A stretch of 64,000 bases of DNA, from the NCBI GenBank assembly GCA_002706885.1, contig PAKY01000001.1:1-64000 (forward strand), written 5' to 3'. This stretch comes from Phycisphaerae bacterium. Its GTDB lineage: Bacteria > Planctomycetota > Phycisphaerae > Phycisphaerales > UBA1924. Shown piece after piece: positions 1 through 64,000 of the stretch (positions within the stretch are counted from its first letter, which is position 1; each line of letters opens with the position of its first letter). The translations under genes and the position numbers were made by a program. The notes beneath the pieces were generated by a model that saw only the letters and a program-made list of their open reading frames with translations, ran no database searches and was not told the DNA's origin.

Positions 1-2
1 CC

Positions 3-491
3 GACGACGACCCCCGCGGCATGATCGCCGCCCTCGCGGGGCAGGACGGCGTCTGCGCCAAGATCCGCTGCGGAGGCGTCAAGCCCGAGATGATCCCGCC
101 CGCCGAGCAGGTGGCGGGTTTCGTCGCGGCGTGCGCCACAGCCGCCGTCCCGTTCAAAGCCACCGCAGGACTCCACCACCCGATCCGCGGCGAGTACCCG
201 CTCACCTACGACAAGAACCCGCCCAAGGCCGTCATGCACGGCTTCATCAACCTCGTCGTCGGCGCCGCGATGATCCGCAAACGCCTGATCGACCAGCCGA
301 CGCTCGTCGAGTTGCTCGAGGAAACCCATCCGAAGGCCTTCGAGCTCACGACCGACGACGCGATCGTATGGCGCGGCGTGAAGCTCGACCTCGTCTCGCT
401 CGCCGACGCTCGCGAGCGGTTCTTCATCGGCTACGGCTCGTGCTCCTACGCCGAGCCGATCGATGACCTGCGCGGGCTCGGGTGGCTGTGA
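3..491 (+). CDS. Hypothetical protein, C-terminal part (5' end outside window)
   Basis: The frame is open to the left edge of the window, so the N-terminus is missing; an internal ATG lies at 21. The visible part is a soluble protein of about 160 residues with no signal peptide or membrane segment. It has a Gly/His-rich central stretch (TAGLHHPIRG) and a conserved-looking GYGSCSYAEP near the end. I do not recognise the family. The stop codon overlaps the likely GTG start of the following transporter gene (GTGA at 488-491), so the two genes are probably translationally coupled. Substrate and role are unknown. Confidence 0.7.
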   Translation, partial: DDDPRGMIAALAGQDGVCAKIRCGGVKPEMIPPAEQVAGFVAACATAAVPFKATAGLHHPIRGEYPLTYDKNPPKAVMHGFINLVVGAAMIRKRLIDQPTLVELLEETHPKAFELTTDDAIVWRGVKLDLVSLADARERFFIGYGSCSYAEPIDDLRGLGWL

Positions 492-1825
492 CCGAGGCGC
501 CCGAACCCTCCATCCCTGGCGCGTCGGTCGCGCCACGCTCCTTCTATCACGGCTACGTGATGCTCCCGATCGCGATGATCATCGCGATCTGCACCATGCC
601 GGGTCAGTCGGTGCTCGTCGCGCTGTTCAACGAGCCGATCCGCGAAGCGCTCGGGATCAAGCTCGCCACGCTCAGCCTCTGCTACACCATCGGCACCATC
701 GCCGCCGCGTTCCCGCTCGTCTACGTCGGTCGCCTCGCCGACCGCTTCGGCCTTCGGGTCGTCGTCGGAACGATCGCTTTGCTCTTCGCGGGCGGGCTCT
801 GGATCCTGAGCCTCGCTCAGAACCCCATCGGCCTGACCATCGGCTTCTTCCTCATCCGCATGCTCGGCCAGGGCGCCCTCGGCATGCTCACCGGCCACAT
901 CCTCGCGATGTGGTTCGAGCGCAAACTCGGCACGATGGACGCCGTCAAGAGCGTCGGCTTCGCGATCGGCGCCGCCGTCCTCCCTGCCCCGACCGCGTGG
1001 CTCATCACCGAGGTGGGTTGGCGCGACGCCCTGCCGATCCTCGGCGCGGGCATGCTCCTCGTGGTGCTTCCGCTCGTCCTCACCATCTTCCGCAACAAGC
1101 CCGAGGACATCGGCCAACATCTTGACGGCGACCCCGTTGAACACGCCACGCACGACGTCCTCCACGGCGGCGCCCCTCCGCCGGGCGACCCCGCGTTCAC
1201 GCTCCGGCAGGCGCTGACCACGCGCGCGTTCTGGATCCTCGTCGGCGCCATGGTCGGCAACGGCCTCATCGGCACCGCCGTGATCTTCCAGATCCAGCCC
1301 ATCCTCGCCTCCGCCGGCGCCGACCCGCTCAACGCCCCGAAGGCCATGGCGCCCTGGCCGATCGCGAGCGCCATCACCGTCCTCCTCGGTGGATGGCTCG
1401 CCGACCGCGTCCACGCGGCGCGCCTCCTTTGGATCGGCCCCGCGGGCTGCGGCCTCGCAAGCCTGATCTGGTACGCCGCGGTCTCGAACGCTGTCGCGCT
1501 CCCGCCCGTCACCACCGTCGGCATCGGCATGGCCGTCCTTGGGGTCTCGATGGGATCGGTCATGGGCGTCGGCCAGCCCACCCTCGCCCGCTACTTCGGA
1601 CGCACCCATCACGGCTCGATCCGCGGCTTCTACGGCATGCTCATGGTCGCCGGCACGGGCGTTGGTCCGACGCTCGCGGGCATGGCTTACGAGTTCGCGG
1701 GACAGACGTTCGGGCCGATCCTGATCGCGTTCGCGATCGCGTGCGTGCCGATGGCGCTGTTCACGCTGACGCTGCGCAGGCCCGAGCGTCCGACCGCGCA
1801 GGGCGAGGGGTTAGACTGCGGGTGA
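488..1825 (+). CDS. Major facilitator superfamily transporter
   Basis: A hydrophobic protein of about 445 residues with the spacing of a 12-helix MFS carrier. It has a short hydrophilic N-terminus, the loop 2-3 motif region with GRLADRFGLR (typical MFS motif A, about residues 80-90), a hydrophilic central loop around residues 205-240 and a second half with a matching GGWLADRVHAAR motif. Two in-frame GTG codons (482 and 488) could start it. The one at 488 overlaps the previous stop as GTGA and is preferred. It should sit in the inner membrane as a secondary transporter. The substrate is not deducible; the family resembles organic-acid and oxalate/formate-type carriers. The downstream gene is fumarylacetoacetase but is separated by 185 bases. 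Confidence 0.85.
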   Translation: MTEAPEPSIPGASVAPRSFYHGYVMLPIAMIIAICTMPGQSVLVALFNEPIREALGIKLATLSLCYTIGTIAAAFPLVYVGRLADRFGLRVVVGTIALLFAGGLWILSLAQNPIGLTIGFFLIRMLGQGALGMLTGHILAMWFERKLGTMDAVKSVGFAIGAAVLPAPTAWLITEVGWRDALPILGAGMLLVVLPLVLTIFRNKPEDIGQHLDGDPVEHATHDVLHGGAPPPGDPAFTLRQALTTRAFWILVGAMVGNGLIGTAVIFQIQPILASAGADPLNAPKAMAPWPIASAITVLLGGWLADRVHAARLLWIGPAGCGLASLIWYAAVSNAVALPPVTTVGIGMAVLGVSMGSVMGVGQPTLARYFGRTHHGSIRGFYGMLMVAGTGVGPTLAGMAYEFAGQTFGPILIAFAIACVPMALFTLTLRRPERPTAQGEGLDCG

Positions 1826-1856
1826 TGTTTCGAATGCAGACTCACGCCCAACTCCC

Positions 1857-1909
1857 CTCCCCCGTCGCCGACGGGGGAGGTGGACCGGCCCATCCGCAGG
1901 ATGGGCCGG
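1857..1909. repeat. Two adjacent perfect palindromes in the MFS-fahA intergenic region
   Basis: Bases 1857-1867 and 1869-1879 form an 11-bp perfect inverted repeat around a single base. Bases 1885-1895 and 1899-1909 form a second 11-bp perfect inverted repeat around three bases. Neither is followed by a T-run, so they are not classical terminators. The surrounding 150 bases are rich in related C-runs and G-runs (CCTCCGTC, GGGGAGGAG), which looks like an interspersed intergenic palindromic element, although only this copy is obvious here. Confidence 0.6.
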
Positions 1910-2010
1910 GACGGAGGGGGAATCCCTAACCCGGCTACACGCACCCCGCCTCCGTCTCGCTCCGCTCGACACCTTCCCCGCAGACGCAGGGGAGGAGCAG
2001 GAAGGATCCC

Positions 2011-3387
2011 ATGACCTACCCCCCCAACGACACCCACGACCCCAAACTCCGCTCGTGGGTCGACTCCGCGAACGACCCCTCCAACGACTTCCCCATCCAG
2101 AGCCTCCCGCTCTGCTTCGTCGCCCCGCCCGGTCACGACGGACCCGCCGACCACATCGGTCTGCGCATCGGTGACAAGATCCTCGATCTCCACCGCCTCG
2201 CGGCGACCGTCGGACTCATCGACGAGACGCCCGGCGACGCGCAGCTCTTCCACCGTGATCAACAAGACGCCTTCTTCGCGCAGTCGAGCGAGGTGTGGGG
2301 CAACGCTCTCCGTAGGAGACTCCAACAACTCCTCCGCTCGGATGCCACCGCCGACACGCGCAAGATCGTCGAGCGCGAGCTCTACGACGTCGAGGCGTGC
2401 ACACTCGGCCGCCCGAACCTCCGCGGCTACACCGACTTCTACGCCTCCGTCCACCACGCCACCAACGTCGGCTCGATGTTCCGCCCCGACAACCCGCTGC
2501 TCCCCAACTACAAGTGGATCCCGGTCGGCTACCACGGCCGCGCATCATCCGTCGTCCTCTCGGGCACGCCCGTCACGCGACCCTCGGGCCAGCAGGCGCC
2601 CGCCGACGAGGGCAAGCCGCCGACCTTCGGGCCGTGCAAGATGCTCGACTATGAGCTCGAGATGGGCATCGTCGTCGGACGGGGCAACGCCATGGGCGAA
2701 ACCATCGGCATCAACCACGCCGAGGACCACATCCTCGGCCTCTGCCTTCTGAACGACTGGTCGGCGCGTGACATCCAGAAGTGGGAGTACCAGCCCCTCG
2801 GACCGTTCCTCGCCAAGAGCTTCGCGACGACGATCAGCCCCTACATCATCACCATGGAGGCGCTCGCGCCCTTTCGCGCGCCCGCGTACACCCGCCCCAA
2901 GGGCGACCCCCAGCCGCTAGAGCACCTCGCGTCCGACGACGACAGCGCTGGCGGCGCCATCGACGTCACCCTCGAAGTCTACCTCCTCACCGCGGAGATG
3001 AAGCAGCGCGACCTCGCGCCGCACCGCCTCAGCAAGGGCAGCTTCAAGGACATGTACTGGACCCCCGCCCAGATGCTCACGCACCACGCGTCGAACGGCT
3101 GCAACCTCCAGCCGGGCGACCTGCTCGGCTCGGGCACCGTCAGCGGACCCAAGCGCGACGCGCGCGGCTGCCTCCTCGAACTCACCTGGGACGGCGATCC
3201 GTGGGCCAACCCGCCCGTGAAGGCGCCAACCACGGCGCGTACGCCGATCAAGCTCCCAAGCGGCGAGTCACGCCGCTTCCTCGAAGACGGCGACGAGGTC
3301 ATCATCAAGGGCTACTGCGAACGCGACGCCTACCGGCGCATCGGCTTCGGCGAATGCCGAGGCGTCATCCAACCAGCGAACACCTAG
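2011..3387 (+). CDS. fahA: Fumarylacetoacetase
   Basis: This enzyme hydrolyses 4-fumarylacetoacetate to fumarate and acetoacetate, the last step of tyrosine degradation, in the cytoplasm. The 458-residue length fits the two-domain family (N-terminal SH3-like domain, C-terminal FAH fold). All residues known for the mouse enzyme are present with a constant offset of 16: metal ligands Asp142, Glu215, Glu217 and Asp249 (YTDFYAS, LDYELEMG, NDWSARD) and the catalytic His149 in VHHATNVGSMFR. The ATG at 2011 follows a strong GGAGGAGCAGGAAGGA ribosome binding region. No other gene of the homogentisate pathway is nearby, so those genes must lie elsewhere. Confidence 0.95.
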   Translation: MTYPPNDTHDPKLRSWVDSANDPSNDFPIQSLPLCFVAPPGHDGPADHIGLRIGDKILDLHRLAATVGLIDETPGDAQLFHRDQQDAFFAQSSEVWGNALRRRLQQLLRSDATADTRKIVERELYDVEACTLGRPNLRGYTDFYASVHHATNVGSMFRPDNPLLPNYKWIPVGYHGRASSVVLSGTPVTRPSGQQAPADEGKPPTFGPCKMLDYELEMGIVVGRGNAMGETIGINHAEDHILGLCLLNDWSARDIQKWEYQPLGPFLAKSFATTISPYIITMEALAPFRAPAYTRPKGDPQPLEHLASDDDSAGGAIDVTLEVYLLTAEMKQRDLAPHRLSKGSFKDMYWTPAQMLTHHASNGCNLQPGDLLGSGTVSGPKRDARGCLLELTWDGDPWANPPVKAPTTARTPIKLPSGESRRFLEDGDEVIIKGYCERDAYRRIGFGECRGVIQPANT

Positions 3388-3425
3388 CCCGTGACGCTCC
3401 CGTCGCGTCACTGACAAACGACAAA

Positions 3426-3450
3426 GGGGGGCTCTCCTCCGTACCCCCCC
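3426..3450 (-). terminator. Possible terminator of the dockerin-like gene at 3482-4414
   Basis: On the minus strand a GGGGGG/CCCCCC stem with a 12-base loop is followed by TTTG, 30 bases past the stop codon of the minus-strand gene. The T-run is short, so the call is tentative. Confidence 0.35.
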
Positions 3451-3481
3451 TCCGTCGCTTCGTCGCTCAGTCGCTTCCCCA

Positions 3482-4414
3482 TCACGGACACCCAGCGCCG
3501 AACACCTGCAGGAACCGCACGACATCAGCAATGTCCAGCGTTCCGAACGGCGCCGCGAGATCAGCCGCGCTGCAACCCGGCGCCGCGTCGAGGCCGAGGC
3601 GAGCGTTCGCCGCGGCGATCGCGTCCGCGAACTCATCGCTCTCCTCGTCAACGGCGTACGGGAAGAGGATGATGAACGGGAGCGAGTCGTCGACACCCAT
3701 CTCCGTGGTCGTCATCACGAGTTCGAGCGCGTAGACGCCCGGGTCAGCCAGCGGCGCCGGGTTCGCGGCGTTGGGGTCATCGACCGGAAGGATCGTGAAG
3801 TTCCAGTGGCGGTGGAAACGCCCGTTGCTGAACACCGGCAGCCCATCGAGCGGCGTCACGAGCGAGCGCGGCAGGAACACATCGGGCGCGGCGTCGGTCT
3901 GGAACGCGATCTCGTTGAACTCGACCGCCATGGTCTCGGTAACCGATCCACCCCGCGTGCCGCTCCCGCCGAGCGCCGGATCGGCCTCGGCGAGCCCAGC
4001 CGAGATGAACACGCCGCTCTGTGGATCGAAGACCTGCAGACCGTTGAGCACGGAAAAGCCGACGGACGCCGACGCGCTGAACACGCCCGGCCCCGAATCG
4101 AACCCAGGCGTGTTCGTGCTGAAGCCGCTAACGCCAGGCAACACGTCCTGAAACACGTCGCCGCCGCCCGACCCGGGATCCCCGGGCTTGGCCGCCTCGA
4201 ACTCGACCACGCCGAGCTCGCCGACAAAGAGACGCTGCTCGACGAACTCCACGCCGCGCGGCGCTTCCTTCTCATGCTCCTCGAGCAGATTCGTGACGAT
4301 CCGCCCGCCTTCGATCGAGAGCCCGATATCGCCCTCGTCGAGCTGCGCCGTCGCCAGCCCCGACGTCAGAACAACCGACAGACCGACCGCGCACACACTC
4401 ATCGTGATCTTCAT
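3482..4414 (-). CDS. Secreted protein with a single GC-type dockerin-like half-module
   Basis: A 310-residue exported protein. Residues 1-23 are a signal peptide (MKITM start, hydrophobic core, cleavage near TAQ). The middle is a beta-rich domain of unknown family with phrases such as VEFVEQRLFVGELG and HRHWNFTILPVDD; it could be a spondin-like domain, but I cannot confirm that. The last 30 residues are one copy of the dockerin-like half-module, starting with Cys-Ser-Ala-Ala-Asp-Leu and ending in GAGCP. Other members in this window mostly carry two halves. The gene stands alone on the minus strand, downstream of a large inverted repeat. Confidence 0.85.
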   Translation of the reverse strand: MKITMSVCAVGLSVVLTSGLATAQLDEGDIGLSIEGGRIVTNLLEEHEKEAPRGVEFVEQRLFVGELGVVEFEAAKPGDPGSGGGDVFQDVLPGVSGFSTNTPGFDSGPGVFSASASVGFSVLNGLQVFDPQSGVFISAGLAEADPALGGSGTRGGSVTETMAVEFNEIAFQTDAAPDVFLPRSLVTPLDGLPVFSNGRFHRHWNFTILPVDDPNAANPAPLADPGVYALELVMTTTEMGVDDSLPFIILFPYAVDEESDEFADAIAAANARLGLDAAPGCSAADLAAPFGTLDIADVVRFLQVFGAGCP

Positions 4415-4436
4415 ACCTGACCTCTCTTTTTCTTAC

Positions 4437-4540
4437 CTCACCACCGAGGGCACGGAGTTCACGGAGGGATCACGGAGAAGATCGTCTCTCCTCGCCCTCT
4501 CCGTGTCGTCTCCGTGAACGCCGCGCCCTCCCGTGGTGAG
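4437..4540. repeat. Large imperfect inverted repeat of the 'CACCGAGGGCACGGAG' type
   Basis: The left arm (4437 to about 4485) reads CTCACCACCGAGGGCACGGAG and continues with TTCACGGAGGGATCACGGAGA. The reverse complement of the right arm (about 4492-4540) reads CTCACCACGGGAGGGCGCGGC followed by GTTCACGGAGACGACACGGAGA. The two arms can fold into one long hairpin of about 45 bp with mismatches. This is the interspersed 'cacggag' element common between genes of planctomycetes and some other bacteria. It lies between the dockerin-like gene and the prepilin-like gene upstream of it. Confidence 0.8.
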
Positions 4541-4544
4541 TGAC

Positions 4545-5378
4545 CTACCTGGCCAGAGCCGGATCCATCCGGTTGACCTGAAACAACGACGACGTCCGCA
4601 CACGGAAGCCGTCCCACTCCCAACTCGACCTGTCTGTCTCCACCCGATAGACCTTCCCGAGCGCAAGCGACTCCGCGTGCCCGTCGAGGAAGCCCCAGTT
4701 CGTCTTCTCGTCGTACGTCGAACCGGTCTGCACCTCGGCGCCCTCCGACGGCCGCCCGCCCTTCGCCGAGACCGTGTCGATCTGCACGTTCGCCGCCACG
4801 CGCTGAGGAGTTGTCCCCGGGAGCGACGCGGTCACCCAGTTCTCAACGTGCGGATGATCCGAACCCGCGAACTGACCCGCCCACGTCATCGTCAGGAACT
4901 GCACCGTTGACGACGGCATAGGGATCTGCCCGAGACGCCTGTATCCCTTCTCCGAATCGGGCGGAACGCTCGTCAACCAGTTGTTCACGCCGTAACTCGT
5001 CAAGCGATACTGATCGCTCGAGGGCGGGACCGCCACGCCCGAGCCGCCGAGCGCTTCGGGCCAGTGGGGGCTCCGATCGAGCGGGCTCTTCGCAATCAGC
5101 CCGGCGCCGTACTCCTGAAGCGTGGTGATCCAAGCAACCTCGAGGTCGCCGTGCGAACCGCCGTGGCTCAGACCAACATCGATCAGCGTGCCGTCCGACG
5201 CGTCGGCGTACATCGTGCTCGCGATCTCCATCGATCGCACGTTCGCCAGGCACGACGTCGCCTGCGCCGCGTGACGCGCGGAGCCCAACGCAGGCAGCAG
5301 GATCCCGATCAACAGCGCGACGATCGCGATGACCACCAGCAACTCGATCAGCGTGAACGCCCGTCGAATACGAAGCAT
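4545..5378 (-). CDS. Prepilin-type (type II secretion/type IV pilin-like) protein, paralog 1
   Basis: A 277-residue pseudopilin-like protein. The N-terminus [20 protein letters not shown] is a class III prepilin signal, with cleavage expected before Phe8 and the conserved Glu at +5. The hydrophobic helix runs to about residue 30 ([17 protein letters not shown]). The body is a globular domain with [28 protein letters not shown] and a terminal [20 protein letters not shown] block. The next gene on the same strand is a clear paralog with the same blocks, so the pair arose by tandem duplication. No pilus assembly gene is in the window. It is probably exported and processed by a prepilin peptidase encoded elsewhere. 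Confidence 0.88.
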
Positions 5379-5498
5379 CGCAAGCCTCCGACCGACGCCG
5401 AGCCCCGGCGACGGACAGATGCTATTGCGAATGCATTCTCAATACAAGAGCCGACTGAGCATGATTTCGACTTTCGTTGCCGCGGCCTCAGAGATCCC

Positions 5499-6320
5499 TC
5501 AATTGGCGATCGAAGGGTCCATCCGATTCCGCTCGAACACCGACGACCGAAGCGGCCGCAGCCCGCTCCACCGCCACGCCGACGAGTTCCGGACGAGGTA
5601 CACGTCGCCGAATGCGAGCGTCGCTGCGTGGCCGTCGAGGAATCCCCAGTTCGACTGCTCCATCGAGTTCGACGCCGTCGCGATCTCGGTGACCACCGAA
5701 GGTGGTCCGCCGATCGACCGCGCTGCGTCGATCTGGGCCTGCGCCGCCGCCGCCGCCGGCGGTCCGCCCAGGGTCACGCTGAGCCAGTTCTCGACGTGCG
5801 TGTGATCAGACCCCGCGTACCCGCCCGTCCATGCCATCGAGAGGAAGTGAACCGTCGACGACGGACGCCACACCGATTCGATCCGCGTGTACCCCCGCTC
5901 GCCCCCCGGCGCCGCGCTCGTCAGATGGTTGTTCACGCCGTAGCTCGTGAGCCGAACCCCGTCGGCGGTGTTCAGCGCGGGCAGCCCGTCCCCGCCGCTG
6001 TCGATCGGCCAGTGCGGGCTCGCGTCGAGCGGGCTCCGAAGCGCGGCGTCGGTTCGGTAGTAGTCACGCATCGTCGTGATCCAGGAGTCCGCGAGCGTCG
6101 CGTGACGAAGCCCCACATCGGGCAACGCCCCGCGCCGATCCGTCGCGTACGCCGAGGTCGCGATCTGCATCGATCGCACATTCGAGACGCAAGCGAGCAC
6201 ACGGGCCGATCGCCGCGCCTCAGCGAGCGCAGGCAGCAGGATCGAGACCACGACCGCGACGATCGCGATCACGACCAACAACTCAACCAGCGTAAATGCC
6301 GCCGAGAACCGACGGGCCAT
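5499..6320 (-). CDS. Prepilin-type protein, paralog 2
   Basis: A 273-residue paralog of the adjacent downstream protein. The N-terminus is [20 protein letters not shown], a class III prepilin leader with Glu at +5. The shared blocks are LPALAEARRSARVLACVSNVR, SYGVNNHLT, MAWTGGYAGSDHTHVENW and [20 protein letters not shown]. Between these blocks the two paralogs diverge. The 120-base gap separating them has no clear terminator, so they may be cotranscribed. It is likely a surface or periplasmic pseudopilin; its partner secretion system is not visible here. Confidence 0.88.
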   Translation of the reverse strand: MARRFSAAFTLVELLVVIAIVAVVVSILLPALAEARRSARVLACVSNVRSMQIATSAYATDRRGALPDVGLRHATLADSWITTMRDYYRTDAALRSPLDASPHWPIDSGGDGLPALNTADGVRLTSYGVNNHLTSAAPGGERGYTRIESVWRPSSTVHFLSMAWTGGYAGSDHTHVENWLSVTLGGPPAAAAAQAQIDAARSIGGPPSVVTEIATASNSMEQSNWGFLDGHAATLAFGDVYLVRNSSAWRWSGLRPLRSSVFERNRMDPSIAN

Positions 6321-6450
6321 GCGGGGACCTCCGAAGCGGCGAACGCCGCCTTCGAATCCCCAGCCTACCAGAGCGAGCTTGCGAATCGAAACGGATTCCA
6401 GCCCGGGCGCCGACGCCCCGATGGCCAGTGGCCGGTGCCCAGTCGCCTCC

Positions 6451-7200
6451 TCAAGCCATCGTCATCCCGCCATCGACGGTGATGACCTGGCCCGTCAGGA
6501 ACCCCGCGTCGTCGGAGGTGACGTACGAGACGGCCGCCGCGATGTCCTCGGCGCGCCCGAGGCGCTTCACCGAGATCGTCGCCTTCGCGCCCTCGAGGAC
6601 GGCCTCGGGCAGATCCTTGGTCATGTCGGTCTCGATGAACCCGGGCGCCACGACGTTCGCCGTCACGCCCTTCGACCCGAGCTCCCGCGCGAGCGTCCGC
6701 GTCAGGCCGACCAGCCCCGCCTTGCTCGCGGCGTAGTTCGCCTGCCCCGCGTTGCCCACCAGCCCGCTCGTGCTCGCGATGTTCACCACGCGCCCGAACT
6801 TGCCCTTCATCATCGGACGCGCCGCGGCGCGGCACGCGACGAACGCGGAACGCAGGTTCACCCTGATCACTTCGTCGAACGCCTCGTCGTCCATGCGCAG
6901 GATCAGGTTGTCCCGCGTGATGCCCGCGTTGTTGACGAGGATGTCGAACCGCCCCCGCTCCTTCGCGACCGTCTCGACCGCGCCCGCGAGCGACTCGCCG
7001 TCGCCCACGTCCACGACGCAAACCGACGCGGAGCCGCCGTTGGCCTCGATCGTCGCCTTCAGGTCGTTGAGCGGCGCTTCGCTGCGCGAGGCGAGCACGA
7101 CGTGGCGCCCGTCGGCCGCAAGTCGCTCTGAGATCGCGCGCCCGATGCCGCGGCTCGCGCCGGTCACGAACGCCACACGCTGATCACTGTTCTCTGTCAT
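6451..7200 (-). CDS. fabG: 3-oxoacyl-[acyl-carrier-protein] reductase
   Basis: An NADPH-dependent reductase of the fatty-acid elongation cycle, cytoplasmic. At 249 residues it has the usual length of short-chain dehydrogenases. The cofactor motif TGASRGIG (residues 13-20), the NNAG motif (90-93) and the catalytic set Asn115, Ser143, Tyr156, Lys160 (YAASK) are all present, and the C-terminus (GQVITVDGGMTMA) is typical of FabG. Its start codon overlaps the stop of the upstream lipoprotein gene by ATGA (7197-7200), so translation is coupled. Together with fabD upstream it forms a fatty-acid operon. Confidence 0.96.
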   Translation of the reverse strand: MTENSDQRVAFVTGASRGIGRAISERLAADGRHVVLASRSEAPLNDLKATIEANGGSASVCVVDVGDGESLAGAVETVAKERGRFDILVNNAGITRDNLILRMDDEAFDEVIRVNLRSAFVACRAAARPMMKGKFGRVVNIASTSGLVGNAGQANYAASKAGLVGLTRTLARELGSKGVTANVVAPGFIETDMTKDLPEAVLEGAKATISVKRLGRAEDIAAAVSYVTSDDAGFLTGQVITVDGGMTMA

Positions 7201-8243
7201 GGCGCCACCACGTAATCTCGAGCCTCGCTGACCGGAATGCCGTACGCCGCCGCCACCGCCGAGATGATCTGCTCGTCGCTGATCGCGGCGGCGAGCGGGC
7301 CGCCCGCGGCGCGGATCGCCGCGACGTGCGACCGCCCCTCCTCGGGGTCGAGCCGCTTGCCCTGCTCGTTTTCTGTCTTCCCACGCTCGTAGAGCGACTT
7401 GAGCTCGCTGGCCGACTTGCCCGTTGTCTGGGCGAAGCGCTCGTAGATCGTGTCGTCGTTGACCTCGATGCCGAGGCCCTTGGTGAGCTGACGCGCGACC
7501 CCGATCACGAAGAACACCTCATCGGGCTCGCTCAGACCGCTCGCGGCGCCGGCGAGCGCGTCGGTCGCTCCCGCGGCCGCGGCCTCCGAGCCGAGACGGG
7601 TCGGGGCGCCCGAGCCGCCCGCGTTCTCGTACTCGACGAGGCTCATGCCGTCCCACTCGCCCGCGCTCGCGCGCTCCGCGTCGCCGATGTCCGCCGAGCC
7701 ACCGAACGCCCAGCTCGAACCGGAACGCTCACCCTCCCAGCGGAGGAGATACGCGCCGTCGGGCGACTGCATCGCCACCACCAGGGTTCCCGCGTTGGCC
7801 TCTGCCTCGTGAGGGGGCGACTGATCGAGATAGACGATCCGAGCGGCCTCGAGGTCTTCCGTGGCCTCGTACCACGCGCCGTCGCCCGTCATCGCGTCGA
7901 GCGTCTGGCGGGCCGAATCGGTCATCAGCTCCGACGCGGCGAAGTCGTCGCCCGCGACGAGAGCGCCCGTGAACTTCGTAGCGGCCTCGAGGAGCGAGCG
8001 GTCGTTGATCTCGATGCCCGGGCCGAGCGTGACGCGATCGTCGACGTCGATCGAGCGAAACGCGGCCATCGCGTCGATCGGATCGGGGATGATCGGCTCT
8101 GCGGCCTTCGGGGGCGGCGGCGGGGGTGGCGGCGGTGGCGGAGGGGGTTCCTCGCCGCAGCCGAGCGCGAGCAGCCCGGCGATCATCACCGCGCCGCCCG
8201 TCAGAGCCAGAGCCATCCGTCCGCGATCAAGCGGGCGTGTCAT
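7197..8243 (-). CDS. Proline-rich lipoprotein of unknown function between fabD and fabG
   Basis: A 348-residue protein with a hydrophobic N-terminus and a probable lipobox (LLALGC, Cys about residue 29; Ala at -3 is not ideal), followed by an uninterrupted run of about 13 prolines. The remainder is acidic and globular, with helical stretches that include repeated EIND/EVND phrases and a C-terminal ISEARDYVVAP. I do not recognise the family. The gene overlaps the end of fabD by 17 bases and fabG by 4, so it is fixed in the middle of the fatty-acid operon. An alternative start is Met10, which gives a cleaner signal peptide. It is probably anchored to the outer face of a membrane. Confidence 0.75.
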   Translation of the reverse strand: MTRPLDRGRMALALTGGAVMIAGLLALGCGEEPPPPPPPPPPPPPKAAEPIIPDPIDAMAAFRSIDVDDRVTLGPGIEINDRSLLEAATKFTGALVAGDDFAASELMTDSARQTLDAMTGDGAWYEATEDLEAARIVYLDQSPPHEAEANAGTLVVAMQSPDGAYLLRWEGERSGSSWAFGGSADIGDAERASAGEWDGMSLVEYENAGGSGAPTRLGSEAAAAGATDALAGAASGLSEPDEVFFVIGVARQLTKGLGIEVNDDTIYERFAQTTGKSASELKSLYERGKTENEQGKRLDPEEGRSHVAAIRAAGGPLAAAISDEQIISAVAAAYGIPVSEARDYVVAP

Positions 8244-9201
8244 GCGTCACCACCTTCGTCTGCTTGTCGATCCGTCGCATCAGGCCGGCCAGCGTGCGCC
8301 CCGGCGCGAGCTCGAACGGATCGCCCTCCACGTTGTTCAGAAGCCATTGACAGTTCGCGGCCCACCGCACGGGGCTCGTGAGCTGCTCGACGAGTCGTTG
8401 ACGGATCGTCACCTCGTCGCGCAGGTGCGGCTCGCCGCTCGCGTTGCTCATCACGGGGCAGCGTGGCTCGGCGATCTCGACCTCGGCGAGGGCCTTGCCG
8501 AGCTCGTCCGCGGCGGGGGCCATCAAGGGCGAGTGAAACGCGCCCGCGACCGACAGGCGGGTCGCCTTGAGACCGACCTCGCCCGCGACGGTCTCGGCGG
8601 TGTCGCACGCGGCGGACGAGCCGCTGATGACCACCTGGCCCGGGGCGTTGAAGTTCGCGGGAACGAGCACGAGCCCGTCTCCCTCGGTCCGCTCGAGCGC
8701 CTGGTCGCAGACTTCCTGGGCGGAAGCTTCGTCGGCGCCGATCAGCGCAACCATTGACGACGGCGTCGCTTCCGCCGCGGCCTGCATGGCCCGCCCACGG
8801 AGGGCGACGAGGCGGAGACCGTCCTCGAAGCTGAGCGAGCCCGCAATGTGAAGGGCGGTGTATTCGCCGAGGCTGAGGCCCGCGGTCGCGGCGAGGGGGG
8901 CGGTTTCCGGCTCGTGGCCCGCGATGGCACAGACGCCGTGCCAACTCGCGATGCTTGTCACGTAGATGGCGGGCTGGCTCACGTCGGTACGGTTGAGCTT
9001 CTCGACGGGGCCTTCGAAGCAGACCTTGCTGAGAGGGGCGCCCGCGATCTCACGAAACTCGTCGCCGAGGATCTCGTCGGCGCGGGCGAAGATTGCCTTG
9101 GCCTCGGTGGAGGCGTCGAACCAGCCCTTGCCCATCCCGACGGACTGGGCCCCCTGTCCGGGGCAGAGCACGATCATCGGCGAAGCGTTTCCGTTCGTCA
9201 T
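8227..9201 (-). CDS. fabD: Malonyl-CoA:ACP transacylase
   Basis: Transfers malonyl from CoA to acyl carrier protein, supplying chain extension in fatty-acid synthesis. At 324 residues it has standard length. The motifs are GQGAQ (residues 15-19), the nucleophile Ser110 in GLSLGEY and the catalytic His223 in AGAFHSPLM. The open frame extends further upstream, but the upstream codons do not resemble FabD. The ATG at 9201 has no Shine-Dalgarno sequence; a TACCAT hexamer lies 6 bases before it, which suggests a leaderless transcript. The gene follows the cobalamin-riboswitch operon on the same strand after a gap of 50 bases without an obvious terminator, so some read-through is possible. Confidence 0.94.
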   Translation of the reverse strand: MTNGNASPMIVLCPGQGAQSVGMGKGWFDASTEAKAIFARADEILGDEFREIAGAPLSKVCFEGPVEKLNRTDVSQPAIYVTSIASWHGVCAIAGHEPETAPLAATAGLSLGEYTALHIAGSLSFEDGLRLVALRGRAMQAAAEATPSSMVALIGADEASAQEVCDQALERTEGDGLVLVPANFNAPGQVVISGSSAACDTAETVAGEVGLKATRLSVAGAFHSPLMAPAADELGKALAEVEIAEPRCPVMSNASGEPHLRDEVTIRQRLVEQLTSPVRWAANCQWLLNNVEGDPFELAPGRTLAGLMRRIDKQTKVVTHDTPA

Positions 9202-9207
9202 TGAGGC

Positions 9208-9213
9208 ATGGTA
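9208..9213 (-). promoter_or_regulatory. -10 element (TACCAT) of a probable leaderless fabD promoter
   Basis: TACCAT ends six bases before the fabD ATG, which would place the transcription start at or next to the start codon. No convincing -35 box is visible. Confidence 0.4.
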
Positions 9214-9251
9214 CTCGCCCGGGTTGGCTGTGGATCGCGGATTGGTGGACA

Positions 9252-10070
9252 TCAACGCCAACCGTCGGCGATCTCGACGTAGTACGGCCCTGCGTGCGTC
9301 CCGATGGAGCCGACGCCAAATTCCGGCGCGACAACCCACCCGTTCTCGGCGCCACGCGCCGCCGCTGAACCATCGACCGCTACCGCGACCGTGGCTTCAC
9401 CGCCGTGGCGGAAGCTCGTCGTGGGCGCATCGTTCCGAGACCACGACCCGCTCCAGGGGTCGAAGAGCTCGGGCGGATCGAGGAGAGCGGTCGAGCGGCC
9501 CGACGCGCCGACAGGAAGGAGCGTGTCGGCGAATGCGAGGAGCGTGCTGGGGCGAAGAACGTCCGATAGCCGTCGCCAAGGGCGATCGCCGATGGGCCCC
9601 CACTGGCCGCCCCAGCCGGGCGTCTTGGGTGGGCAGAGGCCGTAGCCGTTGTAGCCGTAGGTCGTGGTCAGCTCGCTGGTCGCGGTCTGCGGGGTGTAGG
9701 ACCCCCAAGGCTGCGACGGACACTCGTAGATCGAGTTCTCGCCGAGCGCGGCGTCGAGGTAGGGCGTGATGAAGCCGCGAGAGCGGTCGACATGCCCCGA
9801 GAATCGCCCGTCGGAACCGAACCAGTAGACCAAATCCTCGCCCGGCTCGATGTCGGGGGACTCGAAGTAGGCGAGCGGCATGGCGCGGTCGTCGAAGTCG
9901 TTGGCGTACATGGTCCACGCGAGGCCCATCTGGCGCACACCTGACATGCACGCGATCGTGCGCGCCGAATCGCGGGCGGCGCCGAGGGCGGCGAGCAGGA
10001 CACCGAGAAGGAGGGCGATGATCGCGATGACCACGAGGAGTTCGATCAGGGAGAACGCGCGTCGGGTCAT
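9252..10070 (-). CDS. Pseudopilin-like protein at the end of the cobalamin-riboswitch operon
   Basis: A 272-residue prepilin-type protein. The N-terminus [20 protein letters not shown] is a class III leader with Glu at +5, followed by a hydrophobic helix and a globular domain. Near the end is RHGG...VAVDGS, with ten residues between His and Asp-Gly. That resembles the His-x9-Asp-Gly motif of planctomycete prepilin-like proteins. The ATG at 10070 overlaps the stop of the beta-propeller gene (ATGA, 10067-10070), so it is the third gene of a tightly coupled operon. It differs in sequence from the pair at 4.5-6.3 kb. It could display or export the operon's other products; this is inferred from context only. 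Confidence 0.87.
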   Translation of the reverse strand: MTRRAFSLIELLVVIAIIALLLGVLLAALGAARDSARTIACMSGVRQMGLAWTMYANDFDDRAMPLAYFESPDIEPGEDLVYWFGSDGRFSGHVDRSRGFITPYLDAALGENSIYECPSQPWGSYTPQTATSELTTTYGYNGYGLCPPKTPGWGGQWGPIGDRPWRRLSDVLRPSTLLAFADTLLPVGASGRSTALLDPPELFDPWSGSWSRNDAPTTSFRHGGEATVAVAVDGSAAARGAENGWVVAPEFGVGSIGTHAGPYYVEIADGWR

Positions 10071-11584
10071 CGCTGGCCCCCCTCCTCGCAGGGGGTGGCG
10101 TTCGAGGCCTCGGCGATGAGGTCGGTGGCGATCTCGCCCGCGACCGCGCTGTCGAGAGCGAGTTCTCCAAGGCGATCGATCACGAAGAACACGCCTTCGC
10201 AGGCGGATGGGCCGTCCGTGCGTCCGTACGCGAAGAGGCCGTTCGGGCCGATCGAGTAGATCGCTTCGGTCCCCATCGCGGGCGAGGCGCCGGCGCCCGG
10301 GGCACGGGAGACCACGGTCGGCGTCGAACCGGACAGGTCGATCGCGACCAACTCCGTGTAGCCCGGGAAGAGACCGCCCGACGCAAGGACACCCGCGTAG
10401 GCCGTTGTCACGCCCTCGGCGGTCACGACGAGGGGTTGGTTCGTCCAGCCGCCGACCGTTTCGCCCGCGTCGACGGAGTCGTAGACGAGCGACGCTTCGG
10501 ATCCGTTGTCCTCGAAGACCTGAATCGACGGCGCGCTGCCGAAACCGAAGATGCCGCCGCTGAGCAGCACGCGGCCGTCGGGAAGGGCGACGGGGATCGA
10601 CGTCGTTCGGTTGCACGGCGTCGTCCAAACCACCTCGCCCGTGGCGAGAGCAAGCTTGACGAGTCTCGCGGAGTCACGGCCACCGTTGAAGTCGTAGGTC
10701 GCGGCGTACACAGCGCCGTCGCGGATGGTCACGCCTCCGAAGAACGCGTCGTCATCGGCGGCCGCGGTGTCCCAGAGCATCGGGTTTGCCGACCCATCCG
10801 CAGACGCGTCGAAGCAGACGACGCGACCCCCCCGACTCTGTAAGTTTCCCGAGGTCGACACAACGACGCGACCGTCGGCGTAGGCGGGCGTCGCCCCGCT
10901 CATCGCGTGGTTCAGTGGCGCCCGCCACACAAGCTCGCCCGGCTCGAACGGGTTCGCGAACTCGTCGAAGGGATCGATGTTGATCGCGTAGAGCGAGCCT
11001 CCGGCGCCACCCGCGTAGAAGCCCTCGTAGTCGGTGATGAAGAGCCTGTCCGCGCGTCCCAGGTCTCGGGTGATGGTGGGCGACGCGTTGACGACGTCCT
11101 TGTCGAGTTCGAATCGCCACCGCTCAGCGCCGGTCGCGACGTCGAACGCGATCACCTCGCCCCTTGCGCTGCCGGGCGCCCCAGCGGCGACGTAGACCGC
11201 CGCGGTCTCGCGATCGATGGCGGGGGATGACCATGAGTCGAGCGGCAGATTGGGGAGATCCGCGCGCCAGCATTCGAGACCGGCGCCAGCGTCGATCGCC
11301 CAAAGCCGAGCGGGAGCCGACGCGTTCTGCGAGCTGATGGCGAAGACACGCCAGCCATCGGCAACGGCCGAGGATTGCCCAACGAAGCGAACGTCCTCGG
11401 CAACGGTCGGATCACTCGCGGGGAATATCCATGCCGGCATGTCGAAATCGAACGCGGGCGCTTCGCGAATCGTCACCGTCGCCGTGTTCGATGGATCTCG
11501 CGCAAGAGAAAAGTGCTGGGCCGCCGCGACCGTGGGGAGGCACGCGGCGGCCAGCACTGTGATGGGGCCGAAACGGTCAGGCAC
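10067..11584 (-). CDS. Secreted PQQ-type beta-propeller protein (cobalamin-riboswitch operon)
   Basis: A 505-residue exported protein. The GTG at 11584 is preferred: it gives a signal peptide (PDRFGPITVLAAACLPTVAAAQ), has GGAAAG upstream and overlaps the preceding gene by only 8 bases; a longer ORF runs further upstream. The mature part has PQQ/WD-like blades, for example LWAIDAGAGLECWRADL, VIAFDVATGAERWRFEL, LYAINIDPF and KLALATGEVVWTTP, each a Trp-containing beta repeat. Enzymatic metal or PQQ residues are not evident, so it may bind a ligand rather than catalyse a reaction. Bacteroides BtuG, a B12-binding surface protein, is also a beta-propeller controlled by cobalamin. The riboswitch upstream makes a cobalamin-binding role attractive but unproven. 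Confidence 0.85.
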   Translation of the reverse strand: MPDRFGPITVLAAACLPTVAAAQHFSLARDPSNTATVTIREAPAFDFDMPAWIFPASDPTVAEDVRFVGQSSAVADGWRVFAISSQNASAPARLWAIDAGAGLECWRADLPNLPLDSWSSPAIDRETAAVYVAAGAPGSARGEVIAFDVATGAERWRFELDKDVVNASPTITRDLGRADRLFITDYEGFYAGGAGGSLYAINIDPFDEFANPFEPGELVWRAPLNHAMSGATPAYADGRVVVSTSGNLQSRGGRVVCFDASADGSANPMLWDTAAADDDAFFGGVTIRDGAVYAATYDFNGGRDSARLVKLALATGEVVWTTPCNRTTSIPVALPDGRVLLSGGIFGFGSAPSIQVFEDNGSEASLVYDSVDAGETVGGWTNQPLVVTAEGVTTAYAGVLASGGLFPGYTELVAIDLSGSTPTVVSRAPGAGASPAMGTEAIYSIGPNGLFAYGRTDGPSACEGVFFVIDRLGELALDSAVAGEIATDLIAEASNATPCEEGGQR

Positions 11585-12356
11585 GCCGGCGCTTTCCGGC
11601 GAGCAGACCACCGACCCCCACCAATACGAGCGTCCCCGGTACGGGGATCGCGCGGACATCGGCTAGCGCGTCGATCTCAGGGGTTACACCTGAGCCAAAT
11701 GGGTTTGAGATACGGACATACGAGACGCTGGAGAGCCCGATTGAGGCGATATCGATACCCAAACCCCCACCGGAGCCCGCATAGCCATTGACGATGTCGT
11801 CAAAAGATGCGCCCGATGCATCGAAGTTCGGGTCGACGGGGCGCGTGAAGTCGGTGGGCGTGCCATCGAGGTTGAAGGCGAGGGTCGGGAAGCCGCCGTC
11901 CGCTTCGGCGCCCGTCACCTGAAAGAAGTTGACGCCATCGGCGCTGAGCTCGATGACACCGCCTTCTGTCGAGAGCGGGCCGGCGATGCCGTTGGGGAAG
12001 TCGAGGTCGAAGTAGAACGCGTTGCCGAAGATGAGCAGGTCGATCCCGAAGGGGTTCAGGGCGTCATCGGTGACGGCTTCGTCGAACGCGAGCGTGAGCG
12101 AGCCGCCCTCGCCAATCGAGACCGTCTCACCCGCGCCGAAGGACGGGTTGAAGGGGGTGACCGGACCGCCGAACATGCTTTCCGGCGCCGTTACGCGGGT
12201 CGGGGACCCGAGGGCGGCGGTCGGATCGGTGAAGCCGCCCGCGGGATTAGAACCCCGAACGTAGTTCACGACCGTGTCGGCCCAGGGGTCGCCGACACCA
12301 CCGGAAGCCGCGACGACCGCGCACGCGAGGCCCACGAAACTCATCGATACCTTCAT
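11577..12356 (-). CDS. PEP-CTERM-like surface protein, first gene under the cobalamin riboswitch
   Basis: A 259-residue exported protein. Residues 1-20 form a signal peptide (MKVSMSFVGLACAVVAASGG). The body is beta-rich, with ALGSPTRVTAPES, VSIGEGGSLTLAFDEAV and DLLIFGNAFYFD, a pattern I associate with small 'cell surface proteins' found beside TonB-dependent B12 transporters in other phyla (memory, not searched). The C-terminus IPVPGTLVLVGVGGLLAGKRRRA is a PEP-CTERM-like sorting tail: Val-Pro motif, hydrophobic segment, Arg cluster. It begins 205 bases after a cobalamin riboswitch and has GGAG six bases before the ATG. The next gene overlaps its end by 8 bases. Confidence 0.88.
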   Translation of the reverse strand: MKVSMSFVGLACAVVAASGGVGDPWADTVVNYVRGSNPAGGFTDPTAALGSPTRVTAPESMFGGPVTPFNPSFGAGETVSIGEGGSLTLAFDEAVTDDALNPFGIDLLIFGNAFYFDLDFPNGIAGPLSTEGGVIELSADGVNFFQVTGAEADGGFPTLAFNLDGTPTDFTRPVDPNFDASGASFDDIVNGYAGSGGGLGIDIASIGLSSVSYVRISNPFGSGVTPEIDALADVRAIPVPGTLVLVGVGGLLAGKRRRA

Positions 12357-12560
12357 CTCAGACTCCGAACGGCTCTCTCGCCGTCATAGCCCGGGCGGCT
12401 CCTCCGGCCACGCGGGCTTGTTGTTCGCCGCGGTTCGCGCGCGACGACCCTCGGGGGTTCAACTCGACCTTCGCGGGGCGTGAATCGGAGGAAGCGGCGT
12501 GCGGAGGGGCGCACGACACCGCCGCCGAGCCCCTTACGCGAGGGCCGACAACAGCGTCGA

Positions 12561-12757
12561 TGGCAGGTCTTCCGGCTTCGGGCTCGGCGAGACAAGCCTT
12601 CCCGACGGGGCCCCTCGTGAACCGGGGCATGCGTCAGTGGCCGGGTCGGGCTTTGGCGGATGTTCGCCTCGGCCGTCCCCCATGGGTCTCGCGTCATCGC
12701 CCTACACGGCGGCGCGTCCGCGGTGGCTTCTCACCACACTTCCCTCTTGACCCGCCG
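12561..12757 (-). ncRNA. Cobalamin (adenosylcobalamin-class) riboswitch
   Basis: Read on the minus strand, the element has the full set of B12-aptamer landmarks in order: GGGAAGTGTGGTGAGAAGCC (from about 12744), GCCGCCGTGTAGGGCGA (the CGCAACTGT-like region), GCCACTG, GGGAAGGC, and the B12-box end GAAGCCGGAAGACCTGCC (ending 12562). The closing stem pairs 12749-12756 with 12562-12569, with one G-U pair. It is transcribed toward the PEP-CTERM/beta-propeller/pseudopilin operon and should repress it when cobalamin is plentiful, as in known cobalamin riboswitches. Confidence 0.93.
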
Positions 12758-12790
12758 GGCTGGAGCCGCGACGGGACCATCAACGGGTGG

Positions 12791-12820
12791 AGCGTACCCG
12801 AGCGAATCGACCTTGGTCAA
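12791..12820 (-). promoter_or_regulatory. Sigma70-type promoter of the cobalamin-riboswitch operon
   Basis: On the minus strand TTGACC (12820-12815) is followed after 18 bases by TACGCT (12796-12791). A start near 12784 would lie about 30 bases before the aptamer. The same -10 sequence, TACGCT, occurs before the SAM riboswitch at 30 kb. Confidence 0.6.
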
Positions 12821-12992
12821 TCAAACGATGACGGAATGAGGCGATCGGAGTGGCGAGGCGGCAATTTTCGCGCACCTTGGATCGGGGGTCTGGACAGCCC
12901 GACCGCGAGCCGCTATCTTCTGCAACTGAGACTCAGTCGCAGTGTGGCGATCGAGTCGGGTATGCAACAACTCATCAAGACCGGAGAGAGTC

Positions 12993-13649
12993 ATGATCAC
13001 CATGCGCACCACCGTCGCCCTCGCCGCCATCGCGGGCGGAGCCACCATCGCGATCGCTCAGCCCGTGAGCCCGTTCACCGAGGACTTTGAGAGCGGCCTT
13101 TCGGGCTGGACGGCGAACAACGGCACGCAGACGCTCGCGACGCAGGGCATGAACAGCTTCGCCCAGGCGACGAGCACACTCGACTCGACGGGGTTCGGAG
13201 CGGTGAACCTGCTCTCGGGCAACGCGATGAACGGCGCCTCGGGCGGCGCGTTCATCGGTGACTACACCGCGAGCAACATCGTCCGTGTGACAGCGGACGT
13301 TCGTCACGGCGCCGCGGGCCCGCTGACGTTCGCGCTTCGCCTCGCGACGGCGGGGAACTTCCCGGGCGCGGTGATCCTGGACTTCACGCCTGTGTTCGCG
13401 GGCAGCGACTTCACGACCATCAGCTTCGAGCTGAACGGCGCGGACATGGTGATCCCCGAGGGCCCGTTCAACCCGGCGACCGACATCTACCCGTTCATCG
13501 GCAACGTGCAGCTCCTCGTCGCGGGCGACGAGTCGCTCGACGGGACGCAGGTCACGGTCGATATCGACAACATCCGCGTGATCCCGGCGCCGGCTGGCGC
13601 TGGCGTGCTCGCGCTGGCGGGCCTCGTCGCGACGCGTCGTCGTCGCTGA
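12993..13649 (+). CDS. Secreted protein with PEP-CTERM-like tail
   Basis: A 218-residue exported protein. The ATG at 12993 follows GGAGAG by four bases, with a second ATG at 13002. Residues 1-26 are a signal peptide ending near AIAQP. The body begins FTEDFESGLSGW and reads as a single carbohydrate-binding/jelly-roll-like beta domain, with repeated aromatic-poor beta strands and a terminal VTVDIDNIRVIP. The tail IPAPAGAGVLALAGLVATRRRR matches the PEP-CTERM pattern for exosortase-type sorting; no exosortase gene is in the window. It is transcribed divergently from the cobalamin-riboswitch operon and ends at a strong terminator. Confidence 0.85.
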   Translation: MITMRTTVALAAIAGGATIAIAQPVSPFTEDFESGLSGWTANNGTQTLATQGMNSFAQATSTLDSTGFGAVNLLSGNAMNGASGGAFIGDYTASNIVRVTADVRHGAAGPLTFALRLATAGNFPGAVILDFTPVFAGSDFTTISFELNGADMVIPEGPFNPATDIYPFIGNVQLLVAGDESLDGTQVTVDIDNIRVIPAPAGAGVLALAGLVATRRRR

Positions 13650-13684
13650 GGCGCTCGCTTCGCATCAGGAAGATTCACAACGAG

Positions 13685-13709
13685 CCCCGGGCGCGAGCCC
13701 GGGGTTTTT
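13685..13709 (+). terminator. Rho-independent terminator of the PEP-CTERM gene
   Basis: A perfect 8-bp stem CCCCGGGC/GCCCGGGG (13685-13692 with 13697-13704) with a GCGA tetraloop is followed directly by TTTTT (13705-13709), 35 bases after the stop codon. Confidence 0.9.
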
Positions 13710-13730
13710 CGTGCGCCGACCAGGTCGCGC

Positions 13731-13759
13731 AAAGAAAAGGCCCCGCGCTTGGCGGGGCC
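13731..13759 (-). terminator. Rho-independent terminator of the FG-GAP repeat gene
   Basis: On the minus strand GGCCCCGC/GCGGGGCC (13759-13752 with 13746-13739) is followed by TTTTCTTT. It lies about 30 bases beyond the stop codon at 13791 and is back-to-back with the plus-strand terminator. Confidence 0.85.
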
Positions 13760-13790
13760 GATCGATCAACACGTCATCGCTCGAGGTCGA

Positions 13791-16205
13791 TCAGGGGCAG
13801 CCCTGTCCGAACGCGCCGAGGAAGCCGACGACGTCGGCGATGTCGAACATGCCGAACGGCGCTGCGATATCGGCGGCGGGGTTCATCGCGCCGAAGAACT
13901 GGAGGAAGGCGACGACATCGGCGATGTCGTGCTCGCCGCAGGGGGCGGCGAGGTCGGCGACCGAGCAGCCGGTGAAAACGGGGCCACGGTTGAGCAGCAC
14001 CGCCACGCCGCCCCCGACTCCCCCGACGAGGTCGGGCGCGCCGTCGCCGTTCATGTCAGCGAGATGCGGCGCGATCTGCGCGAAGTAGAGCGGGGATCCG
14101 AAAGCCCCTCCCCCGGCATTCAGCAGGACCGTGGTGTTCTCGGCGTCCCTGGCGCGGAAGACGAGATCCGGCGTCCCGTCGCCGTCTACGTCGCCGATGG
14201 ACATGCCGCGGGCACGGGAACCGACTTCGTAGGTCTGGGGCGGCGCAAACGACCCGTTCCCGGTGTTGAAGAGAACGTTTACTTGCTCCGAGTAGGGCAT
14301 GCCGCCGTTGCCATTGGCGACGGCGACGTCGAGATCGCCGTCAGCGTCGAGGTCTGCAAGCGCGAGTTCCGCGACGCGGTCGCCGGCGGGGAACGCCTGA
14401 GGCGTCGCGAGCGTGCCGTCGCCGTTGTTCGAGAACACCAAGATCTGGCCATCAAAGCTCTGCCCAACGAGCACGTCGAGGTCGCCGTCGCCATCGACGT
14501 CGCCCGAAGCCAGGCTTGCCGACCCGTCGGCGAGCGTGATGCGCTGCGGGGCGCCGAGGCTTCCGTCTGCGTTGCTTATGAAGAGAACAAGTGAATCGTC
14601 GTTGCGCGGGCGTCCGCTATCGAGGACGAGCACGTCGGCGCGCCCGTCGCCGTCGAGGTCGGCGAGAGATACGAGGGAGGGACGTTCCGGAACGGTGTAG
14701 ACGGCGTCGAGAACGAACGCGCCGGCGCCGGTGTTGAGGAGGATCGCGAGTTCGTCGTCCGGCACGGCGGTCACCGCGAGATCGAGGTCGCCGTCGCCAT
14801 CGATGTCGCCCGTGCTGACGCTGGCCGGATTGAGGAGAGCGGGGTAGAACTGCGGCGCGGCGAGTTGGCCAGCGCCGTTGTTGAACAGCACGCTCACCTG
14901 GTCGTCGGCGATCGCGGCCCCGACCACGTCGACGTGGCCATCGCCGTCGAAATCGCCGATGGCAACGGTGGTCCCGCTTCCGAGATCGACATAATTCTCA
15001 AGCGGTGGAGGAGCAAAGGCCATCGAGCCATCGTTGAACAAGGGACTCACGGTACTGCCGGCGTAGTTTGTGAAGGCGACGTCGAGGTCGCCGTCGAGAT
15101 CGAGATCTCCAACCGCGATGTCCCTGGGCTCGCTTCCGACGACCTCGACGGCGGCGGTCGGAAAGGCGCCGTGTCCATCGTTGAGCAGCGCTTCCCATTG
15201 ACCGCTTCCGTAGTCGAAATGAATGAAGCCGATGTCGACATCGCCATCATCGTCGAGGTCGCCGAGGCGGACGTCACTGGCGTGGGTGAACACCGTGGTC
15301 ACGCGGCGCTCGGGCTCGAAGAAGCCCGACCCGGTGTTCTCGAGGAGGCCGACGTACCCGGAGATCTCGAACTCTTCACCGATCACGCCGACCACGATGT
15401 CGAGGTCGCCATCGGCGTCGACGTCGCCGACCTCGAAGTCAGACGCGTACCGGTCGGTCGGCAGGAGCCGCTCGGTAGTGAAAAAGCCGTCGCCGTGGTT
15501 CAGGACGACGCTGATCCGCGGCTGCGAGCCACCCGAGGCCGTCACGGCGTCGAGGTCGCCGTCGCCATCGATGTCGCCGAGTTGCACGCCGGTACCGTTC
15601 GCGACGGTGTTGTACAACTGCGGAGGGGCGAAGGCGCCGCTTCCGTCGTTCGCGAGCACGCCGATTCGACCGGCGCTGGTGTCGACAAAGACGATGTCGA
15701 GATCGCCGTCGTTGTCGACGTCGCCCAGGTCCATGCCGTTCTGGTCCGCGCCGGCGCTGAACCGCTGCTGCGGCGCGAAGGTTCCGTCTCCGTTGTTCAG
15801 GAGTACGCCAACGTCGCTCTGGGCGCCGTTGTAAACAGCAAGGTCGATATCACCGTCCCCATCGAGATCTCCAGGGACCGCCTCGACCGGGGACGCCCCG
15901 GCGGGGAGACGAAGCTCCGTGCGGAAGTAGCCTTCGCCGTTGTTCAGCAGGACGCTGATGTCGTCGCTGTCGATATTGCAGGTCGCGGCGTCGAGGTATC
16001 CATCGCCGTTGAAGTCGGCGAGAACCATCCGATAGGCGTTGTCGCCCACCGCGGCGCTCGTCGGTAGGGGGAACAACAGCTCGGGCTCGGGCGTGTCGGT
16101 GCACCCCTGACCAGTCGCGGCGGTTGACGCGCCGAGCATGGCGGCGAGGCCCGCGATGTGCGCGAGCGTCAGCGCGTGGTGGTGGCGTTCGATCGTCCGC
16201 GTCAT
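13791..16205 (-). CDS. Large secreted FG-GAP/VCBS-repeat protein with GC-type dockerin-like tail
   Basis: An 804-residue exported protein with a signal peptide around residues 10-34 (HHHALTLAHIAGLAAMLGASTAATGQ). Most of it consists of about 15 repeats of roughly 45 residues containing D-x-D-x-D-G-D-L-D calcium-binding-like loops (for example GDIDGDGDLDAVTA, ADLDADGDLDVAVA) separated by VLLNNGDGTF-type strands. This is the hallmark of FG-GAP/VCBS beta-propellers such as integrin-alpha-like domains. The C-terminus has two dockerin-like halves, starting CSVADLAAP and ending GAFGQGCP. It probably acts in adhesion or as a surface structural protein. The gene is monocistronic and ends at its own terminator. 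Confidence 0.92.
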   Translation of the reverse strand: MTRTIERHHHALTLAHIAGLAAMLGASTAATGQGCTDTPEPELLFPLPTSAAVGDNAYRMVLADFNGDGYLDAATCNIDSDDISVLLNNGEGYFRTELRLPAGASPVEAVPGDLDGDGDIDLAVYNGAQSDVGVLLNNGDGTFAPQQRFSAGADQNGMDLGDVDNDGDLDIVFVDTSAGRIGVLANDGSGAFAPPQLYNTVANGTGVQLGDIDGDGDLDAVTASGGSQPRISVVLNHGDGFFTTERLLPTDRYASDFEVGDVDADGDLDIVVGVIGEEFEISGYVGLLENTGSGFFEPERRVTTVFTHASDVRLGDLDDDGDVDIGFIHFDYGSGQWEALLNDGHGAFPTAAVEVVGSEPRDIAVGDLDLDGDLDVAFTNYAGSTVSPLFNDGSMAFAPPPLENYVDLGSGTTVAIGDFDGDGHVDVVGAAIADDQVSVLFNNGAGQLAAPQFYPALLNPASVSTGDIDGDGDLDLAVTAVPDDELAILLNTGAGAFVLDAVYTVPERPSLVSLADLDGDGRADVLVLDSGRPRNDDSLVLFISNADGSLGAPQRITLADGSASLASGDVDGDGDLDVLVGQSFDGQILVFSNNGDGTLATPQAFPAGDRVAELALADLDADGDLDVAVANGNGGMPYSEQVNVLFNTGNGSFAPPQTYEVGSRARGMSIGDVDGDGTPDLVFRARDAENTTVLLNAGGGAFGSPLYFAQIAPHLADMNGDGAPDLVGGVGGGVAVLLNRGPVFTGCSVADLAAPCGEHDIADVVAFLQFFGAMNPAADIAAPFGMFDIADVVGFLGAFGQGCP

Positions 16206-16369
16206 GAGAGATCCCTCCAGTCGCCGCGGCGTCGCGGCGTCGCGGCATCGTCCCGCCCACAGAGCTTCGTCGGAACTAGGCTACCTGATCGCGATCACGC
16301 GATCGAGGAGATCTGAACCACAACATTGAGGCTTCTGACGACGCAACGATGCAACTCGGCGACGCAAAG

Positions 16370-16882
16370 TTACGTTGGCGCGCCACATTCCGGACACCGG
16401 TCGGTTTCGCCGAGGCTCTCACGGTCGTTGTCGCCATCGAGACACCTGACGCTGACAACAGAGACCGCGTCGTCGAGGGACAGGCCGAAGTAGCCCGGTT
16501 GGAGGCCGAGGTCTCGCCATCGGACGCTGATCCTGCGGTGGAGCCAGTTCATCGACAGGAGCGACGTCGGGCCCAGCATGACGAGGAGCCAGAGCGCCCA
16601 CCGCGTTCGGCGATTGAGTTGAAGCAGCTTGCACGCCTGCTCGACGCTGTACATGGCGCCGAGCCACATCGGGAGCCACGCGAAGCCCGCGATCGACAGA
16701 GCGATCGCTGCGAGACGAGAGGTGGTCAGGGGGACGACGAGCCAGAGGGTGAGGTACGCGATGATCGCGAGTTGGAGGATCGCGAAGCGGCGGTGGACGC
16801 GGGCGAGGGCGATCGCTTCGGCGCGGTCGGCAGGAATGTGCCTGATCCGTTCCAGTGCCCGGTCCTCCGATCCATCCGACAA
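16370..16882 (-). CDS. Small membrane protein with C-terminal Cys-pair motif (start uncertain)
   Basis: A protein of about 170 residues with three to four hydrophobic segments (AILQLAIIAYLTLWLVVPL, LAAIALSIAGFAWLPMWLG, WALWLLVMLGPTSLL) and a C-terminal DRCPECGAPT that resembles half a zinc ribbon. The open frame extends further upstream, through the previous gene's terminator. I therefore place the start at the TTG at 16882; no good ribosome binding site supports it. The frame avoids stop codons and has hydrophobic periodicity, but I cannot name a family. It could be a DUF-type inner membrane protein. Confidence 0.55.
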   Translation of the reverse strand: MSDGSEDRALERIRHIPADRAEAIALARVHRRFAILQLAIIAYLTLWLVVPLTTSRLAAIALSIAGFAWLPMWLGAMYSVEQACKLLQLNRRTRWALWLLVMLGPTSLLSMNWLHRRISVRWRDLGLQPGYFGLSLDDAVSVVSVRCLDGDNDRESLGETDRCPECGAPT

Positions 16883-16907
16883 AGTACGGTCGTCACGATC
16901 AGCGAAC

Positions 16908-16931
16908 AAAAAATGCCCGCCAGAGGCGGGC
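16908..16931 (-). terminator. Rho-independent terminator of the gene at 16960-18579
   Basis: On the minus strand the stem GCCCGCC/GGCGGGC (16931-16925 with 16921-16915) with a three-base loop is followed by ATTTTTT (16914-16908), about 30 bases after the stop. Confidence 0.85.
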
Positions 16932-16959
16932 CACGAGGACTTTGCTCTGCGCGTTGTGA

Positions 16960-18579
16960 TTACGGGCAGCCGGCGCCAAATAGCTGCAAGAACACAATGT
17001 AATCCGAGTTGTCCCATGTGCCAAATGGGGCCGCAAGATCGGCCGCGGGGTCTTGAGCGCCGTAGAGCTGCAGGAATGCAACCGCGTCTGCGCCGTCCAA
17101 TTGGCCGAACGGCATACCGAGATCAGCCGCGCTACACGCGTACACGAAACTGAATACCCGCCCTCTTGCACAATCAATATTCGTCGTATCGGGATCGAAG
17201 TCAGGGTCAGCGACCAGAGCCCGACTGCCGTCAAGTGCGGCGGCATGAGGCGCAATAGCGCCGACATTAATTCCATCGATGCCTGATGACGAATCCCCTC
17301 CACCGAGCGACGCCATTCCCGTCACATGGCAGCTGGACATCGGGCTCCCGGAACAACTGTCAACCAGGTCGAAATCAGCAGGGCCGCCGCTTCCGGGCGT
17401 GTAATCGAATATCTGGTAGCCACCACTGCTACCGACTCGCCCCGCAAAGAGGATCCGGTCGTGCTCAATGTCGACGACATCAACCATTGAGGTATTGAAG
17501 TCTCCCGACGTAGCAGTTTGTCTATTCCAGGTACCGCCAAGTAGACCTTCATGGATGGCAAGACCGCCGCTTCCACTGCCGGACTGTCGACGAGCGAGAA
17601 CAATTGTGTTGCCGTCAAAGCCGACATCGCCCGAGTACCCACCAACCGTCAAACCTGTGCCCGTCGCCCCGGCAAACGATGTCTCCAGCACCCATTCGGG
17701 AATCATCCCGGCTGTGTCGAGTGAGTAAACACCTACCTCATCATCCCGAACGTCGTAAACAATGAGCGCCTCGTCCCCCGGGGTTCCATCGAGCTCAATT
17801 CTCCAATGATTGCTGCCCCCGAATGGGGTAGCCGTCTCGGCAATCGTCTGAACGTAAGTCCACGTATCGGACGTAGAACTAAACTGATACAAATGTACCG
17901 CGTTCACACGCGTATCGCTGATATCTCGATAGGAATCGGTCGCCGCGAGCCAGTCACCAGAAACCTTTACAGAGTAGCCGAACAGCTGATCCGGATTATA
18001 GGCAAGATCAAACTGAGGAGACACACCGTTCGGCTGCGAGATCACCTGTGGTTCACCAAGCCACTCGCCGTTGTCATGCCGGAAAACCAACAATTCTGAT
18101 TCATCTCGCTGATCGGCAGCCGCAATGCCAAACTCATCGATTACCCTTGCATAGTCTTGACTAAACCGACGAACGACGATGGTATCTTCCGACACATCGT
18201 TCGCGAGATAAAATATTCGATGAAAACGGCCATCAAAATCCGTTAACATGGCCTCCCCCGTCACGGACTCCACAATGTCCCAGAGGCCATTATCGAAGGC
18301 ATATACAAAAAATGAGCCGGTATAGATCGTAGACGGATCGGCACCATCATCTCGACTATAAGCAGCAACCGACACAACCGCCACGCCGTCTTCGGTCGAG
18401 ACGTGAGTTCCGAAACCTTGGTATATCTCACTCCCAGCAAATGAGCCGAGTATGGGGTTACACAGATCGCCACCCTGTCCACTAGGAAAGATCGGCGACA
18501 ATGATGTCGTTGTCGGAGACTGTCCAACGACGGTCCCAGTGACAGCCACAAGAAGGCACGCCGAAACAGAAATCCTCAT
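16960..18579 (-). CDS. Secreted repeat protein with GC-type dockerin-like tail, in an A+T-richer island
   Basis: A 539-residue exported protein. The ATG at 18579 follows GAGGAG by seven bases; the longer ORF start at 18630 adds a non-signal extension. The signal peptide spans residues 1-19 (MRISVSACLLVAVTGTVVG). The body has beta-propeller-like repeats (VYAFDNGLWDIVESV, VFRHDNGEWLGEPQVI, LYQFSSTSDTWTYVQ), a FG-GAP/Kelch-like pattern. The tail has two dockerin-like halves with unusual substitutions: DGADAV and DNSDYI replace DIADVV. Base composition differs from all neighbours; in 18121-18180 only 28 of 60 bases are G or C. This suggests recent acquisition or a distinct codon history. Confidence 0.85.
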   Translation of the reverse strand: MRISVSACLLVAVTGTVVGQSPTTTSLSPIFPSGQGGDLCNPILGSFAGSEIYQGFGTHVSTEDGVAVVSVAAYSRDDGADPSTIYTGSFFVYAFDNGLWDIVESVTGEAMLTDFDGRFHRIFYLANDVSEDTIVVRRFSQDYARVIDEFGIAAADQRDESELLVFRHDNGEWLGEPQVISQPNGVSPQFDLAYNPDQLFGYSVKVSGDWLAATDSYRDISDTRVNAVHLYQFSSTSDTWTYVQTIAETATPFGGSNHWRIELDGTPGDEALIVYDVRDDEVGVYSLDTAGMIPEWVLETSFAGATGTGLTVGGYSGDVGFDGNTIVLARRQSGSGSGGLAIHEGLLGGTWNRQTATSGDFNTSMVDVVDIEHDRILFAGRVGSSGGYQIFDYTPGSGGPADFDLVDSCSGSPMSSCHVTGMASLGGGDSSSGIDGINVGAIAPHAAALDGSRALVADPDFDPDTTNIDCARGRVFSFVYACSAADLGMPFGQLDGADAVAFLQLYGAQDPAADLAAPFGTWDNSDYIVFLQLFGAGCP

Positions 18580-18791
18580 TCGATGCTCCTCTTCGAGATT
18601 TTGCCCCATTAGCCATCTACGGCCCCCCACATTTTCTGTTCCACGGGATCGGATTCGCTAATGACAATTTCACATCATGCAAAATCAGCCGTCGCGAGGG
18701 CAAATCTGATAACATGTTGTGATGAGAGAAGTTGCGCCGACTTCATCGATCCGATTTGATTAGACAACAATAGGTCGGACCAGCGGCGATG

Positions 18792-20300
18792 CTACGTGGT
18801 CGCGCCTGCCCCCACCGCAAACCGCATATCCCCCGTCTCCTGATACGCGCGGTGGAGGTCGAAGCAGCGGGAGAGGTCGTGGCGGATGTGGCCGAGGGGG
18901 GCTTCTTCGAGGTAGCGGCGGAGGTAGTCGCGGTATTGCGGGTCGGCGCAGGTCTCGATGATCGTGTGGGCGCGTTCGACGGGGCCGAGGCCTCGGAGGT
19001 CGGCGAGGCCGTGCTCGGTGACGAGGGCCTGGATGGAGTGCTCGTTGTGGTCGACGTGGCTGCACATGGGCACGACGGTTGAGATCCGCCCGCCTTTGGC
19101 CGTGCTCGGGGCCATGAGGATCGAGAGGTAGCCGTGGCGGACGAAGTCGCCCGAGCCGCCGATGCCGTTCATGAGCTGCGTGCCGCAGACGTGGGTCGAG
19201 TTGGCGCAGCCGTAGATGTCCATCTCGAGGACGGTGTTGAGGGTGACGACGCCGAGGCGCCGAACGACGCCCGGGTTGTTGGAGATCTCCTGCGGGCGCA
19301 GGACGATGCGCGGGCCGAAGAAGTCCATGTTCTCGAAGACCTGGGCCATGCAGGCGTCGCTCAGGGTGAGCGCGCTGGTCGAGGCGCCGAGGAGCTTGCC
19401 GTTCTGCATGACGGCGATCTGCGCGTCCTGGAGGACCTCGGTGTACATCTCGAACTTGGGGATGTCGGGGTGCTCGCCGAGCGCGGCCATGACCGCGTTG
19501 GAGACGTTGCCGACACCTGCCTGAAGAGGAAGGAACTCGGCGGGGATATGGCCCGCGCGCATCTCGCCGACGAGGAACTTGACCACGTGAGCGGCGATCT
19601 TCGCGCTCGCGGGGTCTGGCGGGCTGAACGGAGGCACGCCGTCGGGCTCGCTCGTTCGCACGATGCCGACGATCTTCTGCGGGTTCACGGCGCAGAAGGG
19701 CGTGCCGATCTTGCTCATCGGCGAGTGGACGGGGATGGGGAGTCGGTGGGGCGGGGGACGGAGGCGGGCGATGTCGTGCATCTCCCAGAGGCGCGGTGAG
19801 TGGGCGTCGTTGAGCTCGACGACAATGCGTTTGGCCTTGTTCAGGATGCTCGGGGTGACGCCGACAGAAGTCGAGAGATAGATCCGCCCGTCGCTCGTGA
19901 CGTCGGTGGCTTCGACGACGGCGACGTCGAGCTCGCCCAGGAAGCCGTAGTCGAGCATCTGGGGGAGGTGGCTGAGGTGGATGTCGAGGAAGCTCGCTTC
20001 CTGCGTATTGATCTGCTTGCGCAGGGTCCTCGACGACTGGTAGGGAGCCCGCCAGGAGATGGCGCTGGCCTGGGCGAGGGCTTCGTCAAGGTCTTCGTTG
20101 GTGCTGGCGCCGGTGATGACGCGGATGCGGAAGGGGTCGCCGCGATCGTGGAGGGCGCGGGCTCGTTTCGCGAGGGCGCGGGGGACGGCCTTGCAGGAGC
20201 CGGCGGCGGTAAATCCGCTGAACCCGACGAATTGGCCGTCGTCGATCAGCTCGGCGGCCTCATCGGCCGTGAGCTCGGGGATCTTCGCGCTGGTCCGCAT
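18792..20300 (-). CDS. Acetyl-CoA hydrolase/succinyl-CoA:acetate CoA-transferase family protein
   Basis: A cytoplasmic enzyme of 502 residues that moves CoA between carboxylic acids (class I CoA-transferase). The GVGNVSNAV loop (about 262-270) and the probable catalytic Glu288 in FEMYTEVLQD match the acetate:succinate CoA-transferase/acetyl-CoA hydrolase subfamily (Cat1/AarC/Ach1 type). Later conserved blocks include NSTHVCGTQLMNGIGGSGDF. An AAGGAG ribosome binding site precedes the ATG. It lies 31 bases downstream of birA on the same strand and is probably cotranscribed with it. Hydrolase and transferase activity cannot be separated from the sequence alone. Confidence 0.92.
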   Translation of the reverse strand: MRTSAKIPELTADEAAELIDDGQFVGFSGFTAAGSCKAVPRALAKRARALHDRGDPFRIRVITGASTNEDLDEALAQASAISWRAPYQSSRTLRKQINTQEASFLDIHLSHLPQMLDYGFLGELDVAVVEATDVTSDGRIYLSTSVGVTPSILNKAKRIVVELNDAHSPRLWEMHDIARLRPPPHRLPIPVHSPMSKIGTPFCAVNPQKIVGIVRTSEPDGVPPFSPPDPASAKIAAHVVKFLVGEMRAGHIPAEFLPLQAGVGNVSNAVMAALGEHPDIPKFEMYTEVLQDAQIAVMQNGKLLGASTSALTLSDACMAQVFENMDFFGPRIVLRPQEISNNPGVVRRLGVVTLNTVLEMDIYGCANSTHVCGTQLMNGIGGSGDFVRHGYLSILMAPSTAKGGRISTVVPMCSHVDHNEHSIQALVTEHGLADLRGLGPVERAHTIIETCADPQYRDYLRRYLEEAPLGHIRHDLSRCFDLHRAYQETGDMRFAVGAGATT

Positions 20301-20331
20301 CTCTCACTCCTTCGCTCGCGGTCGCCACGGG

Positions 20332-21081
20332 TCATCGGACGACACCGTTCTCCGTGGCGCAGGCCCGGAGCGACACGGCGCCCGACATGACCGCGCGCTC
20401 GGCGCCGTCCACCTCGACGACCAGCGAGCCATCGGGGGCGACCCGGCGGACGCTGCCGACCTCGTCGGCGCGACCCTCGGCGCTGAGCGTGACCACCTGA
20501 TCGCGGTACGCGAGACGGTCGTTGATGGCATCGAGCCATGCATCGGACGGATCGGCGGCGTAGCTGTCGATCGTCTGCACGACCCGTTCGACGAGTCCGG
20601 TCGTGAACGTTTCGAGATCGACAGGTCGCTCGGCGAGGTCGGCAACGCTCGTCGCGGGAATGACCAACTCGCCCGCTGGAGGCGGATTGTTGACGTTGCC
20701 CCCAACGCCGATGACGAGCGGGCCCGCCACATCGCCCTTGTGCTCGCGCTCACAGAGGATGCCAGCGACCTTGGCGCCGCGGACAAGGACGTCGTTCGGC
20801 CACTTAATCAGGGCGGATTTCTCGGTTTCGGCCTCGATCGTCTCGGCGACCGCAAGTCCGGTCAGGAGCGGGACCTGCGACGTCGAGCCGCTGGCATGGA
20901 CGACGAGGGTCATCCAAACGCCGCCGAGGTCGGACGTCCATGTCCGACCACGCCGCCCGCGTCCGTGCGTCTGCGTATCGGCGGTCACCACGAAAGGCGG
21001 CTCCTGGCCCGAATCGACCATGCTCTTCGCGAGCTCGTTCGTGGAGGAGACCCGTACAAAGTGTGCGCGATGCATATTCAT
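20332..21081 (-). CDS. birA: Biotin--[acetyl-CoA-carboxylase] ligase, catalytic form
   Basis: Activates biotin to biotinyl-AMP and attaches it to the biotin carrier protein of acetyl-CoA carboxylase and related enzymes. The 249-residue protein contains only the catalytic and C-terminal SH3-like domains. The substrate loop GRGRRGRTW, the KWPNDV motif with its active lysine and GILCE are present. The N-terminal winged-helix repressor domain of E. coli BirA is absent, so it is not expected to regulate transcription. A TATAGT hexamer lies eight bases before the first ATG. The gene is divergent from rpmF-plsX-fabH, so lipid synthesis genes flank it on both sides. Confidence 0.93.
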   Translation of the reverse strand: MNMHRAHFVRVSSTNELAKSMVDSGQEPPFVVTADTQTHGRGRRGRTWTSDLGGVWMTLVVHASGSTSQVPLLTGLAVAETIEAETEKSALIKWPNDVLVRGAKVAGILCEREHKGDVAGPLVIGVGGNVNNPPPAGELVIPATSVADLAERPVDLETFTTGLVERVVQTIDSYAADPSDAWLDAINDRLAYRDQVVTLSAEGRADEVGSVRRVAPDGSLVVEVDGAERAVMSGAVSLRACATENGVVR

Positions 21082-21089
21082 GATAAAAG

Positions 21090-21095
21090 ACTATA
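21090..21095 (-). promoter_or_regulatory. -10 element (TATAGT) upstream of birA
   Basis: TATAGT ends eight bases before the birA ATG, so the transcript would have almost no leader. The region is unusually A+T-rich for this window. The -35 box is unclear. Confidence 0.4.
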
Positions 21096-21247
21096 TCATC
21101 CCTTTGTAATCAATTCTAGACTAACGGATCAATATCTGAGTAATTTGTCAGAATTCCCGTGGTTTGCCGGGAGGAGGCATGGCGTCTACAGTTCGGGCCG
21201 CGCTCGGCGCGACGGATATCAAAGCAACCGGATCGACGGAGAACGAC

Positions 21248-21442
21248 ATGCTTCCCGCCCAAAGGCAGAGCCACGGCCGCACCCGCCGCCGGCGTGCGCA
21301 CGACTCGATCACCGGCGCCAAGCCGACCATGTGCCCCTTGAGCGGCACGCCGAAGCTTCATCACCGCGCCTGCAAGGTGTCGGGTTACGTGCGTCCGGGT
21401 CTGCGGATCCGCGTGCCGAAGCTCGGAATCGGCGAGGACTGA
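21248..21442 (+). CDS. rpmF: 50S ribosomal protein L32
   Basis: A 64-residue basic protein. The N-terminal block RQSHGRTRRRRAHDSI matches the lysine/arginine-rich start of L32, followed by the short CPLSGTPKLHHRAC region and SGYVRPGLRI. The ATG at 21248 with CGGAGAAC upstream gives the expected length; longer readings begin with non-L32 sequence. The zinc ribbon is degenerate, with only single cysteines where zinc-type L32 has CxxC pairs. Its position directly before plsX and fabH is the classical rpmF-plsX-fabH arrangement and supports the call. Confidence 0.85.
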   Translation: MLPAQRQSHGRTRRRRAHDSITGAKPTMCPLSGTPKLHHRACKVSGYVRPGLRIRVPKLGIGED

Positions 21443-21560
21443 TCCCGCGTCGCCCGGGTCGCAGCGGCTCCAGGCTGACCGCGAACGGGCGCACACGTGA
21501 ATCGGCCCACCCGCTGACGTGGCTGTCGGTGGGCGGAGGCCGCGTGGAGGTGAGCGTTCG

Positions 21561-22589
21561 ATGCGCATCGGTGTAGACGTGATGGGAGGCGATCACGCCC
21601 CTGGGGAGATCCTCAAGGGTTGTGTCGCGGCCATGGACGTGCTCGCCGACGACGACACGCTTGTGCTCATCGGGCCCGAGTCGGTCATCCGCGAGCATCT
21701 CGACGAGCTTCGGGCCAAGGATCCGCGGCTCGAGATCGAGCACGCGCCGGACGTGATCGCGATGGACGATCATCAGCCCGCGAAGAGCGTGCGATCGATG
21801 CCCGATTCATCGATCGTGCGGATGGCGTTGCTTGGTTCGAAGAAGTCGGAGTCGGTGGAGCCGGGCAAGGGGTGCGACGTCGTCGTCTCCGCGGGCAACA
21901 CCGGGGCGTGCGTCACCGCGGCGATCATGCACATGAAGCGGCTGCCGGGCGTGCATCGTCCGGGCATCGGCGTGACGATCCCCGCGTTCCACGGGCCCGT
22001 GGTGCTGTGCGACGCGGGCGCGAACCCGGAGCCGAAGGGATCGCACCTCTGGCAGTACGGCGTGATGGCCGACGTGCTCGCGAAGCGGGTGCTGGGCATC
22101 GAGCGGCCGCGGGTCGCGCTGATGAACATCGGCTCGGAAGAGGCCAAGGGTTCTGACGTCGTCAAGGAAGCCCGTGATCTGCTGAAGGCGACGCCCGACC
22201 TGAACTACATCGGCTTCGTCGAGGGTCGGGACTTCTTCGCGGGCGCGGCGGACGTGATCATCACCGACGGCTTCGTGGGCAACACGGTGCTGAAGATGGC
22301 CGAGGGCATGGCGAAGAGCCTGTTCGCGGCGATCGCGCAGGAGATCTTCGAGACCGACCCCGAGCTCGCGATCAAGTTCGAGCCGGTCGTGAAGCAGATC
22401 TACGCGAAGAACGACTACCACGAGTACGGCGGGGCGCCGCTTCTCGGCGTCAACGGCTACATGACCATCGCCCACGGCTCGAGCGAGGCTCGAACGATCC
22501 GGGCGGCGATCCGGAACAGCCGGAACTTCGTCAGCCACAACGTCAACGAGCACATCCAGGAACGGCTTGAGGCGACGGCGGCGATCTGA
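21561..22589 (+). CDS. plsX: Phosphate acyltransferase PlsX
   Basis: Forms acyl-phosphate from acyl-ACP, the first step of phospholipid synthesis in the PlsX/PlsY route; peripheral on the inner membrane. The 342-residue protein starts at the ATG at 21561 (GGAGG ten bases upstream) with the family start MRIGVDVMGGDHAP. Conserved blocks include VVVSAGNTGA, RPGIGVTIP, CDAGANPEPK, EEAKGSD, NYIGFVEGRDFF, DGFVGNTVLK and APLLGVNGYMTIAHGSS. It follows rpmF by about 120 bases and precedes fabH, as in many bacteria. Confidence 0.96.
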   Translation: MRIGVDVMGGDHAPGEILKGCVAAMDVLADDDTLVLIGPESVIREHLDELRAKDPRLEIEHAPDVIAMDDHQPAKSVRSMPDSSIVRMALLGSKKSESVEPGKGCDVVVSAGNTGACVTAAIMHMKRLPGVHRPGIGVTIPAFHGPVVLCDAGANPEPKGSHLWQYGVMADVLAKRVLGIERPRVALMNIGSEEAKGSDVVKEARDLLKATPDLNYIGFVEGRDFFAGAADVIITDGFVGNTVLKMAEGMAKSLFAAIAQEIFETDPELAIKFEPVVKQIYAKNDYHEYGGAPLLGVNGYMTIAHGSSEARTIRAAIRNSRNFVSHNVNEHIQERLEATAAI

Positions 22590-22740
22590 GCCCGATTCGG
22601 TCGTCATTCGCAGGCATTCGGACCGGTCGTTGACGCCAGGTTCTCGCGACGGTCGCGCCGAACCTGACCGAACGCGACAGGCCCTACAGTCATCCGTCTT
22701 CGCGGCCGCACGGTGGCACGCGTGATCGGAGGCGATCCCC

Positions 22741-23781
22741 TTGACCAGCTCCACCTCAATGGGCCCGTTCGGCGTCACCATCGCCGCGACGGGCCGCTAC
22801 GTTCCCGAACGGGTCCTCTCGAACGCGGACCTCGAGAAGATGATGGATACCTCGGACGAATGGATCGTCCAGCGGACCGGTATCCGTGAGCGCCGGATCG
22901 CGTCCGAGGGCGAGAGCGTCTCGACGATGGCTGCGGAGGCGGTCGCGAACGCGCTTCGGAACGCGGGGCTCACCGCAGCTGACCTCGACATGCTCGTGCT
23001 GGCGACGGTGGGCGCGGAGATGGGGTGCCCATCGGCCTCGTGCCTGGTGCTCGATCACCTCGACAAGCGGCACGGGCTCGGGCGCGGGACGGGCGGGGCG
23101 TTCGACCTGACGGCCGCTTGCAGCGGGTTCGTTTACGGGCTGAACATCGCGCACGAGCTTGTCCGTGGCGGGGCGTACGGGACGGTCGCGGTGATCGGCG
23201 CCGAGCACCTGACCGCGACGCAGGAGTACACGACGCGCGGGCGTGGGACGGCGATCCTCTTCGGCGACGGCGGCGGGAGCGTGATCCTCAGGCGGAGCGA
23301 TGATGCGTCCAAGGGCATCCTCGCCCAGACGATGCATGCGGATGGCTCGCGGTGGCAGGATCTGTACATTCCCGAGGAAGAGCCGCGGGACTTCCCGGGC
23401 AAGCGGCGCGAGCCCGGCGACGAGCTTCCGGTGAGCATCATGCGGATGAACGGGCGGGGCGTTTTCCGGTTCGCCGTCGGCACGTTCGCGGACGTGATCG
23501 CGCAGACGCTTGAGAAGGCGAAGATCTCAGCGGACGAGGTCGACCACTTCGTGTGTCACCAGTCGAACGTTCGGATCCTCGACGCGGCCCGAGAGCGGTT
23601 CGGGATTCCGCCCGAGAAGATGGCGGTGAACATCGATCGCATCGGAAACACGTCGGCCGCGAGCGTGCCGATCCTCTTCGATGAACTGACGGCGGCGGGG
23701 AAGGTCCGGGAGGGCCAGAAGGTCATGTTCGTCGCGTTCGGTGGCGGACTGACCTGGACCGCGAGCCTCTGGCAGTTGTAG
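22741..23781 (+). CDS. fabH: 3-oxoacyl-[acyl-carrier-protein] synthase III
   Basis: Condenses acetyl-CoA with malonyl-ACP to start fatty-acid synthesis, cytoplasmic. The 346-residue protein contains the thiolase-fold catalytic triad Cys127 (LTAACSGFVYG), His273 (VCHQSN) and Asn303 (IGNTSAAS); the 30-residue His-Asn spacing equals that of E. coli FabH. The start is a TTG at 22741 with GGAGG eight bases upstream; an in-frame ATG at 22759 is the alternative. It is the third gene of rpmF-plsX-fabH, while fabD and fabG lie 12 kb away on the other strand. The sequence just after the stop carries the short repeat AAGGCACGAAGGCAAC. Confidence 0.96.
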   Translation: MTSSTSMGPFGVTIAATGRYVPERVLSNADLEKMMDTSDEWIVQRTGIRERRIASEGESVSTMAAEAVANALRNAGLTAADLDMLVLATVGAEMGCPSASCLVLDHLDKRHGLGRGTGGAFDLTAACSGFVYGLNIAHELVRGGAYGTVAVIGAEHLTATQEYTTRGRGTAILFGDGGGSVILRRSDDASKGILAQTMHADGSRWQDLYIPEEEPRDFPGKRREPGDELPVSIMRMNGRGVFRFAVGTFADVIAQTLEKAKISADEVDHFVCHQSNVRILDAARERFGIPPEKMAVNIDRIGNTSAASVPILFDELTAAGKVREGQKVMFVAFGGGLTWTASLWQL

Positions 23782-23841
23782 GGGAAGGCACGAAGGCAAC
23801 GGGGGGGGGAGGCGAGCGATGGCCGCCTGCCTGCTTGCCGA

Positions 23842-23847
23842 TATGCT
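23842..23847 (+). promoter_or_regulatory. -10 element (TATGCT) before the LysA-like gene
   Basis: TATGCT ends nine bases before the GTG start at 23857 and there is no purine-rich ribosome binding site, which is consistent with a leaderless or nearly leaderless mRNA. Confidence 0.35.
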
Positions 23848-23856
23848 GGGCGCTGC

Positions 23857-25227
23857 GTGGAAGCTTTCGAATACAGGCAGGGCGATCTCTACTGCGAGAA
23901 CGTGCAGGCGATGGACATCGCCACGCGTTTCGGAACGCCGACGCTCGTCTACTCGGCGCACGCGCTGACGACGGCGGCCAAGCGGTACCACGACGCGTTC
24001 GGCGCCATTGGTGTCGGTGTCATGTTCAGCGTGAAGTCGTGTCCGACGATCGGCTGCCTGAGGCGAATCGCGAAGGCGGGGCTCGGGATGTGCGCGACGA
24101 GCGGCGCCGATCTCGAGCGGGCGTGGTTGAGCCGCGCTCCGATGACGAGCGTCATGCTCGCGGGCGTCGCAAAGACGGACGACGACATTCGCGCAGCGCT
24201 CGACGGGATCTACAGCCCGCTCTTCCAGGGCGGCGTGACGCTCGATGGGCGACCGCCCTACTACCGCGGACCGATCGGGTGGTTCATCGCGGAGAGCCAC
24301 GGCGAGATTGAGCGGATCGCTCGGGTGGCGAAGGGGCTACGGATCAACTGCCGGGTGGCGCTACGCGTGCGGCTTCCGAGCCTGGCGCCGCCGGTAGAGG
24401 GCTCGCGGGGTGTTGATTCGAAGTTTGGGATGCCCGCGGCGACGGCGCTCGACGCGTTCGATCGGTATCGGGATCTGCCGAACGTTTCCATATGCGGGCT
24501 GCACACGCATCTTGGCCCCGTCGCGACCACTCCCGAGCGGCACGCCGAGGCGGCGAAGGCGCTGAGCGAGCTCGCCCGCGAGGCGAAGGGATCCGGGCAT
24601 TCGATCGAGTTGATCGACCTCGGCGGCGGGTTCGCCCCGATCGGCGTGAGCGGGACGGCGCCGACCCCCGAGCGGTATGCGGAAGCGATCGAGCCGGCGG
24701 TGAAGTGGGCGATCGAGGAGGGCATCGGCGTGGTGGTCGAGCCTGGCTCGGCGATCGCGACCGCGGCGGCGACGCTGTTGGTGCGCGTGCTCGACGCCAA
24801 GCCCCTCGAGGACCGAGTGCTGCTCATCACCGACGGGGGGCTCAGCTCGTCGGACGCGAACCGACGGGCGGACGCGGTGCGGGTGGTGTGGCCCGCGAGC
24901 GTCGATCCCGGCAAGGAACCGCCGCGCGAGGATACAGAGCGGATCGACCCGCGCGGGATGCACTGGTACGACGTCACGGGGCCGACGGGCTGGGACGACG
25001 ACGCGATCGCGGGTGGGCGTTTGATGCCGCCGGTCGACGCGGGAGGCGTGCTCGCGGTGTTCAGCATGGGCGCGTCGCCGCAGCGTTCGCTCGCGTACGA
25101 CCACGCGACCTCGCTGCCCGCGGAGGTGATCGTGGACGGGCTGCGACCGACGCTGCTCCGGACGAAGCGCGACATGTGCGATCGGATCGCGGCGGAAGCC
25201 GTCGCGCTCGACACCTCGGTCGAATGA
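23857..25227 (+). CDS. Fold-type III PLP decarboxylase homolog (LysA-like) lacking the catalytic Cys motif
   Basis: A 456-residue cytoplasmic protein with an alanine racemase-type barrel and a C-terminal beta domain, like diaminopimelate/ornithine decarboxylases. The PLP lysine is Lys60 (MFSVKSCPT); the SADLERAW, GLHTHLGP, DLGGGFAP and VEPGSAI blocks match the family. The C-terminal GPxCExxD motif, which carries the catalytic Cys from the second subunit, reads GPTGWDDD here, and the following GAY motif reads GASPQR. Diaminopimelate decarboxylase activity is therefore doubtful. The start is GTG. A gene for a hydrolase-ATP-grasp fusion begins ten bases after the stop, so the two are probably cotranscribed. 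Confidence 0.82.
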   Translation: MEAFEYRQGDLYCENVQAMDIATRFGTPTLVYSAHALTTAAKRYHDAFGAIGVGVMFSVKSCPTIGCLRRIAKAGLGMCATSGADLERAWLSRAPMTSVMLAGVAKTDDDIRAALDGIYSPLFQGGVTLDGRPPYYRGPIGWFIAESHGEIERIARVAKGLRINCRVALRVRLPSLAPPVEGSRGVDSKFGMPAATALDAFDRYRDLPNVSICGLHTHLGPVATTPERHAEAAKALSELAREAKGSGHSIELIDLGGGFAPIGVSGTAPTPERYAEAIEPAVKWAIEEGIGVVVEPGSAIATAAATLLVRVLDAKPLEDRVLLITDGGLSSSDANRRADAVRVVWPASVDPGKEPPREDTERIDPRGMHWYDVTGPTGWDDDAIAGGRLMPPVDAGGVLAVFSMGASPQRSLAYDHATSLPAEVIVDGLRPTLLRTKRDMCDRIAAEAVALDTSVE

Positions 25228-25237
25228 TCGCTTCGGC

Positions 25238-27697
25238 ATGACACGGCGCCGCTGGGCGATCATCCTCATCGTGCTCGGCGTCTACGCGGCGCTCGTGATC
25301 GCCTCGCACGCGCTGGCTCGACCGAGCGATCGACCCGCAGACACTCCGTCGCAAGCGGTGACGACAGCGATCTTCGATCGCGACGGCGTTCTTGACGGCG
25401 GCGCGGCCGCCGTCGCTTTCCACCGTTGGCGCCCGACCCAGGAGGTAGTCGGCGAGCCGGTGCTTCTCCTTCATGGGTCACCGGGTGGCCTCGACAACTT
25501 TCGATCGCGGGGCGGGCTCGCCGATCAGATCGCCGCCACCGGCCGCGAGGTCATCGCGTTCGACCTGCCGGGGTTTGGACGATCGACGCTCCACGTTCCC
25601 GACCTGTCGACGCGGGCGCACGCGAGGTACGCGCTCGCAGCGCTCACGGAGCTCGACATCGAGCGGGCACACGTCGTCGGATGGTCGATGGGCGGCGGCG
25701 TGGCGCTCGACATGGCGGAGATCGCGCCCGATCGCGTGGCGAGCGTCACGCTGCTCGGCGCGATCGCCACGCAGGAAACGGAGGGCTCGGGGAGCTACCT
25801 GTTCGAGCACGCGAAGTACGGGCTCGGCCTTGCAGCGTTCTGGGCGTTGCAGAACCTCACGCCGCACTTCGGAGCGGTTGACATCGGTCGCGAGCAGACC
25901 GCGTGGCTCCACAACTTCTTTGATACCGACCAGCGTCGGTATCGCTCAATCCTCGAGACCACGGATACACCGATCCTCATCGTCCATGGGCGACGGGACT
26001 TCCTCGTGTACGACTGGGCAGCGGAGCGGCACCATGAGCTTGCGCCGCGCAGCAGCCTGGTAATGACACCGTACAGCCACTTCTTCCCGTTCTCCGCCAC
26101 ACAATCGGAGCACGTTGCGACGATCCTCGCGCCGTTCATTGAGCGGCACGACGACCCGTCCGCGGTGGCGATCGGCGAACGGGTCGATCTCGCGCCGGTG
26201 GGCGATCGCGGATGGTGGGGGTGGTTCACATCCCTGGTACGCGTCGCGCCCTGGTGGGCGCTTCTGGTTGTCATCGTGGTCGTCGGGCGCTGGCGGTTCG
26301 ACGCAACGGCGGGGTTGTGCGTGTTGCTGGCGATCGACCTGTCGCTCGATGGCGGGCTGATGGCGTTCGCGTTGCTCGTTGCTTCACTGACCCGCTCACG
26401 GATGTGGTGGGAGCGAGCAGGCGTCGTGCGTTGGGCGGCGCGGGTCGTCTGGCCGGTCCTCATTGCGCTGGCGCTCGGGCCGGCGAAGGCGACGGCGGTG
26501 ATGTCGGGGTGGCATCGCGAGATCGACGCAATCAGCGCGATACCGGCTTGGGTCGTGATCACGGCAACGCTCGCGGTTGGTCGGCGGCTCTGCACGCGCG
26601 TCGCGCGACAGCGTCTCCTCGCAGGCTCTCGGCGCATCGCATCGCACGAGTGGTGGCCTTCGTGGGCGCTGTACGCGCCGGTGGTTCCGGTCATGGCGCG
26701 CGCGGCGTGGCGTCACGGCGGGCCACTGGTCTGGACGTGCTCGAATCCGGGGGTCGAGCCGGGCGGGGGCGTGATCGGCGAGCGGAAGAGCGAGATCCTC
26801 GAAGGATTCGACCAGACGGACCCGCGCGTGCTCGCGTCGATGGTGCTGAGGCGGACCGGTGATCTTGAGGACGACGTCCGTACCGCGGACACGCTGATCC
26901 GAGCGGAGGTGATCGGCGGGTATCCGTGCATCGTGAAGCCCGAGTCGGGGTACCGGGGCGTGGGTGTGCGGGTCGTTCAAGGGATTGATGACCTCCGGGC
27001 CACGCTGCGGGTCGCGCATCGGGACCTGTGCGCGCAGCGGTATCACGCGGGGCCGCATGAATTCGGCGCCTTATGGGCGCGCGAGGTCTCGACCATCGGG
27101 CATGAAGACGCGGCGCCAGGGCCGCACGGGCGCGTGATCGCGGTCACTCGGAAGACGTTCCCGGTTGTCGTTGGCGATGGGCGGCGCACGCTTCGCGCGT
27201 TGATCCTTCGCGACCCTCGGTACCGTGTGCAGGCACGGATGTTCTTCGAGAGGCGGCGTGAGCGGCTCGACGAGGTGATCCCGCGCGGCGAACGGGTCAC
27301 GCTCAGCGCGACTGGGAATCATGCGCAGGGAAGCATGTTCTCCGACGGGGCGGACCTGCTGACGCCCGACCTTGAGGCGTCGATCGACGAGGTGATGCGG
27401 GCGTGGCGCGGACCGAACGGCGAACCGTTCGACTTCGGGCGTTTCGACGCGCGGTACGCGGACGAGGAAGAGCTGCGAGCGGGGCGCGGCTTTGCGATCA
27501 TCGAGCTCAACGGCGTGACGAGCGAGCCGACGAACATGTACGACCCATCGAAGCCCCCGACGTGGGCGTGGAGGTTGCTCGCGATGCAGTGGCGAGCGAT
27601 GTTCGAGATCGGCGCCCGCCGCCGGTCCCTAGGCAGGAAGCCGATGACGTTCGGCGAGATCGTCCGTGGCGTCGCCTCGGATCAGAACGTGGAGTGA
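25238..27697 (+). CDS. Alpha/beta-hydrolase - membrane - ATP-grasp fusion protein
   Basis: An 819-residue three-part protein. Residues 7-27 are a membrane anchor. Residues about 70-310 are an alpha/beta hydrolase: oxyanion HGSPGG, nucleophile Ser150 in GWSMGGG, Asp254 in HGRRDF and His281 in YSHFFPF. Residues about 335-490 contain about five hydrophobic segments. Residues about 515-800 form an ATP-grasp carboxylate-amine ligase-like domain: Lys567 in YPCIVKPESGYRG, a VVGDGRRTL motif as in cyanophycin-synthetase-type ligases, and metal-binding Glu756/Asn758 in IIELNGVTSEP. The fusion suggests ligation and hydrolysis of amide or ester bonds at the membrane. The substrate is unknown. The upstream PLP enzyme homolog is probably its partner. 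Confidence 0.87.
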   Translation: MTRRRWAIILIVLGVYAALVIASHALARPSDRPADTPSQAVTTAIFDRDGVLDGGAAAVAFHRWRPTQEVVGEPVLLLHGSPGGLDNFRSRGGLADQIAATGREVIAFDLPGFGRSTLHVPDLSTRAHARYALAALTELDIERAHVVGWSMGGGVALDMAEIAPDRVASVTLLGAIATQETEGSGSYLFEHAKYGLGLAAFWALQNLTPHFGAVDIGREQTAWLHNFFDTDQRRYRSILETTDTPILIVHGRRDFLVYDWAAERHHELAPRSSLVMTPYSHFFPFSATQSEHVATILAPFIERHDDPSAVAIGERVDLAPVGDRGWWGWFTSLVRVAPWWALLVVIVVVGRWRFDATAGLCVLLAIDLSLDGGLMAFALLVASLTRSRMWWERAGVVRWAARVVWPVLIALALGPAKATAVMSGWHREIDAISAIPAWVVITATLAVGRRLCTRVARQRLLAGSRRIASHEWWPSWALYAPVVPVMARAAWRHGGPLVWTCSNPGVEPGGGVIGERKSEILEGFDQTDPRVLASMVLRRTGDLEDDVRTADTLIRAEVIGGYPCIVKPESGYRGVGVRVVQGIDDLRATLRVAHRDLCAQRYHAGPHEFGALWAREVSTIGHEDAAPGPHGRVIAVTRKTFPVVVGDGRRTLRALILRDPRYRVQARMFFERRRERLDEVIPRGERVTLSATGNHAQGSMFSDGADLLTPDLEASIDEVMRAWRGPNGEPFDFGRFDARYADEEELRAGRGFAIIELNGVTSEPTNMYDPSKPPTWAWRLLAMQWRAMFEIGARRRSLGRKPMTFGEIVRGVASDQNVE

Positions 27698-27707
27698 CGA
27701 GAAGACG

Positions 27708-28424
27708 TCAAGGCTGCAAACGCGTCGAGGACCAAGGCCCAGCGTTGTAGTCGTCGCCATCACGGGTGAGATCTCGGCGCCAGAGCGCACGATCGTGCAC
27801 GCGGCCGACGCCGCTGCACCAGAGCTCGACGGTCTCCGCCCAGACGCGGTATCCGCCCCAGTGCGGGGGGCGGGGGATCACGAGTTCGTCGGCGTGCCCG
27901 TCCACGATCTTTCGGAGGTCGATGTCGAGCTCGACCGCGCGTTCGGCGACCTGCATAAGCAAGGCCTCGCGGCTTTCGATCGGTTGGCTCTGGTCGCTCG
28001 ACCAGGCGCCGAGGCGCTTCTCCCACGCCCTTGAGGCGAAGTAGGCGTCTGACTGCTCGGCTGGGGCGTGGGTGACGGGCCCGGTGATGCGGATCTGGCG
28101 GTCGAGGGCGTCCCAGTGCATGACGAGTGCGGCGCGGGGGTTGGCCTCGAGTTCGCGCCCTTTTCGGCTTTGATAGTTCGTGTAGAAAATCACGGAACCG
28201 CTGTCGGCGTCGAAGTGCTTGCACAGAACGATGCGGGCACTCGGGGCGCCGGTTTCGTCGGCGGTGGCGAGCGTCATCGCGTTGGGATTCGGCTGCACGG
28301 CTCGATCGCGGGCGTCGTTGAACCATGTTTCGGCGATGCCGAATGGATCGTCAGGGAGAGGGTCGGGGAGGGATTCGCCTTCGCCAACGCCGCCGAGCGC
28401 GTTCATCAGATCGTTTTCGGCCAT
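27708..28424 (-). CDS. pdxH: Pyridoxine/pyridoxamine 5'-phosphate oxidase
   Basis: An FMN-dependent cytoplasmic enzyme that makes pyridoxal 5'-phosphate. The 238-residue reading starts at the ATG at 28424. It contains NAMTLATADETGAPSARIVLCK, FYTNYQSRKGREL, RITGPVTHAP, YFASRAWEKRLGAWSSDQS (with the typical S/R-x-x-x-IGAWASxQS pattern), PPHWGGYRVW and the terminal RLQP of PdxH. TATCCT lies five bases before the ATG and no ribosome binding site is visible, so a leaderless mRNA is likely. It is convergent with the fusion gene; PLP is the cofactor family of two nearby proteins (23.9 and 30.7 kb). Confidence 0.95.
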   Translation of the reverse strand: MAENDLMNALGGVGEGESLPDPLPDDPFGIAETWFNDARDRAVQPNPNAMTLATADETGAPSARIVLCKHFDADSGSVIFYTNYQSRKGRELEANPRAALVMHWDALDRQIRITGPVTHAPAEQSDAYFASRAWEKRLGAWSSDQSQPIESREALLMQVAERAVELDIDLRKIVDGHADELVIPRPPHWGGYRVWAETVELWCSGVGRVHDRALWRRDLTRDGDDYNAGPWSSTRLQP

Positions 28425-28429
28425 ACGCG

Positions 28430-28435
28430 AGGATA
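28430..28435 (-). promoter_or_regulatory. -10 element (TATCCT) before pdxH
   Basis: TATCCT on the minus strand ends five bases before the chosen ATG of pdxH and no Shine-Dalgarno sequence intervenes. Confidence 0.4.
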
Positions 28436-28656
28436 TGCGGCTCGGCCGAACGCCTGAGCCCGGATGTGGCCGCTCGCGATGTGCACCATCTGTGGACAAA
28501 GAGTCACTTGCTGCGCCTTTCGACGATCCCCCTTTCGCTGGGATACGAATGGTGGCACACTCTCGTGGTCACTGGCTTCGCCAGGGAGGGTTTCTCATCG
28601 ATCCGAACGGTTCAGCGCCAGGCGGTGCGGCGGGCGCGGTCACGACGCCCGGAGGG

Positions 28657-30399
28657 ATGAACGGCGCGGGCAAACGCGGCGATCGGCGTGCGCGCGCCGC
28701 GGGCGCGAGCCTCGAGAAGCTCTTCGACCGCGTGCCCCCCCACTCGCTCGACGCCGAGCAGAGCCTCCTTGGCTCGCTGCTGCTCGACCCTGCGATGTTC
28801 GGCGACGTCATCACGCTCGTCTCCGAAGGGTCGCAGTTCTACAGCCAGGCGCACGCCGCGATCTTCGATGCGATGCGCACGCTGCACGACCAGACCGCGG
28901 GCGTCGATGTGGTGCAGCTCGGCGAACTGCTCCGTGACAAGCAGATCCTCGACCTCGCGGGGGGCGAGGAGTACCTCGTCGACCTCGCGAGCGCTGCGCC
29001 GTCCGCAGCGGGCGCGGTGCGGTACGCGCGGATCGTCGCGAACAAGGCGCGGCTGCGGAAGCTGATCGACGCGGCGGGCGAGATCCTCTACGACGCGTAC
29101 CACGCGCAGGCCGTGACCGACGACGAGACGGACGAGGTCATCGACGGCGCCGAGCAGCGGATCTTCGACATCGCGAGCCAGAAGGAGAACTCGGGGCCGG
29201 AGCAGCTCAAGGAGCTGATCCAGCGCGAGTTCGACCGGATCGAGGCGATGGCCGACGGCGGGGGTCACGCGGGTGTGCCCACCGGATACGAGGAGCTCGA
29301 CGAGCTGACGAGCGGGCTGCAGGAGGGCGAGATGCTCATCCTCGCCGCGCGTCCGTCGATGGGCAAGACCGCGTTCGCGCTGAACCTCGCGGAGCAGATC
29401 GCGATGGGCGGGCGGACGCCTTGGAGCCCGAAGTCTGCCGATCACATCGCGCGTGCCGTCGGGGTGTTCAGCCTCGAGATGAGCCGCGAGGCGCTCGCGC
29501 AGCGTCTTCTCAGCGCCCGTTCGGGCGTGCCGAGCGAGAAGCTCCGCTCGGGCGAGGTCTCGATGGACGGCTGGAAGAAGCTCAACGAGGCCGCGGGCGA
29601 GCTCTACGACGCTCCAATCTTCATCGACGACACGCCGGGGTTGACGGTGCTCCAGATGCGCGCCCGCGCGCGGCGGATGAAGGAGCGGTACGACCTCCAG
29701 GCGATCGTGATCGACTACCTCCAGCTCCTGACCGCGCCGCACGCGGCGAAGGAGAGCCGACAGGTCGAGGTGAGCACGATCAGCCGCCAGATCAAGGCGC
29801 TCGCGCGCGAGCTCAAGCTGCCGATCATCTGCCTCGCGCAGTTGAACCGCGGCGCGGAGCAGCGCGAGCGGAACAGGCCACGGATGAGCGACCTCCGCGA
29901 ATCGGGGTCGATCGAGCAGGACGCGGACGTCGTGATGCTGTTGCACCGAGAGGCTTATTACCACCGAGGAGACCCGGAATGGGACCCCAAGAGCCCCGAG
30001 TTCAACCCGGACAACGAGGACAAGCTCAACCTTGCCGAGCTGATCATCGCGAAGCAGCGGAACGGCCCGACCGGGACGGTGAACCTGGTCTGGGACGAAT
30101 CGGTGACGCGCTTCAAGAATCGCGACCATCATCACGGCTCGCACGGGGGCGGCTACGGCGGCTCTGGCGGGGGCGGATACGGTCATTCCGGCGCGAGCTA
30201 CGGGGCGCCACCCCCACCGCCGCCGCCATCGCCGGGCGGATCGCCCGAGTCTGAACCGCCGTCTTACGGCGGAGCGTTCCGCGCGGGGCCGATGACAGGA
30301 CCGATCGATGGCCACCGCGACGGGGGCGGGCCCGATCGCGGGAGCCCGCTCGGGCTTCCCGGCGTGGACGACGATGACGACGACATCGCGCCGTTCTGA
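28657..30399 (+). CDS. dnaB: Replicative DNA helicase DnaB with SSB-like C-terminal tail
   Basis: The hexameric helicase that unwinds DNA at the replication fork. From the ATG at 28657 it has 580 residues; GGAGG is only one base upstream, so a start further 5' (for example the ATG at 28549) is possible. The N-terminal DnaB domain begins VPPHSLDAEQSLLGSLLLD. The RecA-like domain has Walker A ARPSMGKTAF (Lys237), GVFSLEMS, IDYLQL and SDLRESGSIEQDADVVMLLHR. After the usual end (TGTVNLVWDE..TRF) a tail of about 95 residues follows, rich in His, Gly and Pro, and ends DDDDDDIAPF. That ending closely resembles the acidic tip of single-strand binding protein. Confidence 0.95.
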   Translation: MNGAGKRGDRRARAAGASLEKLFDRVPPHSLDAEQSLLGSLLLDPAMFGDVITLVSEGSQFYSQAHAAIFDAMRTLHDQTAGVDVVQLGELLRDKQILDLAGGEEYLVDLASAAPSAAGAVRYARIVANKARLRKLIDAAGEILYDAYHAQAVTDDETDEVIDGAEQRIFDIASQKENSGPEQLKELIQREFDRIEAMADGGGHAGVPTGYEELDELTSGLQEGEMLILAARPSMGKTAFALNLAEQIAMGGRTPWSPKSADHIARAVGVFSLEMSREALAQRLLSARSGVPSEKLRSGEVSMDGWKKLNEAAGELYDAPIFIDDTPGLTVLQMRARARRMKERYDLQAIVIDYLQLLTAPHAAKESRQVEVSTISRQIKALARELKLPIICLAQLNRGAEQRERNRPRMSDLRESGSIEQDADVVMLLHREAYYHRGDPEWDPKSPEFNPDNEDKLNLAELIIAKQRNGPTGTVNLVWDESVTRFKNRDHHHGSHGGGYGGSGGGGYGHSGASYGAPPPPPPPSPGGSPESEPPSYGGAFRAGPMTGPIDGHRDGGGPDRGSPLGLPGVDDDDDDIAPF

Positions 30400-30444
30400 A
30401 CGCCTCTCCCGGCCCCCTTCTGACCGCTGATCCGACGAACGGGC

Positions 30445-30472
30445 TTGACGCCGCCGAAATCCGCGGTACGCT
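30445..30472 (+). promoter_or_regulatory. Sigma70-type promoter before the SAM riboswitch
   Basis: TTGACG (30445-30450) and TACGCT (30467-30472) are separated by 16 bases. A start near 30479 would coincide with the 5' side of the riboswitch P1 stem. Confidence 0.65.
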
Positions 30473-30477
30473 CTTCC

Positions 30478-30592
30478 CGATTGCATCAAGAGTCCCGGGG
30501 CGCCTCAAACGGTCCCGGGCGGCAACCGAGCGGTCGATCAGCGATCCGCCACGGTGCCGAGGCCAGCCCCGGCGTGGGGAACGATGCGGTCG
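30478..30592 (+). ncRNA. SAM riboswitch (SAM-I/S-box-like)
   Basis: Landmarks of the S-box family occur in order: GCATC|AAGAG (30483-30492), CCCGGG/CCCGGG forming the P2 arm, GGCAACC (30520-30526), a P3 hairpin GCGGTCG...CGATCCGC, CACGGTGCC followed by CCAGC, and a GATGC (30583-30587) that pairs with the 5' GCATC to close P1. It lies about 100 bases before a PLP enzyme of methionine/cysteine metabolism, the expected kind of target. Subclass (SAM-I versus SAM-IV) would need a covariance model. Confidence 0.82.
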
Positions 30593-30694
30593 GACGGACG
30601 GGCGATGACCCGGCGATCCGGCAAAACGGCAGCGACGGTCGCTGCGGTCCACGCCATGTCTGGATGATCTTGATGCCGGAAAGGGATCCGGCAT

Positions 30695-32020
30695 ATGGGA
30701 CATCGCACGCTTTCTTCGAACGGGTTCGGGACCACCACCTCCACCGCCACCGCGCGTCACTCGGACGCGGCGACGATCTGCGCTCACGCGGGCATCGGGT
30801 CGGGCGATGGGCAGCCGCTCGTCACGCCCTTGTGTGCTTCGACGACGTTCTGCCGCGACGGGGTCGGGTCGCAGGCGGAACACCAGTACAGCAGGGTGAG
30901 CAATCCGACCGTGGCGGCCCTTGAGGACGCGCTGGCGCAGCTCGAGGACGCCGCGGGCAGCGTCTGCTTCGGGAGCGGGCTCGCGGCCGAGACCGCGTTG
31001 TTCCTCGCGACGCTTCGCTCGGGCGATCACGCGGTCTGCGCACGATCGGTCTATGGCGGCACGACGCGGCTGATCCGCGAGATCTTCGGGCATCTGGGTG
31101 TGGAATCGACGTTCGTCGACGCGACGGACGCCAAGGCGATCGAAGAGGCGGTGATCCCGGGTCGGACGAAGCTCGTCTTCGTCGAGACGCCCGCGAACCC
31201 GACGCTCGAACTCACTGATATCCGCGCCGCGGCGCGTGCCGCTCGTCAATCGGGCGCTTTGCTCGCGGTGGACAACACGTTCCTCACCTCGGTGCTTCAG
31301 AAGCCGCTCGACCTCGGGGCGGACGTCTCGGTGTACTCGACCACGAAGTTCATCGAGGGGCACTCCGTCGCCACCGGCGGCGCGCTGGTCTCGCGTGACC
31401 CGGCGCTGCTCGAGAAGCTCCGCTTCACGCGGAAGTGCACGGGCGGCATCCAGGCGCCGTTCAACGCTTGGGAGACGCTTCGCGGGCTCAAGACGCTCGC
31501 GCTGCGCGTGCAGCGCCAGTCGGCGACGGCGGAACGCGTCGCGGCGTGGCTCGCTGAGCGCTCGGAGATCGGCGTCGTCTACCACCCCTCACGTCCGCGG
31601 GATGTCGCCCAGCGAGCGATCGCCGATCGCCAGCATCTCGGCGCGAAGGGGTCCCGTCACGGCGCCGTCGTCACGATCGAGCTCGGCGGCGAGTACGCCC
31701 TCGCGACCGCGGCGGCGTTCTGTCGGGCTCTCAAGCTCTGTCGACTCGTCGAGCACGTCGGATCAACCGAAACCCTGGTCACGCACCCCGCCACGATGAC
31801 CCACGCGGATGTGCCGCCCGAGCAGCGCGCGGCGGCGGGGGTGAGCGATGGGCTGGTGCGGATCAGCGTCGGGCTTGAAGAACCGGACGAGATCATCGCG
31901 GACCTGGCGCGCGGGATCGACGCGGCCCGCGCGGCGGCGACTGGGCGATCGGGCGAGACGGGGCGGAGCGGGGACGCTTCCTCTCGGCAGCGGCGATCCC
32001 CGGCCGAGGTGTGCGCGTGA
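30695..32020 (+). CDS. Cys/Met-metabolism PLP-dependent enzyme (cystathionine gamma-synthase/O-acylhomoserine sulfhydrylase family)
   Basis: A 441-residue cytoplasmic enzyme of the trans-sulfuration family. The PLP lysine is Lys218 in SVYSTTKFIEGHS. Other signatures are Asp193 in AVDNTFLTS, GGTTRL, VFVETPANPT, GGIQAPFNAWETLRGLKTL, the substrate-binding VEHVGSTETLVTHPATMTH and the terminal LVRISVGLEEPDEI. The ATG at 30695 follows AAGGGA by about ten bases. The last 30 residues (GRSGETGRSG...) are a low-complexity tail. A SAM riboswitch in the leader indicates a role in methionine synthesis. Synthase, sulfhydrylase and lyase cannot be separated by eye. Confidence 0.9.
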   Translation: MGHRTLSSNGFGTTTSTATARHSDAATICAHAGIGSGDGQPLVTPLCASTTFCRDGVGSQAEHQYSRVSNPTVAALEDALAQLEDAAGSVCFGSGLAAETALFLATLRSGDHAVCARSVYGGTTRLIREIFGHLGVESTFVDATDAKAIEEAVIPGRTKLVFVETPANPTLELTDIRAAARAARQSGALLAVDNTFLTSVLQKPLDLGADVSVYSTTKFIEGHSVATGGALVSRDPALLEKLRFTRKCTGGIQAPFNAWETLRGLKTLALRVQRQSATAERVAAWLAERSEIGVVYHPSRPRDVAQRAIADRQHLGAKGSRHGAVVTIELGGEYALATAAAFCRALKLCRLVEHVGSTETLVTHPATMTHADVPPEQRAAAGVSDGLVRISVGLEEPDEIIADLARGIDAARAAATGRSGETGRSGDASSRQRRSPAEVCA

Positions 32021-32055
32021 AAGCACGGCGGCGCGATTTCCATTGAAATGGGCGC

Positions 32056-33159
32056 GTGCGTCAATCGCTACGGCCTGAGGAACTCGATCGGATCGCTCCC
32101 CGACGCCCCGCGTGGCGACGGAAGCTGTCGCGCGAGTGGTGTTTCACGCGGATCGTTCTGAACCGGCTGCGGTGGCAACTCGGCGTGCTCGTGGTGCTGC
32201 TGGGCATCGGCGGGGTGATGTTCAACCAGCTCGGCGACACGCCGAAGTCGCTCACGGAGTCGATCTATTACACCTGGTCGCTGATCTTCGGCGAGCCGCC
32301 CGTGCAGTTTCCGCGTCACTGGGCGCTGGAGGCGTTGTTCTTCGTCGTCCCGGTGATCGGATTGACGGTCGTGCTTGAAGGGCTCATTGAGTTCGCGCTG
32401 TTGCTGCGCGATCGGCGGCGGAGCGAGAAGGAGTGGTGCCGGGCGATGTGCAAAATCCTCCACGATCATGTCGTGCTCGTCGGCCTCGGACGGCTGGGCT
32501 ACCGCGTGTATCAGCTGCTCAGGCGACTCGGGATCGATGTGGTCGTCATCGAGGTCGACGAGAAGAACCAGTTCCTCGAGGACGTGCGGCGCGACGGGAG
32601 CCCGCTGTTCATCGGCGACGGGCGTCGCGAGGCGCTGCTCGGCGACGCGAACCTTGCTTACGCGCGGAGCATCGTGCTGGCGTCATCGAACGACCTCGCG
32701 AACCTCGAGATCGCGCTCGACGCGAAGCGGATCAGGCCGGACATCCGCGTCATCGTGCGCATGTTCGACCAGAACATGGCCGACAAGATCGCCGACGGGT
32801 TCAACATCCGCCTCGCGCTGAGCCAGTCGGCGATCTCCGCGCCCGCGTTCGCCGCGGCGGCCCTCGATCCCGACGTGGTCAACACGACCGTCATCGCAGG
32901 GCGGCTCGTCGTCGTGAAGCGTTGGACGGTCGACCCGGGGGGCCCGCTGGCGGGCAAGACGGTTGGCCAGCTCATGGACGCTCATGAGGTCGCGGTGATC
33001 GAGCGCACGCCGGCGCATGAACTCGACGAGCACCGCCTGTTCCCCCCCACCTACATCGAGCTCAAGCCGGGCGACGAGCTTCTGGTGCAGGGCCCGATGG
33101 AGGAGCTGGTGCGGCTCAGGGGAACGGAAGAAGAGGCACGGAGGCACGAAGGCACGTAG
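32056..33159 (+). CDS. RCK/TrkA-N-domain ion-channel protein with non-canonical pore
   Basis: A 367-residue inner-membrane protein. Two transmembrane helices (about 40-60 and 88-115) flank a pore-like loop. The cytoplasmic part is a TrkA-N Rossmann domain (HVVLVGLGRLGYRVYQLL, VVVIEVDEKNQFL, VLASSNDLANLEIAL) followed by a TrkA-C-like domain (about 275-355; GKTVGQL, FPPTYIELKPGDELLVQG). The overall plan is that of a two-helix RCK potassium channel, but the filter position reads SLIFGEPP instead of TVGYGD, so ion selectivity is uncertain. The start is GTG. The final residues GTEEEARRHEGT are encoded by a GGCACGGAGGCACGAAGGCAC repeat, which seems to have replaced the original end. Confidence 0.87.
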   Translation: MRQSLRPEELDRIAPRRPAWRRKLSREWCFTRIVLNRLRWQLGVLVVLLGIGGVMFNQLGDTPKSLTESIYYTWSLIFGEPPVQFPRHWALEALFFVVPVIGLTVVLEGLIEFALLLRDRRRSEKEWCRAMCKILHDHVVLVGLGRLGYRVYQLLRRLGIDVVVIEVDEKNQFLEDVRRDGSPLFIGDGRREALLGDANLAYARSIVLASSNDLANLEIALDAKRIRPDIRVIVRMFDQNMADKIADGFNIRLALSQSAISAPAFAAAALDPDVVNTTVIAGRLVVVKRWTVDPGGPLAGKTVGQLMDAHEVAVIERTPAHELDEHRLFPPTYIELKPGDELLVQGPMEELVRLRGTEEEARRHEGT

Positions 33160-33190
33160 GGCTGTGGTCCGTCGGCCGGTCCCCTAAGCG

Positions 33191-34324
33191 TTACGCCACC
33201 TGCCACTCGCCATCGCCGAAGCAGGTGTAGACGCTTCTTGCGGCGTCGAGGAGGTCGCAGTCGTTGGGGTCGACGAGCCGCTGCTTGTCGGCGGCGGCGA
33301 GGATGTCGATGTCGGTCAGGCGCCCTTCCTGCATCACGACGAGACGATTGCGCTTCCCGCTTCGGAGCAGTTCGGAAGCGGCGTGACCGAAGCGGGTGGC
33401 GATGACACGGTCGAATGCGACGGGCGGGCCGCCTCGCTGAACATGGCCAAGCACCACGTGGCGGCATTCGAATCTCGTCTGGTCCTCGATCTGGTTTGAC
33501 ACCCACTTGGCGATACCGCCGAGGCGGATCGGATCGGGGCTGGTCGGATCGACGCGATCGACGATCTGCTTCCCGCCCTTGGGCTTGGCGCCCTCGCTCA
33601 CGCAGACGATCGTGTAGGTGCGTCCACCGGCCGCTCTCTCGCGGATGTACTCGCAGATGTCGTCGATATCGAAGGGGATCTCGGGGATCAGGATGACGTC
33701 GGAACCGGACGCAAGCCCTGCGTTGAGCGCGAGCCATCCCGCGTTGCGTCCCATGACCTCGACAACGATCGTTCGATGATGGCTCGCGGCGGTGGAGTGG
33801 ACCTTGTCGAGCGCGTCGGTCGCGTTGGCGACGGCGGTCGCGAAGCCGAAGGTGATGTCGGTGCCGACGAGGTCGTTGTCGATGGTCTTTGGGACGCCGA
33901 TGCAGTTGATGCCCTTCTCGGCAAACGGCGCCGCGGCGGACATCGTCCCGTCGCCACCGAGGCAGACGAGCGCCTCGATCTCATGCTTTTCCAAGCACTT
34001 GTAGACGTCGTCGCTCACGTCCTCGAGGACGGGCGAACCGTCGGCATGGCGACCGCCCGTCGCGTAGGACTTGGGATTGGCCTTGTTCGAACTGCCGAGG
34101 ATCGTGCCGCCGCGGTTGAGGATGCCGCTGACGCGGTCGCGGGTCAGTCGCTCGACCTTGTCGAGGATGAGCCCCTCGAACCCGTCGCGGATGCCGTAGA
34201 CCTCGATGCCGTGAAAGAGGGCGTCCTTGGTGACGGCGCGGATCACCGCGTTGAGCCCGGGGCAGTCGCCGCCGCCCGTCAGGATGCCGATCCGCTTGAC
34301 GCCGTGGTTGGTCTTCTCTGTCAT
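33191..34324 (-). CDS. pfkA: 6-phosphofructokinase
   Basis: Phosphorylates fructose 6-phosphate in glycolysis, cytoplasmic. The 377 residues contain GGGDCPGLN (nucleotide loop), GGDGTMSAA (123-131), PKTIDNDL (145-152) and the substrate block VMGRNAGWLA. Gly126 corresponds to E. coli Gly104 (ATP type) while Lys146 corresponds to residue 124, where ATP enzymes have Gly and PPi enzymes Lys. The enzyme therefore belongs to the mixed Gly/Lys group, whose phosphoryl donor can be either. TAGCCT lies six bases before the ATG and there is no Shine-Dalgarno sequence. The gene is convergent with the channel gene. Confidence 0.93.
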   Translation of the reverse strand: MTEKTNHGVKRIGILTGGGDCPGLNAVIRAVTKDALFHGIEVYGIRDGFEGLILDKVERLTRDRVSGILNRGGTILGSSNKANPKSYATGGRHADGSPVLEDVSDDVYKCLEKHEIEALVCLGGDGTMSAAAPFAEKGINCIGVPKTIDNDLVGTDITFGFATAVANATDALDKVHSTAASHHRTIVVEVMGRNAGWLALNAGLASGSDVILIPEIPFDIDDICEYIRERAAGGRTYTIVCVSEGAKPKGGKQIVDRVDPTSPDPIRLGGIAKWVSNQIEDQTRFECRHVVLGHVQRGGPPVAFDRVIATRFGHAASELLRSGKRNRLVVMQEGRLTDIDILAAADKQRLVDPNDCDLLDAARSVYTCFGDGEWQVA

Positions 34325-34330
34325 GGTGGG

Positions 34331-34336
34331 AGGCTA
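34331..34336 (-). promoter_or_regulatory. -10 element (TAGCCT) of a probable leaderless pfkA promoter
   Basis: TAGCCT ends exactly six bases before the pfkA ATG on the minus strand. No ribosome binding site is present between them. Confidence 0.45.
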
Positions 34337-34384
34337 TCCGATGAGGGGAGGGTCGCGGGCGGGGCCGGCTCACGGCGCCGAAAC

Positions 34385-35845
34385 CTATGAATCGGCACTT
34401 TCGGCCATCCGCTTGCGCAAGCGTTCGAGAGCAGCGTCGAGAAGTGGATCGGGGCCCGCGAGGAAGTCGGCGGGCGTCGCGGGGACATGGATATCAGGCT
34501 GAACGCCGTTCCCGTCAAACGTCCGCCCGTCAATTCTGCGCGAGTCCATCTGTCCGAGTCGGACCTCGAGCGGCGCTAACTCCAGTTCATGTCGTCGGAT
34601 ATACGCGCTCCCCCCTCCTGTCGGGCGGCCCATGAGTTCAACACCGGGAACTTCGGCGAGCGCCGCGGCCATGATGTCCGCCGCGCTGAAACAGCTTTCG
34701 TCGATCAGGACCACGACCGGGCCGCTGAAGCGATCACCCGAAGCGCTCGCGACAACCCCAAAGACCGGGCGGCCGAATTGGGCGGTCGGCTGAAGGGCAT
34801 CCGCAAGGCCATGCTCGCGCAGATGTATGCGGATCGCTTCGCGATGGGCCGGGGGCCAGCGGCGGGAAGAGACCGGGTACATGAATCGATCGGCCGCGGC
34901 TTCGTCATCATCACGCACGCCGGGTTGGAGGCGCAGACGTGCCCACGTGAACACGATCGGCGGGTGGTCCTCCGGGATGAGCCTCGGGACGATCTCGTAG
35001 ACCAGGTCGCGGCTGCCACCAGAGTTACCCCGAAGATCGATGACGAGCGCTTGCGCATGCCTCAGGATCGTTCGCCACGCCGGTCGCTCCGAGTCGCGCC
35101 CGTCGGGGCGTTCGTGCATCCGATCGAACCGGAGGTAGCCGATGCCTTCCTCGATAAAGCCTGACGATCGCGCGCGGGGCCACTCTCCGTACATCGCTCG
35201 ATGGTCGGCGAGTTCGATCTCGTGGTCGCGCGGTTCGACTTCGGACGCTGGATCGATTGGCGCGAGTCGATAGATCGCGGTATCGCAAGGCGGAAGCGAC
35301 AGCTTCGTCCGCAGCCATCCGAGGTAGCGGAGCATCTGAACCGCGCGGGACCGCTTAAGTTGCGGCGAGCCGTCGGCAACGTACTCGCCCGCCGCTGTGA
35401 TCCAGGTCTCGATGTCGACGCCATCGATGCTTGTCACGACAAGCCGCTTCGAATCGATCGGGAAACGCCGCTCATCGAACGCGATGACGGCCGACCCGGG
35501 CTCGTTTCCCATTGGCGCGAGAAGGAGCGGCGCAAACGGACCCGCGAGAGTCGACCGCCATCCGCGGAGCGACGCGTGGGCATCCCCCGTTCGCGCGAGG
35601 AGCCACGTGATGGCGTCACCGAGGTCCCGATTTGTTGGCGTCGGACCCAGGCGCTCGATCGCGCGGTCGGCGAGGGTGTCGAGTTCTGCTTCGTCCGCGA
35701 TGCGGAGAAACGCGTAGCTGTGGCGATCGCGGATCAGGTCCCGGACCTCGGCGACGACCGTCGCGGGGTTCGTCGTCGGCTGTTCGTCCTGACCCCGCGC
35801 TGTGCACACACAGAGGCCGAGCATGACTGCGATCCAGATCCGCAT
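34385..35845 (-). CDS. Exported S41-family serine peptidase
   Basis: A 486-residue protein with a signal peptide (MRIWIAVMLGLCVCTARGQ). The C-terminal half is an S41 (C-terminal processing/tricorn-like) peptidase core: ALVIDLRGNSGGSRD (about 266-280) and VVLIDESCFSAADIMAAAL, where Ser387 aligns with the catalytic serine, followed by GRPTGGGSAY. A canonical PDZ domain is not evident, so it belongs to the PDZ-less or divergent members. It probably degrades or trims periplasmic proteins. It is divergent from a DUF58 gene across a 47-base promoter region; TAGGCT lies seven bases before its ATG. Confidence 0.88.
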   Translation of the reverse strand: MRIWIAVMLGLCVCTARGQDEQPTTNPATVVAEVRDLIRDRHSYAFLRIADEAELDTLADRAIERLGPTPTNRDLGDAITWLLARTGDAHASLRGWRSTLAGPFAPLLLAPMGNEPGSAVIAFDERRFPIDSKRLVVTSIDGVDIETWITAAGEYVADGSPQLKRSRAVQMLRYLGWLRTKLSLPPCDTAIYRLAPIDPASEVEPRDHEIELADHRAMYGEWPRARSSGFIEEGIGYLRFDRMHERPDGRDSERPAWRTILRHAQALVIDLRGNSGGSRDLVYEIVPRLIPEDHPPIVFTWARLRLQPGVRDDDEAAADRFMYPVSSRRWPPAHREAIRIHLREHGLADALQPTAQFGRPVFGVVASASGDRFSGPVVVLIDESCFSAADIMAAALAEVPGVELMGRPTGGGSAYIRRHELELAPLEVRLGQMDSRRIDGRTFDGNGVQPDIHVPATPADFLAGPDPLLDAALERLRKRMAESADS

Positions 35846-35852
35846 GATTCTC

Positions 35853-35858
35853 AGCCTA
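35853..35858 (-). promoter_or_regulatory. -10 element (TAGGCT) for the S41 peptidase gene
   Basis: TAGGCT is seven bases before the ATG on the minus strand. A GTGACC 16 bases further upstream (35880-35875) may serve as the -35 box. Confidence 0.45.
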
Positions 35859-35880
35859 CCGGATCAGGCTCAGCGGTCAC

Positions 35881-35886
35881 TACACT
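35881..35886 (+). promoter_or_regulatory. -10 element (TACACT) for the DUF58 gene
   Basis: TACACT ends exactly six bases before the ATG at 35893 with no ribosome binding site, the same arrangement as before the CHAD-CYTH gene at 42.9 kb. Confidence 0.45.
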
Positions 35887-35892
35887 TCTGGC

Positions 35893-36900
35893 ATGAGCGA
35901 CGGCGGGCATCGCGAGTTGACGCACCACGGCGGGCGGATCGACGCCTCAACCTATCTCCACCCGCAGACGCTGGCGCGGCTCGGCTCGTTCGAGCTGCGA
36001 GCGAAGCACATCGTCGAAGGCGTGATGAGTGGGCAGCACCGCTCGCCCTATACGGGGTACTCGGTCGAGTTCGCGCAGCACCGGCCCTACAGCCCCGGCG
36101 ACGACCTGCGTCACCTCGACTGGAAGGTCTATGCGCGGACGGACCGCCTCCAGATCAAGCAGTATCAGCAGGAGACGAACCTCGACCTCATTGTGCTCGT
36201 CGACGCCTCGGGATCGATGAGCTACGGCACGCGTTCGTTCGCGGACGCGAGCGGCGAGGGGCGGAACACGAGCGCCGACGGGCGGGCGCACTGGTCGAAG
36301 TTCGACCACGCCACAGCGCTCGCTGCGGCGCTCTCGTACATCACGCTTCAGCAGGGCGACCGCGTCGGACTCGCGACGTTCTCCGATGAGCTGATGGCGA
36401 TCGTCAACCGATCCGGTTCGCGTTCACAGTGGCGGAAGATCGTCGAGGTCCTGAGCGGCGAGACGGTGACGCGGCAGACCGAGCTCGGGCGCGTGACCGA
36501 TCAGGCCCTTGGACAGATCACGGGGCGGTGCCTGGTCGTCGTGATGAGCGACTTCTTCGAATCGCTCGACACGCTGCGCGGAGCGCTGGCGCGCATGAAA
36601 CACCGCGGTCACGACGTGATCTGCTTCCAGGTGCTCGACAAGGCGGAGCGGACGTTCGACTTTGCCGACGCCGCGCCGTTCGAGGGGCTGGAGGGGGAGG
36701 GACTGCTCAAGGTGAGCCCGCGCGCCGTCCGCAAGGCGTATATCGAACAGATCGAGGCGCATATCGCGGGGTTTCACCGCCTCTGCCGCGGCTTCGGGTT
36801 CGACCACGAAGTGGTGAGCACGCACGACTGGCTCGGTCCGCCGCTGGCGTCGTTCGTCGCTCGCCGCGCGTCGGCGATGAAGCGGAGCAAGTTCGGCTGA
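35893..36900 (+). CDS. DUF58 domain protein with VWA-like fold
   Basis: A 335-residue cytoplasmic protein. The DUF58 signature GYSVEFAQHRPYSPGDDLRHLDWKVYARTD, split as GYSVEFAQHR, YSPGDDLRHLDW and KVYARTDRL, lies at about residues 55-90. The MIDAS-like VDASGSMSYG follows at about 103-113 and a conserved QGDRVGLATFSDEL at about 155. These proteins usually accompany a MoxR AAA+ ATPase and VWA membrane proteins as a chaperone-like module, but no MoxR gene is in the window. The gene is divergent from the S41 peptidase gene and probably translated from a leaderless mRNA. Confidence 0.92.
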   Translation: MSDGGHRELTHHGGRIDASTYLHPQTLARLGSFELRAKHIVEGVMSGQHRSPYTGYSVEFAQHRPYSPGDDLRHLDWKVYARTDRLQIKQYQQETNLDLIVLVDASGSMSYGTRSFADASGEGRNTSADGRAHWSKFDHATALAAALSYITLQQGDRVGLATFSDELMAIVNRSGSRSQWRKIVEVLSGETVTRQTELGRVTDQALGQITGRCLVVVMSDFFESLDTLRGALARMKHRGHDVICFQVLDKAERTFDFADAAPFEGLEGEGLLKVSPRAVRKAYIEQIEAHIAGFHRLCRGFGFDHEVVSTHDWLGPPLASFVARRASAMKRSKFG

Positions 36901-36960
36901 GGCACGCTCGTCGCTGATCGACTGGCGCCACGAACCGGAAACACCACTGCGATCGCTGCG

Positions 36961-37641
36961 TTACGGGCAGCCCTGTCCGAAGACCTGGAGGAAGCTCACG
37001 ACGTCGGCGATGTCGAAGACGCCGTTCGGGAGCGCGAAGTCCGCGGCAGGGTCCATCGATCCGAAGGCCTGAAGAAACGCCACGACGTCCGCGATGTCCA
37101 CGACACCAATCGGCATCGCCATGTCCGACGGGCTGCACGGCAGCACCGCGCCGTTGAGGTTGATCCAGCCGAGGTTCTCCGCCCACGCGAAGCCGTCGAG
37201 CGCGCCGCCCTCGAGACGGGCGCCGGCGAACTGACCTTCACCGTCGAGGACCTCTGCGCCCGGGTCGGCGCAGTTCACGTTGAAGTTGATCCACCCCGCG
37301 TTTTCGGCCCACGCCCAGCCTCGGAGGAGGCGGACGGCGTCGCCAGACTCGCCCTCGAGGTAGACGCCGAACTCACCCGAGCCCATCTGGTCGCAGGCGA
37401 GCGGGTAGCCATCGAAGTCGCCGTTGCCGAAGTTCACCCACCCGATGTTCTCGCCCCACGCGAACCCGGCGAGGCGATCGTTGCCCGAGAGCACGTACCG
37501 GAGGCCGACCTGCGCCTCATCGGCCTCAGGGTTGAGGTTGATCCACCCGACATTCTCGCCCCAGGCGTAAGCCTCCTGAGCGGTCGCGGAAGCGGCGGCG
37601 CTGGCGAGGGCGAGGGCGATGACGACGGTCGCGGTCTTCAT
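36961..37641 (-). CDS. Secreted 'W-x-E-N-x-G-W' repeat protein with GC-type dockerin-like tail
   Basis: A 226-residue exported protein. The ATG at 37641 follows GGGAG and begins a signal peptide (MKTATVVIALALASAAASATAQ). The mature protein is built from four copies of a short motif: YAWGENVGWINLN, FAWGENIGWVNFG, WAWAENAGWINFN and FAWAENLGWINLN, spaced 35-60 residues apart. Each probably forms one element of a small beta repeat with stacked Trp residues. Two dockerin-like halves follow (from CSPSDMAMP, ending FGQGCP). A binding or surface-display function is likely; the ligand is unknown. Confidence 0.88.
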   Translation of the reverse strand: MKTATVVIALALASAAASATAQEAYAWGENVGWINLNPEADEAQVGLRYVLSGNDRLAGFAWGENIGWVNFGNGDFDGYPLACDQMGSGEFGVYLEGESGDAVRLLRGWAWAENAGWINFNVNCADPGAEVLDGEGQFAGARLEGGALDGFAWAENLGWINLNGAVLPCSPSDMAMPIGVVDIADVVAFLQAFGSMDPAADFALPNGVFDIADVVSFLQVFGQGCP

Positions 37642-37725
37642 GGTCAGGCTCCCTGTCTCGTGTTCGGATGCAGTTTGCCTGTTTATGCCCCGCGTATCAA
37701 TCCTCGGATCAGGAAATCCGAGCAA

Positions 37726-40662
37726 TCAGGACGGGCAGCCGGCGCCGAACTCCTGTAGGAAAGCGACGATATCGCCAATATCCCACACCCCGATCGGGGA
37801 GCCGAGGTCCGCCGTCTCGCTGTTCGCCTCGAACGCCGAGAGAAACGCCATGACGTCGGCGATGTCCAGTGCGTCAAACGGGGCGGCCAGATCGGCGGGG
37901 GAGCAGCCCGAGGCTGCGCGGACGAAGCGGAGGGTTCCGCGCACGAAGGTTCCGAAGCCGACGTCGCGCCAGTGGTGATACTCGCTCGTTACTCTAAGTT
38001 GGCGGGTCGACCCGTCCGCGAAGACCACGCTGTACCGCGAGTAGTTGAGGTGATCGCAGTCGTCGGCGGTGATGTCTTCGCAGTACGCCGGCGGGCGGTT
38101 CACCACGACGGGGGAAGAAAGGTCGAGTTCCACGGGCTCGGTCAACGGGAACGGGAAAGACAGATCTTGCCGAGTCACCTCCGTTGCCATGATCGTCAGC
38201 GTTGCTCCGCTGTCAATGAAGATCGAGCGGGCGGCGCCGCCATGGAGCACGAGGTGTGCGTCGTCGACGTACGTTCCCTCGCCGAGGAGTCCGTTTTGAT
38301 GGATCTCCACCACCGTCTCGGCTCCAACGATGGTCGCGCGAGGTCCGATCGAGCCGGCGGTCATGGTGACCGAGCCCCGGATGTGGGCGTCGGCTCCGAT
38401 GTCAACATCGTTGAGGCGCGCCGTCGCGTCTGACATTGTGAAACGGTCACCAATCGCTGTTGTGTCGGCCTCGACGACTGCGCCCGCGTGAACGAAAAGG
38501 TCGTCGCCGAGCCCGCCGTCTTCGATTATCAGCGTCGTCCCGACGAATTCCGCCCCGTCGCCGATCTCGCCGCCGACCACATCGATTTCACCGCCAACGG
38601 CGAGGAAGCCGTCGGCCAGAGCGCCGCCTTCCAGCACAGCGAGCGATTGTCCGGCTCGCAGCCAGCGCGGGGTCGGGTCGGTCGGAACCGTGATCGACGC
38701 GGGCGTCGCAGGTGGAACGGTCGTGAGCGCGAGCGTCGTCGATCCCGCGGGCAGCACGTCCCGCACCCGCTCAACGGCGTCGCCAGCGTTCGCCACGAAG
38801 GGCGATCCGTCCTGGAGCACCCCCGTCAGGAGCTTCCCCTGCTCGAGGCCGCCTTCGGGGAGCGCGGAGATGTCGACGCCGTCGAGCTTGAACTCGGCGC
38901 CGCGGAGTTCGAGCGTGGCCCCTTCTTCAAGGGCCAACGGCGCCGCGGGGGCGATGACGCCGCCCGAGATGGCCGCGGAGCCGCCAACGACGTGGAGGCT
39001 CCGCGCGACGCCGCCTGTCGCAACGATACTTCCGCCAGCGCCGAGCGCCACCCAGCTCTCTGCGATCGATCCGTCATGAAGTTCGACGTGAGACCCGTGT
39101 GTGTGAAGCCGCGGCCCGACCGAGCCACTCTCGATGATCAACTCGGCGTCGAGCGCGACGAATCCGCGCTCGGCCGAGCCGCCGTTGCGGAGCGTCAGCG
39201 ACTCGTCGGGGCGGAGCCCTCGCACGGGGGCCGCTACGCCGTCGGCCACCATCGGCGTCGAGGCCGGGAGCGGCGCCGAGACCGGATCGATGATGAGCGA
39301 CGCGAAAGGAGAAAACTCGTGACCTGCGCTCTCGTTCATCAGATACGGACGACCGTCCTCGTTGATCCAGGTCAGGACGTCGTCGCGAGCGGGGCCCTCC
39401 ATCGCGCCCGTGCCGACGGGCACGCCGTTGATCGCTGCCTCGTCCGCGCGAATCTTCACGGACGCTTGATACCTGGCTTCAAGGTCCGCGAAGTCTCCCT
39501 CGACAATCGAAAACGTCGCGTTCCGATCAACCACGAGAGGACCGTCAATCACTCCTCCCTCGAGCGACACTTCGAAGCCTTCCGCCATGCTGAGCGCGCC
39601 GTCGACCAGACCGCCCTGGCGAACATTCAGGACGCCGTCCTGCACCCAGGATGGCGTAAGCAGCCGTCCGCCGTCGAACAAGTTGACCGTGGCGCCGTTG
39701 AAATCGAAGTACTGGGAAAAGTCATCGCGATAACGGCCTTCGAACCCGATCGGCTCGATCGCTCCTTCGGCGCCATGTACGTTGATCGTCGTGTCGGGGG
39801 TGAGGACGAACGACTGGCCGTCGAACTCACCCGTTTCCAGTTGATAATCAGTTATGAGCGATTGCACATCGACCACGGGCGTCACCGACGCGGCGATAAG
39901 AAACATCTCCTCGCCAGCCCCGATCCACGCGTCCGCGTCATCCGGAGCGCCCGCGTCGGCAGAGCCGCCGAATGCGATGCGAAATGGGGAACCGTCGGCG
40001 AGGACAACTTCGACGATCTGCTGAAACGGCGTCGCGGTGTACGCCTGCATCGTCTGCGTGAAACTCAGCCCCTCGACTTCCGTTACTTGGAAACCGATCT
40101 CACCCGTGCCGGGCATTATGAGCGACGCGAAATTGCCGCCGCCGACGGTGAGCCGTGGTGGAGTCGGGCCGGGGGGTGAAGACGTGAAGCGCCGCAACAA
40201 CGAGACTTCGTCAAACGCTCCCCCATTCACTGTCACCTGCGCGTTGGCGGCGACCTCCAAAATCGTGCCGAAGACGCCCGACTCAATCACCACGTCGCAA
40301 CCGAGATCGAAGAGAATAGCAATTGGCAACCCGGCGAGCGCCAGTTCATCTCCGCCATCGATCCGCAACACAGCGTTCCTGAACTCCAGCGAAAAATACC
40401 TCAGGGTCGCGCCGAAGATATTGACGCTCGAACCACCAAAATCGAAGACATCAATGGAGCCCGCACCCAACGTCGAACCGTCGTTGATGTTGAATATCGT
40501 GTCCGGCCCGAGCGTGAACGCCTGTCCACCGAACGTGCCGGCGGCAAGGTCCGCGGGCGTCAGCGTCTCGCCGACGTTGACATTGACGACAACGGGCTGC
40601 GCGAACGCAACAGCGGATACGCTGGCGATGGCGACGGCGACCGGTAGGTAGGCAAACTGCAC
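37726..40662 (-). CDS. Giant secreted beta-helix-like repeat protein with GC-type dockerin-like tail
   Basis: A 978-residue exported protein. The open frame extends upstream, but that part is a shadow of the next gene's tail. The GTG at 40662, preceded by GGGAGAG, begins a good signal peptide (QFAYLPVAVAIASVSAVAFA). The mature N-terminus has an LTPADLAAGTFGGQAFTLGP module shared with the protein at 44.4 kb and echoed around residue 280 (LETGEFDGQSFVLTP). Most of the chain consists of short Gly/Val/Ile-rich turns such as GSAERGFVALDAELIIESGS and GATVRLNDVDIG-like units, a pattern of parallel beta-helix. The tail has two dockerin-like halves ending GAGCPS, one residue beyond the usual Pro. Confidence 0.85.
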   Translation of the reverse strand: MQFAYLPVAVAIASVSAVAFAQPVVVNVNVGETLTPADLAAGTFGGQAFTLGPDTIFNINDGSTLGAGSIDVFDFGGSSVNIFGATLRYFSLEFRNAVLRIDGGDELALAGLPIAILFDLGCDVVIESGVFGTILEVAANAQVTVNGGAFDEVSLLRRFTSSPPGPTPPRLTVGGGNFASLIMPGTGEIGFQVTEVEGLSFTQTMQAYTATPFQQIVEVVLADGSPFRIAFGGSADAGAPDDADAWIGAGEEMFLIAASVTPVVDVQSLITDYQLETGEFDGQSFVLTPDTTINVHGAEGAIEPIGFEGRYRDDFSQYFDFNGATVNLFDGGRLLTPSWVQDGVLNVRQGGLVDGALSMAEGFEVSLEGGVIDGPLVVDRNATFSIVEGDFADLEARYQASVKIRADEAAINGVPVGTGAMEGPARDDVLTWINEDGRPYLMNESAGHEFSPFASLIIDPVSAPLPASTPMVADGVAAPVRGLRPDESLTLRNGGSAERGFVALDAELIIESGSVGPRLHTHGSHVELHDGSIAESWVALGAGGSIVATGGVARSLHVVGGSAAISGGVIAPAAPLALEEGATLELRGAEFKLDGVDISALPEGGLEQGKLLTGVLQDGSPFVANAGDAVERVRDVLPAGSTTLALTTVPPATPASITVPTDPTPRWLRAGQSLAVLEGGALADGFLAVGGEIDVVGGEIGDGAEFVGTTLIIEDGGLGDDLFVHAGAVVEADTTAIGDRFTMSDATARLNDVDIGADAHIRGSVTMTAGSIGPRATIVGAETVVEIHQNGLLGEGTYVDDAHLVLHGGAARSIFIDSGATLTIMATEVTRQDLSFPFPLTEPVELDLSSPVVVNRPPAYCEDITADDCDHLNYSRYSVVFADGSTRQLRVTSEYHHWRDVGFGTFVRGTLRFVRAASGCSPADLAAPFDALDIADVMAFLSAFEANSETADLGSPIGVWDIGDIVAFLQEFGAGCPS

Positions 40663-40771
40663 GCGACTCTCCCACCCCCCCTCTCGGGTCTTCAGGGAAG
40701 AGCCTACATGACCATTGACCTCGTGCCAATCGTCGACGTCGAACTGGACCGAATAAGACGTGCAGGATCCC

Positions 40772-41824
40772 TTATGCGCAGCCCGCGCCGAACTCCTGAA
40801 GGAAAGCGACGACATCGGCGATGTCCCACGCTCCGAACGGCGCAGCGAGATCGACCGACGGGTCCATGGCGCCGAATCGCTGGAGGAAGGTAACAACGTC
40901 GGCGATGTCGAGCTCGCCGAACGGCGCGGCGACATCGGCGTCGTTGCAGCCGAGCTGGGTGATCACGCCCGAGGCCTGGATACTGAGCTCGCCCGACGAC
41001 TCGATCGCAGCGTTGCTGAGGGTGAGGGTCAGGAGGACGCCCGCGGTGTCGGATCCGAGCGTCGGAAGCTCGAAGGGGATCGCGGGGAGCGCCGGGAGGC
41101 CCGAAACGTCGATCGGCATCGAGAGATCCTCAGGCTCGATCGAGATCGTGACGACCGCGGTGGCGTCACCGATGAGGACGTTCGCGGCGATCGGCAGCGT
41201 GATCGGCGTCGGCTCGGGGGCGATCTCGTTGTCGAGCGCTTCGCCGATGAAGGTCACCTCGGCCTCGATCGACGCGGCAAGGTTGTATTCACCCGGGCCG
41301 ACTTCGACGAGGACACCCGCGCCGCCGCCGGTCTGCGCGATCGAGAACGCGGTGATGTCGGCCGAGCCGATGGGGAGTTCGATCGGGATGCCGCCCGGAT
41401 AGAGGAAGCTCGGGCTGAAGGTGCGGAAGGTCTGCGTCATCAGCGCAATCGAGAGCGTGGCCGACGGCACGGCGCCGTTGAGGAGATCCAGCGTCAGGCC
41501 ATCGATCGAGGCGTCGCCGGTCGCGACATCGGCGGTGAACGTGAACGACCCGTCGGGGGTGGTCATGGTGTCGGTGTCGACAGACGCGCCGAGGCTGATC
41601 GGGATCGGCTGGTTTCCAGAGCCGCCAAAGAGACCGGGTCGTGTCTGCGTACCGCCCGGGTTGTCGACCTCGTCAAAGTCGCCGATGAGTTCGCCTTCCG
41701 CGTCGAGCGAGAAACCGGCGAGAAGCGAGACCTCGCTCGCGGACTGGTCGACGCTCAGTTCGTAGACCTCGGGGACGCCGAGGCTGGCGGCGGCGATGAG
41801 CGTGGCGGCGGTGATAGCGGGCAT
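40772..41824 (-). CDS. Secreted protein with GC-type dockerin-like tail
   Basis: A 350-residue exported protein with a signal peptide (MPAITAATLIAAASLG). The body is a Thr/Ala/Val-rich, beta-structured sequence (SVDTDTMTTPDGSFTFTADV, VSLLAGFSLDAEGELIGDF, ATVTISIEPEDLSMPIDV) without a recognisable enzymatic motif. Two dockerin-like halves end the protein, starting CNDADVAAP and finishing EFGAGCA, with Ala instead of the usual final Pro. It is followed on the same strand by the giant repeat protein after 109 bases. No ligand can be assigned. Confidence 0.85.
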   Translation of the reverse strand: MPAITAATLIAAASLGVPEVYELSVDQSASEVSLLAGFSLDAEGELIGDFDEVDNPGGTQTRPGLFGGSGNQPIPISLGASVDTDTMTTPDGSFTFTADVATGDASIDGLTLDLLNGAVPSATLSIALMTQTFRTFSPSFLYPGGIPIELPIGSADITAFSIAQTGGGAGVLVEVGPGEYNLAASIEAEVTFIGEALDNEIAPEPTPITLPIAANVLIGDATAVVTISIEPEDLSMPIDVSGLPALPAIPFELPTLGSDTAGVLLTLTLSNAAIESSGELSIQASGVITQLGCNDADVAAPFGELDIADVVTFLQRFGAMDPSVDLAAPFGAWDIADVVAFLQEFGAGCA

Positions 41825-42023
41825 ACGGATGTCCTCTCTCTCGCCCCTCCGGGCGATGTTTCAGCAACGATGGCCAACATCGGCGGCGCTTTCGCGCCGG
41901 CGGGTTCTCTCACGTCTCTCGACAGCGGCTCCCGGCCGCTGGCTCTCGGGCGACGACCTGCGCAAACCACAGGGTCTTCAAAGGTAACGCGCGGTCGGCC
42001 TGTTGCCAAGCACCAACAAATGG

Positions 42024-42818
42024 TTATGGGCAGCCCGCCCCGAACGCCTGCAGAAAGGCGACGACGTCAGCGACGTCGAACATGCCGTACGGCGCCGAGT
42101 AGTCCGCGGTCGGCGCGCCTTGGCCGAAGCGCTGGAGGAACACCACAACGTCCGAGATGTCGAGCTCGTTGACCGGGGCGCCGACGTCGGCGATGTTGCA
42201 CGGGATGCCATCGGGGCTGAATTGGAGCCCGGCGATCTCGAACGGCGTCCGATTGAGCTTCCGCACGCCCCCGACCATCGTGTAGTAGAGGACCTCGAAG
42301 TCGCCCGTGGGATCGAATTCGGGCTCGCCCCGGAACGGCGCCGCACGCTCGCCCGCGGCGAAGACCTGAACGCCCACGATGTCGCGGGGACTCTGGGCGC
42401 GCGGGAGCCTGAGGTTCGCTCGCTCGACGCCGACCGGTCCATCGCGGAACGCCCATGCGCCGCCTGCATGGTCAAATCCGACCATGATCCCTTGGCCGAC
42501 GCCGCCCAGCGAGATGAGCGGCCCGTTCACAAGCAGATCGGGCTCCAACAGGATGTCCGCGTAGAGCCCGCCGCCCGGCGCGACGCCGGTCTCGACGAGG
42601 TCGATGCATCCCTTCACCTCGACATCGAGCGACGCCGCGGAGGCCGAAGCGCTCTCGCAGTTGCCCGTGCCGTAGTGAACGCCCTCGGCGCCGGAGGGGC
42701 TGCAGTACTCCATCCGATGCCAGGCATCTCCTGGGAGTGCGTTCGCCGCGGCAGCGCAGAGCGCCATCGAAACAGGGATCGTGACGCCGAAACTGCTGTG
42801 AATGAGGATTTTGCGCAT
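42024..42818 (-). CDS. Secreted protein with GC-type dockerin-like tail
   Basis: A 264-residue exported protein. The signal peptide covers about residues 1-28 (SSFGVTIPVSMALCAAAANA). The body contains three Cys residues in the first part (YCSPSGAEG, GNCESASAS, KGCIDLVET), which may form disulfides, then VGFDHAGGAWAFRDGPVGVE and a beta-rich region. Two dockerin-like halves follow (from CNIADVGAP, ending AFGAGCP). I do not recognise the domain. The gene is upstream of the protein at 40.8 kb on the same strand, with a 199-base gap holding only G+C-rich hairpins. Confidence 0.84.
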   Translation of the reverse strand: MRKILIHSSFGVTIPVSMALCAAAANALPGDAWHRMEYCSPSGAEGVHYGTGNCESASASAASLDVEVKGCIDLVETGVAPGGGLYADILLEPDLLVNGPLISLGGVGQGIMVGFDHAGGAWAFRDGPVGVERANLRLPRAQSPRDIVGVQVFAAGERAAPFRGEPEFDPTGDFEVLYYTMVGGVRKLNRTPFEIAGLQFSPDGIPCNIADVGAPVNELDISDVVVFLQRFGQGAPTADYSAPYGMFDVADVVAFLQAFGAGCP

Positions 42819-42922
42819 CGTTCGATTCTAGCGAAACCTGTGGCCGGCACAAGGAAGAAACCAGCAATCCACCCGACCCCGACTCGGCCGATAACCTTGG
42901 AAGGGATTTTTGCAGTTCCCCG

Positions 42923-42928
42923 TACACT
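42923..42928 (+). promoter_or_regulatory. -10 element (TACACT) for the CHAD-CYTH gene
   Basis: TACACT ends six bases before the GTG at 42935, which would make that GTG the first codon of a leaderless mRNA. Confidence 0.45.
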
Positions 42929-42934
42929 GACTTG

Positions 42935-44302
42935 GTGACACACACCCCATTGAACTTGGCGTCATCAGGCGAACCGACGCTGGGCGAGGTCGTCGCTCGA
43001 GAGATCGATCGACGGGCCGATCGCGCGTTCAGAGCCGCTTCCGCGAGTGACGCGGTCCACGAGAAGGCGGTGCACCGCGCGCGTCAGGCGCTGACGGTGA
43101 CAAGGAGCCTGCTCCGCCTCGTCGATTCGGAGAACGACGAGCTCGACCATTTGATCCGAGACGCCGCGAGATCACTCGGTGGCGCTCGTGACGCCCATGT
43201 CGCGACGGAGACCGCGGAAGGCCTTCTGGACCGCGCGTCATCGGAGAAGCAGCGCCGGCGCATGGAACGAGCGGCGCTCGCGCTGCGAGACGCGGCGAGC
43301 GCCGTCGCGGAAGAGACGCCCGACCCCGTTCCGACGCTCGATGACACACGGGAGGCCAGAGCGATCGTGTCCGCGAAGCTTGTGGCGAGCGACGAAGCGG
43401 CAGTCGCCGAAGGCATCGCGATGTCGTACGGCGAAGCTCGGCGACGAATGAAGCGGGCGATCAAGAAGCCGTCGTCGAAACGGCTGCACGCCTGGCGGAA
43501 GAGCACGCGACACCTTCGCAACCAACTCCGAGCGCTCCCGAACGCGAAAGCGAACAAGCAACTGAAGCGGGTGACGCGACTGACGGACTGCCTCGGTGAA
43601 CTCCAGGACCTCGATGTATTGGAACGGGCGCTCGACGGGCTGTCGGACGCGCCCAAGAAGGGATCGTCGGCGCTGCGCGACGTGTCAGCAGCGCGGCGGG
43701 CGAAGCTCCGCCAGCGGGCGCTGAAGCTCGGAACGAAGGTGTTCGACGAGAAGTCTCGGAAGTTCGGCAAGCACGCGTTGGCGCCAGTGGAGAAGCCGGC
43801 GGCTGCCGCGAGCCGGGTTGGGATCGAGATCGAGCGAAGGTTCCTCGTGGAACGTTTCCCACGGGATGTGCGCACAACCGCTGAGATACAGATCCGTCAG
43901 GCGTATGTCGCGAGCGATCCGTTGGGCGTTCATGTGCGCATCCGCGAAGCCGACGGAACGCGGACGCTGACCACTAAGGCGGACCGTGAGACGCTCGGTG
44001 AGCGCAGTGAGATCGAAACGCCCGTGAGCCGGAAGGTCTTCGACGGGCTCTGGATCCTCGCTGGAACGCGGACGATCGAGAAACGGCGGTCGATCGTGAA
44101 GTGGCGGCGGCGGGTGATTGAGGTGGACGTGTTCCGCGGTCCGCTTGATGGGCTGGTCATCGCGGAGGTCGAGTTCGACTCTCGCGAAGAGGCACAGGCG
44201 TTCGAGCCGCCAGCGTGGTTCGGCGCGGAGATCACCGATGATCCGCGGTACCGGAACGCTTCGCTCGCGGCCCAAGGCTTGCCGGGTGCCGTTGCTTCGT
44301 GA
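42935..44302 (+). CDS. CHAD-CYTH domain protein with reversed domain order
   Basis: A protein of 455 residues. Residues about 20-280 are a CHAD helical domain: basic, with regularly spaced His and Arg/Lys (AVHRARQALTVTRSLLRLV, SKRLHAWRKSTRHLRNQL), a polyphosphate-binding fold. Residues about 295-450 are a CYTH (triphosphate tunnel) domain starting with the family motif GIEIERRFLV and continuing IRQAYVASD, VHVRIREADG, LTTKAD, EKRRSIVKWRRRVIEVDVF and IAEVEFDSREEA. Most fused proteins have CYTH first. It should act on polyphosphate or triphosphates in the cytoplasm. The start is the GTG at 42935, with a TTG one codon earlier. Confidence 0.9.
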   Translation: MTHTPLNLASSGEPTLGEVVAREIDRRADRAFRAASASDAVHEKAVHRARQALTVTRSLLRLVDSENDELDHLIRDAARSLGGARDAHVATETAEGLLDRASSEKQRRRMERAALALRDAASAVAEETPDPVPTLDDTREARAIVSAKLVASDEAAVAEGIAMSYGEARRRMKRAIKKPSSKRLHAWRKSTRHLRNQLRALPNAKANKQLKRVTRLTDCLGELQDLDVLERALDGLSDAPKKGSSALRDVSAARRAKLRQRALKLGTKVFDEKSRKFGKHALAPVEKPAAAASRVGIEIERRFLVERFPRDVRTTAEIQIRQAYVASDPLGVHVRIREADGTRTLTTKADRETLGERSEIETPVSRKVFDGLWILAGTRTIEKRRSIVKWRRRVIEVDVFRGPLDGLVIAEVEFDSREEAQAFEPPAWFGAEITDDPRYRNASLAAQGLPGAVAS

Positions 44303-44359
44303 GGACATGCCCGCGCCGTTGGCGTGGGCATGGCACACCGGAAGCCGGTGATCGAAGAG

Positions 44360-45376
44360 TTACGGGCAGCCGGCGCCGAAGGCCTGCAGGAACGTGACCA
44401 CGTCGGCGACGTCGAGCGTGCCGATGGGCGCGGCCAGGTCAGCGGCGAGCGCCGCATCGCCGAACGACTCAAGGAACGACACGACATCGGCCACATCGAA
44501 CTGGCCAAACGGTTCGGCCTGGTCGGCGAGGTTGCATGGGCCCTCGACCAGCGTGAGCAGGAGTGTCGGATCGTCGAAGAGGTCGAAGGTCAGTTGGAGC
44601 GGCGCTCCATCGGCGAGGACGAGATCGATGACGTCGGTCCGGACTTCTCCGATCTCGATCGTCTCATCGAGCGCGAGGTCGATCGGCTCGCCGTTGAGAA
44701 TTGCGGAAGTGACAAAGAAGTGGTTCGTCCCGAAGTCAGACTCAAAGCGGGAGAGGAAGCGTCCGCCGCGCACCGTCACGTCGCCCTCGGCGACAAAGGC
44801 CCCGGTGAACACGCCCGAGCGGATCACGGCCTCGGAGCGGAAGGTGACCTCCATGAATCCGACCGTGGCGCCATCGATCTCCGCGGAGGCGCCTGCATCG
44901 GAGATCGATGGGGGAAGGCTCAGCGACGCGATGGCGCCGCCCGTGGCGAAGATCATCCCACCGTCGCGCGCGCGAAAGAACGAGGCGACCTCGCCGCCCG
45001 TGACGAACGCCTGAGCGCCCTGGTAGAGGGTGACGAAACTACCAACGGTCGCGCCGTCGTTGACGTTGAGCGTGGCGTTGGCGATCTGCGCCTTGTTGGG
45101 GCGATCAGCGAGCAGCGTTCCGCCGGCGTTGATGTTGATGGTGGCGCCGCCGAAGTCGACCGGGGCGACCGGGACGGACGACCCGGGGAGCGGGCCGATG
45201 GCGCCGCCTTCGTTGACCTCAAACGTCGTCGAGGGCCCGAGTTCGAACGTCTGACCGGCAAATGAGCCGGCGTCGAGATCATCGACCGTGAGCGTCTGAC
45301 CCGCGTTGACCTGGACGGTTTGTGCGCTGCCGACGGAGACAACAGCCGAAAGGACGACGATCGCGGTGGCTCTCAT
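44360..45376 (-). CDS. Secreted protein with shared 'LT-DL-AG-F-GQ-F-LGP' module and GC-type dockerin-like tail
   Basis: A 338-residue exported protein with a signal peptide (MRATAIVVLSAVVSVGSA). The mature start QTVQVNAGQTLTVDDLDAGS and the following FAGQTFELGPSTTFEVNEGG repeat the module that opens the giant protein at 37.7-40.7 kb, so the two share ancestry. The centre has beta-helix-like strands (FVTGGEVASFFRARDGGMIF, EIDGATVGFMEVTFRSEAVI). Two dockerin-like halves follow (from CNLADQAEP, ending AFGAGCP). It is convergent with the CHAD-CYTH gene. Confidence 0.87.
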   Translation of the reverse strand: MRATAIVVLSAVVSVGSAQTVQVNAGQTLTVDDLDAGSFAGQTFELGPSTTFEVNEGGAIGPLPGSSVPVAPVDFGGATININAGGTLLADRPNKAQIANATLNVNDGATVGSFVTLYQGAQAFVTGGEVASFFRARDGGMIFATGGAIASLSLPPSISDAGASAEIDGATVGFMEVTFRSEAVIRSGVFTGAFVAEGDVTVRGGRFLSRFESDFGTNHFFVTSAILNGEPIDLALDETIEIGEVRTDVIDLVLADGAPLQLTFDLFDDPTLLLTLVEGPCNLADQAEPFGQFDVADVVSFLESFGDAALAADLAAPIGTLDVADVVTFLQAFGAGCP

Positions 45377-45592
45377 TCTTCGCTCCCGATAATGCCTACG
45401 AGTGGGAACAGTTTGGCGTTTCGGTCGCCGCTGTTCAAGTCGGATGGCAGTCTAAAAGGCCGAAGCGCGAGAGTTTCAACGAACCTTCATCGCTTCAGAC
45501 GTGGTCTTCCCGGCGGGCGGCTTGCTCGTGGACTGCCGCTCGCCGGCGAAGGCCGCCGGGCTCGCAGCCGGGGTCACGGCTGGAGGACATCG

Positions 45593-46099
45593 ATGAAGTT
45601 CAAGCGATTGACAACTATTGCGGCGCGGCGCCCGCGCCTGGCACGAGGCGTCGCCGTCGTCACGGCGGGGGTCGTGACGCTCTCGCTCGTCGGATGCGTG
45701 GTCGATGGGTTCGCCGCCACCGAGCCAACGGCGTCAGGCCAGTCGCTCTACGGCGGGGCGCCGGCCACCAACGTGCACGTGAACGGGCAGCACCTGAATG
45801 ACGACGAATGGGTCGCGATGAGCAACGCCCTAGGGCAGCCGGTCGCGCCGGGGTCGTACTGGCTCGACACATCGACGGGCTGGGCGGGCTACGCGGGCAA
45901 TCCTGCGCCAGTCGTCAACGTGTTCACGCGGGCCACGGGCCCCGGCTACAGCGGATCGGCGTGGGGCGGGAGCCCGGCGGACGCGTGGCTTCGCGGGGGC
46001 GAGTGGAATGGGCGCATGTCGAGCGGGACGGTGGCGCCGAGCGGCGATCCGTACAGCTCGGTGTATTCGGTCGGCGGGGAAGTCCTGACGCTGCCGTGA
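45593..46099 (+). CDS. Small lipoprotein of unknown function
   Basis: A 168-residue protein. The ATG at 45593 follows GGAGGA by five bases; a longer open frame upstream has no signal. The N-terminus is basic (MKFKRLTTIAARRPRLARG), then hydrophobic, and ends in a lipobox-like SLVGC (Cys about residue 35). The mature part begins polar and Gly/Ser-rich and contains NDDEWVAMSNALGQPV, YWLDTSTGWAGYAGN and AWGGSPADAWLRGGEW. No family is recognised. It stands alone on the plus strand between two convergent or divergent dockerin-like genes. Confidence 0.75.
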   Translation: MKFKRLTTIAARRPRLARGVAVVTAGVVTLSLVGCVVDGFAATEPTASGQSLYGGAPATNVHVNGQHLNDDEWVAMSNALGQPVAPGSYWLDTSTGWAGYAGNPAPVVNVFTRATGPGYSGSAWGGSPADAWLRGGEWNGRMSSGTVAPSGDPYSSVYSVGGEVLTLP

Positions 46100-46103
46100 A
46101 TGC

Positions 46104-46865
46104 TCAGGGGCAGCCGGCGCCGAAGCGCTGGAGGAAGACCACGACGTCGGCGATGTCGAACGTTCCCATCGGCGCCGCGAGATCGGCGACCGGACTCTGC
46201 TGACCGAAGAGGCCGAGGAACGCGACCACATCGGCGATGTCGAGGACGCCGACGGGCGACGCGAGGTCGGCCGGCGCGCAGGCCGAAACACCTGTGACGA
46301 TGAGTCGCGCGACGTCGATGCCGAAGAGATCACTCGGGTCGGGAGACTGGAGACCGGATCCGTCGACCGTCAGGGTGAGCACGCCAACGTCGCCCGCGGA
46401 GAGCAGCGAACCGACATCGAAGCTCAGCGTCCGCACGGCTTCCTCCGCGGCGGACGACCGGGCGCCGGTGCTCGTGGTGAGGAATTCGCCGAGCGGCGCT
46501 GTGTCGCCATCGAACGACGCGGAGACGGGGGCGAAGCCGTAGCCGGTGAGCTTCGAGCGACGGCCAACGCTTCCCGCGATGACCTCGACCGATGCCGTCG
46601 ACACAGAAGCGAACACGTTGAGATCGAGGTCGAACTCGAGGACGAGCGTGACGGGCGTCGCCCTCGTGGCGAGGATGGCCTGATCCATCATCACCTCGTT
46701 GACCAGCGTGCCGGAGAGATCGGGGCCGGGGAGGGATTCGACGTCGAAGGCGCCGGGGAGGCCGAAGCCGTCGGCGTCACCGATTTGAATCACGAGGGCG
46801 GGGTCGCCGGCGTGGGCGAGGGAGACGGCTGTGGCGAGGGTCGCGAGGGTGAGGCGGGGGGACAT
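46104..46865 (-). CDS. Secreted protein with GC-type dockerin-like tail
   Basis: A 253-residue exported protein with a signal peptide (MSPRLTLATLATAVSLAHA). The body is a beta-rich domain (LVLEFDLDLNVFASVSTASV, GVLTLTVDGSGLQSPD) with a resemblance to cohesin-like or PEP-CTERM anchor domains that I cannot prove. Two dockerin-like halves end it: CAPADLASP to FGQQ, then ADLAAPMG to GAGCP. The stop codon is only four bases from the stop of the convergent lipoprotein gene. Confidence 0.85.
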   Translation of the reverse strand: MSPRLTLATLATAVSLAHAGDPALVIQIGDADGFGLPGAFDVESLPGPDLSGTLVNEVMMDQAILATRATPVTLVLEFDLDLNVFASVSTASVEVIAGSVGRRSKLTGYGFAPVSASFDGDTAPLGEFLTTSTGARSSAAEEAVRTLSFDVGSLLSAGDVGVLTLTVDGSGLQSPDPSDLFGIDVARLIVTGVSACAPADLASPVGVLDIADVVAFLGLFGQQSPVADLAAPMGTFDIADVVVFLQRFGAGCP

Positions 46866-47071
46866 AAGTTCTCTCCTTCGCTGCTAGTAGAGCGGGAGCG
46901 AGGAATTCGATCAATGGCGGCGACGAGACCTTAGCTGCATCTCGCTCCGCCCCGTGTCACGAATATTGAGTCGGCGGGACGCCACGGAGTGGTGGAGAGA
47001 CCGCTCTGACGTTCCTGTGACCCGATTTAGCTGAACGGATGAATCTCGATACCGCCACGGCGCGCAGCAAG

Positions 47072-47099
47072 AAAAAACCCGCAGGCGATCGCCTGCGGG
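47072..47099 (-). terminator. Rho-independent terminator of eno
   Basis: A 22-base perfect palindrome CCCGCAGGCGATCGCCTGCGGG (split as CCCGCAGGCGA and TCGCCTGCGGG, 47078-47099) is followed on the minus strand by TTTTTT (47077-47072), about 30 bases beyond the eno stop codon. Confidence 0.92.
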
Positions 47100-47128
47100 C
47101 TGCGTGCTGATCAATTGGAACGCTTGCT

Positions 47129-48424
47129 TCAGCGGTTCCAGGTCACCGCGCCGTACACGCCCGAGTCATCCAGCTCCTCCGCGATCCGGATCAACTGGTT
47201 GTACTTCGCGTTGCGGTCAGAGCGGCAGGGGGCGCCGGTCTTGATCTGGCCGCAGTTCGTCGCGACGGCGAGGTCGGCGATGGTCGAGTCCTCGGTCTCG
47301 CCCGAGCGGTGGCTGAGGACGCAGGAGTACTTGTTGCGCATGGCGTAGTTGACGGTGTCGAACGTCTCGCTCAGGGTGCCGATCTGGTTGACCTTGACGA
47401 GGACCGAGTTGGCGCAGCCTTCGGCGACGCCGCGCTCGACGAACTTCTTGTTCGTCACAAAGAGGTCGTCGCCGACGAGCTGGACCTTGTCGCCGAGGCG
47501 CTTGGTGAGCTTGGCCCAGCCTTCCCAGTCGTTCTCGGCGAGGCCGTCCTCGATGGAGCGGATCGGGTACTTGTCGCACCACCCGGCCCAGAGGTCGATG
47601 AGGTCGTCGCTCGAGATGATCTCCTGCGTCGAGCTGAAGAACTTGTAGCCGGTCTTGCCGTCCTTCTCGGCCTCGTTCCAGAGCTCGCTGGTGGCGGGGT
47701 CGAGGGCGACGAAGATCTGCTCGCCCCACTTGTACCCGGCCTTGTCGCACGCCTCCTCGCAGACCTTGAGGGCGTCCTCGTTGTTCTCGAGGTTGGGGGC
47801 GAAGCCGCCCTCGTCGCCGACGGCGGTGCTCATGCCGCGGGCCTTGAGGACCTTCTTGAGGGTGTGGTAGATCTCGACGCCGGCGCGCATGGCCTCGAAG
47901 AAGTCGTCGAAGCCCCAGGGCTGGATCATGAACTCCTGGAAATCGACGGTGTTGTCGGCGTGCTTGCCGCCGTTGAGGATGTTGAGCATGGGCACGGGGA
48001 GGACCTTGGCGCCCGAGCCGCCGAGGTAGCGGTAGAGCGGGAGGCCCGACGCCTCGGCCGCGGCGCGGGCGGTCGCCATGGAGACGCCGAGGATCGCGTT
48101 GGCGCCGAGCTCGCCCTTGTTGGCGGTGCCGTCGATCTCGTTGAGCTGGGCGTCAACGCCTTCCTGGTCCCGGCAATCCATCCCCTCGATCGCGGGGGCA
48201 ATGCGGGTGTTGACGTTCTCGACGGCCTGCATGACGCCCTTGCCCATGTAGGCTTCGCCGCCGTCGCGGAGCTCGACGGCCTCGTTCTCGCCCGTGGAAG
48301 CGCCCGAAGGAACGGCGGCGCGGCCGATGACGCCGTTCTCGAGAACGACCTCGCACTCGACGGTGGGGTTGCCGCGGGAGTCGAGGATCTGGCGGGCGTG
48401 GACGATCTCGATATCGAAGCTCAT
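47129..48424 (-). CDS. eno: Enolase
   Basis: Converts 2-phosphoglycerate to phosphoenolpyruvate in glycolysis; cytoplasmic and Mg-dependent. The 431-residue length is standard. The N-terminal [51 protein letters not shown], the enolase signature [11 protein letters not shown] and the terminal [21 protein letters not shown] are all intact. GGAGAACGACC precedes the ATG, so unlike pfkA this glycolytic gene has a ribosome binding site. It is monocistronic, divergent from the DUF7453-like gene and ends at a strong terminator. Confidence 0.98.
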
Positions 48425-48600
48425 GGTCGTTCTCCGGGTGTATGGCCTGTCTCGCGGGAGGGTAGAACCGCGCGGGTGGACGCGTCGGTGGCGCGCGCCG
48501 TCGGGGCCCGAATCCGGTTGGTCCTGGAAGGGTCTTGATCGTCAGAGAGAATCATGAGAAGCTGACCCTGTTGGCGATTGAGCCAAGGGGGGGCCTTCAT

Positions 48601-50295
48601 ATGAGAATCACTCGCTCTGTCGGCGTTGGACTGGCCACCGTGGTTGTCTCGATCGCGTCGGGGCAGTTGGCGTCGTTCCGCGTGGTCGCGATGTCGGGAG
48701 ACCCGGCGCCCGGAACGACGGACATGTTCGAGGGGTTCAGCACGCCTGTCGTGTCGCGAGACGGCTCGGTGCTGTTCCGTGGGGGAACGGACGCGCTGTT
48801 CGACGACAGCGGCCTGTGGGTCGAGCACGGCGGCGTCCTCACGGCGGTGGCGCTTGAGGGCGAGGACGCGGCGCTTGGCGATGGATCGATCTTCGACTCA
48901 TTCCTGAGCTACTCGCAGTCGCTGTTCGTCGCGGATGGCGGCGTGGCCTTGTTCCGCGCCAAGTTGCGGCGGTTCAGCGCGGGCGTGACAGATGAAAACG
49001 ACGATGGGCTGTGGATCAACAGTGGCGCGGGGACTGTCGCGATCGCACGCGAAGGCGACACGCCCGACGGTCTCGGCGGCGCCGTCGCGTTCCCGCCGAA
49101 CGAGATCGAGAGCATCGCAGCGCTCGGAGTCTCCGGTGTCGCGCTCTCGCGGTTGCTCGTCGATCTTCCGCCTCTCGCGGCGGGTGAGGCGGACGCGGAG
49201 TCGCTGTGGATGCCCGACGCCCCGTTGTTTGTTCCGGGTGACATTGCTCCGGGCGTGGGTGGAGATCGGTTCGTGTCGTTTTCGCAGCCGTCGGTGAACC
49301 CATTGGGGTCGGTGGCGTTCGTCGGCACGCTCGACGGATCGATCGTGAGGAGCGAGGGCGTCTGGACGGGCCCGATTGATTCGCTCAACGTCATCGCGCG
49401 AGCCGGGAACCCGGCGGTTGGCGTCGATAACGCGGTGTACCGGAACTTCTACGAGGTGTCGCTCAACGAAGCAGGCGATGCCGCGTTCCGCGGGCTGCTG
49501 ATCACCGACGATGGCTCCAGAGAATGGGCTTTGTGGGCGGGGCGGCGGGGCGCGATCCGTCTCGTGGCTCGGGAAGGACAACCGGCGGCTGGCGTCGAAG
49601 GCGGCCTGTTCGGACAGTTCATCACCTTTGCGGCTATGAGCGCAGAAGGCGCGTTGTTCCAGAGCACGCTTCAGAACGGTCCGGGCGGCGTGACATCGAC
49701 GAACAACACCGGCATCTGGATCGAGCAGGACGGGGAGCTTCGGCTGATCGTCCGGGAGGGCGACGAGGCCCCGGGCGCGAACGGGGCGACGTTTAACTTC
49801 CTGACCAGGGCGACGGCGAACCGACGCGGCGACGTCGCCTTCCGGGCGAGGGTTGTGCTCGACGGCGACCCGCGCGAAGGCATCTGGGTGTACCACGCTT
49901 CGCTCGACCGCCTCGTGCCCGTCGTCCTGGAGGATGACCTGATCGACGTCGATCCGGACCCCGGCTCCGAGCTGCTTCGCCGCGTTCGAACGCTCTCGTT
50001 CGCCATGGGCAGCGGCGGGCAGGACGGACGAGCGAGCGGGTTTGGAGACGAGGGCAACCTGGTCTTCCACGCCAACTTCCTGGGGGAATCGAGCGCCGTC
50101 ATCGCTGCCACGCTCCCGTGCGACGGGGCCGACCTCGCTCAGCCGTACGGAACGCACGACATCGCGGACGTGGTCGAATTCCTCTCGCTCTTCGGGGCCG
50201 GCGATTTGGGGGCGGACCTCGCGGCGCCGAGCGGGACGCTCGATATAGCGGACGTTGTGGCGTTCCTCCAGATTTTTGGGGCCGGGTGTCCCTGA
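48601..50295 (+). CDS. Secreted 'REGD' repeat protein (DUF7453-like) with GC-type dockerin-like tail
   Basis: A 564-residue exported protein. The ATG at 48601 follows AAGGGGGGCC and begins a signal peptide (MRITRSVGVGLATVVVSIASG). About six repeats of 70-80 residues follow, each containing a phrase such as AMSGDPAPGT, AREGDTPDGLGG, ARAGNPAVGV, AREGQPAAGVEG or VREGDEAPGANG and a nearby FxGTLxGSxVxSEGVWTG-like strand. This is the pattern of a beta-propeller family seen in planctomycete secreted proteins. Two dockerin-like halves close the chain (from CDGADLAQP, ending IFGAGCP). It heads a plus-strand run of three dockerin-like genes. Confidence 0.87.
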   Translation: MRITRSVGVGLATVVVSIASGQLASFRVVAMSGDPAPGTTDMFEGFSTPVVSRDGSVLFRGGTDALFDDSGLWVEHGGVLTAVALEGEDAALGDGSIFDSFLSYSQSLFVADGGVALFRAKLRRFSAGVTDENDDGLWINSGAGTVAIAREGDTPDGLGGAVAFPPNEIESIAALGVSGVALSRLLVDLPPLAAGEADAESLWMPDAPLFVPGDIAPGVGGDRFVSFSQPSVNPLGSVAFVGTLDGSIVRSEGVWTGPIDSLNVIARAGNPAVGVDNAVYRNFYEVSLNEAGDAAFRGLLITDDGSREWALWAGRRGAIRLVAREGQPAAGVEGGLFGQFITFAAMSAEGALFQSTLQNGPGGVTSTNNTGIWIEQDGELRLIVREGDEAPGANGATFNFLTRATANRRGDVAFRARVVLDGDPREGIWVYHASLDRLVPVVLEDDLIDVDPDPGSELLRRVRTLSFAMGSGGQDGRASGFGDEGNLVFHANFLGESSAVIAATLPCDGADLAQPYGTHDIADVVEFLSLFGAGDLGADLAAPSGTLDIADVVAFLQIFGAGCP

Positions 50296-50415
50296 AGCGA
50301 TCGCGTTTTCGCATGTGATCAAACAGCGGCGGCGACGCTTCCAGAAGGGGCTCACGCGGGTGAGAACTTCGGGAGGCGCGCCCGCGCGGGCAAACGTGCC
50401 GCCGCGGGAAGGATC

Positions 50416-52458
50416 ATGAACATGCGCAAGGCTTTCGCCATCGTCTGCGCGGCGGGTGTCGCCGCGCCCGCTCTCGCCAACCATTACGGGTATTGGAACA
50501 ACAGCCAAGACTTCTACGTCGCGGTCAACTACATGCCCGACTTCGACCAGAAGCGCGATTCGGGCGCCGGGGTCTTCGGGCTTCCAAACGACGGCGCGGC
50601 GTACTGCGCCCCGACCGCCATAGCGAACATGTTCGCGTACATCGAACGACACGGTTTCGCGAACAACCCGGGCGTCGACGGGCCGGGGGTTCAGAACTGG
50701 GCCGACTCGAGCGACACGGCGGCGTACAACACCGCGACGCTCTTCATCAACTCGCTCGGCGTCGAGATGAACACGCACCCGCAGGACGGAACGACGAGCT
50801 ACTCGGACGTGGCCAGCGCGGTTGATGGGCGCCTGTCGAATACGCTCTTCACCGTGAGCGTCTACTTCCGCACCGACCGGTGGGCTCCCACCGTGTCGAC
50901 CATCGCGGACTACATGAGGCAGGGCGGGATCAACATGTTCTGCTTCGGCCGCTGGGATGTGGACTTCGGGGGCGCCACGCCGAGGCTGGTGGACAGGGCG
51001 AGCGGGCACTGTGTGACGATGACCAAGGTCGACAAGCGCGCCGGCTTCGGCTACGGAGCGGACGAGTACGTCATCAACTTCTGTGACCCGGCGAGCGGCG
51101 GTTCGTCCGAGACGGATCAGTCGAATTTCGTGCACTCGGTCGTGCCGATCGTTGACGTCGCCTTCCGCGGAACCGAGCCGATCGCCGTGCCGATGTCGAC
51201 CTTTGACGTCAGCCCGAGCGACGGCCGCGTGCGCATCATCGACGGTTGCGTCGGTATCTATCCAAAGGCGGCGTGGGGCGTATGGCCGACGAACGACTCC
51301 ATCGCGTTCTGGCAGGGAGGTTCGTTCGATCTGACCTACAACCCGAACCCCGCTCCGAACCGTGCTCCGTCGCTCGTGACCTATGGGGCGCCGGAAGGCT
51401 CGCCCATCTTCGACACGCTCCTGGCGCCCGACCGCGGATCGGCGGTGGTCGCGACGCTCGCGAACCCGGCGACTGGGGAGGCCGGTTCGCTCTACACGCT
51501 CGAGCTGGGTTCGGGGGTCTTCCATCACGTCCAGACGCTGGCCAACCCTGCGGGCATGGCGTTCGGTCGGGATCTTTCGCTGTTTGTGGTGCAGAACCCG
51601 ACAACGTCGGGGCTCGCGACGATCAAGCGGTTCATGCCCGACGAGCTTGCTTCTGCAAACGACCCGAGCCAACAGGGTCCGGTCGGCTCCATTTCCGTCC
51701 CCGCGACGGCGGTCGCGGGAGTGGCCTACGACGATGTCCACGACCGCCTGGCCATGCTCGTGACCGCGGTCGAACCCGCGGGCGAAACGGTTGGCGGGTC
51801 GAGTCGGGTCGTGCTGTTGTATGACCCGTCGATCATCGGCGGCTTCCCGTTCCGGACGATCGTTCCGCGGAGCGACACCGTGGACTTCGACGCTGAGATG
51901 ATCGCGTTCGACCCCGCCACTGGGGGGCTGCTCATCGCGGATGCCGCAACCGGGGCGGTTGCCCTCGGCGACGATGGTGGTGAGGGAGCTTGGCGGCTGA
52001 TCCACGGCGGTGGCGCACGTATCGACGCGATCACGCCGATCGGCGACGGCCTGGTCCGGGTGGCGCCCGCCGCGGGCGACGCGTTCGTCATCGAGCCGAG
52101 CGGCGGCGCGCTGTACGCGGTCACGGCCGACGAGGATCTACCACCGATCGCGCGAGCGATGTTCCTTTCGGGTGGCCGGTTCACACACAACTCGACGAAC
52201 TTCGATCCCAGGCTGCACCAGGGGCCGGAATGGAACAACGTCGATCCGGATGACCTCCTCCCCGCACCCGCGACGACGGCCGACTGCCTCGTGGACTTCG
52301 CCCGTCCCTTCGAACAACTCGACATCGCCGACGTCGTCGCGTTCCTCGAACGGTTCGGTGACGGCGACGCGACGGCGGATCTCGCCGCCCCATTTGGCGC
52401 GCTCGACATCGCGGATGTCGTCGCGTTCCTCCAGCTCTTCGGCGCTGGCTGCCCGTAA
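50416..52458 (+). CDS. Secreted papain-like (C39-type) cysteine peptidase domain protein with GC-type dockerin-like tail
   Basis: A 680-residue exported protein with a signal peptide (MNMRKAFAIVCAAGVAAPALA). Residues about 30-240 look like a papain-fold/C39-like domain: Cys in GAAYCAPTAIANMF, His in SGHCVTMTKV and Asp in INFCDPASG are plausible catalytic residues. The middle (about 300-600) is a beta-propeller-like region with phrases such as GSLYTLELGSGVFHHVQTL and VVLLYDPSIIGGFP. Two dockerin-like halves end it (from CLVDFARPF, ending GAGCP). It might process or bind surface proteins. The ATG follows GGAAGGATC. Confidence 0.83.
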   Translation: MNMRKAFAIVCAAGVAAPALANHYGYWNNSQDFYVAVNYMPDFDQKRDSGAGVFGLPNDGAAYCAPTAIANMFAYIERHGFANNPGVDGPGVQNWADSSDTAAYNTATLFINSLGVEMNTHPQDGTTSYSDVASAVDGRLSNTLFTVSVYFRTDRWAPTVSTIADYMRQGGINMFCFGRWDVDFGGATPRLVDRASGHCVTMTKVDKRAGFGYGADEYVINFCDPASGGSSETDQSNFVHSVVPIVDVAFRGTEPIAVPMSTFDVSPSDGRVRIIDGCVGIYPKAAWGVWPTNDSIAFWQGGSFDLTYNPNPAPNRAPSLVTYGAPEGSPIFDTLLAPDRGSAVVATLANPATGEAGSLYTLELGSGVFHHVQTLANPAGMAFGRDLSLFVVQNPTTSGLATIKRFMPDELASANDPSQQGPVGSISVPATAVAGVAYDDVHDRLAMLVTAVEPAGETVGGSSRVVLLYDPSIIGGFPFRTIVPRSDTVDFDAEMIAFDPATGGLLIADAATGAVALGDDGGEGAWRLIHGGGARIDAITPIGDGLVRVAPAAGDAFVIEPSGGALYAVTADEDLPPIARAMFLSGGRFTHNSTNFDPRLHQGPEWNNVDPDDLLPAPATTADCLVDFARPFEQLDIADVVAFLERFGDGDATADLAAPFGALDIADVVAFLQLFGAGCP

Positions 52459-52485
52459 TCACACGACCCGATCCGGGAGACGATC

Positions 52486-53364
52486 ATGCAGCGACTTGTC
52501 ACCGTCACGACGTTTCTCGGCTTGATCGCGGCCGGCGCCGGAGGGGCGCCGGTCGCGGTTGAGAACCACGGGTTCGAGGCCGACTTCGCGGCCGACGGGA
52601 CCTTTCCCGTCGGCCCGGTGTCGGGCTGGGAGGCGTACGACCCCAACGACCTGCTCTCCGTGGGAGGCAACTTCACCGGGGTCGTCAATCCCAACAACTC
52701 GCCGTTCTTCCTGCCCGATCAGCTTCCCGAGGGGAACAACGCGGCGCTGCTGTTCATCTCGAATGCGATCGGGCTCGGGCCGGTTGGCCTGTCTCAGACG
52801 TTGGACGCGACCCTCGAGGCCGGGATGACGTACACGCTCAGCGTCGGCGTCGGCAACATCGCGTCGGGGACGGGCAACCCGCCGTTCGACCAGTTTGGCT
52901 TCTTCGACCTCGATGGCTTCCCTGGCTATCGCGTCGAACTGCTCGCGGGCGAGCCGCCGCTGGGTCCGCCGAGCGTCCTTGTCGCCGACGACAACACGCT
53001 CTTCGGCGCCATCCCCGAGGGCGAATTCCGCTTCAGCGTGATCGAGTTCACGGCCGAGGCGAGTGATCCGCGCATCGGTCTGCCGCTGATGATCCGCCTG
53101 ATCAATCTCAACGAGCAGGACACGCCCGAGGACCCGGGGATCGAGGTGGACTTTGACGACGTTCGGCTCGACGCCTCGCCCGCCGGATGCTCGGGCGCGG
53201 ACCTTTCGGCGCCGTTCGGCGTGCTCGATGTCGCGGACGTGGTGACGTTCCTCCAGCGCTTCGGCGCAAGCGACGGGTCGGTCGATCTCGCGGCCCCCGC
53301 AGGGGTGTTCGATGTCGCCGACGTCGTGGCGTTCCTGCAGCTCTTCGGTGTCGGGTGCCCGTGA
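52486..53364 (+). CDS. Secreted carbohydrate-binding-like protein with GC-type dockerin-like tail
   Basis: A 292-residue exported protein with a signal peptide (MQRLVTVTTFLGLIAAGAGG). The mature N-terminus VAVENHGFEADFAADGTFPV followed by SGWEAYDP matches the start of HAF/DUF642-like galactose-binding-type jelly-roll domains common in planctomycete and PEP-CTERM proteins. The strand pattern continues LSQTLDATLEAGMTYTLSVGVG. Two dockerin-like halves follow (from CSGADLSAP, ending GVGCP). It begins 27 bases after the peptidase-like gene, so cotranscription is likely. Confidence 0.86.
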   Translation: MQRLVTVTTFLGLIAAGAGGAPVAVENHGFEADFAADGTFPVGPVSGWEAYDPNDLLSVGGNFTGVVNPNNSPFFLPDQLPEGNNAALLFISNAIGLGPVGLSQTLDATLEAGMTYTLSVGVGNIASGTGNPPFDQFGFFDLDGFPGYRVELLAGEPPLGPPSVLVADDNTLFGAIPEGEFRFSVIEFTAEASDPRIGLPLMIRLINLNEQDTPEDPGIEVDFDDVRLDASPAGCSGADLSAPFGVLDVADVVTFLQRFGASDGSVDLAAPAGVFDVADVVAFLQLFGVGCP

Positions 53365-53391
53365 CCGGACTCACAGGCGCGGGGCGCCCGG

Positions 53392-53397
53392 TATCCT
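53392..53397 (+). promoter_or_regulatory. -10 element (TATCCT) before the NUDIX gene
   Basis: TATCCT ends seven bases before the ATG at 53405 and no ribosome binding site is visible between them. Confidence 0.4.
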
Positions 53398-53404
53398 CGC
53401 CTGC

Positions 53405-53971
53405 ATGAGTTCAGGCAAGCCGCTCCGCGACAAGATCACCGGTGAACGCACGCTCTACGAGGGGAAGGCGTTCGATTTTGTTGAGCTGACGCTCACCCAG
53501 CCCGACGGCAGCACGAGACCGCGACCGATCGTCCGGCATCACGGCGCAGCGGTGATCGTGCCGCTCATCGAGCAGCCCGGGCGGAGTCCGAAGGTCGTGT
53601 TCGTTCGCAACGATCGACACACGATCAACGATCAGCTTCTCGAACTCCCGGCGGGCGGCGTTGATCGCGGCGAGTCGCCCGAGGAAACCGCGGCGCGTGA
53701 GCTTCGCGAAGAAACCGGCTACGCGGCGTCATCGATCTATCACCTGATCTCGTTCTACACCACGCCCGGCGTGACGGACGAGTTCATGCACGCGTACGTC
53801 GCGACGGGGCTCCGGCACGTCGGTCAGGAGCTTGAGGCTGACGAGTCGCTCGAGGTCGTGACGCTCACCTCCAGCGAGGTCGGAAGCATGCTGGACGCGC
53901 ACGAACTCACGGACGGCAAGACGGTGCTGGCGCTGCTCGAGGCGGCGCGGCAGAACTACATCTCGTTCTGA
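53405..53971 (+). CDS. NUDIX hydrolase, ADP-ribose pyrophosphatase type
   Basis: A 188-residue cytoplasmic enzyme that cleaves nucleoside diphosphate derivatives, most likely ADP-ribose. The Nudix box G-x5-E-x7-REUxEExGU is complete: GVDRGESPEETAARELREET followed by GYA (about residues 81-103). The upstream VELTLTQPDGSTRPRPIVRH and the downstream FYTTPGVTDEFMHAYVATGL fit the NudF/ADPRase subgroup. The longer ORF overlaps the previous gene's tail; the ATG at 53405 is preferred and may be the first codon of a leaderless mRNA. Confidence 0.93.
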   Translation: MSSGKPLRDKITGERTLYEGKAFDFVELTLTQPDGSTRPRPIVRHHGAAVIVPLIEQPGRSPKVVFVRNDRHTINDQLLELPAGGVDRGESPEETAARELREETGYAASSIYHLISFYTTPGVTDEFMHAYVATGLRHVGQELEADESLEVVTLTSSEVGSMLDAHELTDGKTVLALLEAARQNYISF

Positions 53972-53982
53972 CAGCGTTTCGG

Positions 53983-55425
53983 CTAGCGACCCACCTGGAT
54001 GATGGGACGCCCGCTCGGACCGCCACGCGTCGGTCGTTCGACCTCGAGGATGACCTCGTGCGAACCGCATCCCGGGGTCGCGGGCTGTGTCTGCCAGCCG
54101 TAGAGGGCGGGCGGGCCGTAGTACACCGAGTCGGTGATCGGGAAGAAGTGGTGCGACACCGGCACGTAGAGGTCGCCCTGGTCGTTGTTGCCGAAGAACT
54201 GCCACGGAACATCGAGCGGCTGCGGACGGTTCGACCAGAGCTGGCGCTGACGAACGATATCAATCGGGATCCAGCCGCCCTCGACCTCGATGACCTCCTC
54301 GTTGTCGACGATGACCTTGCGTTCGTTCTGGATGTAGAACTCCGCCCAGACTGCGATGGGGTTCCGCTCCTCGTCGTCGATGACCCGGCGTTCGTCGTCG
54401 AGCGTGCTGCGGACGCCGATGACGAGGCGCGCGGGGATCTCCGCCTGTCGGAGCACGGCCACAAGGGCGGTGACCACCTCTACATCGGAACCGCGCTCGC
54501 GAACGAGCGCCCTCCACCCCGCGTCCGGCGGGATCGGCGGCGCGCCATAGCGCCCTTCCGGGCCCGGGACGTTGAAGCCCTGGAAGACGCCGACGCGGCT
54601 GACGGCGCCGCGGCGCGCCGGCTGCACGTGCTCGATAACGCGAGCGGTGAGGAACTTCGCAAGGACCGCGGGGCCGAGGCGCGACTTGGGATCGATGCCG
54701 TTCGTCCATCTCTCGATGACCGCCCGCGCGGGGTTGATCTCGACGGGGGCCGAGCGGTCGACGGGGACCGCGTAGTCGGCGGCGAGCGCTGCCTGCGCCT
54801 CGGGCGGAAGGAGCGCGACGGAACTCGGCCACGGCGCCGAAGCGGCCTTGCGCTCATCGAAGTCGACTCGCCAGGATCGCCTCAGGAACTCGAAGCGAGC
54901 GCGGACCTGGGTCGCGCGGAAGGAACCGAACTCGACTTCGACACAGGGCGAGGTCCCCTCGCCGAAGTCGACCAGGCGCGCCTCGATGGGCTGGCGATGA
55001 CCGCCGGCGTACAGCTCGGCGCCGAACGGCTGGCCGGCGTCGGGCGCGAACGGCACGCTTCCGGCGACGGCCCCGACGAACGGGAACCAGAGGCGCCCGC
55101 CCTCGACCTCCCAGAATTCGGTGGACACCTGCGGCGCTACTCCCGAATACCGCACAACGGGTACCCCCTGATTGCACGAGAGAAGCTGGATCTGCGCGAT
55201 GATCGACCAGTCCTCGGCGTGGCTGAAACGCAGGAACGGGTGCTCGGGTGGCTCGATGGGCAGAGGATCGGGGGTGATCGGCCCCTTGGGCGCGGGACCG
55301 CTCCGCCGTTCTTCGCGCGGGCTCTTGACCGGTCGGGCGTCGGGCTGGTTCGCGGCCAATCCGGTGACAGCGACGGCCATCAACGCGAAAGCCGCTGCGA
55401 AGGTCTGCCGAGCTGTCCGCTTCAT
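53983..55425 (-). CDS. Exported transglutaminase-like protein lacking catalytic Cys and His
   Basis: A 480-residue protein with a signal peptide (MKRTARQTFAAAFALMAVAVTGLAA) and a Pro-rich linker. Residues about 300-395 align with the transglutaminase-like core: SDVEVVTALVAVLRQAEIPA (313-332), AVWAEFYI (358-365) and GWIPIDI (384-390). The position of the nucleophilic Cys is Asp314, the His position is Ala358 and only Asp389 of the triad remains. It is probably a pseudo-enzyme with a binding or structural role in the periplasm. The gene is convergent with the NUDIX gene and divergent from fumC. Confidence 0.83.
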   Translation of the reverse strand: MKRTARQTFAAAFALMAVAVTGLAANQPDARPVKSPREERRSGPAPKGPITPDPLPIEPPEHPFLRFSHAEDWSIIAQIQLLSCNQGVPVVRYSGVAPQVSTEFWEVEGGRLWFPFVGAVAGSVPFAPDAGQPFGAELYAGGHRQPIEARLVDFGEGTSPCVEVEFGSFRATQVRARFEFLRRSWRVDFDERKAASAPWPSSVALLPPEAQAALAADYAVPVDRSAPVEINPARAVIERWTNGIDPKSRLGPAVLAKFLTARVIEHVQPARRGAVSRVGVFQGFNVPGPEGRYGAPPIPPDAGWRALVRERGSDVEVVTALVAVLRQAEIPARLVIGVRSTLDDERRVIDDEERNPIAVWAEFYIQNERKVIVDNEEVIEVEGGWIPIDIVRQRQLWSNRPQPLDVPWQFFGNNDQGDLYVPVSHHFFPITDSVYYGPPALYGWQTQPATPGCGSHEVILEVERPTRGGPSGRPIIQVGR

Positions 55426-55514
55426 GATCGCCCCAATCCGCCCGCCACGCGGGTTCATCCTACCGTACCCGAGAGCGCCGTTGGGGCGTCGATACGCAGC
55501 GAAGGGGACCACGG

Positions 55515-56966
55515 ATGAGCGGGACGCAGACACGCATCGAAAAAGACTCCATGGGGGAGATGACCGTCCCGGCGGACGTGCTCTACGGGGCCTCGACGCA
55601 GCGAGCGGTGCTGAATTTCCCCGTGTCGGGCCGTCCGGTGCCCACGCCGGTGATCCGGGCGTTCGCCCAGCTCAAGGCCACCTGCGCCCTTGTGAACAAA
55701 GAACTTGGCAAGCTCGACGCCGACCGCGCATCGCTGATCGGCGACGCCTGTGGCACGATCGAGTCCGGCCTGGCCGATCATGGCGGCGTCGAACGGAACT
55801 TCCCGGTCGACATCTACCAGACCGGCAGCGGCACCTCGACGAACATGAACGCGAACGAGGTCATCGCGAACCTCGTCTGCCTCGCGAAGGGCAAGCCGAT
55901 CGGCACGTCGAAGGACGTGAACTACATCGAGCAGGGCGGCGTGCACCCCAACGACCATGTCAACATGGGCCAGTCGTCGAACGACACGTTCCCCACAGCT
56001 CTGCACATCGCCGCGGCGAGCGAGATCCACCACCAGCTTCTCCCCGCGCTGAAGCGCATGGAGAACGAGCTCCGCTCGAAGGCCGAGGCGTGGGACGACG
56101 TGGTGAAGATCGGTCGCACGCACCTTCAGGACGCAACACCGATCCGATTGGGTCAGGAGTTCGCGGGCTACGCGAGGCAGATCGCGGAGTCACAGGAGCG
56201 CCTGCACCGCGCGCTTCACACGCTCGGAGAACTCGCGATCGGCGGTACGGCGGTGGGGACGGGCATCAACACGCACCCGGAGTTCGGCGCTCGCGTCGCG
56301 GCGAAGCTGACGGAATCGGTCGGCGTGCACTTCCGCGAGGCGGTCGATCACTGCGAGGCGCAGCACGCAAAGGACGCCTGCGTTGAGGCTTCAGGCGTGC
56401 TCAAGACGATCGCCGTGAGCTTCTCGAAGATCGCGGGCGACATTCGGCTGCTGGGGTCGGGTCCGCGTTGCGGCATCGGCGAGCTCAAGCTTCCCGCTGT
56501 GCAGCCAGGGTCGTCGATCATGCCGGGCAAAGTCAACCCGGTCATCTGCGAGAGCGCGGTCATGGTCGCGTGCCGCGTGATCGGGAACGACACGACGGTG
56601 ACGATGGCGGGGCTCGGCGGCGTCGGATCGCTGATCGACCTCAACGTTGCCATGCCCGTGATGGCCGCCGCCTTGCTCGAGTCGATCGAGATCCTCGCGG
56701 GGGCGGCGAACATGTTCACCGACAACCTGCTGAAGGGGCTTGAGCCTGATCGCGAGCGTTGCGCGGCGCTGATCGAGGGGTCGCTCGCGATGTGCACAAG
56801 CCTCGCGCCCGTCATCGGCTACGACAACGCCGCGGCGCTCGCGAAGAAGGCGTATGCAGAGGGCAAGACGGTGCGCCAGGTCGCGCTCGACGACGGCGTG
56901 CTGGACGCGACGGAGTTGGAAAAGCTGCTCGACCCGATGAGCATGACGCGTCCGGATCCAGCGTGA
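55515..56966 (+). CDS. fumC: Class II fumarate hydratase
   Basis: Interconverts fumarate and malate in the citric acid cycle, cytoplasmic homotetramer. The 483 residues carry the conserved blocks TGSGTSTNMNANEV, HPNDHVNMGQSSND, KIGRTHLQDATPI and the superfamily signature GSSIMPGKVNP with the active serine. GAAGGGGACC precedes the ATG. Aspartase belongs to the same superfamily, but the overall blocks fit fumarase better. Fumarate is also a product of the FahA pathway at the start of the window. Confidence 0.94.
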   Translation: MSGTQTRIEKDSMGEMTVPADVLYGASTQRAVLNFPVSGRPVPTPVIRAFAQLKATCALVNKELGKLDADRASLIGDACGTIESGLADHGGVERNFPVDIYQTGSGTSTNMNANEVIANLVCLAKGKPIGTSKDVNYIEQGGVHPNDHVNMGQSSNDTFPTALHIAAASEIHHQLLPALKRMENELRSKAEAWDDVVKIGRTHLQDATPIRLGQEFAGYARQIAESQERLHRALHTLGELAIGGTAVGTGINTHPEFGARVAAKLTESVGVHFREAVDHCEAQHAKDACVEASGVLKTIAVSFSKIAGDIRLLGSGPRCGIGELKLPAVQPGSSIMPGKVNPVICESAVMVACRVIGNDTTVTMAGLGGVGSLIDLNVAMPVMAAALLESIEILAGAANMFTDNLLKGLEPDRERCAALIEGSLAMCTSLAPVIGYDNAAALAKKAYAEGKTVRQVALDDGVLDATELEKLLDPMSMTRPDPA

Positions 56967-57006
56967 GCGTTGTAAGCTAGCGACGACGCGGGCCCGAACC
57001 CGCGCA

Positions 57007-57079
57007 GGCCCCGTAGCTCAGCGGTTAGAGCAAGCGACTCATAATCGCCAGGTCCTCGGTTCGAATCCGGGCGGGGCTA
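57007..57079 (+). tRNA. tRNA with CAT anticodon, probably tRNA-Ile2 (lysidine type), alternatively tRNA-Met
   Basis: A 73-base cloverleaf. The acceptor is GGCCCCG/CGGGGCT with a terminal G-U pair and A as discriminator. The D-arm is GCTC/GAGC; the anticodon loop CTCATAA (CAT anticodon) sits on stem AGCGA/TCGCC with one A-C mismatch. The T-arm is CTCGG TTCGAAT CCGGG. CCA is not encoded. The 5' half (GGCCCC..TAGCTCAG..GGTTAGAGCA.GCGACTCATAATCGC) closely follows the E. coli minor isoleucine tRNA, whose CAU anticodon is modified by TilS, more than elongator tRNA-Met. Confidence 0.93.
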
Positions 57080-57109
57080 TTGCGTCCTGGCCGATGCTCA
57101 GGACACACC

Positions 57110-57147
57110 ACGACCCCGGGCGGCGGCGGATCGCATCCCGGGGTCGT
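57110..57147. terminator. Perfect 11-bp hairpin between the tRNA and a convergent gene
   Basis: ACGACCCCGGG (57110-57120) and CCCGGGGTCGT (57137-57147) are perfect complements with a 16-base loop. No T-run follows on either strand. Because it lies between convergent transcription units it may still act as a 3'-end structure. Confidence 0.4.
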
Positions 57148-57197
57148 GTCGTCGGATCGATGCCGACTGCATGAGGGAAGGACGGCGGCGAACGCGC

Positions 57198-57827
57198 TCA
57201 GGTCGGGCGGCGACGCCTGACGGCCGCGATACATACGAGCCCGGCTCCACCGACGGCCGCAGGCGCGGGGAGGGGTACCGAAACGCCACCGAGAGGCGTC
57301 GCGGTCAGGTCCCTCCAACGGATTTCCGCGATGTACCGTTGGCCTCCGCCCCGAAGCGTGAGACTTGATCGGGCGGCGCTGCCAGAGATGTAATCAAGGA
57401 GATCAGCGATGGACGCCCCCGTGCCTTGGGACGCGTCCGGGAACGCGCGGAGAATGTCGAGATAGAAGTCGCCGCCGAGCAGAGGGTCGGGCGCATCGCC
57501 GGGATCGATGTCGAAGTTCTGCTGGTAGAAGTCGTTGTCGGCGCCGTAGCGATCCAGGTCATAGAGCTGCGATGTTCCGACCCCGGTGAAGCTGTACGAA
57601 CCGAGGTCGAGCATGAACGACGGCGAGAAAGCGGCGAGCGAGGCGGATGGGTCGTACTCATAGGTCAAGCGAACGGTCGCGCCAGAGGCCGCGACCTCCG
57701 GGGCGAACCCGGTTAAGCTGACGCCCGTTACTCTTCCGGTCCATTCGAGCCTGTAGGCGGCGCCGGCCGATTCCCCAATCGCTGCAACTGCGGTCAGCCC
57801 CAACAAACACGCGCACTTGACACTCAT
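57198..57827 (-). CDS. Secreted protein with PEP-CTERM-like tail
   Basis: A 209-residue exported protein with a signal peptide (MSVKCACLLGLTAVAAIGESAGA). The body is a beta-rich domain containing TVRLTYEYDPSASLAAFSPS and LGSYSFTGVGTSQLYDLDRY, typical of PEP-CTERM proteins with a single lectin-like domain. The C-terminus VPLPAPAAVGGAGLVCIAAVRRRR carries a Pro motif, a hydrophobic segment and an Arg cluster. No exosortase is nearby. The gene is monocistronic and convergent with the tRNA. Confidence 0.83.
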   Translation of the reverse strand: MSVKCACLLGLTAVAAIGESAGAAYRLEWTGRVTGVSLTGFAPEVAASGATVRLTYEYDPSASLAAFSPSFMLDLGSYSFTGVGTSQLYDLDRYGADNDFYQQNFDIDPGDAPDPLLGGDFYLDILRAFPDASQGTGASIADLLDYISGSAARSSLTLRGGGQRYIAEIRWRDLTATPLGGVSVPLPAPAAVGGAGLVCIAAVRRRRPT

Positions 57828-57994
57828 CTCGTTGCTCCCGGTGTTCGGTTGACCCGCCGATTCGCGTCAGCGCACCGCTACGGACCTGTCAATCACGGCC
57901 GCCTTCGGACAGCCCGAGCCAACACCGCGTATCCGAGAATTGGACAGCGACGCGGACACGCGGAATGACAAAAAGGCGCGAGTCGCGCGTACCG

Positions 57995-59938
57995 CTACGC
58001 GCCGGGACGCCGACCTTCGTACATCGCCAGCCCACGAACAAGCGAGACACACGCGAGGATGAGGATCAGCGTGAAGGGCAGCGCCGCGGCGATCGCGGCC
58101 GCCTGGAGCGCGTCGAGTCCGCCCGCGAGGAGCAGCACAGCGGCGACTACACCTTCTGCGAGCGCCCAGAAGAGGCGGGTGCCGACGGGCGGATCCGGGT
58201 TGCCGCCCGACGCGATGATGTCGATGACCATCGACGCCGAATCGGACGAGGTCACGAAGAAGAGCACGATGCAGAGCGTCGCAACGCCGACCGCGGTCAG
58301 AACGAGCCAACGAGGGCCGAGGGCGCCGTCGAGCAACGCGTAGAGCACGGTCGGGAGCGTCGCGATGGTCGTTGCGTGTGAACCGTCGAGCACGGGCGCG
58401 CCGAGATATTCGACGGCCGTCATCGGCTTCTCGGTCGCCGCGAACGACCCTTCGAACGTGTTCTGCGGCGACGGCACGAACGGGTGACCCTCGAGCGTCA
58501 CGATCTGGCCGTCGTCGACCTCGACGGGAACACCGTTGGCGACGGTTCGAAGCGTTCCGTCCTCGTCACGCTCATAGACGCCGCCATAAGCGAGTCCGAC
58601 GAGCGTGCCGTCCTCCGCGATCGCGAAAGCTCCACCGGCCGAGCGGGCTTGCACCTCGTACACCGGCAGCGCCTCATCGGGATCGATCGCGTCGACCATG
58701 TCGCCGTCCTCCGCCGCATCGACGACCGCGGCGTTGTACGCGTCGCTCGCGGCGAGGTGGCGGGTGTGTTGCCTGAGCGCGGTTGAGCCAAAGGCGGTGA
58801 GCCAGACGATCCCGACGGCCGTTGGAACCAGCAGGACGCCGATGACGAACTCGCGGATCGTGCGACCGCGCGAGACACGGGCGATGAACATGCCCACGAA
58901 CGGCGACCAGGAGATCCACCACGCCCAGTAGAACACGGTCCACCCATTGAGCCACGTGCGGCCCTGGACGCTCGTCGCTCCGGTCCGGAAGGAACTGAAC
59001 GGGAGGAGTTGGAGGTAGGCGCCGGTGTTTTCGACCGCCGAGCCGAGAAACGCGACGAGACCGCCACCGAAGATCACGATCACCATCAGGATGCCGGCGA
59101 GGACCATGTTCGCCTCGCTCAGCCTGCGGATGCCCGTTCCGAGCCCGAGAACGACCGACACCGTCGCGATCGCGGTGATGCCCGCGATGAGCAGGATCTG
59201 AATGGTCCGATCGATGGGCACGTCGAAGAGGAACGCGAGGCCGGCGTTGACCTGTTGGGCGCCGAGCCCAAGCGAGGTGGCGACGCCGGTGAGCGTCGCG
59301 ATGATCGCGAGCGTGTCGATGGCGTCGCCTGTCGGTCCCCAGACGCGGTCACCGAGCAACGGGTGCAGGAGCGAGCGAAACCCGAGAGGCATGCCGCGCC
59401 GGAAGCCGAAGTACGCGAGCGCCAGCGCGACGACGGCGTACAACGCCCACGGATGCAGTCCCCAATGGAAGATGGTCACCGCCATGGCGACCCGCGCGGG
59501 GTCGAGCCCGTCGGCGAAGCCCGGCGGCGTGTCGTTGAAGTGGTAGATCGGCTCGGCGACGCTCCAGAACACGAGCCCGATGCCCATCCCCGCGCTGAAG
59601 AGCATCGCGAACCAGGTGAGGCGCCCGAACTCCGGCTTCTCATCGTCGCGCCCGAGCTTGACATGCCCGAACCGTCCGACGGCGAGCCAGATCGCGAAGC
59701 CGAGGAATCCCGTCATCGACGCGACATACAGCCAGCCAAAGCGGCTGCCGATCCAATCGCGGGCCGCGACGAACGTGCTCTGGACATCGTCGGCGGGAAA
59801 CACGATCGTCAGGGCGACCAGCGCCAACACGATCACCGCGCCTGCCGGGAAGACGACCGGGTGCATCTCGAAGTGCGGCCCGAGCGTTACCTTCGGCAGC
59901 TCGGGGACCTCCATCTCCGAGTTTCGATCGTCGCTCAT
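57995..59938 (-). CDS. BCCT-family (betaine/choline/carnitine) transporter with a large extra loop
   Basis: A 647-residue inner-membrane transporter. The glycine stretch SAGMGIGLVFW (about 115-125) and the aromatic ligand box FYWAWWISWSPFVGMF (about 336-351; Trp-Ala-Trp-Trp-x-x-Trp) are the hallmarks of BetP-type carriers for glycine betaine and related trimethylammonium compounds. Between residues about 391 and 520 an extra hydrophilic, acidic segment of roughly 130 residues interrupts the normal 12-helix plan; ordinary family members have only a short loop there. AAGGGG precedes the ATG. It follows the two betaine-biosynthesis methyltransferases on the same strand, so the locus combines synthesis and uptake. 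Confidence 0.94.
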   Translation of the reverse strand: MSDDRNSEMEVPELPKVTLGPHFEMHPVVFPAGAVIVLALVALTIVFPADDVQSTFVAARDWIGSRFGWLYVASMTGFLGFAIWLAVGRFGHVKLGRDDEKPEFGRLTWFAMLFSAGMGIGLVFWSVAEPIYHFNDTPPGFADGLDPARVAMAVTIFHWGLHPWALYAVVALALAYFGFRRGMPLGFRSLLHPLLGDRVWGPTGDAIDTLAIIATLTGVATSLGLGAQQVNAGLAFLFDVPIDRTIQILLIAGITAIATVSVVLGLGTGIRRLSEANMVLAGILMVIVIFGGGLVAFLGSAVENTGAYLQLLPFSSFRTGATSVQGRTWLNGWTVFYWAWWISWSPFVGMFIARVSRGRTIREFVIGVLLVPTAVGIVWLTAFGSTALRQHTRHLAASDAYNAAVVDAAEDGDMVDAIDPDEALPVYEVQARSAGGAFAIAEDGTLVGLAYGGVYERDEDGTLRTVANGVPVEVDDGQIVTLEGHPFVPSPQNTFEGSFAATEKPMTAVEYLGAPVLDGSHATTIATLPTVLYALLDGALGPRWLVLTAVGVATLCIVLFFVTSSDSASMVIDIIASGGNPDPPVGTRLFWALAEGVVAAVLLLAGGLDALQAAAIAAALPFTLILILACVSLVRGLAMYEGRRPGA

Positions 59939-59977
59939 GCGACCCCTTGATCTCTTGAAGGCCCGTTGGCGCGCGAT

Positions 59978-60817
59978 CTAGGCGGGCTTGCGGAACAGGA
60001 AGACGCCCCAGGCGAGATGCCCGGCCTTGCCGCCGTCGATCCAATGCCGCAGTCCGCGCTTCATCCGATCGACATACTCGTCACTCACGCGACCTTGGAG
60101 GCGCGGCGCCTCGGCTTCGGTCGTCTCAAGGACCCGCGTGTAGTGGTTGACGAGCTGGTCGGTCATGTCCTCGTAGCCCTCGTCCTTCCATCCGAGTTTG
60201 GAAGCCACCGACTTGTAGAAGCCAGGCGAGCCGAGATCGGGAAGATGGATGCGCTGCAGGATCGGGTCAAGCACCCCCTCGGGGCAGTTGTCAGACCGCA
60301 TTGGATCGGTGAACACGAACAGCCCACCCGGCTTGAGAACACGGTCGACCTCCGCGAGCACACGGCTCCGATCGCCGGAGTGCAGGATCGCGTCCTGAGA
60401 CCAGACGAAGCCGGCGGAACGATCGGCTGCGGGGATGTCCTCAAAGCGGCCGTCGATGACGTCGATCCGATCGTCGATGCCCGCTTGACGGTTCATCGCG
60501 CGATTGCGGTCGTTCTCGGCTTCCGAGAGATTGAGACAAACCACGCGGCAACCGAATCGCTCGACGAGGCGTCGCGCGGCGCCACCGTAGCCAGCGCCGA
60601 TGTCGAGAACGGTGTCGTCCTTCTTGACGTCACCGAGGCGATCCGCGAGATGATCGACGGTGCGCCGGCTCGCGGCGCGGATCGGCTCGGAAGCGGACTG
60701 GTACATGCCGACGTGGATGTCCTCGCCGCCCCAGACCTCCGCGTAGAAGGTGTCCGCGTCGTCACTGTTGTAGTAGTCGCGCGCCGTGCGCGTCGCGCTG
60801 TCGTACCCCGTCGTCAT
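59978..60817 (-). CDS. Sarcosine/dimethylglycine N-methyltransferase
   Basis: A 279-residue SAM-dependent cytoplasmic enzyme that methylates sarcosine and dimethylglycine to glycine betaine. Blocks typical of the SDMT type are VWGGEDIHVGMY, VLDIGAGYGGAARRL (SAM motif I), CLNLSEAENDRNR, FVWSQDAILHS and LKPGGLFVFTDPM. The start overlaps the stop of the glycine methyltransferase gene by ATGA (60814-60817), which indicates coupled translation. The BCCT transporter gene begins about 40 bases downstream. Confidence 0.94.
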   Translation of the reverse strand: MTTGYDSATRTARDYYNSDDADTFYAEVWGGEDIHVGMYQSASEPIRAASRRTVDHLADRLGDVKKDDTVLDIGAGYGGAARRLVERFGCRVVCLNLSEAENDRNRAMNRQAGIDDRIDVIDGRFEDIPAADRSAGFVWSQDAILHSGDRSRVLAEVDRVLKPGGLFVFTDPMRSDNCPEGVLDPILQRIHLPDLGSPGFYKSVASKLGWKDEGYEDMTDQLVNHYTRVLETTEAEAPRLQGRVSDEYVDRMKRGLRHWIDGGKAGHLAWGVFLFRKPA

Positions 60818-61674
60818 TCATCGCCCTCCTCGCGGCCTCCGGTCGATTCGAGGGTGTCGTACCCCTTCTCGGCGACGTGGACGTAGAAGTCCGGATCTCC
60901 CTCGTGGTAGGTCTCCTTGAAGTCACCGAAGGTGTTGATTCGCTGGAATCCGACGTCGCCCATCAGCCGCCGTGTGTAGTCCTTGCGGAGCGGGAACATG
61001 TTGAGGTGATACTCGGACTTGTCCGGGAACGCGTAGCGGAAGCGGCACAGCCCCTCGTCGACGTGCTCGGGCTCGGCGACGACCTGCTCACCGCAGTAGT
61101 AGAACTTGTGCTTCGAGCTAAAACCGTGATCGAGGATGTCGTCGTAGTTGCGCTGGTCGAGGATCAGTATGCCGTCGTGTCGAAGCGCCGAATAGAACTC
61201 GGCCAACGCCTTCCGCCGATCACGCTCGTTGAACAGATGCGTGAAGGAGTTACCGAGGCAGATCACCGCGTCGAAACGTCCGAACACGTCGCGGTTGAGC
61301 CACCGCCAATCGGCGTGGACAGTGCGGAGCACGTGCCCGCGCTTGCGACCGTTCTCGAACGCCTTCGCGAGCATGTAGGGACTGCCGTCCGCGCTCACCA
61401 CGTTGAACCCCGCCTCAATCAGGCGGATCGAGTGGAACCCGGTGCCGGCGGCGACATCGAGCACGCGCTGCACGCCGCGCTTCCGAAGCTCTTCGATGAA
61501 GAACGACCCTTCGGACTGGGCCCGCTGATCCCAGTCGATCAGATCGTCCCACTTCTCGACGAAGCCGCGAACGTACTCGTCCGTGTACTGATCCGTGTCT
61601 CGAACCGCCGTCGGATCGTCGCCGTACTGCTGGTCCTTGTACTCGAGCAACGACTCGTTCTGATTCGGCTCCAC
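60814..61674 (-). CDS. Glycine/sarcosine N-methyltransferase
   Basis: A SAM-dependent enzyme of 286 residues that methylates glycine to sarcosine and dimethylglycine, the first part of betaine synthesis from glycine. The motifs are RVLDVAAGTGFHSIRL (SAM motif I), VSADGSPYML, CLGNSFTHLF and ILDQRNYDDILDHGF, with a QYGDDPTAVRDTDQY stretch near the start. The GTG at 61674, after GGGGG, is preferred over an upstream ATG at 61761, which would add a non-homologous extension. A TATAGT hexamer lies at 61726-61721 on the same strand. It heads the operon with SDMT and the BCCT transporter. Confidence 0.93.
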   Translation of the reverse strand: MEPNQNESLLEYKDQQYGDDPTAVRDTDQYTDEYVRGFVEKWDDLIDWDQRAQSEGSFFIEELRKRGVQRVLDVAAGTGFHSIRLIEAGFNVVSADGSPYMLAKAFENGRKRGHVLRTVHADWRWLNRDVFGRFDAVICLGNSFTHLFNERDRRKALAEFYSALRHDGILILDQRNYDDILDHGFSSKHKFYYCGEQVVAEPEHVDEGLCRFRYAFPDKSEYHLNMFPLRKDYTRRLMGDVGFQRINTFGDFKETYHEGDPDFYVHVAEKGYDTLESTGGREEGDE

Positions 61675-62008
61675 ACGGCCCCCAATACTCTTTAGCTCAC
61701 CCTCACACACTCGACCAAGCACTATAGAGGCGCGCGTTGTCGCTTCTCGATGTGCGCTCAATAAAACCGAAATCGGTCGTTTTCCCGGAGAAAACCCGCG
61801 ATCGTTCCACTCATCATGAACGCCGTTTCATCGCGTGGTCGTGCAACGAACGCTATCGGACGGCCCTTCGCACACGCCCGAAACGGCGCTCCTGTCGATC
61901 CCCGAAAGACGTTCGCGACAGGTCGCAGGCCGGGTCGGCGCCCAGATCCGCCAAGCGGGCATCACACCTAACATGCCATCGAGAACACCGATACACCAGG
62001 AGCCCGAC
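61675..62008. other. Divergent promoter region between the betaine operon and the MBL-rhodanese gene
   Basis: There are 334 bases without a credible gene. On the minus strand TATAGT (61726-61721) is a possible -10 box for the betaine operon; its -35 box is unclear. Around 61761-61785 the sequence AAAACCGAAATCGGTCGTTTT is an imperfect palindrome that could be an operator. The right half before 62009 ends in an AGGAG ribosome binding site for the plus-strand gene. Confidence 0.5.
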
Positions 62009-63421
62009 ATGTTCATGCGCATGGTCTACGACGAGAAGCTCGCCCAGGCGGCGTACGTCGTCGGGTGCCAGAAGACGGGTGAAGCGATCGTCATCGACCC
62101 CGAGCGCGATGTCGATCGGTACATCGACCTCGCCGCTTCGAACGGCCTGCGAATCGTCGCCGTCGCGGAGACGCACATCCACGCGGACTTCGTGTCCGGC
62201 GCGCGGGAACTCGCCGAGCGGGTCAACGCGAAGGTGTATGTCTCGGGAGAAGGTGGCGACGACTGGCAGTCTGAGTGGCTCAACAGCAAGCTCGACGGCG
62301 GCGCGCACGACCACCGCGTGCTCCGCGACGGCGACACGTTCGACGTGGGGAACATTTCGTTCAAGGCCGTTCACACGCCCGGGCACACGCCGGAACACAT
62401 AACCTACCTCGTCACCGACCGCGGCGCTGGCGCCGATCAGCCGATCGGCGCGCTCACCGGCGACTTCGTGTTCGTCGGCGATCTTGGCAGGCCGGACCTG
62501 CTCGAGACCGCGGCGGGGGTAGCGGGCGCGATGGAGCCTTCGGCCCGCGCGTTGTATCGCACGATCGATCGATTCCGAGAGCTTCCAGAATTCGTTCAGG
62601 TGTGGCCCGCGCACGGCGCCGGGAGCGCCTGCGGCAAAGCCCTCGGCGCCGTTCCTGCAAGCACGGTCGGCTACGAGCGTCGCTTCAGCCCGGCGATCCG
62701 GGCCGCGACGAGCGAGGCCGCGTTCGTCGAGTTCATCCTCGCCGACCAGCCCGAGCCACCGCTCTACTTCAAGAACATGAAGCGCGTGAACAAGGTGGGC
62801 CCGAAGGTCCTGAACGGTCTCCCGACGCCGCGGCGACTCAGCTCTACGGAGATCACCTCGCTCGACACCCGATCGGTCGCTCTCGTTGATACCCGCCCGT
62901 GGGGGGCTTTCCGCGTCGGTCACGTCCGCGGCGCACTGTCGTTCCCGCGCATCAAGTCGTTCTGCACAGACGTCGGCTCGATGGTCAGCGAGGCCGAAGA
63001 CATCGTCCTGATCGTCGAAGAGAATGAACTGCCGCAGACGGTCCGTGAGCTCGTTCGAATCGGTCTCGACAACATCGTCGGCTGGATTCCGGCAGGTGAG
63101 CTCGCCGGGGCAACGGCGACGATCGCCGAGGTCGACGTCGCGTCCGCGCAAACACTGATCGCTGCTGGCGACCTGAACTTGCTCGACGTCCGTCGACGAA
63201 CCGAGTACGACGACGGCCACATCGAGAACGCGACCAACATCTCGCACACGCGCCTCGCGGCTCATGTCGACGACGTCCCGACCGGGTCGCGGCTGCTGAT
63301 CAATTGCCGAAGCGGCGTCCGATCGGCGCGCGCCTCGGCCTTTCTCGCGCGGCGCGGGTTCGACGTCATCAATCTCAAGGGCGGCTATCTGGCCTGGGCT
63401 GAAGCTCACGCTTCGAGATAG
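62009..63421 (+). CDS. MBL-fold metallohydrolase with two rhodanese domains (persulfide dioxygenase-like)
   Basis: A 470-residue cytoplasmic protein. Residues 1-240 are a metallo-beta-lactamase fold with ETHIHADFVSG (56-64), HTPGHTPEH (122-130) and Asp158 in FVGDLGRPDL, as in ETHE1-like persulfide dioxygenases, where a mononuclear iron is bound. A first rhodanese domain (about 280-360) lacks the active Cys. The second (about 375-465) has Cys433 in INCRSGVRSARAS, so it can carry a persulfide. The fusion suggests sulfide or persulfide detoxification. The ATG at 62009 follows AGGAG by six bases; the longer open frame upstream is not supported. Confidence 0.9.
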   Translation: MFMRMVYDEKLAQAAYVVGCQKTGEAIVIDPERDVDRYIDLAASNGLRIVAVAETHIHADFVSGARELAERVNAKVYVSGEGGDDWQSEWLNSKLDGGAHDHRVLRDGDTFDVGNISFKAVHTPGHTPEHITYLVTDRGAGADQPIGALTGDFVFVGDLGRPDLLETAAGVAGAMEPSARALYRTIDRFRELPEFVQVWPAHGAGSACGKALGAVPASTVGYERRFSPAIRAATSEAAFVEFILADQPEPPLYFKNMKRVNKVGPKVLNGLPTPRRLSSTEITSLDTRSVALVDTRPWGAFRVGHVRGALSFPRIKSFCTDVGSMVSEAEDIVLIVEENELPQTVRELVRIGLDNIVGWIPAGELAGATATIAEVDVASAQTLIAAGDLNLLDVRRRTEYDDGHIENATNISHTRLAAHVDDVPTGSRLLINCRSGVRSARASAFLARRGFDVINLKGGYLAWAEAHASR

Positions 63422-63429
63422 GGGCCTCG

Positions 63430-63999
63430 TCAGGGGACGACGACCGCCGGGATCATCTCGAGCTCCAAACGCTCACCGTTCCGCTCGACGACACAGACGC
63501 GCAGGGCCGTCGGGTCCTTGTCCATGTCTCGGCAACCGCGATCCATTACCTCATCGCCGTCAATCATGACGAGCCGATCACCGACCTCAAAGCCGGCGAT
63601 ATCTGCCGGCAACCCCTCGATGACTCGATGCACCACGAGTCCTTCGGTTGTCGGAAAGGCGACGAGACCGACCTCGGTAATGGGTTCCGTATTGAGCGAC
63701 TCATCGATCGGGTCGCCGTTGGGCTTGACCACGCGATACCGTCCGCGCTGCTGGTCGATTGTGAGGACGTAGTCCCTCAGGATCTCCGTGCCGAGCAGGT
63801 TGTTCTGCGGCGTATCCCGAACGATCGGCGATGTGAGCACGAACGGACCGAACTTGACGTCGTCGGCGAGACGACCCGCCCGCGCAACCGCCAACCCTTC
63901 GATCCGCATCCGTCCACCGACGGCGACGGGACCGAACGCATACGTGAACTCATCGAGATCCTTCAACGACAGGCCGTTGGACGAACCGGTATCGAGCAA
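63430..63999 (-). CDS. Retropepsin-like aspartic protease with PDZ domain, N-terminus outside window
   Basis: The gene runs off the right edge on the minus strand, so only the last 189 residues are visible. MLDTGSSNGL at the start contains the Asp-Thr-Gly active-site motif of retropepsin-like aspartic proteases, and NLLGTEILRDYVLTIDQQRG is the second conserved part of that fold (about residues 68-87). A PDZ-like domain follows (about 105-185: GLVVHRVIEGLPADIAGFEV, GDRLVMIDGDEV). Proteins of this plan are usually exported. It is convergent with the MBL-rhodanese gene, with 8 bases between the stops. Confidence 0.85.
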   Translation of the reverse strand: MLDTGSSNGLSLKDLDEFTYAFGPVAVGGRMRIEGLAVARAGRLADDVKFGPFVLTSPIVRDTPQNNLLGTEILRDYVLTIDQQRGRYRVVKPNGDPIDESLNTEPITEVGLVAFPTTEGLVVHRVIEGLPADIAGFEVGDRLVMIDGDEVMDRGCRDMDKDPTALRVCVVERNGERLELEMIPAVVVP

Positions 64000-64000
64000 C

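Follow-up and report, generated by a model that had tools for sequence, protein, structure and literature searches.

The protein encoded immediately upstream of a hydrolase-membrane-ATP-grasp fusion (FUS) in the window, the 64,000-nucleotide stretch of planctomycete DNA analysed here, has the fold of diaminopimelate decarboxylase (LysA) and has lost catalytic residues of that enzyme; we read this protein, LYS, as a conserved pseudoenzyme partner of FUS. The features of the two-gene unit are collected in Table 1.

Table 1. The LYS-FUS gene pair: features, positions in the window and their basis
Feature	Position	Strand	Description
LYS	23857..25227	+	456 aa; GTG start; Cys-less LysA-fold protein; from Pfam/NCBIfam, PDB relatives and alignment with 26 canonical LysA
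FUS	25238..27697	+	819 aa; ATG start; alpha/beta-hydrolase, membrane part (VTT remnant), ATP-grasp
FUS first membrane helix	25244..25324	+	residues 3-29 by hydropathy, helix 3-26 in the model; begins Arg-Arg-Arg
FUS alpha/beta-hydrolase domain	25457..26110	+	about residues 74-291; triad S150/D254/H281; PF00561, Foldseek to esterases
FUS membrane part	26222..26584	+	residues 329-449; flanking helices of a VTT/DedA domain, central segment deleted
FUS ATP-grasp domain	26585..27694	+	residues 450-819; cyanophycin-synthetase-like

LYS matches PF02784 (E 4.3e-28) and PF00278 (E 9e-07). It resembles LysA (TIGR01048) in its fold, in aligning along the whole length, and in retaining the GGG loop and the conserved histidine (in the window, that of THLGP, residues 217-221). 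Unlike LysA, it lacks the Cys-Glu pair of the GPxCExxD motif, which is present in all 26 canonical LysA sequences aligned from relatives: residues 375-382 at this site read GPTGWDDD. The preliminary description had reported this substitution, a 10-base spacing to the next gene and an 819-residue fusion carrying Ser150, Asp254 and His281, and each of these is confirmed from the sequence. The changes go beyond the cysteine to the EPGR arginine, the GAY tyrosine and the HIGS serine; among eight aligned Cys-less proteins the EPGR site has become EPGS in the window protein, EPGW in five others and RPGR in two.

These eight Cys-less proteins, from as many genomes of uncultured planctomycetes in five genera, constitute a single clade (support 100/99) in which every reading frame is full-length and every member is missing the GPxCE motif. 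The PLP lysine is replaced by Q, D, E or S in seven of them; the window protein is the exception and, keeping this residue as Lys60, may still bind PLP. The C-terminal sheet region is shorter in five, and a conserved stretch around DxRAALDGxYSPxFQxG...PPYYRGP is specific to the group. The clade is under purifying selection, with dN/dS values for LYS (0.15-0.28) similar to those for FUS (0.18-0.35). Linkage of the two genes is strict and goes beyond chance: the Cys-less gene lies directly upstream of FUS in all eight genomes, so that the two-gene unit put forward in the preliminary description is indeed conserved. The LYS stop codon (ending at 25227) and the FUS ATG (at 25238) are separated by 10 bases in the window, and the two genes share a 4-base GTGA start-stop overlap in five of the eight genomes; LYS and FUS are probably co-expressed. 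Canonical LysA genes also occur close by in two relatives, next to FUS in G072 and in the neighbourhood of the ATP-grasp gene in G004.

Profile searches of the contigs found DapA, DapB and DapF in none of the eight genomes with a Cys-less LYS, and there is therefore no diaminopimelate (DAP) pathway for LYS to serve; LysX, of the AAA route to lysine, scores over its cut-off in six. The preliminary description had proposed looking for another, true LysA, and took its absence, combined with complementation of a lysA mutant by LYS, as refuting. The first of these conditions holds in the window's draft genome (about 91% complete), where similar searches found no second LysA-like gene, but DapA, DapB and DapF are missing there as well.

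FUS is anchored by hydrophobic segments that hydropathy places at residues 3-29, 329-354, 356-384, 394-422 and 429-449; by the positive-inside rule, its N-terminus is probably cytoplasmic and its hydrolase outside. The hydrolase matches PF00561 over cut-off (94.8 bits, E 8.5e-27) and is nearest to esterases by fold (Foldseek), also matching models of S33 aminopeptidases. The ATP-grasp domain (pLDDT 93.7 for this region of the model) matches cyanophycin synthetase (Foldseek E 7e-11) and D-Ala-D-Ala ligase (Ddl); GshF joins these two as the best matches by sequence and fold together. With cyanophycin synthetase and Ddl it shares the fold and the residues for ATP and metal, and with the former a GDGxxT motif. 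It differs from both in being membrane-anchored, in its domain order, in an identity of about 20% and in falling under the Pfam cut-offs; against the curated cyanophycin synthetase model NF010623 it scores 26.5 bits, where 877 would be needed. The three residues of the hydrolase triad are invariant in 19 FUS orthologues, and so are Lys567, Glu756 and Asn758 of the ATP-grasp domain, which we take, from knowledge of the family, to be the ATP-binding lysine and the metal-binding Glu and Asn. The earlier claim that a ligase and a hydrolase are joined in one membrane chain is supported, both sets of catalytic residues being invariant.

What the preliminary description missed is the origin of the membrane part and the spread of the fusion over at least two phyla. 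The VTT profile (PF09335) finds no match in the window's FUS; it finds an intact VTT domain at the corresponding place in the FUS relatives L071-L073. Sister fusions give split matches to a VTT profile. Aligned with VTT by hhalign, 11 short forms that include the window protein give a probability of 96% (E 1.2e-9) with the centre unmatched. These comparisons identify the membrane part as what remains of a VTT (DedA) domain, the core of which was deleted in the window's clade. The VTT domain is intact in order-level relatives and in those from another phylum, the hydrolase-VTT-ATP-grasp family spanning Planctomycetota and Acidobacteriota; the ATP-grasp with DinB and NRDE neighbours is found in Bacteroidota too. 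An oddity of one genome is ruled out by the presence of FUS-type ATP-grasp domains in 139 of 163 genomes of the family. Among the papers searched, none names both a VTT domain and an ATP-grasp.

The genes around FUS in its relatives point toward aminolipids. In the planctomycete Singulisphaera acidiphila, ornithine lipid is made by OlsH, a GH3 protein, and OlsI, an alpha/beta-hydrolase, whose genes (Sinac_1599 and Sinac_1601) occur together (PMC12493201). A GH3 gene and an alpha/beta-hydrolase gene lie upstream of FUS in four relatives (G021, G001, G016 and G026), and GH3 is near FUS at the loci L210, L218, L224, L225 and L254. In the window's own genome (G000) the GH3 and hydrolase genes are adjacent, together with DinB and NRDE, on contig C8, and FUS is on another contig. 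The likeness to the OlsH/OlsI pathway is one of gene type, and the hydrolase of FUS is no more than a distant relative of the GH3-linked hydrolase. The window's unit departs from that pathway in adding a hydrolase-membrane-ATP-grasp protein and LYS; the main text of the OlsH/OlsI paper mentions neither an ATP-grasp nor a decarboxylase. Other neighbours in FUS relatives are DinB, TANGO2/NRDE and, by eye, Lol-type ABC genes; TANGO2, which carries an NRDE motif, binds acyl-CoA (PMC11867700), and in Legionella acyl-histidine is the product of an ATP-grasp enzyme (reviewed in PMC11631085). GH3 is not an obligatory companion, since several order-level genomes (G028, G032, G033 and G040) have the ATP-grasp and lack GH3. 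Because genes of GH3-type N-acyl-amino-acid synthesis stand beside FUS in relatives, the conjugation pathway suggested in the preliminary description is plausible; its accompanying notion of LYS as an altered but working PLP enzyme is not supported. Two other assignments were ruled out: synthesis of aminolipids of the OlsB/OlsF type, the N-acyltransferase PF13444 being absent from the 11 genomes searched, and anti-phage defence, PADLOC matching neither LYS nor FUS.

The architecture, the invariant catalytic residues of FUS, the catalytic loss in LYS, the strict linkage and the purifying selection are observed; the substrate class, the sidedness and the partner role of LYS we infer. With a confidence that falls a little short of even, we propose that FUS is a membrane ligase/acyltransferase for amino-acid lipids and LYS its LysA-derived, non-catalytic partner. 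FUS would be a membrane-spanning protein of two enzymes. Its cytoplasmic ATP-grasp domain would use ATP to activate a carboxylate as the acyl-phosphate and couple it to an amine; its hydrolase, probably at the outer face, would form or cleave an ester bond in the product. For the hydrolase our best guess is an O-acyl transfer of the OlsI kind; it could also be an esterase and not a transferase. The product would most likely be a relative of ornithine lipid that contains an amino acid: a lipid to which one more amino acid has been added, or an N-acyl amino acid. The VTT (DedA) domain that originally separated the two enzymes could have moved lipid across the membrane; with the VTT centre gone from the window's clade, it is doubtful that the domain still acts in transport there. 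LYS would derive from a diaminopimelate decarboxylase. In a lineage that abandoned the DAP route it would have lost its catalytic residues and stayed on as a non-catalytic partner, probably as a subunit for amino-acid binding or for the regulation of FUS. The fuller version of this scheme is more speculative and on the whole doubtful: LYS would be a dedicated, non-catalytic subunit, translationally coupled to a ligase-acyltransferase that spans the membrane and produces a new amino-acid lipid. It would have been taken on for recognising amino acids or for regulation, in a lineage that gave up the DAP route to lysine and in which the ligase lost its VTT core.

Retention of a PLP-decarboxylase paralogue after the loss of its catalytic residues has a precedent in antizyme inhibitor; LYS would differ in that its putative interaction is with a membrane ligase, not with a decarboxylase or antizyme. 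Should the proposal be right, it would offer a clear example from nature of a PLP decarboxylase that lost its cofactor lysine and is nevertheless kept by selection as a fixed genomic partner; it would also define an unstudied family of membrane proteins, in at least two phyla, that plausibly supplies a missing or an additional step of the GH3 aminolipid route recently found in planctomycetes.

That FUS acts on lipids is open to a direct counterpoint: the solved relatives nearest to its ATP-grasp domain, cyanophycin synthetase and Ddl, make peptides. FUS might accordingly join peptides or a peptide polymer, the ATP-grasp making a cyanophycin-like or cell-wall peptide, the hydrolase trimming it (the S33 aminopeptidase matches would fit) and the membrane part serving only as an anchor. 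We regard this as unlikely, yet to be reckoned with. The closeness of the hydrolase fold to esterases argues against it, as do the neighbours in relatives (GH3, OlsI-like hydrolase, TANGO2 and, by eye, Lol-type ABC genes) and the ancestry of the middle domain in VTT, a lipid-handling fold.

One alternative for LYS is that it has been re-purposed and still works as a PLP enzyme, using a new catalytic residue for decarboxylation or racemisation and supplying FUS with an amine or amino acid. Lys60, the THLGP histidine and the GGG loop of the window protein speak for it, as do the canonical LysA genes beside FUS or near the ATP-grasp gene; it is nonetheless improbable. The PLP lysine is gone from seven orthologues at the same operon position, the CE motif from all eight and the EPGR arginine from most; the window protein itself has altered EPGR arginine and GAY tyrosine, and five members have the shortened C-terminal sheet region. 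The same canonical LysA genes make an origin of LYS in place possible, and with it the reading of LYS as a decaying leftover without function, linked to FUS by old synteny. This we disfavour as very improbable: full-length frames across five genera, dN/dS at the values given above, the group-specific stretch and the start-stop overlap all oppose it. A last reading, in which LYS serves this lineage as its diaminopimelate decarboxylase and merely has an altered active site, can draw on its being the sole LysA-like gene that turned up in the draft genome, and is strongly disfavoured to the point of being scarcely credible: LYS scores 161.9 bits with the curated lysA model, under the cut-off of 297.9, its catalytic residues are lost, DapA, DapB and DapF are absent, and two genomes (G164 and G165) hold a separate canonical LysA together with the Cys-less form.

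As to the genes flanking the pair, plsX-fabH lies upstream in the window and an RlmN-like radical SAM gene occupies that place in relatives; as the position is not conserved, plsX-fabH was given no weight as a partner. Downstream, pdxH and dnaB, which were not used as evidence, form a synteny conserved in several relatives.

Reading frames and the 10-base gap between the genes for LYS, a LysA-fold protein carrying GPTGWDDD in place of GPxCExxD, and FUS, a fusion of alpha/beta-hydrolase, membrane part and ATP-grasp domain, are as the preliminary description had placed them; its observation is thereby confirmed, and its interpretation, an altered PLP enzyme and a fusion together making an undescribed conjugation pathway, is partly supported. 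The pairing and the integrity of both FUS enzyme domains stand; LYS as an altered PLP enzyme is not supported. The window is C1:1-64000 of a draft genome of 3.57 Mb, about 91% complete; among the close relatives that genome records name, uncultured Phycisphaerales predominate.

Coordinates of the genes, domains and loci discussed (L-numbers denote loci in other genomes or in the window genome)
Feature	Location	Remarks
LYS	window 23857-25227	reading frame as first placed
FUS	window 25238-27697	reading frame as first placed; 10 bases after LYS
alpha/beta-hydrolase domain of FUS	residues about 74-291	PF00561, E 8.5e-27
ATP-grasp domain of FUS	residues 450-819	structure model; sequence match under Pfam cut-offs
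RlmN-like radical SAM gene	L062 12341-13555	
RlmN-like radical SAM gene	L114 8250-9599	
RlmN-like radical SAM gene	L115 7844-9013	
RlmN-like radical SAM gene	L117 10150-11448	
L148 (G000:C8:3001-19190)	4464-13658	apparent operon of window genome

LYS belongs to the PLP decarboxylases (Pfam, NCBIfam) and scores 161.9 bits against the lysA model, whose cut-off is 297.9. The draft window genome has no other LysA-like gene; its sole other PF02784 protein, on contig C58, is SpeA-like, an arginine decarboxylase named by eye from length and sequence. Searching 163 same-family genomes added seven more LYS-type proteins (in G023, G058, G059, G060, G098, G164 and G165), and all eight form one clade (support 100/99) in a tree with LysA that was midpoint-rooted and from which no sister relation to LysA is claimed. 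When the eight are aligned with 26 canonical LysA of relatives, the C-E of GPxCE is present in 26 of 26 and the motif in none of the eight; the G023 protein has a Cys at the aligned position, but in a motif-less, poorly aligning stretch. The PLP lysine is retained solely in window LYS (K60), its position being occupied by Q in G164 and G165 and by D, E or S in the remaining members; EPGR is replaced by EPGS in window LYS, by EPGW in five members and by RPGR in two. LYS is catalytically disarmed in nearly all members; the window protein is the least eroded copy and might still hold PLP. The clade keeps a DxRAALDGxYSPxFQxG...PPYYRGP stretch, which canonical LysA matches only partially. Simple Nei-Gojobori estimates of dN/dS for close pairs, one of them with high dS, are 0.15, 0.28 and 0.22 for LYS, similar to 0.18, 0.20 and 0.35 for FUS. 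The reading of LYS as a relic is rejected on these values, close to those of its neighbour, and on the clade-conserved stretch.

LYS is also very unlikely to be a lysine-making LysA, because DapA (PF00701), DapB (PF05173) and DapF (PF01678) are missing from all eight LYS genomes by searches that were positive in some included relatives, and because G164 and G165 carry a canonical LysA at another site too. LysX of the aminoadipate route is above cut-off in six of the eight; its lack above that cut-off in the window genome and G058 may reflect draft gaps. Canonical LysA is retained in G165 (L119), G164 (L120) and G017 (L064) even though the searches found none of DapA, DapB and DapF in these genomes.

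What is constant about LYS is its place: immediately 5' of FUS on the same strand in 8/8 genomes, with stop and start overlapping as GTGA in five, an arrangement that is usually a sign of translational coupling. An RlmN-like radical SAM gene lies ahead of the pair in most of the eight; about a dozen relatives have such a gene before LYS or FUS. Since canonical LysA adjoins FUS directly 5' in G072 and lies near the ATP-grasp gene in G004, LYS may descend from a LysA once located upstream of FUS, which stays a suggestion because the tree does not nest LYS there. For a protein conserved, fixed to FUS and stripped of catalytic residues in nearly all members, the simplest reading is a putative non-catalytic subunit or amino-acid-binding regulator.

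In FUS the triad S150, D254 and H281 is invariant (19 orthologues), as are K567, E756 and N758 of the ATP-grasp domain, which is modelled at pLDDT 93.7 (86.6 for the whole protein, with a weak patch within the membrane part). Order-level relatives that lack the hydrolase have, at the same membrane segment, what Pfam identifies as a VTT (DedA) domain, and a VTT profile covers the full domain in the fusions of G021, G001, G016, G026 and G028 (E 1e-45 or lower). In several fusions of the window type just the two ends match this profile, and window FUS by itself does not match at all; 11 short forms including window FUS still align with VTT profile-to-profile (E 1.2e-9) with the centre missing, and the membrane part is therefore most likely what remains of a VTT domain. 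From the positive charges at its N-terminus and behind its last helix, FUS would have the hydrolase outside and the ATP-grasp domain inside.

The fusion, far from being peculiar to this genome, belongs to a broad family of which no description was found in the searched literature. The FUS-type ATP-grasp domain occurs in 139 of 163 family genomes and is widespread in the phylum: 20 phylum-level loci, mostly from outside the order, encode hydrolase-VTT-ATP-grasp or VTT-ATP-grasp proteins, often preceded by DinB and TANGO2/NRDE genes, and Acidobacteriota records contain the same three-domain protein. In Bacteroidota records a bare FUS-type ATP-grasp neighbours NRDE and usually DinB, a cluster conserved across phyla; in L244, L245, L247, L248, L250, L257 and L258, so labelled, NRDE adjoins it in 7/7 and DinB in 6/7. 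L219 ('Cyanobacteria bacterium CYA') and L228 ('Leptolyngbya sp. PLA1') are Phycisphaerales-type FUS loci in what are probably mislabelled planctomycetes.

The favoured reading is that FUS would be an amino-acid lipid ligase/acyltransferase; the main rival is a peptide ligase. The closest structural matches of the ATP-grasp domain are cyanophycin synthetase, GshF-type and D-Ala-D-Ala ligases, and a PDB profile search concurs. The lipid reading is preferred because of gene context, of precedent and of what these genomes lack. A GH3-family enzyme and an alpha/beta-hydrolase stand 5' of FUS in an apparent single operon in G021, G001, G016 and G026, and GH3 is near FUS in five more named loci. Ornithine lipid of Singulisphaera acidiphila is built in two steps: OlsH, a GH3 enzyme, makes N-acyl-ornithine, and OlsI, an alpha/beta-hydrolase, attaches the second acyl chain (PMC12493201); the likeness to the genes here and on contig C8 is one of enzyme family. 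The NRDE motif of TANGO2 is a means of acyl-CoA binding (PMC11867700), acyl-histidine in Legionella is formed by an ATP-grasp enzyme, according to a review (PMC11631085), and no OlsB/OlsF-type domain was found in 11 of these genomes. In the window genome the GH3 and hydrolase genes are on contig C8, away from FUS on C1. The apparent operon there, L148, in the order Lol-type ABC permease and ATPase (by eye), alpha/beta-hydrolase, GH3, DinB, DUF2339 and TANGO2/NRDE, likely serves acyl-amino-acid lipid synthesis and is perhaps the ancestral neighbourhood of FUS. Two things are worth keeping: the pairing of a pseudo-LysA with FUS, and the family of hydrolase-VTT-ATP-grasp proteins. Elsewhere in the window, at 57995-61761, a BCCT-type transporter-like gene and two glycine-betaine-synthesis methyltransferase-like genes lie together (by eye).
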